From assembly GCA_025055175.1 (NCBI GenBank), contig JANWYT010000018.1, positions 1 through 39,859 on the forward strand: a DNA stretch of 39,859 bases. Direction: 5' to 3'. The stretch comes from Anaerolineae bacterium. GTDB taxonomy: Bacteria > Chloroflexota > Anaerolineae > Aggregatilineales > Phototrophicaceae. This document shows, piece after piece, positions 1-39,859 of the stretch. The number at the start of each line of letters is the position of its first letter. The first letter of the stretch is position 1. The notes under the pieces are model-generated. The model saw only the letters and a list, made by a program, of their open reading frames with translations. It did no database searches and was not told the origin of the DNA. A program made the translations under genes and the position numbers.

Positions 1-112
1 AGGCCGGGGCCACGTTGCCTTCGTGGAACAGGTGGCGTTGGCGCTTGTGGTCGATGTCGGCCTGGTACTTCTTGATGGCGCGGTCGGTGGGCTTGAGGCT
101 GAGGGTGGTCAT
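1..112 (-). CDS. N-terminus of a restriction-modification / N-6 DNA methylase-like protein (partial, runs off the left edge)
   Basis: Only the first 37 codons are inside the window, read leftward from an ATG at 112. The peptide opens with a T-L-S-L-K-P-T motif followed by an I-K-x-Y-Q stretch and an H-E-G-N-V-A-P-A stretch. I associate this N-terminus with large methylase/helicase-type restriction proteins, whose usual opening is S-L-K-P-T-x-x-x-x-x-x-Y followed by a T-H-E-x-x-V-x-x-A-F segment. The assignment rests on this short resemblance alone. No catalytic motif is visible here, and the rest of the gene lies outside. Confidence 0.45.
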   Translation of the reverse strand, partial: MTTLSLKPTDRAIKKYQADIDHKRQRHLFHEGNVAPA

Positions 113-150
113 GAGCGGACGGACTTTCAAGGCAGCACAAACTTTGGCCC

Positions 151-156
151 ATTATA
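151..156 (-). promoter_or_regulatory. Possible -10 box for the leftward edge gene
   Basis: On the minus strand this reads TATAAT, 39 bases ahead of the ATG at 112 and just beyond the padR terminator hairpin. No convincing -35 element is seen 16-18 bases upstream, so this is a weak candidate. Confidence 0.3.
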
Positions 157-160
157 ACAC

Positions 161-198
161 AAAAGGCGGCTCGATGCGCCTAAACAGAGCCGAGCCGC
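161..198 (-). terminator. Rho-independent terminator after padR
   Basis: An 8-bp perfect inverted repeat (arms 166-173 and 191-198, GCGGCTCG type) encloses a 17-base loop. On the minus strand it is followed by a short T run (CCTTTTG). It begins two bases past the padR stop codon, as expected for an intrinsic terminator of that gene. Confidence 0.6.
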
Positions 199-199
199 T

Positions 200-751
200 T
201 CATGCGCCTGAGCCTGCCCGCGACAGGATGTGTCGTCGACAGGTCTCTAACCATTCCAGATAGGCCCGCTCCATCGCTATGCCCATCTCCAGGGTCAAGC
301 GCCAAAACAGGTGGCGCTGGTCGAGCCGCGGGTCATCTAGCCCAGGCAGCGGGAAAGACTCATATTGAGCCAGGCGCGCCGCGTGGCCTTCGCGCTGGCG
401 GTCGATGTGTTCTAGGATCGTCTGAGCGTCTAGCTCAGAGGCGAAGAACATCTGCACGAGAAAGGCCTCGCGGTACGTGGGGAGCGGCTGTTCGGTGTGC
501 AGCCAGCGGCGCAACTCGGCCTGCCCCGCCTCCGTGATATGGTAGACCTTGCGATTGGGCCGCCCCTCCTGAATCTCTAGCTTGCTCTCCACCCATCCCT
601 GTTCGGCCATCACGCTCAAGGTACGGTAAATCTGGGCCTGATCGGCTTGCCAAAAGTGGGCAATAGTGCTGTCGAAAGCCTGTGTCTTGAGTTCGTAGCC
701 GGTCATGGGCATGACTGTCAGCAAGCCGAGGATGGCATGAGCGAGGGACAT
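200..751 (-). CDS. PadR family transcriptional regulator
   Basis: This 183-residue protein starts with the PadR winged-helix signature: A-I-L-G-L-L at the N-terminus, then M-T-G-Y-E-L-K, an I-Y-R-T-L recognition region and a G-R-P-N-R-K-V-Y-H-I-T wing (residues 1-75). The C-terminal half (about 90-175) is helical, matching the Vir_act_alpha_C dimerisation domain. GGAGAAG precedes the ATG with good spacing. PadR proteins generally repress an adjacent, often divergent gene in response to a small molecule. Here the divergent unit encodes a deazaflavin-dependent oxidoreductase, a beta-lactamase-like hydrolase and a CPBP protease, which are its likely targets (inference). The ligand cannot be read from the sequence. 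Confidence 0.9.
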   Translation of the reverse strand: MSLAHAILGLLTVMPMTGYELKTQAFDSTIAHFWQADQAQIYRTLSVMAEQGWVESKLEIQEGRPNRKVYHITEAGQAELRRWLHTEQPLPTYREAFLVQMFFASELDAQTILEHIDRQREGHAARLAQYESFPLPGLDDPRLDQRHLFWRLTLEMGIAMERAYLEWLETCRRHILSRAGSGA

Positions 752-789
752 GAGAACTTCTCCGAGAGAGTGACATTCGGCGCAACGCC

Positions 790-803
790 ATCATACAAAT
801 GAT
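790..803. promoter_or_regulatory. Candidate PadR operator in the divergent intergenic region
   Basis: The 142-base gap between padR and the oxidoreductase is AT-richer than its surroundings. It contains ATCAT-ACAA-ATGAT, a 5-bp inverted repeat with a 4-base centre. The hexamer ATACAA also repeats directly, three bases apart. The position between divergent genes fits an autoregulated PadR operator, but the repeat is short and no consensus was matched. Confidence 0.3.
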
Positions 804-893
804 ACAAGACTTCGCCAATAGAAGAGTCATACCATATATGTAAAATCTTATATCTTGAGCGAGGCTTCAGAGCCAGAAAGCGAGATAGAGACG

Positions 894-1337
894 ATGACAA
901 CGATCACCACTCCCAACAAGCCCCCTGCCTTGTGGCGCTGGTTCACGAAGGTGCAGAATCCCTTCATGAAGTGGCTGTTGCGCTCGCCGTTTCACAGCGT
1001 CGTGAGCCGCATCTATCTGCTCATCACGTTCACAGGACGCAAAAGCGGCAAGACTTACACGACGCCGGTGCAGTACGCACAAGACGGCGCGACGCTCTAC
1101 ATTATCACCAGCGAAGGCTATACCTGGTGGAAGAATCTGCGCGGCGGCGCGCAGGTGCAAATCCACCTGCGTGGCACAACGTACCATGCTCAGGCAGATA
1201 CTTCGACCGATCCACAGACGATCAGCGCGCTGCTGACGAGAATTTATCCCGACCTGAGCGCCGAAGGCCGCGAGCGCTTTGCACCAGGCAAGGTGGCCAT
1301 CACCGTACAGCTTCAGAGCGAGGAGGCGCAGAGATGA
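894..1337 (+). CDS. Deazaflavin (F420)-dependent nitroreductase-like protein (DUF385)
   Basis: I chose the ATG at 894, about 8 bases after a GAG-rich ribosome site, over an upstream in-frame TTG at 855; this gives 147 residues. The core matches the Ddn/DUF385 split-barrel fold: L-L-I-T-F-T-G-R-K-S-G-K-T-Y-T-T-P (an R-K-S-G-K turn typical of the family), then a short beta strand region and W-W-K-N-L-R-G-G-A-Q-V (usual form W-x-x-N-L). Such proteins use F420 or flavin to reduce quinones or nitro compounds; cofactor choice here is inferred. The stop overlaps the start of the next gene (ATGA), so the two are translationally coupled. Confidence 0.85.
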   Translation: MTTITTPNKPPALWRWFTKVQNPFMKWLLRSPFHSVVSRIYLLITFTGRKSGKTYTTPVQYAQDGATLYIITSEGYTWWKNLRGGAQVQIHLRGTTYHAQADTSTDPQTISALLTRIYPDLSAEGRERFAPGKVAITVQLQSEEAQR

Positions 1338-2764
1338 CTCGCAAACTTGTGACCGCGCTCGCGCTGCTCATCTGCCTTGTGGCAGGCAGGGCTTTGCCTA
1401 GCTCAGCGCAGGCCGACGTTGCCGCGCTAGACGCCTATTTCCGAGCGCAGATCGGCGCACAACGCGTGCCTGGGATCGCTCTGGCCCTGGCCTACGCCGA
1501 TGGCCGAGTGGATGTGCGCACCTACGGTGGCGGAATTGCGCCGCAGACGCGCTTCAGAATTGGCTCTTTGTCCAAGGCTATGACGGCAGTCGCTGTGCTG
1601 CAACTGACTGAGCAAGGCCTCATCAACCTGGACGCGCCGCTTCAAACCTACCTGCCCGATTTCACCACTCAGAACCCCGATTGGGCAGCGCGGATCACAG
1701 TACGTCATCTGCTCAATCATACGAGTGGGTTATCTGAGCTAAGATACGACGCGACGCAAGATAAGCGCCTAGGCGATAACCTGGTCACATCTTTCGCCAG
1801 CGCTCAGCATGACGCCGAACCCGGCGAGCAGTTCGCTTATTTCAACGCTAACTACGAACTGTTAGGACGAATCGTCGAAGTTGTCAGTGGCCAGCCATAC
1901 AATGCATACATGCGCGAGCGAGTCTTTGCACCGGCAGGTATGGACGATGCTCTGGCGTACGGTGATCCGACGCCGATAGCAGAGCTGGCACAGGGACATC
2001 TCGTCTTCTACGGCTTCCCAGTCGCCTTCCAAGAGCCGCTGCCAATCCCAGAAGCTAGTGGCGGAATCATCGCCAGCGGAGCAGACATGGCGGCTTTCCT
2101 GCGCCAATTCTTGATCGACGAGCCGAATATCCTAAGCAAAGCGAGTATTGCCGCAATGTTGACGGCGCCGCTCGGCGTGGACAGTCCTTATGGCATGGGC
2201 TGGATCATCGAAACGACGACGGACAATGCGCGCATCTATACGCATGGAGGCGGCGTGATGACTTTCTCATCGGACATGGCACTGCTACCCGATGAAGGCG
2301 TCGCGTTTGCCCTGCTCTACAATCGCAACAACCTGCTCTCAACGCTGACCACGAACGCCAACATCCACAACAGCGTAATCGCCATCTTACGCGACAGAGA
2401 GACGCCAGTCGGTGGCGTGAGCGAGAACGTCGTCGGCGTTGTCATCCTCGTCATCAGCGCAACCATCGTCATCAGCGATACTCGACGACTGCTCACTAGC
2501 CGTCGTTGGACAGAGCGCACACGCAATCAGCCACTTTGGAAGCGCGCGCTCAGCCTAGTGTTGCTGCTCTTCCCGGTGTACTTTCTGCTGGCGTTGCCAT
2601 CTATGGTGCGGATGGTCATGCAGCGCGTGGCGACTTACGAACTGATCTTCTTCCAGCTCCCTGATTTGGTACTTTTGCTGTTTATCTCAGCAGCGCTCAG
2701 CTTGTTGACGCTCGTCGTGCGTCTCATCTTCTGGAGAAGCCAAACCCAAAGGACAGCATCATGA
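1334..2764 (+). CDS. Class C beta-lactamase-like serine hydrolase with C-terminal membrane segments
   Basis: The ATG at 1334 follows AGGAGG and overlaps the stop of the preceding gene, giving 476 residues. A signal peptide occupies about residues 1-26. Catalytic motifs of the beta-lactamase/PBP family are visible: S-L-S-K (SxxK) near residue 79, Y-F-N (YxN) near residue 172, and T-H-G-G-G in the KTG position. H-L-L-N-H-T-S-G-L is the usual family block after SxxK. The last 150 residues contain about three hydrophobic helices, so the hydrolase domain is probably outside and membrane-tethered. Such proteins are usually D-amino-acid peptidases or esterases rather than antibiotic-resistance enzymes. 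It is coupled by ATGA overlap to the CPBP protease gene downstream. Confidence 0.88.
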   Translation: MTRKLVTALALLICLVAGRALPSSAQADVAALDAYFRAQIGAQRVPGIALALAYADGRVDVRTYGGGIAPQTRFRIGSLSKAMTAVAVLQLTEQGLINLDAPLQTYLPDFTTQNPDWAARITVRHLLNHTSGLSELRYDATQDKRLGDNLVTSFASAQHDAEPGEQFAYFNANYELLGRIVEVVSGQPYNAYMRERVFAPAGMDDALAYGDPTPIAELAQGHLVFYGFPVAFQEPLPIPEASGGIIASGADMAAFLRQFLIDEPNILSKASIAAMLTAPLGVDSPYGMGWIIETTTDNARIYTHGGGVMTFSSDMALLPDEGVAFALLYNRNNLLSTLTTNANIHNSVIAILRDRETPVGGVSENVVGVVILVISATIVISDTRRLLTSRRWTERTRNQPLWKRALSLVLLLFPVYFLLALPSMVRMVMQRVATYELIFFQLPDLVLLLFISAALSLLTLVVRLIFWRSQTQRTAS

Positions 2765-3594
2765 CAGCTCACACGCCAAGCAAGCAGCGGCCCAACTTCA
2801 TCCAGCGCCACCCGATTGTGGCGTTCTTCTCAATGGCGTATGCCTTCTCGTGGGCAATTGGCAGCCTGCTGATCGCCAATCATCATGAGCTGCTGCGTGT
2901 GCCGCAGAGCCTGCACTACCTCAGTGCATTTGGGCCAGCCCTGGCAGCCGTCGTCGTGACGGCGCTGGCCGATGGGCGCGCGGGCTTGATCGGCCTGGGT
3001 CAGCGCGTTGTCCGCGCCAACGTGAGTCTGCGCTGGTGGTTGATCGGCGTCGGTACGCCTTTGGCGCTGGGTCTGGCGACGATCGTCGTCTACGCGCTCA
3101 GGCACAATGCCCTGCCAGACCTGGCCCTGTTTGGCCAAGTCGATTATCTGGGCAACGTCGGCGTGCTAGCGGCGCTGGCCCTGTGGATCGCCACTTACGG
3201 CTTTGGCGAGGAGATAGGCTGGCGCGGTTTCGCCTTTCACCACTTGGAATCAGCTGGATGGCTGCGAGCGGCAACGCTGATTGGCGTGCTGTGGGGGCTG
3301 TGGCATCTGCCTTTCTTCTTCTACAAAGATAATTTCATAGCGCTGGGCATAGGCGGCTTCGTCGGCTATCTAGTCAGTATCATGATGGGTTCAATCCTGC
3401 TGTCGTGGCTGTACCGCAGCAGTGGCGACAGCATCCTGATAGCAGCGCTGTGGCACGGATTGTTCGACTTTGTGAGCGCCTCCCCCATCGCTGAAGGCGC
3501 AGGCAGTGCCGTCATCAGCGGCGTAGTCATCCTCTGGGTGATCGTCATTGTACGGAGAGCAGCGAGGTCACAGCCTTTAGCACAAAACACCTAA
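2761..3594 (+). CDS. CPBP family intramembrane metalloprotease (CAAX protease/bacteriocin-processing type)
   Basis: This 277-residue, multi-pass membrane protein carries the three hallmark motifs of the Abi/CPBP family. These are G-F-G-E-E-I-G-W-R-G-F (EExxxR) around residue 150, W-H-L-P-F-F around residue 182, and a final W-H-G-L-F-D-F histidine motif around residue 230. The glutamates and histidines form the membrane-embedded metal site. Substrates are unknown; family roles include CAAX-type processing and peptide immunity. It is the last gene of the three-gene unit divergent from padR, which suggests shared PadR control. Confidence 0.92.
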   Translation: MTAHTPSKQRPNFIQRHPIVAFFSMAYAFSWAIGSLLIANHHELLRVPQSLHYLSAFGPALAAVVVTALADGRAGLIGLGQRVVRANVSLRWWLIGVGTPLALGLATIVVYALRHNALPDLALFGQVDYLGNVGVLAALALWIATYGFGEEIGWRGFAFHHLESAGWLRAATLIGVLWGLWHLPFFFYKDNFIALGIGGFVGYLVSIMMGSILLSWLYRSSGDSILIAALWHGLFDFVSASPIAEGAGSAVISGVVILWVIVIVRRAARSQPLAQNT

Positions 3595-3612
3595 TCCCTT
3601 TAGCCTTCCTCC

Positions 3613-3627
3613 GCGCTATAATAGCGC
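3613..3627 (+). promoter_or_regulatory. -10 box embedded in a perfect inverted repeat before hypA
   Basis: GCGCTAT-A-ATAGCGC is a perfect 7-bp inverted repeat with a single central base, and its centre contains a consensus TATAAT (3617-3622). It lies 26 bases ahead of hypA. It may simply be the hypA promoter, or a promoter with an overlapping operator. The -35 region is poor. Confidence 0.45.
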
Positions 3628-3653
3628 AAACTACCGCAGGGACGAGACGCTCC

Positions 3654-4019
3654 ATGCACGAACTGAGCATCACCCAAAACATCCTCAACATCGCGTTAGA
3701 ACACGCCGACAAGCACCATGCCCAGCGCATTACCGCCATTCGCCTGGTCATCGGCCAACTCTCGTCCTTCGTCGATGACGCCATCCAGTTCTACTGGGAC
3801 ATCATCAGCGACGGCACGCAGGCCAAAGGCGCGCAGCTCGTCTTCCAGCGCGTGCCAGCGCGCTTGCAATGCCAGGCCTGCGGCCACGACTATCCCCTAG
3901 ACGGCGAAAGCTACGCCTGCCCTCGGTGCGGCCAGGACGCGGCCAAAGTCGTCGGCGGACGAGAGTTTTACATCGAGTCGATCGACATTCAAATCGCGGA
4001 AGACAATAACTCAAGATAA
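3654..4019 (+). CDS. hypA: Hydrogenase maturation nickel metallochaperone HypA
   Basis: At 121 residues this is full length for HypA. It begins with the diagnostic M-H-E-L-S-I, whose His2 belongs to the nickel site. The zinc domain is a C-x2-C pair (C-Q-A-C) followed about 20 residues later by C-P-R-C. HypA delivers Ni2+ to the NiFe-hydrogenase large subunit together with HypB, and can also serve urease maturation. hypB follows 42 bases downstream. No hydrogenase structural gene, hypC, hypD, hypE or hypF lies in the window, so the target enzyme is encoded elsewhere. Confidence 0.95.
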   Translation: MHELSITQNILNIALEHADKHHAQRITAIRLVIGQLSSFVDDAIQFYWDIISDGTQAKGAQLVFQRVPARLQCQACGHDYPLDGESYACPRCGQDAAKVVGGREFYIESIDIQIAEDNNSR

Positions 4020-4061
4020 GTTAAAAAAAACTTCTGAGCGTCGTTCAAAAAGGATTAGCGC

Positions 4062-4730
4062 ATGACTGTCAAAACCATATCCATCCAAGAGAACATCCTC
4101 AACGCCAACGACTCGTTGGCGGCACAAATCCGCACATGGCTCACAGAAAATAGAGTCTTCGCCGTCAACATGATGGCTTCGCCTGGTGCCGGCAAGACTT
4201 CGCTGATCGAGCGCACCATCAGCGGCCTAAGCGGCAAGCGGCGCGTCGCCATCATCAACGGCGACACAACGGCGGCCAGCATGGACGCCGAACGAGCGCA
4301 GAAGGTTGGCGCGCTGGCCATCCACGTCAACACAGGCGGCAACTGCCACTTAGAGGCTTTCATGGTGCGCAGCGCCCTAGACGCGCTAGACTTGAGCGGC
4401 ATTGATCTGTTGATCGTGGAGAACGTAGGCAACTTGGTCTGCCCCAGCGGTTGGGACTTAGGGACGCACCGTCGCGTGCTGGTGGCTTCTATCCCCGAAG
4501 GCGCAGACAAGCCCTACAAGTACCCGTCCATGTACAGCGGCGTCTCGGCGGTCGTCATCAACAAGGTTGACCTGCTGCCCTACGTGCCGTTCGACATGGA
4601 CTACTTCCGCAAGGGCATTGAGGCCCTCAACCCCAACACGGCTATCTTCCCGCTGTCATGCACCACCGGCGAAGGCGTGAATGCCTGGTTGGAGTGGCTA
4701 GAAAGGCAGATGGCTTTTTACGCGGGTTAA
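4062..4730 (+). CDS. hypB: Hydrogenase maturation GTPase HypB
   Basis: The 222-residue protein is a SIMIBI-class GTPase. It has a P-loop S-P-G-A-G-K-T-S (residues 40-47), the family block N-V-G-N-L-V-C-P with its metal-binding cysteine, another cysteine/histidine pair in G-G-N-C-H-L-E, and N-K-V-D for guanine recognition. It lacks the histidine-rich N-terminal nickel-storage stretch seen in some HypB proteins. GTP hydrolysis drives nickel transfer with HypA. An A-rich run (4023-4030) and a GGATTAG-type weak ribosome site lie in the short gap after hypA, consistent with one transcript. Confidence 0.95.
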   Translation: MTVKTISIQENILNANDSLAAQIRTWLTENRVFAVNMMASPGAGKTSLIERTISGLSGKRRVAIINGDTTAASMDAERAQKVGALAIHVNTGGNCHLEAFMVRSALDALDLSGIDLLIVENVGNLVCPSGWDLGTHRRVLVASIPEGADKPYKYPSMYSGVSAVVINKVDLLPYVPFDMDYFRKGIEALNPNTAIFPLSCTTGEGVNAWLEWLERQMAFYAG

Positions 4731-4856
4731 TCTCTCTCTTCAGCCTAACCCAACACATCGCCTCGCTGCGCTGCAAATCGAGTGCTGACCTCGGAAATTA
4801 AGCAGACTATTAAACAAGTGCGGCAAACTTTCATGTTTTCACGACTCAGGCTGGTC

Positions 4857-4862
4857 TATACT
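4857..4862 (+). promoter_or_regulatory. Possible -10 box for the nuclease-like gene
   Basis: TATACT lies 59 bases ahead of the ATG at 4922, inside a 191-base gap after hypB that is AT-richer than the genes. The T-rich stretch TGTTTT about 17 bases upstream is a weak -35. Apart from this I see nothing in the gap. Confidence 0.3.
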
Positions 4863-4921
4863 GGTCATGTTCGTCGTTTACGCGCCTAGCCCCCGATGGG
4901 AGCTTGCGACGGAGGCTTGCA

Positions 4922-5722
4922 ATGAAACGGATCAAGATATTCTTCATACCCGCTGGGTTTTTGACGATGGCGATCGCTATCATACTGCTGCTCAACTTCA
5001 CTGCCCCCAATCCAACGGGCAGGCGCTACAGCAGCGAAAGCCCTCTCACCAGCGGACAGGGCAATAGCAGGGAGATTGGCCTGAACGGCGAGCGCATCCT
5101 CGCCCGTGATCTGGGCGTGCCACGCAACGATCTACCCGACCAGCGTCAATGCTTTTGTCAAGATCGCTACCGGAGTGTGCCACTGCCGTCCGAATGCCGC
5201 GTTTGCATGGTCTACGCTGTCCTAGAATCGAGTTCACATCGACGCCCAGATTTCGTCGCACCTAGCTTCATCGCCGAGGTCAAAAATACCCAAAGCTTGC
5301 TTTATGAGCAATCAGACACTCTAAGCCAAATCGGAGACTATGTCATCTCGGCCCGCGCCGCCAATCGTCCCCTGTATCTATATACGCGCGTCAATACGCG
5401 CCTCGATCCAGAATTTTATCAGCTCGTAGAAAGCACTGGCGGCGCTGTCGTCCATTACTTCACCGTGCCTGGCTGGGTTGATCCAGTCGATGAAGCGGCT
5501 AGATTGGCTTTGGGGATTGGCGCAGGCATGTTTGTGCTTGGCTTCATCATGCCCTCTCGCCTACCACGCTTCCAGCGTCAGCAGCGTCAGGCCAAACCCA
5601 GGCGTGCCGACGACCCAGTGAGCCGCACCGCGCGCAAGATCGATGCGATGGATGATTTCGTGACTCGCACCAAAGACAACAAACGCTTCGAGATTGACGT
5701 GGAAGATAGCCGCAATGACTGA
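4922..5722 (+). CDS. Membrane-anchored PD-(D/E)xK nuclease-like protein of unknown role
   Basis: I prefer the ATG at 4922, 6 bases after GGAGG, over a TTG at 4904; this gives 266 residues. A helix at about 8-25 is followed by a G-x-x-G-E element (E57). A four-cysteine cluster comes next (C77-x-C79 and C92-x2-C95). The core then reads R-R-P-D-F (D110), I-A-E-V-K-N (E119, K121), Q136-x2-D-Y and L-Y-L-Y-T-R. This order (GE, PD, ExK, Q) is that of restriction-endonuclease-fold nucleases, including REase-fold toxin domains. A second hydrophobic helix (about 194-212) precedes a basic tail. Both the catalytic assignment and a zinc site at the cysteines are inferences. No immunity gene is obvious next to it. 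Confidence 0.55.
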   Translation: MKRIKIFFIPAGFLTMAIAIILLLNFTAPNPTGRRYSSESPLTSGQGNSREIGLNGERILARDLGVPRNDLPDQRQCFCQDRYRSVPLPSECRVCMVYAVLESSSHRRPDFVAPSFIAEVKNTQSLLYEQSDTLSQIGDYVISARAANRPLYLYTRVNTRLDPEFYQLVESTGGAVVHYFTVPGWVDPVDEAARLALGIGAGMFVLGFIMPSRLPRFQRQQRQAKPRRADDPVSRTARKIDAMDDFVTRTKDNKRFEIDVEDSRND

Positions 5723-5795
5723 GCCTAGCGCCGACGGCGGAGCGCAATCCTGCCAGCCGCGCTACGGCTGAGATGACGCTCTCCGAGAGGCGAGC

Positions 5796-6230
5796 ATGGC
5801 GCAAGTCATTATCTATACGGACGGCGCATCGTCCAACAACCAAGACGCCGAGAAGCGCGTGGGCGGCTGGGCCGCCATCCTCGTCCTGGTGGATGACGAG
5901 GGCAGCCCTGAAGCCACGCGCGAGATGAGCGGATCGCTCATCGGCGCGACCAACAACCAGGCCGAATTAGAAGCGGTGCGCCAAGCCCTGCTGGCCCTGC
6001 GGAAGCCTGGCCAGCGCGTGACCATCGTCACCGACAGCGCCTACGTGATCGGCATGTTGAGCAAGGGCTGGAAAGCCAAAGAGAATCAGGCCCTCATCGC
6101 AGAGATCAAGGCGCTGCTGGCTCAGCACCATGTGACCTTCGAGCAGGTCAGAGGCCATGACGGCCACGCCATGAACGAGCGCGCCGACCGCTTGGCTGTG
6201 AGAGCAACAAAACAACGCCTCACAGATTGA
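5796..6230 (+). CDS. rnhA: Ribonuclease HI
   Basis: This 144-residue protein has the complete RNase HI active site: Asp in Y-T-D-G-A (residues 7-11), Glu in N-N-Q-A-E-L-E-A, Asp in V-T-D-S-A-Y, and the last Asp in N-E-R-A-D-R-L-A after the G-H-D-G-H loop. It hydrolyses the RNA strand of RNA/DNA hybrids in a metal-dependent way. GAGAGGCGAG precedes the ATG. The stop overlaps by 4 bases a possible TTG start of the degraded DUF1524 reading frame downstream. Confidence 0.93.
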   Translation: MAQVIIYTDGASSNNQDAEKRVGGWAAILVLVDDEGSPEATREMSGSLIGATNNQAELEAVRQALLALRKPGQRVTIVTDSAYVIGMLSKGWKAKENQALIAEIKALLAQHHVTFEQVRGHDGHAMNERADRLAVRATKQRLTD

Positions 6231-6645
6231 AACCTCCAAAACCCCAGGACAAACCAGCGGTCGTTACCATCAGCGTGCGTGAGTTGATCGAATGCAAATC
6301 TGACGTTCATCACATCTTCCCTAAAGACCTGCTCAAAAAGCGCGGCCTCTCTCAAAGCCAATACAACCAGATCGCCAATTACGTCGCAGCCCAGAGCGAG
6401 ATCAACATTCAAATCGGCAACAAAGCCCCCGCCACCTACTTTCGAGAGATGTGGCAGCAGGTGCAGGGTGGGGGCCACAGCGCTACGGCAACATCAGCAC
6501 GCCAGAGGAACTGCGCCATAACCTGGCCATGAACTGCATTCCAGACGGCATAGAGAACATGACCTCAGATGACTACCCTGACTTCCTGGCAGAGCGGTGG
6601 CGCTTGATGGCTCTCAAGATCAGGGTATATTTTGAGAGTCCGTGA
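6227..6645 (+). pseudogene. Frameshifted C-terminal remnant of a DUF262/DUF1524 (GmrSD-type) protein
   Basis: The first frame (6227 to about 6470) encodes V-H-H-I-F-P-K-D, the histidine/HNH-like motif of DUF1524, then the A-N-Y-V, E-I-N-I-Q-I-G-N-K-A-P segment. Around 6465-6480 homology jumps to the +2-shifted frame. That frame continues with R-Y-G-N-I-S-T-P-E-E-L-R-H-N-L, N-C-I-P-D-G-I and N-M-T-S-D-D-Y-P-D-F-L-A and ends at 6645. Together these parts reproduce the ending of DUF262-DUF1524 proteins, which act as modification-dependent restriction enzymes. The large N-terminal DUF262 NTPase-like part is absent, being replaced by rnhA. It therefore looks like a degraded fragment rather than a working gene, unless the frameshift is a sequencing error in an already truncated copy. 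Confidence 0.8.
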
Positions 6646-6722
6646 GAGACGGCAGGGCTGGTAGAATAGGCGTATGACTTCATGGGTCGAATTGTCGTCC
6701 TGTTCGAGAAAGAGACCTCATC

Positions 6723-7328
6723 ATGCCCTCCCCTCAAGCGTTGCGCCGAGCCGTCACCTGGGTGGCGCTGCTCAACCTGGCTTATTTCTTCATCGAATTT
6801 GGCGCAGCGCGCCTCATCGGCTCGGTATCGCTGGCTGCTGACAGCATTGACTTCTTAGAAGATGCCTTCCTCAACTTCCTGATCGTCTTCGCACTGGGCC
6901 AGAGCCTCCTCGTTCGTAAGCGTACGGGCCAAGCTCTGGCCTTCGTCCTGCTCATCCCCAGCCTGCTAGCCCTGGTCACCATCCTAGAGAAACTGGCTCA
7001 GCCTGTGCCGCCAACCTCAGAGACGCTCTCGTTAGTTGGCTCAGGCGCGCTGATCGTCAACCTCACCTGCGCTTTCATGCTGGCGCGCTTCCGTGGCCAT
7101 CGCGGCAGTCTGGCCAAAGCCGCCTTCTTCTCGGCGCGCAACGACGCTGCCGCCAACGTGGCCATCGTCGTCGCCGGCTTCATCACCGCGCTAGCGCCGT
7201 CCATCTGGCCCGATCTAGTGGTCGGCATCGGCATTTTCGTCATGAACGCCGATGCGGCGCGCAAGGTGTGGAGCGCGGCGCGCGCCGAGTCGCCAGAAGC
7301 CTACGAAGATTTGCAAGTCCAGGCCTGA
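6723..7328 (+). CDS. Small cation-efflux-like (CDF family-related) membrane protein
   Basis: At 201 residues with about five to six hydrophobic helices, this is the membrane half of a cation diffusion facilitator without the cytoplasmic C-terminal domain. The helix-2 motif A-A-D-S-I-D-F-L-E-D (D43, D47) corresponds to the HxxxD/DxxxD metal site. In the helix-5 counterpart, F-S-A-R-N-D-A-A-A-N, the usual histidine is a serine. Such short proteins are annotated as cation transporters, but the changed site leaves substrate and activity uncertain. The ATG at 6723 is preceded by GAGAAAGAG. The stop codon sits inside a hairpin (7319-7341). Confidence 0.7.
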   Translation: MPSPQALRRAVTWVALLNLAYFFIEFGAARLIGSVSLAADSIDFLEDAFLNFLIVFALGQSLLVRKRTGQALAFVLLIPSLLALVTILEKLAQPVPPTSETLSLVGSGALIVNLTCAFMLARFRGHRGSLAKAAFFSARNDAAANVAIVVAGFITALAPSIWPDLVVGIGIFVMNADAARKVWSAARAESPEAYEDLQVQA

Positions 7329-7341
7329 GGTTCAGACCTGG
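7319..7341 (+). other. Hairpin spanning the stop codon of the cation-efflux-like gene
   Basis: CCAGGCCTGA and TCAGACCTGG form a 10-base inverted repeat with one mismatch and a 3-base loop. There is no T run after it, so it is not a classical terminator. It could slow decay or pause transcription before the cupin gene. Confidence 0.35.
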
Positions 7342-7399
7342 CAGACAAGCCCGCACCACTTTATCATCCTGCCCAGTTATCCCACCACGGAGGCCTACC

Positions 7400-7729
7400 A
7401 TGAGCTATTTCTGCGATCTAGAACGGCGTGCTGAAAAAGAACTCGCGCCTGGCGTGACCGCCAAGACCTTCTGGCAGCAAAACATGCTGCTGAGCTTCGT
7501 CACAATGCAGCCCAATTCGGTCGTCGCTATGCACACCCATCCTCACGAACAGGCTGGCACCGTCGTCGAAGGCGAAATCACCCTGACGATTGCCGACGAA
7601 ACCCGCGTGCTGAAGGTGGGCGACTGCTACATCATCCCTGGCGATGTGCCACACAGCGCCACCGCTCACAACGGCCTGGCCCGCGTGGTGGACATCTTCA
7701 GCCCCGTGCGCGAATCTTACCAGTACTAA
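7400..7729 (+). CDS. Cupin domain protein
   Basis: Starting at the ATG at 7400, 7 bases after CGGAGG, the product has 109 residues and is a single cupin barrel. Motif 1 carries the metal ligands H-T-H-P-H-E-Q and E-G-E. Motif 2 is G-D-x3-I-P-G-D-V-P-H-S, ending in the last histidine ligand. Small one-domain cupins include sugar isomerases, dioxygenases and regulators of sugar or pectin metabolism; the exact reaction cannot be told. The DUF4432 sugar-epimerase-like gene follows 48 bases later, so a carbohydrate role is plausible. Confidence 0.85.
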   Translation: MSYFCDLERRAEKELAPGVTAKTFWQQNMLLSFVTMQPNSVVAMHTHPHEQAGTVVEGEITLTIADETRVLKVGDCYIIPGDVPHSATAHNGLARVVDIFSPVRESYQY

Positions 7730-7777
7730 AGGGGCGCGCCACAGCGCGAGGCAAGCATAGAGCTTAGGAGAATTTCT

Positions 7778-8818
7778 ATGAACTTCTGGGGCAAGACCTA
7801 CACGCGCCGCCAATTGGAGAGCTACGCCATCGACTCGCGGCAGTTGGCCGACATCCGCCTGATGACCTTGGACGACGGCCAGGAGCGCGGCGTGCGCATG
7901 GCCCATGTGCGCACTGGCAGCGGCTTCGATTTTGACGTGCTGATCGACCGTGCGCTGGACATCGGCGGCGCCACTTACAAAGGCATTCCGCTGGCCTGGC
8001 TGAGCGGCACAGGCGCAGCCCACCCTTCGCGCTACGAGCCGAGTCCGCGCGGCTGGTTGCGCACTTTTCATGGTGGTTTGCTGGCCCTGTGCGGCCTGAC
8101 GCAGGCGGGCATGGCCAGTCCTGAGATCGATCCCGTCAACCAGGAGAACCTGGGACTACATGGCCGAATTGGCACGATCCCAGCCTACGATGTGCGCATT
8201 CAGCGCGCTTGGCAGGACGACCAGACTTGGCGCTTGAGCTTAGAAGGCGCGGTCGATGAAGGGGTGCTGTTCGGCTACAAGCTGCGCCTGACGCGCCATC
8301 TGAGCTTCGCGGCTGGCCAAAGCCGAATTGACATCCGCGACACGGTGCGCAACCTAGGCGGAAGCCCCGCCCCGCTGATGATCTTGTACCACTGCAACTT
8401 CGGCTTCCCGCTCATCGGCCCTGCCACCACCATTCACAGTCCAGCCCTGCGCGTCGTCCCGCGCGATGCTGCCGCTGAGGTGGGCATTGAGAGCTGGCAT
8501 ACTGCCCACGAACCCGTGCCAGACTACGCCGAGCAAGCTTTCTTCCACGAACTAGACTTGAGCAAGTCTCAGGCCACCGTGCAGATCGTCAACCCAGAGC
8601 TGGGCTTGCGCGTCTCGCTCAGCTTCGGCACGGTCACCCTGGGCTACCTCACCCAATGGAAGCAAATGGGCTTTGGTGACTACACCATCGGCATTGAGCC
8701 GGCCAACTGCTACCCTGAAGGGCGCGTGCTGGCCCGCGAACGCGGACGCTTAGACACGCTCCAACCCGACGAATCGCGCAACTTTGAGCTGAGCATCAGC
8801 ATTGAAGAGCTAACATGA
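7778..8818 (+). CDS. DUF4432 family, aldose 1-epimerase-like protein
   Basis: This 346-residue soluble protein has the features of DUF4432, a galactose-mutarotase-like beta-sandwich family. These are F-D-V-L-I-D-R-A-L-D-I-G in the first third, G-L-H-G-R-I-G (histidine-bearing loop) near residue 130, and Y-H-C-N-F-G-F-P-L near residue 208. A C-terminal G-I-E-P-A-N-C-Y-P-E-G contains the glutamate expected for a catalytic base in mutarotases. AGGAGAATTT precedes the ATG. The likely substrate is a sugar or uronic acid, given the cupin next to it; that is inference. Confidence 0.87.
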   Translation: MNFWGKTYTRRQLESYAIDSRQLADIRLMTLDDGQERGVRMAHVRTGSGFDFDVLIDRALDIGGATYKGIPLAWLSGTGAAHPSRYEPSPRGWLRTFHGGLLALCGLTQAGMASPEIDPVNQENLGLHGRIGTIPAYDVRIQRAWQDDQTWRLSLEGAVDEGVLFGYKLRLTRHLSFAAGQSRIDIRDTVRNLGGSPAPLMILYHCNFGFPLIGPATTIHSPALRVVPRDAAAEVGIESWHTAHEPVPDYAEQAFFHELDLSKSQATVQIVNPELGLRVSLSFGTVTLGYLTQWKQMGFGDYTIGIEPANCYPEGRVLARERGRLDTLQPDESRNFELSISIEELT

Positions 8819-8828
8819 GCCTGGCTAC

Positions 8829-9683
8829 CTACTCGCGGAAGTGCTGATCTAAGAAGGGCTTCAGCGCTTCCAAATCAGGCTCAGCGCCGCGCGCGCCAGG
8901 ACGGATGAAGCTCCGATCCATGACCAGGCTCTCGTGGCGTCCAGCATTGAGCAGAATGGCGGGGGCGAGGATTAGCGCTTCTCCCAGGGTGAGGTCGCTC
9001 TCCACCGAGGCTTGGAAGACGCTCCACGCCGTCCCCCAATTCAACGGATTGGCCAGACGCGCTGCCAGGCCGCGCACAACCTGCTGCTGGCGCGCCGCTC
9101 GGCCGTAGTCATCGTCCACGTTGCGCATACGGGCGTAGATGAGGGCCTGCTCGCCGCTGAGAGTCTGTGGGCCTGGCTCAAAGCTGACAACTTTTGTGCC
9201 GTAGTCGATGGTAGGAAAAGCGCGATCGACCAGAAGACGCGGCACATCCACCTCTACTCCGCCCAGCGCGTCAATCAGAGCGACGAAACCCTGAAAATCC
9301 AGGCGCAGAGTGCGATCAATGCGCAGCTCTAAGCTTGCTTCGATAGCTTCTTTGAGCAAAGGCATGCCTCGACCTGCACTCTCCAGTTCACCGAGCAGAT
9401 TGATGGTGTTGACTCGCTGCAAGCCGTAATTCGGCGCGCGCAGGAAGACATCGCGCGGGATAGATAGGACGGCCACTTCAGCGCGGCGTGGGCGCACGTT
9501 CACCAAGAGGACGGCATCGGTGCGGGCTTGCACGCCTTCTCCAGGGCGCGCGTCCAAACCTGCAATGAGCAGCGTGAACGACGCGGGCGCAACCAGGGTG
9601 TAGAAGATGGTCGTCACGCCGCAGGCCAGCAGCAAAGCTAGCACCGCAAAGACAACGACTCGTAGTCGTGGATTTTGAGTCAT
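8829..9683 (-). CDS. LytR-CpsA-Psr (LCP) family glycopolymer ligase
   Basis: I start at the ATG at 9683, after AGAGGCAG, rather than at 9716; this gives 284 residues. One N-terminal transmembrane helix (about 7-29) anchors an extracytoplasmic LCP domain. It includes L-L-I-A-G-L-D, R-T-D-A-V-L-L-V, S-I-P-R-D-V-F, R-V-N-T-I-N and a C-terminal D-D-Y-G-R-A-A-R-Q-Q-Q-V with the conserved arginines. LCP enzymes transfer undecaprenyl-linked glycopolymers to peptidoglycan or glycoproteins. Its position at the edge of a polysaccharide locus suggests it attaches that locus's product to the envelope. It ends 10 bases from the convergent DUF4432 gene. Confidence 0.92.
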   Translation of the reverse strand: MTQNPRLRVVVFAVLALLLACGVTTIFYTLVAPASFTLLIAGLDARPGEGVQARTDAVLLVNVRPRRAEVAVLSIPRDVFLRAPNYGLQRVNTINLLGELESAGRGMPLLKEAIEASLELRIDRTLRLDFQGFVALIDALGGVEVDVPRLLVDRAFPTIDYGTKVVSFEPGPQTLSGEQALIYARMRNVDDDYGRAARQQQVVRGLAARLANPLNWGTAWSVFQASVESDLTLGEALILAPAILLNAGRHESLVMDRSFIRPGARGAEPDLEALKPFLDQHFRE

Positions 9684-9748
9684 TCTGCCTCTTTCTGCAG
9701 GCTTCGGAGAGCGCACACGTCTTCAGCTTCATCTTCCCGCGCTGGCCC

Positions 9749-10690
9749 TCAAGTCCAGGCACAAGGATCGTCGGGATCAGCATAAGGGTCTTTGACCAGA
9801 CGACGGCGCAGACAGCGCTCTAGGCCAGACGGCAGACGGCGCAACAACCATTTGGCCGTGCCATGCCCCACCCAACGCGGATAGCGCCACAGCTCAGCCC
9901 AGCGCGCCTGAAACTCTGACCATTGGCCGACGCGCACGGCGCGCGCCAGCTCATCCAGCACGCCCTCCACCCACTGATGGCGCAGCGTAGCGGGCAATTC
10001 TGCCCCGCCATGCCGCCTGACGATCTGCTCTAGTTCCAACAAACGTTTGTAGCCCCCACTGCGCGATTTGGTCTCTGGAAAAATCTTGACGATGGCGCGC
10101 ACCTGCGGCACGAAGGCCGCTGGGTAGCGCTTGCCAATCCTCAGCCAATAGTCATAGTCCATGCCGTAGTGCAGACTCTCGTCGATCAAGCCGCACTGGT
10201 CAACAACTTCGCGGCGCAAGAAGACAGTGGGCTGTGTGATATAACAGCCAAACTTCAACAGCTGGTCGTAGTTCCAGGGCAGCGTGTGATGGCGGAAGGC
10301 ATTGGGCGTGCCATCGGCGTTGACCAAGCGCGGGCAGCCGTAGAGCCAAGCCGTCTGTGGATGAGCCTGGAAGTAACGCACGGCCTGCTCTACGGTGTCG
10401 GGCAAGTACAGGTCGTCAGCATTGAGCCAGGTCAGCACATCGCCTTTGGCGCGCTGCCAGCCTTTGTTGATGGCGTTGCTCTGACCGCTGTCGCGTTCGC
10501 TAACGACGGTCATCTTATCAGGGTGCAGAGCGGCGTAGCGCTGGGCAATCTCTACTGTCCCATCCTGCGATCCACCATCCATGATGATATACTCAAGGCG
10601 CGGGTAGGTCTGGCCCAACACCGACTGTATGCTTTCTTCGATGAAATCTGCGCCGTTGTACACCGGCGCAACGATGGAGACGAGGGTCAT
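9749..10690 (-). CDS. Family 2 glycosyltransferase
   Basis: The 313-residue protein has a GT-A fold: V-S-I-V-A-P-V-Y-N-G at the N-terminus, I-I-M-D-G-G-S-x-D-G-T, S-E-R-D-S-G-Q-S-N-A-I-N-K-G, and the metal-binding L-N-A-D-D motif around residue 91. A G-x-D-Y-D-Y-W-L-R-I segment near residue 182 is the acceptor/base region. It is a processing transferase without membrane helices. The donor sugar is unknown. It is divergent from the GT-B gene at 10708 with only 17 bases between start codons, so the two promoters must lie inside each other's coding sequence or one is driven from elsewhere. lcp follows 65 bases downstream. Confidence 0.93.
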   Translation of the reverse strand: MTLVSIVAPVYNGADFIEESIQSVLGQTYPRLEYIIMDGGSQDGTVEIAQRYAALHPDKMTVVSERDSGQSNAINKGWQRAKGDVLTWLNADDLYLPDTVEQAVRYFQAHPQTAWLYGCPRLVNADGTPNAFRHHTLPWNYDQLLKFGCYITQPTVFLRREVVDQCGLIDESLHYGMDYDYWLRIGKRYPAAFVPQVRAIVKIFPETKSRSGGYKRLLELEQIVRRHGGAELPATLRHQWVEGVLDELARAVRVGQWSEFQARWAELWRYPRWVGHGTAKWLLRRLPSGLERCLRRRLVKDPYADPDDPCAWT

Positions 10691-10707
10691 AAAGCTCTCA
10701 GGGAGTT

Positions 10708-11943
10708 ATGGCACGTATCGGCATTGCAGCTCAGTTCAGAGATGGCAAGCAGGGCGGCGTTCAGCAATTCGTTATTGGGCTAGCCCAGGGTTTGTCGCGC
10801 CTATCAGGCGACGATGAGTATATCTTCTTTGCTTATGCAGATCAAACAGAATGGCTGAAACCATACCTGAGCGGCCCATGCCGATTAGAAATTACCCATC
10901 CTGCCCCGGATGTTCCCTGGTATAAGCGACCTTTTCGCCAATCGAAGGCGCTCCGCCGCGTCTGGCACGCTCTTCGCCAACGGACAAGCCACGTCGTAGT
11001 GCCGCGCTCTGACGGTTTCATCGAGAGCTACAAGCTTGATCTCATGCACTTCACCAACCAAGACGCCTTCCTGACTACCGTTCCCAGCATTTATCATCCC
11101 TGGGACTTACAGCATTTGCACCTGCCCAATTTTTTTACGCCGTTGGAACGCGAACATCGCGAAACACGCTACCGAGCTTTCTGCGAGCAGGCGCGCATGG
11201 TCGCCGCAGCATCCACCTGGATTCGCGATGATCTGCTGGCTCATTATGCTCTGCCGTCCGACAAAGTGCGCGTCGTGCCGATGGCTTCTGTCCTGGTGGG
11301 CTACCCACAGCCCAGTGAGACACAAATCCAAGCCCTGCGCGCGCGCCTCCCGCAACGTTTCCTGTACTATCCAGCACAGACGTGGCCACACAAGAATCAT
11401 CTGGGCTTGCTAGAAGCGCTAGCCTTGCTACGCGACAACTATCAGCTTCGTGTGCCTGTCGTCTTCAGCGGCGGACAAAATGCTTACGCCAAAATCATTC
11501 GGCGAACTATCAAACGTCTGCGTCTGAACGGTCAGGTCATTAGCCTGGGCTATGTCTCGCAAACCGAGGTGCAGGCGCTCTATCAGCTAGCCGAGGCGTT
11601 GGTCTTCCCTAGCTTATTTGAGGGCTGGGGACTACCAATTACAGAAGCGATGAGCGCTGGCCTGCCTATCTTGTGCGCGCGCACTACCCACCTGCCTCGG
11701 CTCGTGGCCAATGCTGGTTTGCTGTTCGACCCATACGATCCGCACGCTATAGCTCAGGCTATCCGCCAGCTATGGACGGATTCGGCCTTACGCCGAGATT
11801 TGCGCGCGCGCAGTCTGGCTCGTGCCAGCCTGTTCACCTGGGAGACAACAGCTCGGCACTTCAGCGCACACTACCACCGTCTGCTAGGTCAGACGCTCAA
11901 CCCACAAGAACAGGCCCTGTTGGACGCACCGCCGCTAGTATGA
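10708..11943 (+). CDS. Family 1/4 (GT-B) glycosyltransferase
   Basis: At 411 residues this has the two-domain GT-B layout. The N-terminal acceptor domain starts with G-I-A-A-Q-F-R-D-G-K-Q-G-G-V-Q-Q-F. The C-terminal donor domain begins with Q-T-W-P-H-K-N-H and includes the E-x7-E region E-G-W-G-L-P-I-T-E-A-M-S-A-G and then N-A-G-L-L-F-D-P. It is a retaining nucleotide-sugar transferase, probably mannosyl- or similar-type, but specificity is not readable. AGGGAG sits 2-7 bases ahead of the ATG, which is rather close. It converges with the methyltransferase pseudogene, leaving a one-base gap. Confidence 0.93.
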   Translation: MARIGIAAQFRDGKQGGVQQFVIGLAQGLSRLSGDDEYIFFAYADQTEWLKPYLSGPCRLEITHPAPDVPWYKRPFRQSKALRRVWHALRQRTSHVVVPRSDGFIESYKLDLMHFTNQDAFLTTVPSIYHPWDLQHLHLPNFFTPLEREHRETRYRAFCEQARMVAAASTWIRDDLLAHYALPSDKVRVVPMASVLVGYPQPSETQIQALRARLPQRFLYYPAQTWPHKNHLGLLEALALLRDNYQLRVPVVFSGGQNAYAKIIRRTIKRLRLNGQVISLGYVSQTEVQALYQLAEALVFPSLFEGWGLPITEAMSAGLPILCARTTHLPRLVANAGLLFDPYDPHAIAQAIRQLWTDSALRRDLRARSLARASLFTWETTARHFSAHYHRLLGQTLNPQEQALLDAPPLV

Positions 11944-11944
11944 A

Positions 11945-12799
11945 TCAGGAGCGAGTAGCAACAAACGAATACATACGTCCTGGTCTCTTATCGCGCCAGA
12001 CCAAAACGTCCTGCACACGCCGCAGCAAAAAGGGCTTGCTCATCAACCAGCGCGCCAGCGCTGGTGTGAGAATGCGCCCCAGCTTGCGCTGGAGGTTGCT
12101 CAGATAGTCGTCCTGAGAGATGGGAGCGTAATTGATGACGCTGTGAGCATAGCCCAGCACCTCACAAACGCGCAGTCCTGCTGCCCTCATGCTATCCAGG
12201 TATTCTTGCAGCAGATAGGCGTTTTCTCCTTGCGTGTATTTGTGGATAGGGTGAGGGTCATAAAAAGCTTGCAGATCAGCTTTGCGGCTGATGACATGCT
12301 CGCGGGTGGCAATCAACAGCCCCCCAGGGCGCAAGAGTCGGAAAATCTCGCGCATAAGAGCAGGCAGGTCTGGAATATGATGAAGCACCTGGCGAGCATA
12401 GACCAGATCAAATGCAGCCTCTGGAAAGGGAGCGCGTTTGCCGAAGGCATGAACGACGGGCAGGTGGTGATCGGGTCGCAGTGCGCCGTAGCCCACGACG
12501 GGGTCAGGATCAGGCTCTAGCAGCACAGGCCGAAAACCCAGCGCGCGCCAAGCCAGCGAAGCCATGCCATTACCTCCACCCAAATCCAGCAGACGACCTC
12601 CTGTACGTCGATAGTGGCGCGCAACAATTTGCTGCGCCTCTGCAAATTCTTCGCTGTGCAGAAAACGCTCGGCGGCACTGTCGACTTCATCATATTAGCA
12701 TTGTCGGACGAACTCCTGCATGTCGGGCAAGGTGCGCCAGTAGGCAAAGACTTGGCCGGGAGTGGTGAAGAGTGGGTCATAAGCAAGCGACAAGGTCAT
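11945..12799 (-). pseudogene. Class I SAM-dependent methyltransferase interrupted by an in-frame TAA
   Basis: An ATG at 12799 shares its A with the stop of the FkbM gene. It opens a frame that reads on past a TAA at 12697-12695 (codon 35) and continues without any other stop to 11945. Sequence on both sides looks like one methyltransferase N-terminus: W-R-T-L-P-D-M-Q-E-F before the stop, and D-E-V-D-S-A-A-E-R-F-L-H-S-E-E-F after it. Next come the SAM-binding G-G-R-L-L-D-L-G-G-G-N-G, the Q-V-L-H-H-I-P-D motif and F-R-L-L-R-P-G-G. After the TAA the next ordinary start codon is the TTG inside the D-L-G-G-G motif (12583). Translation from there would lose the first Rossmann strand. The gene is therefore probably broken by one substitution (for example TAC or TAT to TAA), or the base is an error. 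Confidence 0.8.
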
Positions 12800-13728
12800 C
12801 ACGACACATTCAGCTCTTTTCGTCTTATCTCGGTACACAAATCTTCATCTTCTGCATGGAACACGACAATGTCGCAGTACGGAACAACGGATTGGCCAGA
12901 AAGGTAGTGGTCTATGTCGTCGACAATGCTTATGCTTCCCTCTGACAAGTCCAGAGTCAGCAAGTAACTGCCAAAATTATCGTAGAAGATAATTTTTCGG
13001 TAACCCAAGCCCATGAGCCACTTGAAGACCGTCTTGCCATTGGGGCTGTGTTGTCTGAAAAGTTTTGGCACATATTCAAATAATACAACCGGCTTGAGCC
13101 GTCGCAGCATCTCCTCTTGGTCTTCTAAGATACAAATATCATAGCCGTCAGTGTCGATCTTGAGGACTTTTACACGGTCTGACAGGCTTGGGTACTCTCG
13201 AAGAATTTCACTCAGACGAGCTTGGTTGTGGATGCCAGTCTGTCCTGTTTTTGTAGGTGAAGCAGTTCCACCTTGCTTGACCAACACACCTTCAAATTTT
13301 TCTGATCCTATAACAAATGTATTGACAGCGTAAACTCCGTCCAGCCGAGATATGTTCTGCTCTAACATCTTGAAGTATTCAAGACTACCTTCAATACATA
13401 AGATTGGATTCTGCATTTCGGAGCGCAGCAAAATGGCCGTATCACCAACGTTAGCACCAATATCTACCAAAGCTGCGTCAGGATACTTAAGTATAACCTG
13501 CGATGCCACGGTAACAATGTTAGATGAGTACTTTGGATAGACTTTGAGAATGAAAGGTAGCTCATGAGAGAACGGAAGCAGTACCCTTTGATCTCGCAGA
13601 TCATAGTGTATTAAGGGGTCTATAAACACCAAAAGGCTTCTTCTGAGCCGTTTGAGAAGCCTAATTTCAAGACGATTGGGAGAGTTCAGGATACGCTGAG
13701 TGATGAGCTGAGCAACTTTGTTAATCAT
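12799..13728 (-). CDS. FkbM family methyltransferase
   Basis: The 309-residue protein has a SAM-binding motif A-L-V-D-I-G-A-N-V-G-D-T around residue 87. It also has the acidic I-E-G-S-L-E-Y segment, and V-L-K-I-D-T-D-G-Y-D typical of FkbM (usual form K-I-D-V-E-G-x-E). FkbM proteins O-methylate sugars or natural products. The gene is clearly AT-richer than its neighbours, with codons such as AAA, ATA and TTT more frequent, suggesting recent acquisition within the polysaccharide locus. It lies 9 bases after the upstream glycosyltransferase and touches the next methyltransferase frame. Confidence 0.9.
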   Translation of the reverse strand: MINKVAQLITQRILNSPNRLEIRLLKRLRRSLLVFIDPLIHYDLRDQRVLLPFSHELPFILKVYPKYSSNIVTVASQVILKYPDAALVDIGANVGDTAILLRSEMQNPILCIEGSLEYFKMLEQNISRLDGVYAVNTFVIGSEKFEGVLVKQGGTASPTKTGQTGIHNQARLSEILREYPSLSDRVKVLKIDTDGYDICILEDQEEMLRRLKPVVLFEYVPKLFRQHSPNGKTVFKWLMGLGYRKIIFYDNFGSYLLTLDLSEGSISIVDDIDHYLSGQSVVPYCDIVVFHAEDEDLCTEIRRKELNVS

Positions 13729-13737
13729 AGATACACC

Positions 13738-14802
13738 TTATTTACGCAGACGCCGAACAATCTGCCTTGCTGCTAGTTTAAGCTGCCTCGGTCGTCTGTA
13801 CGCGGCAATCTCATGCGCAGTCATTTGGAGACGTTGGCTTAAACTCATTGGCTGAATTTCAGGACGGCAGACATGAGTATGTATAGACTCCTCTACTTGT
13901 CTTGCAAAGCGATCCCAGTTGAAATGGCTGTCTAGCAAGTTCCAGTTAATGGCCTGCCACTCGCGCAGTTGGCTCTCGTCCACCTGCTGCAAGTAGCGCA
14001 AGACAGCTACAGCCCCCTCCACGTCGTTCAACGGCACGTTGATGATGCCTTTGTAGCCCTCATAACCGCTCTGAGGGGTACAGACGGGGATCAAGCCCCA
14101 AGCCATCGCTTCCAAAATCGTGGTGGGGTTGGCGTCAGATGAGCCAACTGTGATGAGAAAGTCATAATCGGCTATGCGCTGGCGCGCTGCTTCTTCCTTG
14201 AAGTTGAGGAAGCCCAGACGACGCAGATGAGAGTAACGATTCGAGCCGTTGCCGATCCAGTCAATAGGCTGGTATCGAGCAATTTTATCCAGATAAGGGA
14301 TGTTTTTAGGCACGTGATCGTTGCCGATGTAAACAAAGCGACGTTCTCCTGGTGGATTAAACGCATGCTTCATAGGCGGAAAGTGGTCGCGGTTGACAGC
14401 TAAATCTAGATGGATCATGCGCGGCAGCCAGTGGGCGCAGGGCGTTTGAGCTACGCGCTGAAACCAATATCTGCCTGTGATCGCCAGGAAAGCATCGCAA
14501 TGTGGCACAACATGGCGCAAGAAAGCGATGTAGCGTAAATCACTATGCGCGTAGGGCGCCATCAGCAGCACGCGCCTCCAACCAGGTTGCTTCATGCTGT
14601 TGCGGAAAATTGTGAAGGGTATCGGATGAGCATGGCCCAACAGCACATCACCTGGCTCAGGTCGTATCGTCTGAGGCGCGTCCCAGTCGTAGTAGATCAC
14701 CTCATGGCGCTGGGCTAGGCGTCTGCCCAGCTCCACACCAATCGCGTCTGGAGTAGAAATGCGCGCGGCGTTGTGTGGGTAGATGAGGTGAATACGAGTC
14801 AT
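13738..14802 (-). CDS. Glycosyltransferase, GT-B type
   Basis: This 354-residue protein starts with I-H-L-I-Y-P-H-N. It has a donor-domain opening F-V-Y-I-G-N-D-H-V-P-K-N and the characteristic N-P-T-T-I-L-E-A-M-A-W-G-L-I-P-V block around residue 227, with the glutamate of the nucleotide-sugar site. There is no signal peptide or membrane helix. The C-terminal tail is strongly basic and may bind the membrane surface. The start overlaps the stop of the flippase gene by 4 bases (ATGA). It is a member of the seven-gene minus-strand polysaccharide operon; donor and acceptor are unknown. Confidence 0.85.
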   Translation of the reverse strand: MTRIHLIYPHNAARISTPDAIGVELGRRLAQRHEVIYYDWDAPQTIRPEPGDVLLGHAHPIPFTIFRNSMKQPGWRRVLLMAPYAHSDLRYIAFLRHVVPHCDAFLAITGRYWFQRVAQTPCAHWLPRMIHLDLAVNRDHFPPMKHAFNPPGERRFVYIGNDHVPKNIPYLDKIARYQPIDWIGNGSNRYSHLRRLGFLNFKEEAARQRIADYDFLITVGSSDANPTTILEAMAWGLIPVCTPQSGYEGYKGIINVPLNDVEGAVAVLRYLQQVDESQLREWQAINWNLLDSHFNWDRFARQVEESIHTHVCRPEIQPMSLSQRLQMTAHEIAAYRRPRQLKLAARQIVRRLRK

Positions 14803-16196
14803 GGACGCCTCATCCGCAACATGCGGCGAATGTAGAAGAGACTAGGAAGAATGACACAAATCCACTGAGCAATGATCGAACCCCAAACGACTCCTGGTAT
14901 GCCAATCTGGTGGGTCAGGAAAACGCTTAAGCCGAGGTTAGTAGCACCGAGGACGAGCGCTGTGACCACTTGAAAGCCGATCACGTTCGCACCATTCAGC
15001 AACACAGCGATTGGCCCATTGAGACTGTTCATAGTCGTCCAGATAGCTAAACCAAGCAGCAGCAGAGTGTCAGGTTGAACGACCTCCCCCACCCACAGGT
15101 GCAGAATAGGCTGTGCAAAGAGCGCCAATCCACTGCAAATGGGCAGGCTGACAACAAGCCCCAGGCCGATAGATGCGCGAAAGGTCTTGCTCACCCAGGG
15201 CCAGTCCCCGCGTGCGATGGCCTCGCCGTAGGCCGGCCAGAGTGGATTGAAGAAAATCGCTAAAAACACAACCACTAGGCGAAAGAGCTGCGCAGGCACG
15301 GCATACTGCGTCACGGCCTGAGGGCCAACGATCTGCGTAATCACGAAGCCATCGATGCTAAAGCTGACGACTCCAACCACTTGCAAAACGAAGAACAAAG
15401 TACCTGAGCGAAGCAGACGCTGCACCAAGCTCGCGTCGAACTCAGTCAGCCTGGGCCACAATTCTTTGTGGCGGTGCGCAAACAGCACCCAGCCGTTGAG
15501 CGCCGTCACGAGCAGTGGCGTGCCGCTCAAAGCCAGGACGAGCCAGGGCAGGTCGGCTTCTAATGAGACAACCAGGAGGAGCGACAATAACGCCAGCAGG
15601 CGCCCCGCTCCAACCCACAAGCTGTCGATGTAGCTCTCTTGCAAGCCCATTTGCACTCGCTGGACGATCCCTAACGGAATACTCAGCAGAGCCACAACCA
15701 AAAAAACGGCCGCTGACGGGCCAGCTTCTGCCACAGCTTGGGCCGATTGTACGTTGAAGAGTCTAGCCCACGGGATGATCGGATAGATGAGCGCTAGCAA
15801 GCCTCCGAAGAACAAAGCCAACCCAATCAACAGGACGAGAGCGCTGCTGATGTAGCCACGCGCTAGGCGCATGTCGCCTCGGCCGTAAGCCTCTGCGACT
15901 GCGTTAAGCAGCCCGTTGCCTAGTCCGAAGTCGGCGAAGGCCAGCACAGCTACCAGAGAGCTGAGGACGAACCACATGCCATAACGTTCCTCGCCCAAAT
16001 AGTTGACGATCAGAGGAGTCGTTATCAGCGTCGTCAACATGCCTATTCCACGCGCTGTCAACGAAGCCAGGAAGGCCAGGCCAATTCGTCGGTAGCGCTC
16101 TTTAGAGCGCTCGGCTGCGCTATGTCCACTAAAGCTCGGCGAGCGCACATAACTGGCCATGCGGCGAAGACGTTGCCACCACAAAGCTAGGCTCAT
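14799..16196 (-). CDS. Wzx-type oligosaccharide flippase (MOP superfamily)
   Basis: The 465-residue integral membrane protein has about 12-14 hydrophobic helices. The N-terminal block reads G-I-G-M-L-T-T-L-I-T-T-P-L-I-V-N-Y-L-G, followed by R-Y-G-M-W-F-V-L-S-S and a D-F-G-L-G-N-G-L-L-N-A-V segment, all typical of Wzx/RfbX proteins. It would flip lipid-linked repeat units to the outer face of the membrane for polymerisation. Its presence marks the locus as a Wzx-dependent type, though no separate Wzy polymerase was recognised unless the GT39-like membrane protein or a gene elsewhere supplies it. Confidence 0.92.
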   Translation of the reverse strand: MSLALWWQRLRRMASYVRSPSFSGHSAAERSKERYRRIGLAFLASLTARGIGMLTTLITTPLIVNYLGEERYGMWFVLSSLVAVLAFADFGLGNGLLNAVAEAYGRGDMRLARGYISSALVLLIGLALFFGGLLALIYPIIPWARLFNVQSAQAVAEAGPSAAVFLVVALLSIPLGIVQRVQMGLQESYIDSLWVGAGRLLALLSLLLVVSLEADLPWLVLALSGTPLLVTALNGWVLFAHRHKELWPRLTEFDASLVQRLLRSGTLFFVLQVVGVVSFSIDGFVITQIVGPQAVTQYAVPAQLFRLVVVFLAIFFNPLWPAYGEAIARGDWPWVSKTFRASIGLGLVVSLPICSGLALFAQPILHLWVGEVVQPDTLLLLGLAIWTTMNSLNGPIAVLLNGANVIGFQVVTALVLGATNLGLSVFLTHQIGIPGVVWGSIIAQWICVILPSLFYIRRMLRMRRP

Positions 16197-16213
16197 GCCT
16201 CCTCTCCAACGCT

Positions 16214-17101
16214 TCAGCGCTTGTAGCCGATGTAGTAGAGTGTGTCAAAACTGAAGTCAACACCCTCTAGGGTAAAACGTTCTGGGACAATGCGCTGATA
16301 AATAGGGTCGAAATGAGTCTGCAGGAAGCCATCCAGAACACATCGATCCACTTTGAGCGGATGTGCAGCGTCGTATTGAGATAAGACGGTCTGGCTAACC
16401 TGCTCATGATCGTAGTAGCGATCATGGAAAACCAGCAGACCACCCCTATCCAGAGCCGCGAGGATATTGCGGAATACTGCCTGAATGTCGTAGCAATGCT
16501 CAATTACGTTGATGATGACCAGCAAATCAGCGGCAGGCTCTATCTCAGGCATTTGTTCGATTGGCAAGGCCAAGAGTTGTCGGACAGACATGTTGTGTGA
16601 GGGAAACAGCTCGCGCGCCAAAAAACGATAGGCAGCGGGCCAAACACGACCAAGGACAGGTCTCAACCAGGCATCGAGGCCACCACGCCGCGTATACAAG
16701 CGTTCACGAGTGTAGTTACAAAATTTATGAGATAGGTAAGACTCAATCAACAGATCAAGCAGGCTCACCGACTCGATCTGACACAACTGGCCAATAAGGC
16801 TCAGATTAGTGAAAGGCCCGCAGCTCAACTCCAGAGCATGAGTGAAGCGCCTTCCTCTGGGCGCGGCATAGCCATCAAACATCGCCATGTGCTGATCGTT
16901 GCGGTCGTTGGCGACATGCCGACCACGCACCATCCAATGGTTGCGCTCGGCCTTCTGAGCTTTCTGCCAACGCTCCAGCGGTACGTGCGTGATGCCAGAC
17001 TTCTCGCTGATGTACGCAGCATCGTTTTCGGTTTCCGGCGCACGACGTGCGTCTTCGTCGGTGCGTATGGTCACCTCTTCGTCAATGTGCAGAGGTTTCA
17101 T
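16214..17101 (-). CDS. SAM-dependent methyltransferase-like protein of the polysaccharide locus
   Basis: This 295-residue protein has a motif I variant A-L-E-L-S-C-G-P-F-T-N around residue 88 (usual D-x-G-x-G replaced by S-C-G-P). It also has a motif II/III-like A-D-L-L-V-I-I-N-V-I-E-H-C-Y-D near residue 192 and G-G-L-L-V-F-H-D-R-Y near residue 223. A charged 60-residue N-terminal extension ends in E-R-W-Q-K-A-Q-K-A-E. The altered motif I is still glycine-bearing, so SAM binding is likely but not certain. Its ATG overlaps the stop of the upstream membrane protein gene (ATGA). Confidence 0.8.
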   Translation of the reverse strand: MKPLHIDEEVTIRTDEDARRAPETENDAAYISEKSGITHVPLERWQKAQKAERNHWMVRGRHVANDRNDQHMAMFDGYAAPRGRRFTHALELSCGPFTNLSLIGQLCQIESVSLLDLLIESYLSHKFCNYTRERLYTRRGGLDAWLRPVLGRVWPAAYRFLARELFPSHNMSVRQLLALPIEQMPEIEPAADLLVIINVIEHCYDIQAVFRNILAALDRGGLLVFHDRYYDHEQVSQTVLSQYDAAHPLKVDRCVLDGFLQTHFDPIYQRIVPERFTLEGVDFSFDTLYYIGYKR

Positions 17102-18348
17102 GGATTTACCTTCGATCTGAGTGGCTCATGACGGGATTTATTGCCTAGCCACAAACCTCCGTAGAGCAAGATAAGAGGCGTGACCTGCATGAGCAGTCGA
17201 TCCAATGCCGTGTCTAAATGCCAGTCCAAAGGCGCTGGCGTGGTTAAAAAGACGAAGAAATAGCCTGCCAGCATGGCAGTAATCAGCCAGAGAATGAATG
17301 TCTCTCGCGGAGGTTGGAGATGAGGACGCTGAGCGAGGCTATAGAAGGCAATCCCTCCCAGCGTGATGAGTACAAACCAGCCCTCCATCATGTAGGCGGC
17401 TGCGATTTGCAGATAACGGGAAACATCCATCAGACGATTCAGCGTCTGCTCACCCTGACCTGCGATCAGATCGTTAGGTGTGGGGACAATCCCCTTGAAG
17501 AGCAAGTAGCTCACCAGACTCGGCAGCAAGCCTAGCACCCAAGCCCAAAACCTCTGTCTTCCTGTTCGCTGAGCCAACAGGCTAACGACGAAGACAAGCG
17601 TGAAGAGCGCGCCTTCGTTTTTCGTCCACAGCGCACAGCCCAAAGACACACCGACAAGCCCTGTTGACCAGGGGGATGATTCTTTTGTCAATCGCCATAA
17701 AGCGACTGACAACAACATATAAAACGCTAGGGGTATGTCGGCCATCTGAGAGGCGCCCATGCGGACGTAGTTGGGCTGCATGAGCAATAGACCCATGCTC
17801 ACCAGACCCCAATGCCAATCAGTGCTGCGCGTCATCAAGAACAGCAAGTAGGCTGTGCCTGATGTGTAAAAGAAGGCTAAAACAATGCTGACTACCACAT
17901 GCTCTTGGCCCAGGATCATCCATCCACGCACGACAGACAGCGGCACGAGGAGCGGGTAATCTGTATGAGAGAACTCTAAAATGGGAGAGAAAGCCCTCAT
18001 CCACTCTGCACCGCTGTAATACAAGAAGCGCGCCCTCAAATTCCAAATGGCGAAAGCGTCGCCCTCACCGTGCGGGAAGGCCCACGACCGCGTGACAAAG
18101 TACACGACTCCTGTCGCCACGAGAAGGCCTATTAGGAGATATAGCCAAGAGCTTCGCTTGGCATGACCGCACACTCTTATAGGCACAGCCCGCACCACCC
18201 AGTGGAACAAGCCGAACAAACTCACGACCTCAAGGATCAGCAGAACTACGAACGGCAAGTTCCAGAGCAAGATCAGAAAGTGAATCCAGGCACGCACACC
18301 TAACCAAAGTCCAAAAACGGTCACCGTGAGCGGGACGAAGCGCTTCAC
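17098..18348 (-). CDS. Polytopic GT39/ArnT-like membrane glycosyltransferase (putative)
   Basis: The 416-residue protein has about ten hydrophobic helices. The first large loop reads G-E-G-D-A-F-A-I-W-N-L-R-A-R-F-L, with an acidic pair where GT-C enzymes have their catalytic acids. F-S-H-T-D-Y-P-L-L-V-P and L-W-T-K-N-E-G follow; these blocks recur in dolichyl-phosphate-mannose-transferase-like (GT39/PMT_2) proteins. Such enzymes use a polyprenyl-phosphate sugar on the outer face of the membrane. It overlaps both neighbours by 4 bases, so it is firmly inside the operon. A polymerase (Wzy-like) role is an alternative. Confidence 0.65.
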   Translation of the reverse strand: MKRFVPLTVTVFGLWLGVRAWIHFLILLWNLPFVVLLILEVVSLFGLFHWVVRAVPIRVCGHAKRSSWLYLLIGLLVATGVVYFVTRSWAFPHGEGDAFAIWNLRARFLYYSGAEWMRAFSPILEFSHTDYPLLVPLSVVRGWMILGQEHVVVSIVLAFFYTSGTAYLLFLMTRSTDWHWGLVSMGLLLMQPNYVRMGASQMADIPLAFYMLLSVALWRLTKESSPWSTGLVGVSLGCALWTKNEGALFTLVFVVSLLAQRTGRQRFWAWVLGLLPSLVSYLLFKGIVPTPNDLIAGQGEQTLNRLMDVSRYLQIAAAYMMEGWFVLITLGGIAFYSLAQRPHLQPPRETFILWLITAMLAGYFFVFLTTPAPLDWHLDTALDRLLMQVTPLILLYGGLWLGNKSRHEPLRSKVNP

Positions 18349-18752
18349 GGGCCGAACTCCTTTGTCTCCACCAGGTAGTGCTGCTCATTTAAGCGGCGCA
18401 AGACGCGATAGCCGACTAGTTCGCTTCTATCGGGCATGTCAGCAATCAGCAGACGGCAGCACGTTGTGCTATGAGCGACTAAGCGGGGGACGAGCGAGTT
18501 GGCTACTTGGCGATAGCGCGCCGCTGCAAGATCAGGATGAGTTTGGCTCGTCAGAAAGCCCAGGACTTCTTCTTCGGGAAGATCAGCCAGTTGTTCGCGC
18601 AGTTCTGAGTAAATATGTGGAGCATGAGCCGGAATTTTTGACGGCTGAAGCGCAATCGCTACGGAGTAAACAGCCTCTAAACTGAAGACAATTGCCATCA
18701 GCAAAGCGCCGAGGACGTACATCAGGGAAAGAGTCGTCTGAAGTTTTCTCAT
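18345..18752 (-). CDS. Hypothetical protein with N-terminal membrane helix
   Basis: I do not recognise this 135-residue protein. It has one hydrophobic segment (about 10-35), then a soluble part with an acidic D-L-P-E-E-E-V stretch, two adjacent cysteines (T-C-C-R) and a basic C-terminal third. The predicted layout is a short inside tail, one helix and an extracytoplasmic domain of about 100 residues. It is the first gene of the minus-strand polysaccharide operon and overlaps the GT39-like gene by 4 bases. It may therefore be an accessory or partner of that membrane enzyme (inference). Confidence 0.65.
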   Translation of the reverse strand: MRKLQTTLSLMYVLGALLMAIVFSLEAVYSVAIALQPSKIPAHAPHIYSELREQLADLPEEEVLGFLTSQTHPDLAAARYRQVANSLVPRLVAHSTTCCRLLIADMPDRSELVGYRVLRRLNEQHYLVETKEFGP

Positions 18753-18809
18753 TCTTGAGTATGTTAGCTCCGCGCCTGTTTCTGTTACGCCGCGATAGAA
18801 ATCTACTCT

Positions 18810-18845
18810 ATTGTATCGTAAAACGTGCGCTGCGAGACTAGTCTC
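18810..18845 (-). promoter_or_regulatory. Candidate promoter with palindrome for the polysaccharide operon
   Basis: The 157-base gap before the XDH gene holds TACAAT on the minus strand (18810-18815), 58 bases ahead of the operon's first ATG. A perfect 12-bp palindrome GAGACTAGTCTC (18834-18845) covers the place where the -35 box would be. This fits a regulated promoter whose operator overlaps -35; the -35 itself does not match consensus. Confidence 0.4.
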
Positions 18846-18909
18846 TTGACCTGCGAAGCATGGACATGAGCATCAGAGTAGCGCACCGCGCTCGTCCTTC
18901 CATTCTGGG

Positions 18910-21720
18910 CTACTTCACGTCTTGCCAGGCCGTATAAACGGCCTTCTGGCCAGCCTTCATGGCGCGCAGGAGCGCGTCCTGATCGACAGGAATGCTGAAG
19001 ACGCGCACGCCCACCGCGTTGTAGATGGCGTTGCAGATGGCTGGCGTCGTGTTGATAGACGGAATTTCGCCCACGCCTTTCGCGCCATATGGGCCAGCTG
19101 AAGCACGATCCTCCACCAAGCGCGAGATGATGTGTGGCGTGTGCTTGATGCTCGGCATTTTGTAGCGGGCGAGCAGGCGCGACCAGGGCTTGCCTTCTTC
19201 GATGATGAAGGCCTCGCTCAGGCAGTTGCCCATCGCCATGATAATACCACCTTCAATCTGGCCTTGCAGCATGAGCGGATTGATAGCGCGACCAATATCC
19301 GTGCTGGAGACGATCTTCAGCACATGGACTTCACCCGTCTCGGTGTCGACCTCGACCAGCGCCGCCTGTGTGGCATAGCTGAAGGCAAAGTGCATGTCGC
19401 CGCCCGTGCCGAGCGGCTGGGTGGCTGGAGCATGATATTCGTAGCGTGTACGCGGCTGGACGCCATGCGCCTTCATGTGCTTCACAATCTCGCCCACTTC
19501 TACCGCCTTGCCGTTGGTGCGCAGCAAACCCTCCTCATAGCGGATGGAGTCGGGCGACACGTCGTAGAGTTCAGCAGCGTACTGCGTGAAGGCTTCGCGC
19601 AGCGCGATCGCCGCGTGGCGCGCCGCGTTGCCCGTCATGAAGGTTTGGCGGCTAGCCGTCGTCGGGCCGCCGTTAGGCGTCCGATCCGTGTCGCACAGCA
19701 GGACGCGCACCTTCTCGTAGGGGACGGCCAGTTCTTCGGCGGCGCACTGAGCCACCACATGCGCGATACCCTGCCCCATGTCAGCAGCGGCGGTGCGCAC
19801 TTCTACGCTGCCATCTTCAAAGGCTTCAATCTCGGCTTCGCTTTTGTCCGGCGCGCCGCCACCCAAGCCCGTGTTCTTGTAGGCACAAGCCACGCCCCAG
19901 CCGTATGCTTTGTGACCTTCGCGCCAAGCCCAGCGGAAGCCGCTGCCGTTGTGATGAGCATACATGTCCTGCTGCACGTCGCCGATGGTCTCCAGCAAGC
20001 CCACCGATTCGCGCAAGAGCTGGCCAGTCGCCGTCGTGACGCCGACGCGCTGCGCGTTGATTCGGCGCAGTTCCAGGGCGTCCATGCCCAGCGCCTCAGC
20101 GATCATGTCCATGTTCTGTTCCACTGCGAAGGCCGACTGGGTGACGCCGAAGCCACGAAACGCTCCACTGGGTACGTTGTTGGTATACATGGCGTAGCAG
20201 TCGATCTGCGCATTGGGGACTTCGTAAGGTCCGGTGGCGTGCGTCGTAGCGCGCGTCATCACCTTGTCAGAGAGGGAGGCGTATGCGCCGCCGTCGCCAT
20301 ACAGCTCGGCTTGGATGGCCACCAGCTTGCCGTCTCGGCGCGCGCCAGTCTTAATCTTGATGATCGTCGCGTGGCGCTTGGGATGAAAAATGAGCGATTC
20401 TTGGCGGCTGTAGAGCATTTTCACAGGCAGACCCGTCACAGTCGCCAGCATGGCTACATGGATTTGGCCGGCAATGTCTTCCTTGCCACCGAAGCCACCG
20501 CCGATCAGCGTGCCGACGACGCGCACTTCCTCCTCAGGCAAGCCCATCGCGCGCGCAATCTGGTTGCGATCCTGGTAAGGAATCTGCGAGCCGACGTAGA
20601 CGGTGAGCTTGTCGTGGCCAGGATAGCCTTTCGGCACGCCAACGCTACACTCCGGCTCTAAGAAGGCGTGTTCGGTGGTGGGAGTGCGATAAGTGTTTTC
20701 GACGATGACATCGGCTTCGGCGAAGCCGCGCTCTACGTCGCCATGCCGCACTTTGATGTGCTTGAGCAAGTTGCCCGTCGGATGATTGGGGTGCAAGATC
20801 GGAGCTTCGGGCGAGTGGGCATAGATCGGATCAGCGACAACGGGCAAGGGTTGATAGTCGACCTCGATCAGCTTTAGGGCTAGTGCTGCAATATCTTCGC
20901 TATCGGCTGCCACAATAGCTACTGCGTCGCCGACGTAGCGCACCACGTCGTGGCACAGCACAGGCCAGTCGCGGTACACCAGTCCGTGCAAGTTCTCGCC
21001 TGGCACGTCTTCATAGGTCAAGACAGCGCGTACCCCTGGCAGAGCTTTGGCCTTGTCAGTGCGTATGGCCAGAATACGAGCATGAGGCAGTGGGGAGCGC
21101 AAGGTACGCGCGTAAAGCATACCCTCAAAGACGTAGTCGTCCGTATACTTGGCGGCGCCTGTCACCTTCTCCACCGCTTCTTGCGGCATAACCGAGCGGC
21201 TGATGACGCGCAGCGGTTCGCTCACTTCAGGATCGTTGACGGGCAGCGGTGGCAAGCCCTGCATTTCTCGCCCTGCCGATTGGATAGCTTGGATGACGCT
21301 GGTGTAGCCAGTGCAGCGACAGTAAGTGTCTTTCAAAGCGATCTTAACGTCCTGTTCTGTTGGATTAGGATTCTCCTCCAGCAGCGCGCAGCTCGTCATC
21401 ATCAGGCCTGGCGTGCAGAAACCGCACTGCACCGCCCCGTGACGGATGAATTGGCGCTGGATCGGGTGCAGCTCGTCGCCCTGGGTCAGACCTTCAATGG
21501 TGGTCACGCTGCGCCCCGCCGCCTTCCACACAGGATAAATGCAGCTATCGACGGGCATGCCATCGACCAAGACGGTGCAAATGCCACATTCGGCCTCTTC
21601 GCAGCCGATCTTCGTCCCTGTCAGTCCCAGGTCATAGCGCAGGAATTGAGCCAGCGTGCGCGACTCGGCTACATCGCGCTGATAGTGCTGACCATTCACG
21701 GTAATTTTCAGCTCAGCCAT
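18910..21720 (-). CDS. Molybdenum hydroxylase (xanthine dehydrogenase family), fused 2Fe-2S and Mo-binding subunits
   Basis: The 936-residue protein joins two subunits that are often separate. Residues 1-150 form the iron-sulphur part: a plant-type [2Fe-2S] site with C40, C45, C48 and C60, and a second cluster with C99-x2-C102 and C134-x-C136. From about 165 to the end is the molybdopterin-binding part. It includes G-G-G-F-G-G-K-E, an R-G-F-G-V-T-Q block in the expected place and G-A-K-G-V-G-E near the C-terminus, whose glutamate is the active-site base. The enzyme would hydroxylate an N-heterocycle or aldehyde. The FAD subunit gene lies 42 bases upstream. The substrate cannot be read; the adjacent amide/amino-acid-type ABC transporter might import it. 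Confidence 0.93.
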   Translation of the reverse strand: MAELKITVNGQHYQRDVAESRTLAQFLRYDLGLTGTKIGCEEAECGICTVLVDGMPVDSCIYPVWKAAGRSVTTIEGLTQGDELHPIQRQFIRHGAVQCGFCTPGLMMTSCALLEENPNPTEQDVKIALKDTYCRCTGYTSVIQAIQSAGREMQGLPPLPVNDPEVSEPLRVISRSVMPQEAVEKVTGAAKYTDDYVFEGMLYARTLRSPLPHARILAIRTDKAKALPGVRAVLTYEDVPGENLHGLVYRDWPVLCHDVVRYVGDAVAIVAADSEDIAALALKLIEVDYQPLPVVADPIYAHSPEAPILHPNHPTGNLLKHIKVRHGDVERGFAEADVIVENTYRTPTTEHAFLEPECSVGVPKGYPGHDKLTVYVGSQIPYQDRNQIARAMGLPEEEVRVVGTLIGGGFGGKEDIAGQIHVAMLATVTGLPVKMLYSRQESLIFHPKRHATIIKIKTGARRDGKLVAIQAELYGDGGAYASLSDKVMTRATTHATGPYEVPNAQIDCYAMYTNNVPSGAFRGFGVTQSAFAVEQNMDMIAEALGMDALELRRINAQRVGVTTATGQLLRESVGLLETIGDVQQDMYAHHNGSGFRWAWREGHKAYGWGVACAYKNTGLGGGAPDKSEAEIEAFEDGSVEVRTAAADMGQGIAHVVAQCAAEELAVPYEKVRVLLCDTDRTPNGGPTTASRQTFMTGNAARHAAIALREAFTQYAAELYDVSPDSIRYEEGLLRTNGKAVEVGEIVKHMKAHGVQPRTRYEYHAPATQPLGTGGDMHFAFSYATQAALVEVDTETGEVHVLKIVSSTDIGRAINPLMLQGQIEGGIIMAMGNCLSEAFIIEEGKPWSRLLARYKMPSIKHTPHIISRLVEDRASAGPYGAKGVGEIPSINTTPAICNAIYNAVGVRVFSIPVDQDALLRAMKAGQKAVYTAWQDVK

Positions 21721-21762
21721 GTCGTTCTCCCCTCACGAATACACTATGACTGCAAGACACGA

Positions 21763-22674
21763 TTACAACCCCACGCCCTGCGGAATAGCCTGGCCTGTGC
21801 GAGCGCGTTCGACCGCCAGGCCCAGGGTGCGGCGCAGCAGCACGCCGATCATCTCGCGGCGGTAATCGGCAGTGGCGCGGTACTTGCTGGTGCGAGGGTG
21901 CAAAGCTGCCTGCGCCCAATGAGCCACGCGCTCAATCGTCGCTTCATCAGTAGGCTGGCCGACGAGCTGAGCTTCGACTTCGCTGGCACGAGCAGGCGTC
22001 GGGCCAATCGGCGCAATGCTCACGCGCGCTGAGGCGAAGTGCTGGCCTGTTTCATCCAGTTCCACCCACGCTGCGCAGCCCAGGATAGGCAAGGCCACGC
22101 CTTGCGGACGCATGATCCGCTTGAAGGCGCTGGCTTGGCGCGTTCCGCACAGCGCTAGACGGAAGCGGACGAGTAGATCACGCGCAGGGTTCAAGGCAGA
22201 CTTGCCTGGCCCCAAGAATAGCTCTTTCAAGGGCAGCCAGCGACGCTGGCCCTCGATGATGACCTCCGCCTGTGCGTCTAAAGCGATGAGCGAGGTTGTG
22301 CCATCGGCGGCAGGCAGCGCATGGGCCACGTTGCCCCCCAGCGTCGCTACGTTGCGCACTTGCGGCCCACCGACGACGCCACAGCTCTCCACCAAGCAGG
22401 TGGCCCTGCTGGCCAAGACAGGGTGCTTGACGATCTGTGCATGCGTCGCCCCTGCCCCAATGATGACCTCATTAGCGCTGACCTCCAGGCTCATCAGCTC
22501 TGGAATGCGCGTGATGTCGATCAGCGCCACGAAAGGCGCGTGCGTCTCAGCTTTGGCTTCCACCAGCAAATCCGTTCCGCCAGCCACCACGCGCGCCTGC
22601 CCCTGGTAGCGCTCTAGCAGGGCTAGCGCTTCGCTGGTGGTGGATGGGATGTGGTACGACTCCCATAGCTTCAT
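21763..22674 (-). CDS. FAD-binding subunit of the molybdenum hydroxylase (CoxM/XdhB type)
   Basis: I start at the ATG at 22674, preceded by GAGAGGA, not at 22722; this gives 303 residues. The FAD domain shows V-V-A-G-G-T-D-L-L-V near residue 37 and V-A-T-L-G-G-N-V-A-H near residue 107; both bind the FAD pyrophosphate. A CO_deh_flav_C-like domain follows (about 175-285), ending K-Y-R-A-T-A-D-Y-R-R-E-M. It passes electrons from the FeS clusters of the fused partner to NAD+ or another acceptor. The two genes form a complete three-module enzyme. Confidence 0.92.
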   Translation of the reverse strand: MKLWESYHIPSTTSEALALLERYQGQARVVAGGTDLLVEAKAETHAPFVALIDITRIPELMSLEVSANEVIIGAGATHAQIVKHPVLASRATCLVESCGVVGGPQVRNVATLGGNVAHALPAADGTTSLIALDAQAEVIIEGQRRWLPLKELFLGPGKSALNPARDLLVRFRLALCGTRQASAFKRIMRPQGVALPILGCAAWVELDETGQHFASARVSIAPIGPTPARASEVEAQLVGQPTDEATIERVAHWAQAALHPRTSKYRATADYRREMIGVLLRRTLGLAVERARTGQAIPQGVGL

Positions 22675-22821
22675 ACTGGACGTCCTCTCTGGTGCATCAA
22701 GCGCTGCGCTCCAGCGCTGCACAGGCCATCATCGCGCCGATCTGGCTGAGGCTGGCCTGTGCGCGGCGCGTCACAGACTAACATTCATCTCAGCGTAGAT
22801 CCAAGCGACAGTCTAGCCTCG

Positions 22822-22827
22822 ATTATA
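22822..22827 (-). promoter_or_regulatory. Candidate -10 box for the molybdenum hydroxylase operon
   Basis: TATAAT on the minus strand lies about 150 bases upstream of the FAD subunit start. TTGTAC occurs upstream but at a long 20-base spacing. The position, just past the terminator of the transporter region, fits a start of the two-gene operon; the long leader holds no recognised riboswitch. Confidence 0.35.
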
Positions 22828-22880
22828 GCCAAATTCATCGGCAATCGGTACAAGCCCGAAAGCACGAACTTCGTCACAAG

Positions 22881-22910
22881 TGGCAAAACGCCCCGAAAGG
22901 CGTCTTGGCA
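22881..22910 (-). terminator. Terminator hairpin after the transporter operon
   Basis: A 12-base inverted repeat with two mismatches (arms 22881-22892 and 22899-22910) has a 6-base loop. The core ACGCC/GGCGT is followed on the minus strand by TTTT. It starts 25 bases beyond the livF-like stop and is the natural end of that transcript. Confidence 0.6.
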
Positions 22911-22934
22911 AAGTTCATCGTCAGGGCTGGAGTG

Positions 22935-23657
22935 CTATGCTTCGCCCAAGTAGGCCTTGCGCACCGACTCATCAGCAGCCAGAGCCTTGGCGCTATCGCT
23001 GAGGACGATCTCGCCGGTTTGTAGCACATAGCCGCGATGAGCCACTTCCAGGGCCATCAGAGCGTTTTGCTCAACTAGGAGGATGGTCTTGCCCAGCTTG
23101 TTGATCTCAGTGATGATGTCGAAGATGGCCTCCACCAGCACTGGCGCTAGGCCCATGCTCGGCTCGTCCAGCAGCAGCACGTCAGGATCGGTCATCAGGG
23201 CGCGAGCGATGGCCAGCATCTGCTGCTCGCCACCGCTCAGCGTGCCACCTTTTTGGTTGACGCGCTCCTTGAGGCGTGGAAATAGCTCAAAAGCGCGCTC
23301 CATGCGCTGCTTGGCGACGGCACGATCTTTGACGTTCCAGCCCCCAAGCTCCAGGTTCTCCAGCACCGTGAGCAACGGGAAGATGCGTCGCCCCTCTGGC
23401 ACGTGGCTAATGCCCATAGCAGCAATGTCGTGGACGCGCATACCGTTGATGTCCTTACCCTGGTAGCGCACCGTGCCGCGCTTAGGCTTGAGGACGCCGC
23501 TGATGGTGCGCAGGGTCGTACTCTTGCCCGCCCCGTTCGTGCCAATCAGGGTGACGATTTCGCCGCGCCCTACAGTCATTGAAATGCCCTTCAGGGCATG
23601 GATGTGGCCATAATAGGTGTGCAGATTTTCTAGTTCTAGCACAGTTTGCATGCTCAT
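22935..23657 (-). CDS. livF: Branched-chain amino acid-type ABC transporter ATPase (LivF)
   Basis: The 240-residue ATPase has Walker A G-T-N-G-A-G-K-S-T (about 38-46), signature L-S-G-G-E-Q-Q (about 140) and Walker B L-L-L-D-E-P-S-M-G-L-A-P, the last being typical of LivF. V-P-E-G-R-R-I-F-P in the middle is another LivF marker. It pairs with the LivG-like ATPase, whose stop overlaps its start by 4 bases. It powers uptake through the LivH/LivM permeases. The substrate may be branched-chain amino acids, amides or urea; the Liv label is by family only. Confidence 0.93.
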   Translation of the reverse strand: MSMQTVLELENLHTYYGHIHALKGISMTVGRGEIVTLIGTNGAGKSTTLRTISGVLKPKRGTVRYQGKDINGMRVHDIAAMGISHVPEGRRIFPLLTVLENLELGGWNVKDRAVAKQRMERAFELFPRLKERVNQKGGTLSGGEQQMLAIARALMTDPDVLLLDEPSMGLAPVLVEAIFDIITEINKLGKTILLVEQNALMALEVAHRGYVLQTGEIVLSDSAKALAADESVRKAYLGEA

Positions 23658-24442
23658 TGAGCGCTCTCCTGGGCTGCGCGCCGCCCCAAATAGGCTTCAA
23701 TCACGCGCGGGTTGCTGCGTACCTCTTCAGGCGTGCCTTCGGCGATCTTCTCGCCATAGTCCAGCACGCTTATATGCTCGCTGATCCCCATGACGACTTT
23801 CATGTCATGTTCAATCAAAACCACCGTCACGCCCAACTCGTCACGAATCTGGCGGAAGAGGTTCATCGCCTCCAGGCTCTCCTGTGGATTCATGCCGGCG
23901 GTCGGTTCATCCAGCAGGATCAGACGCGGATCGCTGGCCAGCGCGCGGGCAATTTCCACGCGGCGCTGATCGCCGTAGGGCAAATTGCGAGCCAACTCGT
24001 CGCCTTTGCCCGCCAAGCCGACGAAGCGCAGCAGGTCGCTGGCCTTTTGCCGCACGCGCATCTCTTGCCGCTGGAAGGCAGGGGTGCGCAGCAGCGTGTG
24101 GACGAGGTTCATGTTCAGGCGCGCCGTCTCTCCCACCATGACGTTCTCCAGCACCGTCATGCCAGGGAAGAGACGAATGCTCTGGAAAGTGCGGCTGATG
24201 CCGGCTGCATTCACCCTATCTGGCGACAAGCCCAACAGCGAACGACCGCCAAAGTTGATTTGGCCGTAGTCTGGCTTGTAAATGCCCGTCAACAGGTTGA
24301 AGAAGGTCGTTTTACCAGCCCCGTTCGGGCCGATGATAGCGCTGATGCTCTTCTCTTCGATACCGATGGTCACGTCTTTGACAGCTGTAATGCCGCTGAA
24401 GGACTTGACCAGGTTTTTTACATCCAGCAAGGGGCGTCCCAT
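23654..24442 (-). CDS. livG: Branched-chain amino acid-type ABC transporter ATPase (LivG)
   Basis: This 262-residue partner ATPase has Walker A G-P-N-G-A-G-K-T-T (about 37-45). The LivG-type signature region is L-P-Y-G-D-Q-R-R-V-E-I-A-R-A-L, with Y-G-D-Q in place of the canonical S-G-G-Q. Walker B is L-I-L-L-D-E-P-T-A-G-M-N-P, followed by the switch histidine in L-I-E-H-D-M. I-S-R-T-F-Q-S-I-R-L-F is the usual Q-loop segment. It sits 3 bases after livM and overlaps livF, so all are on one transcript. Confidence 0.93.
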   Translation of the reverse strand: MGRPLLDVKNLVKSFSGITAVKDVTIGIEEKSISAIIGPNGAGKTTFFNLLTGIYKPDYGQINFGGRSLLGLSPDRVNAAGISRTFQSIRLFPGMTVLENVMVGETARLNMNLVHTLLRTPAFQRQEMRVRQKASDLLRFVGLAGKGDELARNLPYGDQRRVEIARALASDPRLILLDEPTAGMNPQESLEAMNLFRQIRDELGVTVVLIEHDMKVVMGISEHISVLDYGEKIAEGTPEEVRSNPRVIEAYLGRRAAQESAQ

Positions 24443-24445
24443 GAC

Positions 24446-25798
24446 TCACTTCACTTTCTTGGTCTTTGGCTCTTCTTCGATCTTCTCCTCGCGTTCGGCC
24501 AGCAGCTCTAGACGGCGTCGCGCCGCCGGCAGCAGGCCTGCCGGACGAAAGATCATCATCAGCACCAGCAGCAGGCCGAAGATGAACGGCTGATACTTGG
24601 TCGGATCAAGCGAGGAAGGCAGAGTCGGCACGGCAGCGCGGATGAGCGCCGAGAGGTTGTTGAGGATGTGCTGATCGACTAGGGTGATAATCATCGCGCC
24701 CAGCAGCACGCCCTTGATGTTGCCCATACCGCCGACGATGACCATGACCAAGATGCCGATGGATTGCAGCAAGCCGAAGCTGGTCGGGTCGATGAAGGTC
24801 TGCTTGGCCGCGTACAGCACGCCCACCGCCCCGCCGAACGAAGCGCCAGTAGCGAAGGCCAGCAACTTCATGCGCACCAGCGAGACACCCATCGCGCGCG
24901 CCGCCACTTCGTCCTCGCGGATGGCCGTCCAAGCGCGGCCAATAGGCGACTCTTCTAGGCTGCGAGCCACGACGATAATCAGACCAATCAGGCCAATCGC
25001 CAGGAAGTAGAACATGAGCTGGCGCGCGATCGGGCCAGGAGCAGCCAGTGGTATCTGGAAGAAGTCGGCTACGCCGTCGGTCAAAGATTGCAGGAAGTCT
25101 GGCAGCGGAGGACGACCAATGCTGTGCAGCCCTTGCGAGCCGTTGGTCAGGTTGACGGGCTGGTCTAGGTTGCGCGCCAGAATGCGGATCAACTCGCCAA
25201 AGCCCAGCGTGACAATGGCCAGGTAGTCGCCTTTCAAGCGGATGACTGGCGAGCCAAGCAGAATGCCGATGATGGCCGCGACGATGATCCCCAACACAAG
25301 GAAAGCATAGAAGTTAGCTGGATCAACCGTCCAGCCGTTCTGGCGAAAGACAGTGTTGGCTTCCGAAGTGAACATGCCCCACAGATATGCGCCGCTGGCG
25401 AAGAAGGCCACATAGCCCAAATCCAACAAGCCTGCAAAGCCAACGACGATGTTCAGTCCCAAGGCCATGCCTGCAAACAAGCTGATTTGGATCGCCAGCT
25501 CCAGATAGGCTGTGTTCACCAGGCCGATCACTGGTACAACGAAGAAGACAAAAGCCACCAGCAGCAGGCCGCGCCACAGATTCGGCGCGGGAATCGAGAT
25601 GATGAGGATGGGCGACAAGATGAAGGCTGTGAAGCCTATCATGTTGAACAAAGGATACAGCGCCGCTTGGCGGCTGTTGCTGATGAGCACCATCGCGACT
25701 GTGGTCACAACCACATAGGCGATCATCGCCAGCGTGACGTTGATAGGCTTCTTGAGGAAGTCCTGCACGGGGTTCTGAGGAATGCTTGCAGCAGCCAT
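24446..25798 (-). CDS. livM: Branched-chain amino acid-type ABC transporter permease (LivM), N-terminally extended
   Basis: The 450-residue permease has the LivM block L-N-I-V-V-G-F-A-G-L-L-D-L-G-Y-V-A-F-F-A. Its coupling-helix region is E-D-E-V-A-A-R-A-M-G-V, ahead of K-L-L-A-F-A-T-G-A-S-F-G-G. The first 115 residues add about three to four hydrophobic helices before the standard domain. This makes it longer than most LivM proteins. The C-terminal tail is highly charged and ends K-K-V-K. It lies 3 bases downstream of livH. Confidence 0.93.
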   Translation of the reverse strand: MAAASIPQNPVQDFLKKPINVTLAMIAYVVVTTVAMVLISNSRQAALYPLFNMIGFTAFILSPILIISIPAPNLWRGLLLVAFVFFVVPVIGLVNTAYLELAIQISLFAGMALGLNIVVGFAGLLDLGYVAFFASGAYLWGMFTSEANTVFRQNGWTVDPANFYAFLVLGIIVAAIIGILLGSPVIRLKGDYLAIVTLGFGELIRILARNLDQPVNLTNGSQGLHSIGRPPLPDFLQSLTDGVADFFQIPLAAPGPIARQLMFYFLAIGLIGLIIVVARSLEESPIGRAWTAIREDEVAARAMGVSLVRMKLLAFATGASFGGAVGVLYAAKQTFIDPTSFGLLQSIGILVMVIVGGMGNIKGVLLGAMIITLVDQHILNNLSALIRAAVPTLPSSLDPTKYQPFIFGLLLVLMMIFRPAGLLPAARRRLELLAEREEKIEEEPKTKKVK

Positions 25799-25801
25799 CG
25801 C

Positions 25802-26992
25802 CTATACCTTTTCGTCTACTTTTTCGCCTAACAAGCCGCTGGGACGGAAGATGAGGATGAGGATGAGGATAGAGAAGGTGAAAATATCCGTGTAGCGCGT
25901 CCCCAGGGCCGGGAAGTAAACCAGAATACCATTCAAGAACGACTCGATGATCCCCAGCGTGAGGCCTCCGAGCAGCGCACCCGTCAGGTTGCCAATGCCG
26001 CCCAACACAGCAGCCGTGAAAGCTTTGAGTCCAGGGATGAAGCCGACGTAAGGCGTCACTGTGCCGATGTTTAGGCCGTAGAGCGCGCCGCTAGCTCCAC
26101 CGAGCGAACCACCCAAGAAGAAAGTCAGAGAGATCATCAGGTTGACGTTGATCCCCAGCAGGCCGGCCATCGTCTGATCCTGAGAGGTGGCGCGGATGGC
26201 CCTGCCCCACTTTGTGCCATTGACGAAGTAATTCAGCGCCACCAGCATGATGACAGCGCTCACCACGATCAAGATGGAAGTCACGCGCACGTTGACGTTG
26301 GCCTCACCGAAGGTCAGACGAACAGGCGCGCGCAGCCATTCCAAATTATTCAGCGGATAAGTGAGGTTGAAGGCATTACGGGTGAGCGAGAAGAAGGCAC
26401 GCACCACATCTTGCAGCACAAACGACAAGCCAATGGCTGTAATCAGCGGCACGAGGCGCGGTGCGCCGCGCAGCGGCCGATAGGCCACGCGCTCGATCAG
26501 CACAGCCAGCAGACCAGCCAAGAGACCAGAGCCAATCACCAACGTTGGCACGAGCATGAAAGGCGACATCTGCTGGAGCAAGCCGGCTTCCTGGATGCGC
26601 AGCATGATCTCATAGCCCGTCACTGCGCCCACCATGAAAATTTCGCTGTGGGCGAAGTTGATGAACTTGAGGACGCCGTACACCAAAGTGTAGCCTAGCG
26701 CCACCATCGAATAGACGAAGCCGATAGTGATCCCACTGATAATCATGCCGGGGAGTTGACGGCTGATCTGGTCAGCCAAGACGATACCAGGGCGCGGTTC
26801 TGGGACGAGCAGCGCCACCAAATAGGCTAGCAGCGTCAGCACCGCCGACGCGCCAACGATAAAAATTATCATCTGGCCAACAGGGAAGAGTAAAAACTTA
26901 TAGAACCATGTTTGGCGCACTTCTTCCGGAATGACTCCGGTGAGCGGGGATGCCAACCCCCGCTTGGGTCTCAGATACGCTTCGGCGCTCAT
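25802..26992 (-). CDS. livH: Branched-chain amino acid-type ABC transporter permease (LivH), N-terminally extended
   Basis: This 396-residue permease carries V-L-K-F-I-N-F-A-H-S-E-I-F-M-V-G-A (usual LivH motif N-F-A-H-G-E). The coupling segment is G-R-A-I-R-A-T-S-Q-D-Q-T-M-A-G-L-L-G-I, followed by G-G-I-G-N-L-T-G-A-L-L-G-G. About 85 residues precede the standard fold, including an extra helix, so it exceeds the usual ~300 residues. It is the first gene after the internal terminator that separates it from the binding-protein gene. Confidence 0.93.
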   Translation of the reverse strand: MSAEAYLRPKRGLASPLTGVIPEEVRQTWFYKFLLFPVGQMIIFIVGASAVLTLLAYLVALLVPEPRPGIVLADQISRQLPGMIISGITIGFVYSMVALGYTLVYGVLKFINFAHSEIFMVGAVTGYEIMLRIQEAGLLQQMSPFMLVPTLVIGSGLLAGLLAVLIERVAYRPLRGAPRLVPLITAIGLSFVLQDVVRAFFSLTRNAFNLTYPLNNLEWLRAPVRLTFGEANVNVRVTSILIVVSAVIMLVALNYFVNGTKWGRAIRATSQDQTMAGLLGINVNLMISLTFFLGGSLGGASGALYGLNIGTVTPYVGFIPGLKAFTAAVLGGIGNLTGALLGGLTLGIIESFLNGILVYFPALGTRYTDIFTFSILILILIFRPSGLLGEKVDEKV

Positions 26993-27015
26993 GGGCGTCT
27001 CCAGTTGCGGGATTG

Positions 27016-27042
27016 AAAAAGCGGCAGGACGACCTGCCGCTT
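27016..27042 (-). terminator. Strong intrinsic terminator between binding-protein and permease genes
   Basis: AAGCGGCAGG and CCTGCCGCTT form a perfect 10-bp stem with a 4-base loop (27019-27042). On the minus strand it is followed directly by a run of five T. It lies in the 83-base gap between the binding-protein stop and the livH start. Partial termination here would make binding protein in excess over the permease, a common arrangement in ABC import operons. Confidence 0.8.
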
Positions 27043-27075
27043 GAGAGTGTAACTCAAACTGCTGAAATTTGCACC

Positions 27076-28695
27076 TTATTGGGGCGGCAGAATCACGGCA
27101 TCGATGACGTGGATCACGCCGTTGCTGGCTTCGATGTCGGCCATGATGATGTTAGCGTCGTTGATCTTGGCGCCATCAGGGCTGACGCTGAAGGTGACGT
27201 CTGCGCCGTTGACGGTGGTAGCAGTCATGCCATCCTTCAAGTCGCTGCTCATGACCTTGCCAGGGATGACGTGGTAGGTCAGGATGGCGGTCAGAGTCTC
27301 GGTGTCGGCCAACACTTGCTCAGCCGTCAGGCCCAGTGCCGACAGAGCAGCAGCAAAGGCTTCGTCGGTGGGGGCGAAGACAGTGAAGGGGCCTTCACCA
27401 GACAGGGTCTCGACCAAGCCAGCGGCCTGGACGGCGGCGACCAGCGTGCTGAAGCCAGGGGTGCTGACGGCAATCTCAACAATGCTGCCCATATCACCAC
27501 CCATCATCTCCGCAGCCGTCAGCGGCGAGGGGATTTCCAGAGTATCCAACAGGGTGTTGTTGCCCCACTCCGCGGGATCAGCCGAGCCGACCTGGAGGAC
27601 GTAATACAGACCAATCTTGGGATCGCCGTTGGCATCGAAGGTGATCGTGCCAGTCAGACCTTCGTAGTCTTGGGTGGCGCGGATGGCGGCGGCGACGGCG
27701 GCGCGGGTGGGCACTTCACCACCGGCTTCCATGGCGGCGGCTTCAATCGCCTTCAAAGCGATGGCAGTCGCGTCGTAAGCCTGGGCGCTGAAAGGCTGCG
27801 GGCCTTCACCGTAGGCAGCGGTGTAGTCTTCGATGTACTGAGCAGCGTTCGGATAAATGCTCGCTGGGCCAGCGACCGAAGTGTAGTACGTGCCGACGCC
27901 AGCATCGCCAGCCAGCGAAGCGAACTCGGACGAGTCGAAGCCATCAGGACCCATGAAGATACCTTCGAAACCAGCGGTGCGAGCCTGGTTGATGAAGATA
28001 CCCGTCCGGCTGTAATCGCCGCCGAAGTACACCATGTCGGGGTTCAGGGCCAAAATGGGCTGGATAACGCCGTCGAAGTTGGCCTGTTCTTCCGTGCCTT
28101 CGAAGCCCAGGACAGTAATCCCCAGGTTTTCAGCTTCTTGGCGGAAGAACTCGGCAACGCCCTGGCCATAGGCATTGGCGTCGTGCAGGATGTAGACGCT
28201 GGTCACGCCCAGGCTATTGGCGAACTGCGCGCCCGTCGGGCCTTGCAGGTCGTCGCGACCGCAGACGCGGTTGACCGTCGGAAGGCCGCGATCCGTGATG
28301 AGCGGGTTGGTGTTGGCGGGGGAGATCATGGCTAGGTCGAAGTCGTTGTAAACTTCGGAGGAGGGGATGGCGACGCTGCTGTTCAGGTGGCCGATCACGA
28401 CCAGAATAGCGCTGTCGTTCACGATCTGCTGAGCGTTGGAGACGCCCTTCTCAGGATTGGCTTCATCATCGAAGGGAGCATACTGCACGGTGAAGCCCAT
28501 GTCAGTCAGAGGGCCGCTGAGCTGGTTGATGGCCAGCTCCACGCCGCGGCTGATGCTCACGCCGAGGACGGACTGAGGGCCGCTGAGCGGGCTTTGCGAG
28601 GCAATCTTGATGACCTTATCTTGTGCCGAGACTACAGATGCGCCCAGAAGGGCCAGGGCGGCGACGCCCACCGTCAGGAAACGCTTCATCTTCAT
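27076..28695 (-). CDS. ABC transporter substrate-binding protein (Peripl_BP_6) fused to a C-terminal fasciclin (FAS1) domain
   Basis: I chose the ATG at 28695, behind GGAGAGAAG, giving 539 residues; a GTG at 28710 is possible. A signal peptide covers residues 1-24. Residues 25 to about 390 are a LivK-type type I binding fold: [11 protein letters not shown] at the start, [18 protein letters not shown] and Y-F-G-G-D-Y. The last 140 residues are a FAS1 domain with [21 protein letters not shown] and [17 protein letters not shown]1 domains mediate adhesion, so this one may tether the receptor to the envelope, or to other FAS1 proteins (inference). There is no lipobox. Confidence 0.93.
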
Positions 28696-28753
28696 ATATC
28701 TTCTCTCCACAATGCTGCGAGACCGATGAACGTGCTACAATTTAGAGCGCGCC

Positions 28754-28777
28754 ATTTCCCACCGCTTTAAGGGAAAT
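28754..28777. promoter_or_regulatory. Candidate operator upstream of the binding-protein gene
   Basis: ATTTCCC (28754-28760) and GGGAAAT (28771-28777) form a 7-bp perfect inverted repeat spaced by 10 bases, so the arm centres lie about 1.5 helical turns apart. CTTTAAG also occurs twice nearby. It lies in the 175-base divergent gap between the binding-protein gene and the EamA gene and could regulate either. Confidence 0.4.
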
Positions 28778-28870
28778 AGAGCGTTCTTTAAGCACTTGAC
28801 GCAGAGTGTAGCGCGGCTTGCCTAGTCGTGTATGAGAATCTGCACTTCTGGATAAGGATTTGTAGAGAAA

Positions 28871-29764
28871 GTGGAGACATTACGCGGTGCAGTCTACGGA
28901 TTATCAGCGGCGTCTATCTGGGGAGGCATGTACGTCGTCTCAGATGTTGTGCTAGACACCATTCCGCCTTTCAGCCTGCTGACGCTGCGCCTGCTGCTGG
29001 GGGCGCTGGTGCTGGCCTTGCTGCGCTTGGGCCAGAGTGGCAACCCAGAGGGCCTGAAATTGCCTGGCGCGCGAGTCGTACGCTATCTAGGCGTAGGCTT
29101 GGTCGGGTTCGGCTTCAGCCTGGGGGCGCAGTTCGTCGGCACTGCGTTGTCGACTGCCATCAACGGCGCGCTCATCACCAGCGCTTCGCCGGCCTTCATC
29201 TTACTCTTCGCTGCCTTGCTGCTGCGCGAACGCTTGCAACCAGTTCATCTGACAGCCATCAGCTTGGCGACAATCGGCGTGCTAGTCATCATCAACCCCG
29301 CTCAAGCCGAACTGGGTGGCCCGAACTTCCTGGGCGACGTTGCCCTGGCCATAGCTGCGCTCACTTGGGGTCTGTACAGCGTGCTGGCCCGCCTGGTGGG
29401 GCGCAGCGGCGATACGCTGCTGGTGACGCTCTATGCCTTGATCGGTGGGTTGTTCGTCACCATCCCTGCTTCGTTCATCGAACTCGCGGCAAACCCCGTC
29501 GACACAAACCAGATTGATCTATCCGTCATTTTAGGCGTGCTTTATCTGGGGATTGTCTCAACCGCTGGCGCGATGTGGCTCTGGAATCGGGCCTTTGCCC
29601 TGGTGGCAGCCAGCACAGCGTCGCTGTTCTTCTTCGCGCAGCCACTGGTGGGCGCGCTGCTGAGCGTGGCGCTGCTGAGCCAAGCTATGACCAGCGCGCT
29701 GTGGCTTGGCTCGGCGTTGATTGTGTTGGGGGTGTTGATCGCTCTGGTGAGTAGGCGCGCATGA
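28871..29764 (+). CDS. EamA/DMT family transporter
   Basis: The gene starts at a GTG at 28871 and encodes 297 residues with about ten hydrophobic helices in two EamA repeats. The first repeat begins A-A-S-I-W-G-G-M-Y-V-V-S-D-V, the second with A-L-A-I-A-A-L-T-W-G-L-Y-S-V. Proteins of this superfamily export amino acids, nucleosides or other metabolites. No specificity can be given. It overlaps the next gene by 4 bases (ATGA), so it is translationally coupled to the ROK-like protein. Confidence 0.9.
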   Translation: METLRGAVYGLSAASIWGGMYVVSDVVLDTIPPFSLLTLRLLLGALVLALLRLGQSGNPEGLKLPGARVVRYLGVGLVGFGFSLGAQFVGTALSTAINGALITSASPAFILLFAALLLRERLQPVHLTAISLATIGVLVIINPAQAELGGPNFLGDVALAIAALTWGLYSVLARLVGRSGDTLLVTLYALIGGLFVTIPASFIELAANPVDTNQIDLSVILGVLYLGIVSTAGAMWLWNRAFALVAASTASLFFFAQPLVGALLSVALLSQAMTSALWLGSALIVLGVLIALVSRRA

Positions 29765-30552
29765 GCCAGCCCTTGCTGGTGGCCTGCATTGACCTGGTCG
29801 GCGTGCAGGCGCACCTGGTTGAAGAGGGGACGAGCGCGCTGGAACATCACAGCAGCTCTGATGGCATGATGCTACAGACGTTACACCAAGCCATAGACGG
29901 CCTTCTGGCCCAGTGCGACAATGCGCCGCGTGCTGTGAGCGTGTGCCTCAGCGGCCTAGTTGACCCAAACCGAGGGATCATCCTGGACGCGCGCCGCGTC
30001 TTATGGCTGGACTTGCCGCTGGCAGAATTCGTCAGCACTCAATACGACCTGCCCGTTTGTGTGGATAACGAAGCGGCTCTCATCGCGCGCGCCCTCGACC
30101 CACAGGGGCAGAAGCGCCTGGTCGTGCTGCACAGCAATCCTTTTTTGGAGGTGGGTCTGGCCCTGAGAGGCCAATACCATCACAGTCTGGAGCTGCCCTC
30201 GGTGTCGCTGCTGAGCGTGTTACCCCCCGCCGCGCCACCCCTGACTTGCGCTCTCGCTCTGCGTCGGATGGGGTTGCGCCGAGACAACGCCGACGAAGAC
30301 GCTCTAGACAGGCTGGACACGCTCAGTCAAGACCTCAGCGAGGTGATGTTCTGGGTCATCCATCTGCTGCGCCCCGCTGAAATTTGGCTGAGCGGTTGGC
30401 TGAGCGACATTGGCTCGCCCCTGCTGGAGCAGCTTAATCGGCGCTTACTCAATGACATGCCAGAACATGCCTCCTGTTCTCTTCACCTGGCCAACACAGA
30501 TGAACTGCGCCTGCGCGGCGCTTGGTTACACGCCCTGGCGCGCGGCCTGTAG
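29761..30552 (+). CDS. Degenerate ROK family protein (probable pseudokinase sensor)
   Basis: The 263-residue protein aligns by eye with ROK sugar kinases and regulators: V-S-V-C-L-S-G-L-V-D-P-N-R-G-I-I-L then L-P-V-C-V-D-N-E-A-A-L. Key positions are altered. The phosphate loop D-x-G-G-T is D-L-V-G-V-Q. The catalytic-Asp motif N-D-x-N-A is N-E-A-A-L. The glycine-rich mid-domain loop is lost, and no C-x-C zinc motif is present. It also lacks the helix-turn-helix of NagC-type regulators. I infer a ligand-sensing or scaffold role rather than phosphorylation. It is coupled to EamA upstream and precedes the LacI-like sensor by 10 bases. Confidence 0.65.
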   Translation: MSQPLLVACIDLVGVQAHLVEEGTSALEHHSSSDGMMLQTLHQAIDGLLAQCDNAPRAVSVCLSGLVDPNRGIILDARRVLWLDLPLAEFVSTQYDLPVCVDNEAALIARALDPQGQKRLVVLHSNPFLEVGLALRGQYHHSLELPSVSLLSVLPPAAPPLTCALALRRMGLRRDNADEDALDRLDTLSQDLSEVMFWVIHLLRPAEIWLSGWLSDIGSPLLEQLNRRLLNDMPEHASCSLHLANTDELRLRGAWLHALARGL

Positions 30553-30562
30553 GAGTTATGCT

Positions 30563-31357
30563 GTGGCCGAGTCTGTGATTGCCCTCATCTCCGTTTGTGG
30601 AGCTGAACTCACCCATAAAGCCCTGAGCGAAGGGATAGCCGCTCACCTAACTCAGATAGGTAGTTACAGGCTTATGCCGCTCAGTTTGGCTGAGCTGAGC
30701 GACGTCCACGTCGACGGCGGAATCAGCCTGGGAAGCATTCATTCGGGCTGGGTTAGCCCCGATCATCTGCGCGCCTTGCGGGCCGCAGTGCCACTGCTCA
30801 CGCTCGTCCAATACTCTTCGCGAGAAGCGCCCAGCGTCTCGTTCCATTTAGACGCCATGCTACACCGCGCCGTCGCCGACTTAGTGCAGCGCTGTGGACG
30901 CCGCCAAATCGCCTTGCTCAGCCATGCATACAGCACCTTCAGCCATCAGGCCGAGGGAGCATTCCAGCGCGCCATGCTGCGCCACAACCTGCTCATCGCT
31001 CCTGAGTGGCTCATCCATGCACATTCTGACCCAGAGTCGGTGGTGGAGGCCCTGGGAGCTTTTTTGGAGGCCGGCGGAGCGCTTGACGCCTTGCTGACAA
31101 CTAGCACGCCCGCCGCCCTAGTCGCCCTCAAGGTACTCAAGGCTCATCGGTTGCGCGTCCCGCGCGATGTGTGCGTGATGGGCTTTGAGAATAGTCCCGC
31201 CGCACACCGAGTCGGGCTGACCACCTTCGCCAGCGATTGGCAGGCGCTCGGCCACCGCGCCGCCCGTCAACTCGTCGCACAACTGCGCCACGGCCCGCTC
31301 GTGGGCCAAACGCTCATCGATGCGCCGCTCATCCAGCGCAGCACTTGCCAGCCCTAA
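30563..31357 (+). CDS. LacI/GalR-type ligand-binding domain protein without a DNA-binding domain
   Basis: I choose the GTG at 30563, 7 bases after AGGAG; longer in-frame starts lie inside the previous gene. The 264 residues match the periplasmic-binding-like effector domain of LacI regulators: C-G-R-R-Q-I-A-L-L-S, R-D-V-C-V-M-G-F-E-N-S and L-T-T-F-A-S-D-W-Q-A-L-G-H-R-A-A. The N-terminal part goes straight into the first beta strand (V-I-A-L-I-S-V), so the 55-60 residue helix-turn-helix is missing altogether. It could be a soluble sensor or partner of the ROK-like protein, or a regulator that lost its DNA-binding part. Confidence 0.75.
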   Translation: MAESVIALISVCGAELTHKALSEGIAAHLTQIGSYRLMPLSLAELSDVHVDGGISLGSIHSGWVSPDHLRALRAAVPLLTLVQYSSREAPSVSFHLDAMLHRAVADLVQRCGRRQIALLSHAYSTFSHQAEGAFQRAMLRHNLLIAPEWLIHAHSDPESVVEALGAFLEAGGALDALLTTSTPAALVALKVLKAHRLRVPRDVCVMGFENSPAAHRVGLTTFASDWQALGHRAARQLVAQLRHGPLVGQTLIDAPLIQRSTCQP

Positions 31358-31388
31358 TTGTCCACACTGCTCTGCAAGGAGAGGAAGC

Positions 31389-32429
31389 ATGTCCACATCT
31401 CATCTGGCCCAGGAAATCGCCCAACAGCCCACTGTGATTGCGCGCCTACTGGCGGAGAACAGCCCTCAAGTGGCTCGCGTCGCCCAGGCTATCCGCGATT
31501 TCAACCCGACCTTCGTCGCCATTGCAGCGCGCGGCACGTCAGACAACGCAGCGCGCTATGCCCAGTACGCCTTTGGCGTGTTGCTGGGCCTGCCCGTCAT
31601 GCTGGCTGCCCCATCGCTGCACACCATCTACCAAGCACCGCCCAATCTAGCTCGCGCCCTGGTGATCGGCATTTCGCAGAGCGGTCAGGCAGAAGATGTG
31701 CGCCGCGTCTTGCAAGACGCCCGCCAACAAGGCGCGCTGACGCTGGCCATCACCAACTACCCCGACTCGCCGATGGCCCAGACCGCTATTCATCACCTGG
31801 CCCTGCTGGCCGATGAAGAGGTGAGCATTGCCGCCACCAAGACCTACACCGCTCAGCTCACGGTGCTGGCTATGCTGGTCAACGCCCTAGCGGATCGTCC
31901 TCATCTGCGCGACGAATTGAGCCAAGTCCCCCGCCTCGTCCAAGAGACCCTAGACTTGAGCGCCAATATCGCCGACTGGGCCGAGCGCTACCGCTACATG
32001 GAGAAATTCGCAGTGCTGGGGCGCGGCTACAATTACAGCACTGCTTTTGAAATCAGCCTCAAAGTCAATGAGCTGGCCTACATCGCCACGACAGCTTACA
32101 GCGAAGCCGACTTTAGGCATGGCCCAATCGCGATGGTGCAGACGGGCTTTCCCGCGCTGCTAATTGCGCCGCAAGGCGCGCTGCTGGACAACATGCGCGA
32201 CCTAGCCGAGAAGTTGAGCGAACGCGGCGCTGAGCGTATCGTCATCAGCAACGATCCAACCATGCTGGCCTATGGCCACAAGGTTGTGCGCGTGCCAGAG
32301 GTTGCCGAGTGGCTCTCTCCCCTCATTTGCGTGATACCGGGCCAAATCTTCGCCATGCACCAGGCTCTCACGCGCGGCTACCCCGTCGATAAGCCGCGCG
32401 GCCTGAGCAAGGTGACGATCACCGAATAG
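31389..32429 (+). CDS. SIS domain sugar isomerase/deaminase (GlmS C-terminal-like, AgaS/FrlB-type)
   Basis: The ATG at 31389 follows GGAGAGGAAG and gives 346 residues with two SIS domains. SIS1 has A-I-A-A-R-G-T-S-D-N-A-A-R-Y, then I-S-Q-S-G-Q-A-E-D-V, the phosphosugar loop. S-I-A-A-T-K-T-Y-T-A-Q-L follows. SIS2 has V-L-G-R-G-Y-N-Y-S-T-A-F-E, and E-A-D-F-R-H-G-P-I-A with the isomerase histidine. The glutaminase domain of GlmS is absent, so it should act on a sugar phosphate or an amine-adduct sugar rather than use glutamine. With the ROK- and LacI-like sensors before it, an amino-sugar or glycated-amine catabolic role is plausible (inference). Confidence 0.88.
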   Translation: MSTSHLAQEIAQQPTVIARLLAENSPQVARVAQAIRDFNPTFVAIAARGTSDNAARYAQYAFGVLLGLPVMLAAPSLHTIYQAPPNLARALVIGISQSGQAEDVRRVLQDARQQGALTLAITNYPDSPMAQTAIHHLALLADEEVSIAATKTYTAQLTVLAMLVNALADRPHLRDELSQVPRLVQETLDLSANIADWAERYRYMEKFAVLGRGYNYSTAFEISLKVNELAYIATTAYSEADFRHGPIAMVQTGFPALLIAPQGALLDNMRDLAEKLSERGAERIVISNDPTMLAYGHKVVRVPEVAEWLSPLICVIPGQIFAMHQALTRGYPVDKPRGLSKVTITE

Positions 32430-32535
32430 CGTCCAGGTGTCATCTATCCTGCGAAAATGGGCTATCCGTCACTTATGTCCTGCCCTCATCTGAGCGATGA
32501 TGAGCATAACGTGAGCGATAGTCGGAGAGGTCGAC

Positions 32536-32721
32536 ATGGCACAGCGCGATTATTGGAGCATAGTCGGCATTTTGTTCCTAGCCTGGCTGTGGCTCGCTCC
32601 GCTCAGCCAACCTTTTCCACCCGTCATGCAGTCGGCGCAGGAAGATGGCACAATAGTGCTGGACTTCCCCTACAATCACACTCTATTCCCTGGTGAGTGC
32701 TGGATCATCGAAATCCGCTAG
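32536..32721 (+). CDS. Small hypothetical protein with N-terminal helix, possibly truncated
   Basis: GGAGAGG precedes this ATG with good spacing. The 61-residue product has a signal-like hydrophobic stretch (about 7-25), then a short exported part with L-D-F-P-Y-N-H and L-F-P-G-E-C. The ending P-G-E-C resembles the first strand of a larger extracytoplasmic beta domain, so it may be the leftover of a longer secreted protein. It is near, but convergent with, the acyl-AMP ligase gene. Whether it is expressed is unknown. Confidence 0.4.
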   Translation: MAQRDYWSIVGILFLAWLWLAPLSQPFPPVMQSAQEDGTIVLDFPYNHTLFPGECWIIEIR

Positions 32722-32765
32722 GTCTGCGGCATGGCACGCCACGCCCCCAAGCCCCAGCGCGACTG

Positions 32766-34451
32766 TCAAGCTTGGCCAGACTGTTCCGCCAGCCACTTGT
32801 CGCGGTTCTTGGCGCGGCTGATCTTGCCGCTGCTGGTCTTGATGAGCCAGCCAGCCCCGACCAGCGTCACAAAATTGACCGAGACATCGGACGCGCGCGC
32901 CACCGCTTGACGAATGGCCTGCTTGATACGCTTGTGTTCCTGCGGATCGTCCGTATCGACTTCGGCCACGACGGCAATCAGTTCCGTGCCTTCCTCTTCG
33001 TCTGGCACACCAAAGACGACGGCGCGGCCAGGATGGACGCCCTCCACCCCGTTCACGATAGCCTCCAAGTCTTGAGGATAGACGTTCTTGCCAGCGTTGA
33101 TGATGAGGTCTTTGGTGCGCCCAATGACGTAGACCTGGCCATCAGCCATGTAACCTTTGTCACCGCTGTCGTACCAGCCCTCGGCGTCGAAAGGCCGCAA
33201 ATCAGGGCGCCGATAGTAGGCCATAAGCATACAGTCGCTGCGGATCATCAATTCGCCCACGTGGCGCTCTGGCAGGGGGCGGCCTTGCTCATCGACCACT
33301 TTCACTTCGCTGCCGACGATGGGCGCACCACACGACACCTGCGCCAGGGCTTGAGGCGAGTCGGGAGGCACAGGCAGGGCGCGCTGATCTTCCATCAGCG
33401 CGCGCCTGTCCACCCAGTCGATGTGCGGCGCTTGGCCAATGGGAGTCTGCGTCACTGCAAAGGTGTTCTCCGCCATTGCATAGCTGACCGTCAGCATGGA
33501 TTCGCGCAAGCCGTGCGGCGCAAAGCGTTCCAAGAACATAGCGTGGCTGTCGGCGCGCACTGGCTCAGAGCAGTTGACGAAGGCGCGCATACTAGCCAGG
33601 GACAAGCCTTCGCTGTCGGCGTGGCGCACGCGGCGCGCCATGTGGTTGTAGGCAAAGTTGGGCAGCCAGCACAGCGTCCCCTGGTGATTGTGGATGGCCC
33701 GCAGCAGCAGTGCGGGATGGCGCACCCAATCGAATGGAGACATCAGCACCAGGGGTAACCCCTGAAACAAAGGTAGAATGAAGCCCGCGATCAGGCCCAT
33801 ATCGTGGTAGAGCGGCAGCCAGCTCACGATGACGTCGCGTTCGCTCAGGGCCAGGGCGCTGGAATAGCTGGCCAGTTGATTGAGGACGCGCTCATGGGCC
33901 AGGGCTACGCCCTTCTGGAGGCCGGTCGTGCCGCTGCTGTGCTGCAAGAAGGCCACCTCATGGGGATCAGGGACGTAGCGCGGCGCTTCCCCTGTCCCTA
34001 CTTCGGCCAGCAGCGCCGTTGAGCCGTAGACCGAGCAGGTCACGCGCGGCGCAAGCTGAGCCGCGAAGTCGTCGGTCGTCAGGACGGCACGCACCTGCGA
34101 CAAGTTGACCAGTTCCGCGATGCTGGCCATGTAGAGCGCTGGATCGAGCTTCTCGGTGAGCGTGGGGAACATGGATGGAATCGCGCCCAACAGCAGCGCT
34201 CCCCAGAAGGCATAGACGCTCTCTAAGTTTTGCGTGTGCGCGATGATAACCAAATCGCGCGCAGCCATGCCCATCTTGTGCAACGCATAGGCGTAGGCGC
34301 GGGCGTGCTGGCGGAATTCGCGGCGCGTGATGACCTGGTCGGGGTGGCCTGTTTGCACCAGGATGAGCGCTGGCGCATTCTCGTCTGCTTCGGTCAAGAC
34401 GCGGGCGTGCAGTAGGTTGGGGAAGCGGGTGCGGGTATGTAGATTAAGCAT
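32766..34451 (-). CDS. Fatty-acyl-AMP-ligase-like adenylating enzyme (role of DltA in a Dlt-like pathway)
   Basis: The 561-residue ANL-superfamily enzyme has motif A3 L-Q-H-S-S-G-T-T-G-L-Q-K-G-V (169-182), S-W-L-P-L-Y-H-D-M-G-L-I typical of FAALs (210-221) and P-N-F-A-Y (264-268). A5 is Y-A-M-A-E-N-T (324-330) and A7 is W-Y-D-S-G-D-K-G-Y (426-434). A8 ends N-V-Y-P-Q-D-L-E (456-463), and the catalytic lysine lies in T-S-S-G-K-I-S-R (K543). FAALs form acyl-adenylates and hand them to a carrier protein rather than CoA. The carrier gene ends 4 bases upstream. The active site resembles acyl-acid ligases more than D-alanine:carrier ligases, so the cargo is probably a fatty or other carboxylic acid; this is inference. 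Confidence 0.9.
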   Translation of the reverse strand: MLNLHTRTRFPNLLHARVLTEADENAPALILVQTGHPDQVITRREFRQHARAYAYALHKMGMAARDLVIIAHTQNLESVYAFWGALLLGAIPSMFPTLTEKLDPALYMASIAELVNLSQVRAVLTTDDFAAQLAPRVTCSVYGSTALLAEVGTGEAPRYVPDPHEVAFLQHSSGTTGLQKGVALAHERVLNQLASYSSALALSERDVIVSWLPLYHDMGLIAGFILPLFQGLPLVLMSPFDWVRHPALLLRAIHNHQGTLCWLPNFAYNHMARRVRHADSEGLSLASMRAFVNCSEPVRADSHAMFLERFAPHGLRESMLTVSYAMAENTFAVTQTPIGQAPHIDWVDRRALMEDQRALPVPPDSPQALAQVSCGAPIVGSEVKVVDEQGRPLPERHVGELMIRSDCMLMAYYRRPDLRPFDAEGWYDSGDKGYMADGQVYVIGRTKDLIINAGKNVYPQDLEAIVNGVEGVHPGRAVVFGVPDEEEGTELIAVVAEVDTDDPQEHKRIKQAIRQAVARASDVSVNFVTLVGAGWLIKTSSGKISRAKNRDKWLAEQSGQA

Positions 34452-34455
34452 AAGC

Positions 34456-34707
34456 TCACCTGAAGTCGCGTAGGACGCGAGCCACCATCTGACGTAGAGT
34501 GTCCATCTTAGCTACCGTCAGATCAGGATCGGGGATGAACACGCCGAATTCTTTCTCGCAGAAGACGCCGACTTTGGCCAACGAGAAGGAATCCATCAAG
34601 CCGCCGCTGATAATCGGCTCGTCGTCGTCCAGCACGTAATCAGGATCGCGCATGATCTCCTGGGTAATATAGCGGCTCAGCTTAGCGCGCACTGTGACCT
34701 CGTCCAT
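34456..34707 (-). CDS. Acyl carrier protein (role of DltC)
   Basis: This 83-residue, acidic helical protein has the phosphopantetheine site in G-L-M-D-S-F-S-L (Ser40). It is followed by F-C-E-K-E-F-G-V-F-I-P-D-P-D-L-T, the usual helix II/III pattern of carrier proteins. The D-S-F context is the form common in DltC and modular carriers (D-S-L/F), where fatty-acid AcpP proteins also have D-S-L. It lies between the secreted SH3/FecR protein (9 bases) and the ligase (4 bases). It presumably carries the activated acyl group to the MBOAT protein encoded divergently. Confidence 0.92.
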   Translation of the reverse strand: MDEVTVRAKLSRYITQEIMRDPDYVLDDDEPIISGGLMDSFSLAKVGVFCEKEFGVFIPDPDLTVAKMDTLRQMVARVLRDFR

Positions 34708-34716
34708 GTCGTCTCC

Positions 34717-36096
34717 TCAGCGCCTCACGGCGGTGTAGTAGTAGGTGTGGTTGCACAGCGGGTCGTTATCATAGACCGTCGTCATGGTCATGCTCCAGGT
34801 GGACTCGCTGGTCAGGGTCAGCTCCAGCGATAACCTAGCATTGTTGAGGACATTGCGTCCACGATAGACGAACGTGTTCGGGCCAACGGGCTGCATTCTG
34901 TAGGGGACTGGTTCTTGGCCGCGCCAACTGATCGTGCCATCGGCATTGGGAGTGATGGCAGCCGGGTGTGAACAGGCTTCGATGGGTGGCGTGTTGCACG
35001 TGCCGCTGAGGACATCTGGGCCGCTGTCGGCCTGATAGATCACTGTCTGCGGCGCGAGGAAACTGTGGACGAAAACAGGCGCGCCGAGACGAGGTGTAGA
35101 ACGAGGGGCAGTCGTAGGCGCTTGGGCTGCTTGCGGCGCGCTCAGGTCGAACAGAGCCAGCGGCGCGCTCTGTACGACTTCAGCCACCCAATCAGCGCGC
35201 TCCAACGTCCCCTGCGCCAGCGAATCATCGCCGAGAGGGGCGCGCAGACTCTGGCGGGCGTTGGCGCTGGCGCTCTGACCCTCCAGCGCTGCCTGGACGC
35301 TGCCTTGCAACACGCTCAAGATCAGGCCTGCCTCTGGATCAGCGCGCACAATGAAGGCCGACGGGCCAAATTCCAGTGCCAGGCCGTTCAGCAGCAGGCG
35401 AGCCTGGGCCTGGTGCGGATTGCGTACCAGCAAACCGCTGGCCTGCCAATCGCAGGCTTCTTGCGCTTCGTCCAGGCTGAGGATGGCTTGCTGGAACGGC
35501 TCATCATAACTTGGGCCTGCTTCGGCCACTGGCAGCGCGCCAATCTGGCCGTCTAAGCGGACGAGGCGCGCGGCCACCCAAGCCGTGCCGAAACCGCCAC
35601 GGACGCGAACCCACTGGCTGTCAGCGCTGCGGCCATCAGCTACCAAACTTGCCTTATCGGGCAAGACCCCCACCTCGGCGAAATTCGTGCCGGGGCCGCG
35701 CCTCAGATTGACGGCGTAGCCGGCCGCATTGGTGGCTTGCATGGTGACGGGCGATGGCGCTTCGCTCTGTATAGCTCGCAGTGCCACGCCACCGTACAGC
35801 AGAAGGTCGATCCTGCGGCCTTCGCTCAGGCTCGCGTTCAAGCTCAGCAGAGCCAGGGGTGCGGTCATCTCCGAGTCTATCAGGTTGACAAGAGGCGTCT
35901 CGCTTAGGTTGAAGACGCCATCCTCAGTGCAGCCCTGGCCTGCGCTCAGCTCGGCGCAACGCGCACGCAATTCGTCGATGGCTTGAGCAGCAAAGAAAGG
36001 ACAAGCGGCGCTCTGGCCCTGAGACAAGCCCACACTCAGCACCAGCAGAGTTAGTGGCCAGAGCCTAAGCCCTATCCATATGTGACAATACCTCAT
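34717..36096 (-). CDS. Secreted SH3b- and FecR-like-domain protein
   Basis: I start at the ATG at 36096, behind GGGGAGAGG, giving 459 residues. A signal peptide (about 1-30) precedes a cysteine-bearing segment. A bacterial SH3 domain follows at about 125-185, with N-L-R-R-G-P-G-T-N-F and W-V-R-V-R. A FecR-like beta region comes next: L-N-G-L-A-L-E-F-G-P-S-A, S-V-L-Q-G-S-V-Q. The C-terminal 110 residues hold four cysteines in C-N-T-P-P-I-E-A-C and L-C-N-H. Such layouts bind cell-wall material or sense envelope state. It is the first gene of the transcript that includes carrier and ligase, so an accessory role in surface acylation is likely (inference). Confidence 0.75.
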   Translation of the reverse strand: MRYCHIWIGLRLWPLTLLVLSVGLSQGQSAACPFFAAQAIDELRARCAELSAGQGCTEDGVFNLSETPLVNLIDSEMTAPLALLSLNASLSEGRRIDLLLYGGVALRAIQSEAPSPVTMQATNAAGYAVNLRRGPGTNFAEVGVLPDKASLVADGRSADSQWVRVRGGFGTAWVAARLVRLDGQIGALPVAEAGPSYDEPFQQAILSLDEAQEACDWQASGLLVRNPHQAQARLLLNGLALEFGPSAFIVRADPEAGLILSVLQGSVQAALEGQSASANARQSLRAPLGDDSLAQGTLERADWVAEVVQSAPLALFDLSAPQAAQAPTTAPRSTPRLGAPVFVHSFLAPQTVIYQADSGPDVLSGTCNTPPIEACSHPAAITPNADGTISWRGQEPVPYRMQPVGPNTFVYRGRNVLNNARLSLELTLTSESTWSMTMTTVYDNDPLCNHTYYYTAVRR

Positions 36097-36184
36097 GACG
36101 ACCTCTCCCCTACCGAATGACATTTACTCGTGTATAGTATAGACTTGCCAATAACCTGACAAGACTATCCCGCAAGGATCAACC
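36097..36184. promoter_or_regulatory. Divergent promoter region of the acylation locus
   Basis: These 88 bases separate the minus-strand SH3/FecR-ACP-ligase unit from the plus-strand lipoprotein-SGNH-MBOAT unit and must hold promoters for both. The middle is AT-rich, with GTATAGTATAGAC (near 36135-36147) offering TATAGT/TATACT-like -10 elements on either strand. ATGACA at 36117-36122 may be a plus-strand -35. The two halves would thus be co-regulated. Confidence 0.4.
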
Positions 36185-36643
36185 ATGCGCCGAGTGTTCG
36201 CCTTCGTGACTTTGTGTTGGCTTGTCTGGACTGCACTGAGCGCGTGCAGTCCAGATCAACAAACCCAAGCGACGGCTGCCCCAGAAGCACTAGCTTCAGA
36301 AGCCACCCCTGAGCCTGCCGATCCATCTGTTGGAGACACACAGCACCCTGCAGCTCAGGCGGTCATCCGCTACCTAGAAGCGCGCGTCCGCGCGGACGCC
36401 GACACCATGCGCGAGTTAACCTGCGCTGCCGAGGAGAGTCGCGTCGTGACGCTGGCCTTGTCCTTCCAGGGGCGCGATGCCAAGCTGCTGGAAACCAAGT
36501 GCGGCTACGCAGACGAGGAGCGCGTCGTCTGCCAGGGCGGCATTTCCGCTAGTTATCAGGGCGAAGTTCGCACCTTCGACCTGCCCAACTACCGCGTAGT
36601 CTTAGAGGACGGCACATGGCGCGTGTGCGGCGAAGCACAGTAG
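36185..36643 (+). CDS. Lipoprotein of unknown function
   Basis: The 152-residue product has a signal peptide ending in the lipobox L-S-A-C (Cys21). A low-complexity linker rich in Ala, Glu, Pro and Thr follows (about 25-52). The last 95 residues form an alpha+beta domain, A-A-Q-A-V-I-R-Y-L-E-A-R at its start and D-G-T-W-R-V-C-G at its end. That pattern is common in small SnoaL/NTF2-like or DUF4878-type lipoproteins; I do not assign a family. It has three or more cysteines that may pair. It overlaps the SGNH gene by 28 bases, which places it firmly in the acylation operon. Confidence 0.7.
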   Translation: MRRVFAFVTLCWLVWTALSACSPDQQTQATAAPEALASEATPEPADPSVGDTQHPAAQAVIRYLEARVRADADTMRELTCAAEESRVVTLALSFQGRDAKLLETKCGYADEERVVCQGGISASYQGEVRTFDLPNYRVVLEDGTWRVCGEAQ

Positions 36644-37722
36644 GTTTGTTGATCCTGCTGCTGTGGACTATCGATGCACAGGCCCAGAGCTACCGCGCTA
36701 GTGTGCGCGAGCCGGCCGAATTGCGCGCAGGGCCTGGCTTCACCTATCTCGTCGTGGGGACACTCGCTCGGGGCGAGAGGGTACGAGTTATCGGACGGAA
36801 TCGCGTGGGTCACTGGCTACAAGTACGCAGCAACGCAGCCAGCGGTGCGCGCATAGGCTGGTTGCCCATCAACAAGCTGAGATTGCCCGATGACCTGCGC
36901 ATGAGCCGCTTGGCCATCCGCGACCTGCCCGACGCTGACCTGCAGCAGATAGAGGACGCTCTGGAGTCTGAGCTTCACGCTGTCTCAATTTTACCTACGA
37001 TAAGTCAAAAAATGTGCAACCATTACAACGCGGGGACGATTTGGGGCGATAGGCAAGCAGCGCGCGTGACTAAGATCGGCGACAGCAACAGCGTCTCTCC
37101 CGCCTATCTCACGCCGATCGCGCGCCAGGCCTATGATCTAGGGCCGTACGATGTGCTGAGCGCAGCGGTGGAATTCTTTGGGCCAAGTATGGGTGAGCCG
37201 AGCATAGCAGCGCAAGTAGGTTTCAACTCAGCTGCCGCTTTCGATCCCTTCTGGGTGAACAATCGCGCCTGTCGGCCTAACGAAGCTCCTTTGGATTGTG
37301 AGTTGCGTCTGAGCCAGGCCAGCATTGCGCTGGTGATGTTCGGCATCAACGACACGCAAGTCTTCAATCGTGCTGACTATGAGAACCAAATGCGTGCTGT
37401 CATCGAAACGATCCTACAAGCGCGCGCCCTGCCTGTGCTGATCGCCTTCAGCAGCACGCCATCTTTCGCTCAACGCCGCCAAGTCATTCACTTCAACCTC
37501 ATTAGCGCACGCTTAGCCCGCGAATATGACGTGCCTTTCATCAACTTCTGGGCCGCAGCCCAGGGCTTAAACAACGCAGGCATGAGCAGCGATGGCATTC
37601 ACCTCGCCTCTAATTTGCGCTTCGTCCTGGGCGGGCCAGAAGCGCGTCTGGGCATGACTCTGCACAATCTGCTCGTCCTCACCACGCTGGCAGAACTGCG
37701 CGCCACTTGCAGCGGGAGCTGA
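36616..37722 (+). CDS. Secreted SH3-SGNH hydrolase/acyltransferase 1 (candidate DltD-like transferase)
   Basis: This 368-residue protein has a signal peptide (1-24) and a bacterial SH3 domain (about 27-90) with E-L-R-A-G-P-G-F and G-W-L-P-I. The SGNH domain that follows has block I K-I-G-D-S-N-S (Ser157), a block III-like G-I-N-D (243-246) and block V D-G-I-H (Asp326, His329). The catalytic triad is intact. In Dlt and alginate/peptidoglycan O-acetylation pathways an exported SGNH-fold protein takes the acyl group from the MBOAT side and passes it to the polymer. The co-located MBOAT gene supports that role here over an esterase role. It is followed after 4 bases by a paralogue. Confidence 0.85.
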   Translation: MARVRRSTVGLLILLLWTIDAQAQSYRASVREPAELRAGPGFTYLVVGTLARGERVRVIGRNRVGHWLQVRSNAASGARIGWLPINKLRLPDDLRMSRLAIRDLPDADLQQIEDALESELHAVSILPTISQKMCNHYNAGTIWGDRQAARVTKIGDSNSVSPAYLTPIARQAYDLGPYDVLSAAVEFFGPSMGEPSIAAQVGFNSAAAFDPFWVNNRACRPNEAPLDCELRLSQASIALVMFGINDTQVFNRADYENQMRAVIETILQARALPVLIAFSSTPSFAQRRQVIHFNLISARLAREYDVPFINFWAAAQGLNNAGMSSDGIHLASNLRFVLGGPEARLGMTLHNLLVLTTLAELRATCSGS

Positions 37723-37726
37723 AGCA

Positions 37727-38797
37727 GTGCGTTGGCTCGCTTTGCTGCTGTTCAGCTTCAGCCTGGGGACGCTGTACGCTCAGGATTACTACGTCCAAAG
37801 CCTGCCTGCTGTCATCATCGCTGAACAGGCCATGCACCAATGGCCCGACGATCTAGCCGAACCTCTAGGCACTCTGGCGCTCGGCGCGTCCATCACCTTG
37901 ACGGGACGCGACTTGCGTGGCGCTTGGTTTCACGCTCAAACGCCCAGCGGCTCCCAAGGCTGGTTGCCACTGGATGCCATCGGCATTTTGCCTAACTTAT
38001 CGCTGCTGCCCGTTCAGCGCCTGGATTACGCCGAACTGTTGGATAGCGTGCTGTTCTGGAATTTTGGCCGCGAGATGGGCTGGCTCTACACCTACGGCCT
38101 GAGCCTGGGCAATAGCTCCAACCGCTTCGCTAAGATTGGCGACAGCATCACTGTCAGCCAGAATTTTCTCGCGCCTGTTGGGGAAGGCACGTACGACCTG
38201 ATGGGCTACAGCTACCTTGAAGCCACCATTCGGGCCTACCTCAGCGAAGGGCGCGCGAATTCCTTTAGCCGACTCTCAGCAGCGGCTGGCGTGGGCTGGA
38301 CTGCGGCCCAGCTCTTGCAGCCTGCCCAGAACATCAGCTGTCCCGATATGACGCGCTTGGCCTGCGAATACCTGCTCCACCGCCCCTCTGTAGCCCTCAT
38401 CACCATCGGCACAAACGACCTGAACTACGTGAACCTGGAGGATTACCTGGCCAACGTGCGCCGTGTCGTCGAAATTTCCTTCCAGATGGGAGTCATCCCC
38501 GCTTTGAGTACCCTGCCTGAACAAATCGACAAAAGCTTGCGCGTGCGCGTCTTCAACCAGGCGTTGTTCGCCCTGGCCGATGAGATGGACGTGCCGCTGT
38601 GGAATTACTGGCTGGTGAGCTACAATCTGCCCAACCGAGGACTGAACGCTGATGGTGTTCACCCCTCCGCTCCGCCTAATCGCGCCAGCGCAGCTACTTT
38701 CGACGCGGAGTCGCTCAAGTACGGTTACACCATGCGCAACCTTATGGCTCTACAGGCGCTCTATCTGTTGCGCGCCAACGTCATGAATCTACGCTAA
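37727..38797 (+). CDS. Secreted SH3-SGNH hydrolase/acyltransferase 2 (paralogue)
   Basis: A GTG at 37727 starts a 356-residue paralogue of the preceding protein. A signal peptide (1-19) precedes an SH3-like region (about 22-88, more diverged, ending G-W-L-P-L-D). The SGNH blocks are K-I-G-D-S-I-T (Ser140), G-T-N-D (228-231) and D-G-V-H-P (Asp309, His312). All catalytic residues are present in both copies, so both may be active. One may act as acyltransferase and one as esterase, or they may serve two acceptors. Only 4 bases separate the genes. Confidence 0.85.
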   Translation: MRWLALLLFSFSLGTLYAQDYYVQSLPAVIIAEQAMHQWPDDLAEPLGTLALGASITLTGRDLRGAWFHAQTPSGSQGWLPLDAIGILPNLSLLPVQRLDYAELLDSVLFWNFGREMGWLYTYGLSLGNSSNRFAKIGDSITVSQNFLAPVGEGTYDLMGYSYLEATIRAYLSEGRANSFSRLSAAAGVGWTAAQLLQPAQNISCPDMTRLACEYLLHRPSVALITIGTNDLNYVNLEDYLANVRRVVEISFQMGVIPALSTLPEQIDKSLRVRVFNQALFALADEMDVPLWNYWLVSYNLPNRGLNADGVHPSAPPNRASAATFDAESLKYGYTMRNLMALQALYLLRANVMNLR

Positions 38798-38830
38798 TGA
38801 CTACACGACACTGACACCGAAAGGCCGCTC

Positions 38831-38959
38831 ATGCGCTCCCTCTGGCAACAAATTGTCACTCGTGAAAATATGTTCGCTCTGGGCCTAGCGTTGCTCATCG
38901 TTGGCCTGGTCATTGTGACAACAGACAGCGCTCCGCAGTGGATTTATCAGGGGTTCTAG
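38831..38959 (+). CDS. 42-residue membrane microprotein with C-terminal W-I-Y-Q-G-F (DltX-like acyl shuttle candidate)
   Basis: An ATG at 38831 opens a 42-residue frame that ends 4 bases before the MBOAT start. Residues 1-13 are polar with R2 and R11, 14-30 are a single hydrophobic helix, and the tail ends W37-I-Y-Q-G-F42. By the positive-inside rule the N-terminus is cytoplasmic and the C-terminus outside. DltX, the microprotein of the Dlt pathway, has the same build. Its C-terminal hexapeptide (F-I-Y-x-x-F type, recalled from the literature) bears the tyrosine that is acylated by the MBOAT protein DltB and deacylated by DltD. Gene order next to MBOAT, spacing, size and terminal motif agree. 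A GAAAGG site lies upstream. Confidence 0.75.
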   Translation: MRSLWQQIVTRENMFALGLALLIVGLVIVTTDSAPQWIYQGF

Positions 38960-38963
38960 GCTG

Positions 38964-39859
38964 ATGGAACTGGGACAAATCGCGGTCTTTGTGGGCTTTG
39001 GCCTGGCCTACGCTTTGCTCATCCCTAGACAGTGGCGTGCCTGGGCCTTGTTCCTGGCCAGCCTGCTGGCTATGTACTGGCTTCAACCCACCCTGAGCAT
39101 ACGCTGGCTGGATTACAGTCTACCGACGGGAACGCTAGCCCTGGCCTGTGTAGGCTGGTGGCTGACGCGCGGCAAGGAACAGACTTTCAGTCGCCAAGAC
39201 GGCCTAGCGCTGCTGCTGGCTTTGGGAGTCGTCGTGCTGTTGGCTCTGGCGCGCTACGTCGACATACCGTCCGCTCTGCGCTTGACCAGCCGCCCACCAG
39301 AACTCGGCGGGGTGCTGCTGGCCCTGGCTCTGCTGTTCGGCCTGGTCTGGGCAGCCCATCGGCTGGGAAGAGGCCACTCATGGCCGCTCCTAGTGGGACT
39401 GCTGGCCTTGCTGGCCATCTTCATCGTCGTCAAGATGCCCGCTCTGGCTCAGGCCCTGGCCGCTGTGCTACGCGCTCAGGCTGGGCAGGACGCAGCCCTT
39501 GCCTCAGCGCTGGACGTGGAGTGGTTGGGCTTCTCCTATGTGGCCTTCCGCCTCATCCACACCTTGCGCGATCGGCAGATGGGCCTGCTGCCTGACCTAT
39601 CGCTGCGCGACTACTTGACCTTCGTCATCTTCTTCCCTGCCTACACCGCCGGCCCTATCGACCGTGCCGAGCGTTTCCAAGCTGATGTGTTGGCTTTGAC
39701 TGCCCTGCATGGCTGGGATGCCGCGCGAATCAGCGAAGGTCTAGGGCGAGTTGCTGTCGGTATGGGCAAGAAGTTCATCTTGGCCGACAGCCTGGCTTTG
39801 ATCGCCCTCAACAGCCAAAACGCTGCTCAGGCTCAGGGGGCTGGCGGCCTGTGGCTCAT
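38964..39859 (+). CDS. MBOAT family membrane O-acyltransferase, N-terminal 298 residues (role of DltB; truncated by window edge)
   Basis: The frame is open from the ATG at 38964 to the last base. Six or more hydrophobic helices precede the family block W-L-G-F-S-Y-V-A-F-R-L-I-H (187-199). D-Y-L-T-F-V-I-F-F-P-A-Y-T-A-G-P-I-D-R follows (216-234), ending in the G-P-I-D-R signature shared by DltB and AlgI, and then G-K-K-F-I-L-A-D (268-275). The catalytic histidine expected further on lies outside the window. MBOAT proteins move an acyl group from a cytoplasmic thioester donor across the membrane. The carrier protein, ligase, microprotein and SGNH genes alongside supply the other steps. Confidence 0.93.
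   Translation, partial: MELGQIAVFVGFGLAYALLIPRQWRAWALFLASLLAMYWLQPTLSIRWLDYSLPTGTLALACVGWWLTRGKEQTFSRQDGLALLLALGVVVLLALARYVDIPSALRLTSRPPELGGVLLALALLFGLVWAAHRLGRGHSWPLLVGLLALLAIFIVVKMPALAQALAAVLRAQAGQDAALASALDVEWLGFSYVAFRLIHTLRDRQMGLLPDLSLRDYLTFVIFFPAYTAGPIDRAERFQADVLALTALHGWDAARISEGLGRVAVGMGKKFILADSLALIALNSQNAAQAQGAGGLWL

Follow-up and report, generated by a model that had tools for sequence, protein, structure and literature searches.

The Dlt machine puts D-alanine on surface polymers of other bacteria. Does a full set of counterparts, found in a member of the Anaerolineae, carry the same cargo or a different one? The question is raised by a window of 39,859 nucleotides, which is the entire contig C9 of a 37-contig assembly of an incomplete genome; a Chloroflexota host, thought probable in the initial annotation, is backed by named relatives, with the Anaerolineae as its class. 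Our analysis favours, as the likely answer, a transmembrane acylation system of Dlt-like design, whose ligase, of the fatty acyl-AMP ligase (FAAL) type, would load an acid, probably fatty, for a surface polymer. A fatty-type acid is the likely cargo because the loader appears to be of the fatty-acid type and not of the D-alanine type.

The genes are arranged in two divergent units. The reverse strand codes for the ligase (561 aa, 32766-34451), predicted to act as loader in the role of DltA, for an acyl carrier protein with a DSF serine (83 aa, 34456-34707), the predicted equivalent of DltC, and for a secreted-looking, putatively accessory SH3 protein of 468 aa (34717-36123; the start may be 36096) with few matches in relatives. 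On the forward strand are found a putatively accessory lipoprotein (152 aa, 36185-36643), the SGNH proteins SGNH1 (SH3 plus SGNH domain, 368 aa, 36616-37722) and SGNH2 (356 aa, 37727-38797), a one-helix microprotein (42 aa, 38831-38959) that is the predicted acyl shuttle in the role of DltX, and the first 298 aa of a DltB-like MBOAT (38964-39859). The open frames agree with the positions initially given for the ligase, the carrier, the two SGNH proteins, the microprotein and the MBOAT, so that these six parts of the earlier gene list stand; the lipoprotein had been overlooked. The 88 bases reported between the two units hold for an SH3 protein start at 36096, but the distance is 61 bases for a start at 36123. 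Within each unit the gaps between adjacent genes measure 4 to 33 bases, apart from an overlap of 28, and this tight spacing, together with the recurrence of the set across genomes, places it beyond chance.

The MBOAT gene is cut at the window end because the window is the whole contig. Its remainder was located at C11:1-516 (locus L002), and directly downstream lies a gene for a third SGNH protein, SGNH3 (L002:513-1676), predicted to fill the DltD role. The two matched parts of the MBOAT are separated by exactly 36 bases in 40 of 42 loci of the same family, the spacing in the other two not being measurable by the same comparison. From this constant distance, rather than from an assembly, we infer that C9 and C11 are neighbours in the genome, with some 36 bases missing between them.

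By model scores and PDB sequence matches, the ligase is closer to FAALs than to other adenylating enzymes. The fatty acyl-AMP ligase models of NCBIfam gave 230-347 bits, all under cut-off, and the top match was the long-chain-CoA-ligase subfamily NF005850 with 367 bits, against 109 bits for the amino acid adenylation domain model; no NCBIfam cut-off was reached. The protein aligns over nearly its whole length with FAALs such as FadD32 and Legionella 3kxw. Its first 15 PDB matches are, going by their names, presumably FAAL structures or similar acyl/adenylate ligases, and an ungapped stretch in the alignment is one that we take to be the FAAL-specific insertion. Against the DltA model (TIGR01734) it scored 53.5 bits for a cut-off of 559.85, a value exceeded by no gene elsewhere in the incomplete genome and reached in two of 14 control genomes. 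The earlier proposal of an acyl-acid ligase in place of DltA agrees with these values, and we regard the enzyme as probably a FAAL-type loader, its fatty substrate being suggested by family membership. A search of plasmids with the ligase gave as best match a Leptolinea sp. HRD-7 record (45% identity), annotated as hypothetical.

The carrier matched the Pfam PP-binding domain weakly (E 0.014, under cut-off). Its best NCBIfam match was an ornithine-lipid carrier (37 bits, also under cut-off), and the DltC model gave 14.3 bits for a cut-off of 68. In relatives, its gene adjoins that of the ligase. According to a review, FAALs supply PKS, NRPS and lipid assembly (PMC11837247; further FAAL literature in PMC8460268 and PMC11751314). 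The present ligase, related in sequence to FadD32 and Legionella 3kxw, is instead linked to an MBOAT export set, and in the incomplete genome neither an NRPS condensation domain over cut-off nor a ketosynthase frame longer than 482 aa was found.

The MBOAT carries the expected G-P-I-D-R from residue 230. The fate of the catalytic histidine beyond the window had been left as a check on the initial reading, and the continuation on C11 retains both histidines that align to His289 and His336 of DltB. When a profile of MBOAT relatives was compared with PDB sequences, DltB was the sole match, again with both histidines aligned; the carrier-contact residues of DltB are mostly altered. All 16 relatives matched only the NCBIfam DltB model TIGR04091 at E 0.001 or better, and the one relative listed scored 229 bits where the cut-off is 375. 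A shuttle motif fused to the MBOAT C-terminus was found in none of the 38 relatives called in 40 loci, nor in the C11 continuation; 48 of 57 distant MBOATs have it.

The microprotein ends, as first described, in WIYQGF with Tyr39. This ending is kept in 28 of 31 aligned microproteins and in all 120 homologs among the matches listed. Compared with the DltX-like FxYxxF, it retains the tyrosine and the last Phe, the first Phe being replaced by Trp. The single match of the genome to DltX (PF12459) is located elsewhere and reached 12.7 bits for a cut-off of 25, and no PDB sequence matched the microprotein at E 10. For the family, 5120 of 7994 scored candidates matched; the homologs listed, 120 in number, are without a Pfam domain and, where named, are called "hypothetical protein".

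SGNH1 and SGNH2 were both judged, by eye from their N-termini, to be exported, and the triads are intact as had been stated, with GDS, GxND and DGxH at residues 155, 243 and 326 of SGNH1 and 138, 228 and 309 of SGNH2. The SH3 domains ascribed to the DltD-like parts hold for SGNH1 only: Pfam detected the domain there and in the 468-aa protein, but not in SGNH2. The DltD role itself, originally given to these two proteins, is more likely filled by another. Both vary between relatives, and the membrane-anchored SGNH3 is the better candidate, SGNH1 and SGNH2 being putative accessory transferases or esterases. With VIA-align, the SGNH3 model could be matched to three DltD structures over 265-268 residues. 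Its best structural match was CgnD and not DltD, which was absent from the best 50 Foldseek matches, and by sequence no usable PDB match was found. SGNH3 is without the usual DxxH spacing, with TDSPVH in the source genome and often TNSAIH in relatives. For the lipoprotein, Foldseek indicated an NTF2-like fold with matches that name no function; in 18 of the 42 loci of the family its gene precedes the MBOAT by no more than 400 bases.

We examined whether the parts travel together in 98 genomes of the same family, where MBOAT and microprotein each occurred in 44 and the ligase in 43. The MBOAT-bearing genomes shared the microprotein in 43 cases (the exception is G019) and the ligase in 41, three having no ligase at the cut-off used; two genomes (G028 and G035) had the ligase without the MBOAT. 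The microprotein lies no more than 260 bases upstream of the MBOAT in 41 of the 44 genomes, namely 39 of 42 loci plus the window and G029. Neither of these last two counts among the 42 family loci, the MBOAT of G029 being divided between two contigs, and they are added only where stated. The microprotein is thus conserved beside the MBOAT, and ligase and MBOAT are not routinely found apart, two of the three outcomes on which the initial annotation had made its proposal depend. The order microprotein-MBOAT-SGNH3-carrier-ligase on a single strand was seen in 17 of the 42 loci; in 19 the surroundings of the MBOAT showed no ligase and in seven no SGNH3, many contigs being short. A ligase-like match in L034 (26% identity) was not counted as FAAL, and some of the named loci repeat family genomes (e.g. 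L075, L054), so the named loci and the family loci overlap. In three loci a single gene intervenes among SGNH3, carrier and ligase, by eye a membrane protein (L056), a beta-lactamase-like protein (L069) and an alpha/beta hydrolase (L072); looked at as possible clues to the cargo, none pointed to one. Locus L051 contains a gap, roughly 0.6 kb long.

Of 120 genomes of the wider class, 24 had the microprotein, 23 the ligase and 21, spanning seven families, both; G107 and G200 have the ligase without the microprotein, G116, G172 and G211 the reverse. At this level MBOAT presence was assessed at 20 microprotein loci. In the named strain Leptolinea tardivitalis all four of microprotein, MBOAT, ligase and carrier are present. 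A FAAL-type ligase adjoins an MBOAT also in Acidobacteria (L099) and Bacteroidetes (L133), and in four other loci (L098, L113, L119, L124) separate microproteins stand by MBOATs with no carrier seen in the search. The set is a real unit.

How close is this unit to known systems? By gene content every Dlt role is filled, as had been claimed, by ligase, carrier, MBOAT, microprotein and SGNH protein. Like the Dlt system of Gram-positive bacteria (DltA, DltB, DltC, DltD, DltX), it combines a ligase, a carrier and a membrane-anchored SGNH protein with an MBOAT free of fused motif and a membrane microprotein ending in aromatic-x-Tyr-x-x-Phe, and in relatives the parts are often in one operon. It differs from Dlt in several points: the loader is a FAAL-type ligase, the Dlt model cut-offs, with PF04914 as the DltD model, are missed by carrier, microprotein and SGNH3, extra SH3/SGNH proteins and a lipoprotein are present, and the host belongs to the Anaerolineae. 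Judged by family models the set is not Dlt, because no part reaches the cut-off of its own Dlt model and neither a DltA over cut-off nor a TagF-like enzyme (PF04464) was found in the incomplete genome. With PatA/PatB, AlgI-type and other MBOAT/SGNH acetylation systems it shares the MBOAT, the SGNH partner and the shuttle tyrosine (PMC12148441). PatA/AlgI-type MBOATs have the shuttle motif at their own C-terminus, and in this 2025 PatA/PatB study the non-Dlt MBOAT/SGNH pathways are described as being without a carrier and without a DltX-like microprotein (PMC12148441). The present set differs in having the motif on a separate microprotein and in having carrier and ligase; since both the carrier and the microprotein genes are present, it is by gene content an exception to that statement, as worded there. 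Our literature search, with most subscription journals outside its coverage, found no earlier printed account of the system.

The missed cut-offs bear on the idea of a divergent but true Dlt system placing D-alanine on a polymer. The presence of all Dlt roles, the DltB-like MBOAT and the alignment of SGNH3 with DltD structures would fit it, but the ligase and carrier scores fall far from DltA and DltC (53.5 for 559.85 and 14 for 68 bits), DltX has no match over cut-off, and the incomplete genome shows neither a DltA over cut-off elsewhere nor a TagF-like enzyme, which makes this reading very improbable. It is also improbable, to a lesser degree, that ligase and carrier belong to another lipid pathway as mere neighbours of an MBOAT and a microprotein that use acyl-CoA or another donor. 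The ornithine-lipid match of the carrier, the 19 family loci with no ligase near the MBOAT and the four carrier-free loci speak for such a separation; against it are the operon order, the joint presence of ligase and MBOAT in 41 family genomes and of ligase and microprotein in 21 genomes of seven families, and a genome with neither an NRPS domain over cut-off nor a long ketosynthase frame as alternative client.

A rival closer to our reading keeps the same relay and changes its load to a short-chain, hydroxy or other non-amino acid, giving a small and not a fatty modification. The characterised MBOAT/SGNH pathways named in PMC12148441 transfer acetyl or D-alanyl groups, and FAAL chain length cannot be foretold confidently (PMC11837247). 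We still consider a small acid unlikely, as the ligase has its closest named relatives among the fatty acyl-AMP ligases and no finding indicates any particular small acid.

In the preferred reading, that of a Dlt-like system with a FAAL-type loader, the ligase would convert ATP and the acid to acyl-AMP and load the acyl group on the carrier's phosphopantetheine arm. The acyl-carrier would dock at the inner face of the MBOAT, whose two histidines would transfer the group to Tyr39 on the microprotein, the WIYQGF end of which may reach the outer face. From the acyl-tyrosine the group would pass to the serine of SGNH3, which would esterify a surface glycan. SGNH1 and SGNH2 would serve either as secondary transferases or as esterases that take the group off again, while the SH3 protein and the NTF2-like lipoprotein may keep the machine, or its polymer, anchored at the wall. 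A more specific version, fatty-acid export in Anaerolineae with a medium- or long-chain acyl group taken by this route to a wall-linked polysaccharide, is put forward tentatively, as a possibility we hold at somewhat less than even chance.

If the relay is true, Dlt would be one branch of a wider scheme with the cargo determined by the loader, and a tyrosine ester could be the form in which a fatty acid traverses the membrane. If fatty export is true as well, MBOAT/SGNH acylation would have a second carrier-plus-microprotein branch beside Dlt, and the Anaerolineae would have a lipidated, hydrophobic surface polymer.

The candidate gene set occupies 32766-39859 of the window as open frames. The minus strand carries the FAAL-type ligase (561 aa, with the motifs SSGTTG, HDMGLI, PNFAY, YAMAE and SSGK), the 83-aa carrier and a 468-aa SH3 protein. 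Encoded on the plus strand are a 152-aa lipoprotein, SGNH1 and SGNH2 (368 and 356 aa, both with GDS, GxND and DGxH), a microprotein of 42 residues with WIYQGF at its C-terminal end, and an MBOAT whose frame is still open at the window end. Intergenic gaps inside each unit measure 4 to 33 bases, apart from a 28-base overlap. To the left (29761-32429) we saw by eye frames resembling a ROK-family sugar kinase, a LacI-type regulator and a SIS sugar isomerase; no link of these sugar uptake genes to the acylation set was seen.

The source assembly (3.38 Mb, 37 contigs, completeness estimate 89%) includes the window as contig C9. Its sole Pfam MBOAT match, at 1-429 of another contig, C11, is the C-terminal MBOAT part absent from the window. 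This part contains WHMSL and WHG, at the positions of DltB His289 and His336 when the MBOAT profile of the relatives is aligned to DltB; the numbering, counted on the alignment, agrees with the residues named in PMC11035591. The two matched MBOAT parts are separated by 36 bases in 40 of 42 loci of the family. A third SGNH protein, SGNH3 (C11:513-1676, 387 aa), begins inside the end of the MBOAT frame, with a 4-base overlap, and has GDSSTWG and the conserved NEP; the structure model of a relative (locus L075) predicts a long N-terminal helix. Behind SGNH3 (1986-8777 of the C11 locus, L002) lies a possible surface protein of 2263 residues, in which PKD-like repeats were seen by eye.

Among 98 genomes of the same family, the MBOAT (E at most 1e-10) and the microprotein (E at most 0.01) were each found in 44, the best microprotein match being at most 2e-18 in every case, and the ligase in 43 (E at most 1e-120, a threshold of our own choice). 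MBOAT and microprotein were together in 43 genomes; G019 had only the former, and G046 only the latter, at a contig end. The ligase accompanied the MBOAT in 41. At that threshold the MBOAT stood without ligase in G003, G016 and G097, with a partial ligase at contig ends in G003 and G097, and the ligase without MBOAT in G028 and G035. Genus g22 contributed 34 genomes with none of the three genes; without this genus, the Fisher values, which ignore relatedness, were 4e-14 (MBOAT-microprotein) and 6e-11 (MBOAT-ligase).

The microprotein preceded the MBOAT on the same strand, by at most 260 bases, in 39 of 42 family loci (41/44 once the window and G029 are added), and SGNH3 followed the MBOAT in 35/42. 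At L052 (G059) the microprotein was ~7 kb from the MBOAT, and a second, partial copy also ended in the motif (2165-2281 and 2902-2952). The ligase fell within the MBOAT locus in 23/42, many contigs ending early: in 18 it was downstream, behind SGNH3 and the carrier (with the microprotein at the head in 17), in 4 upstream and in 1 divergent. A scan of species genomes gave 23 named loci, some duplicating family genomes, titled Chloroflexi, Anaerolineae or taxa that we place there; 18 had the microprotein and 12 the ligase. Named relatives also point to Anaerolineae as the group of the host. An even draw of 120 genomes from the class gave 24 with the microprotein (E at most 1e-6), 23 with the ligase (E at most 1e-120) and 21 with both, spanning seven families. 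Of the 20 microprotein loci outside the family of the window, 18 also carried the MBOAT and 10 the ligase; the G116 match had an internal stop, and L178 was arranged divergently as in the window. In Leptolinea tardivitalis YMTK-2, locus L083 combines microprotein and MBOAT, and a second locus has a ligase and a carrier ~3 kb apart.

In the genome of the window no NRPS condensation domain exceeded the cut-off (one match, 19.2 bits against 30.6), and the four ketosynthase-family matches were in frames of 388 to 482 aa. Because of this, together with gene order and co-occurrence, the ligase probably feeds the MBOAT, the elimination having been made in an incomplete genome.

As a control, we analyzed 57 distant MBOAT loci from many phyla (L097-L153). 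The shuttle motif was fused to the MBOAT end in 48, and a carrier or a ligase, among the kinds searched for, turned up near the MBOAT in 7 (L097, L099, L102, L112, L115, L133 and L153). L097, titled Clostridiales, looks like Dlt: besides ligase, carrier and SGNH it has a microprotein with FQYVGF at its end. In Acidobacteria L099 (9590-12887) a fused-motif MBOAT adjoins a carrier and a ligase that shares 59% identity with that of the window, and in Bacteroidetes L133 a FAAL-type ligase and a carrier frame (by eye) precede another. Since these ligases adjoin fused-motif MBOATs, FAAL-type loading seems coupled to both architectures, fused and separate. By eye, the L099 ligase is without the stretch that we take to be the FAAL-specific insertion. 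In Acidobacteria L112 (9653-15097) and L115 (9824-15665), which may represent another carrier-fed MBOAT system, a fused-motif MBOAT occurs with a carrier match and with a frame that by eye resembles a ketoacyl synthase III. In Peristeroidobacter L153 (15300-18524) the frame directly behind a fused-motif MBOAT is that of an adenylating enzyme, scoring 74 bits against the FAAL profile. Small frames ending in FIYIAF, FIYMNF, FIYVAF and FIYVDF were seen at L098:10858-11037, L113:12076-12264, L119:12060-12224 and L124:3547-3657, respectively, where the MBOATs have no fused motif and neither carrier nor ligase was found with the profiles; carrier-fed systems may thus not be the only ones with separate microproteins.

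In Dlt, according to PMC12148441, D-alanine passes from DltC to a tyrosine of DltX via DltB, and DltD then carries it to the polymer; the same text has PatA forming acetyl-tyrosine within its fused motif. The candidate set is alike by parts, and would repeat the Dlt steps with an acid other than D-alanine. However, its MBOAT differs from DltB at most DltC-contact residues, the profile retaining only Lys312 among Met302, Val305, Ile306, Met309, Lys312 and Arg317 (contact residues from PMC11035591), which argues against a simple copy of Dlt. Because it fell short of defining family tests, the candidate set was not classed as Dlt. A literature search, with most subscription journals outside its scope, found no earlier report of the system. 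MBOAT/SGNH pathways other than Dlt are said in PMC12148441 to be without carrier and microprotein; to that statement the candidate set is, by gene content, a counter-example, and judged by its parts it would operate like Dlt.
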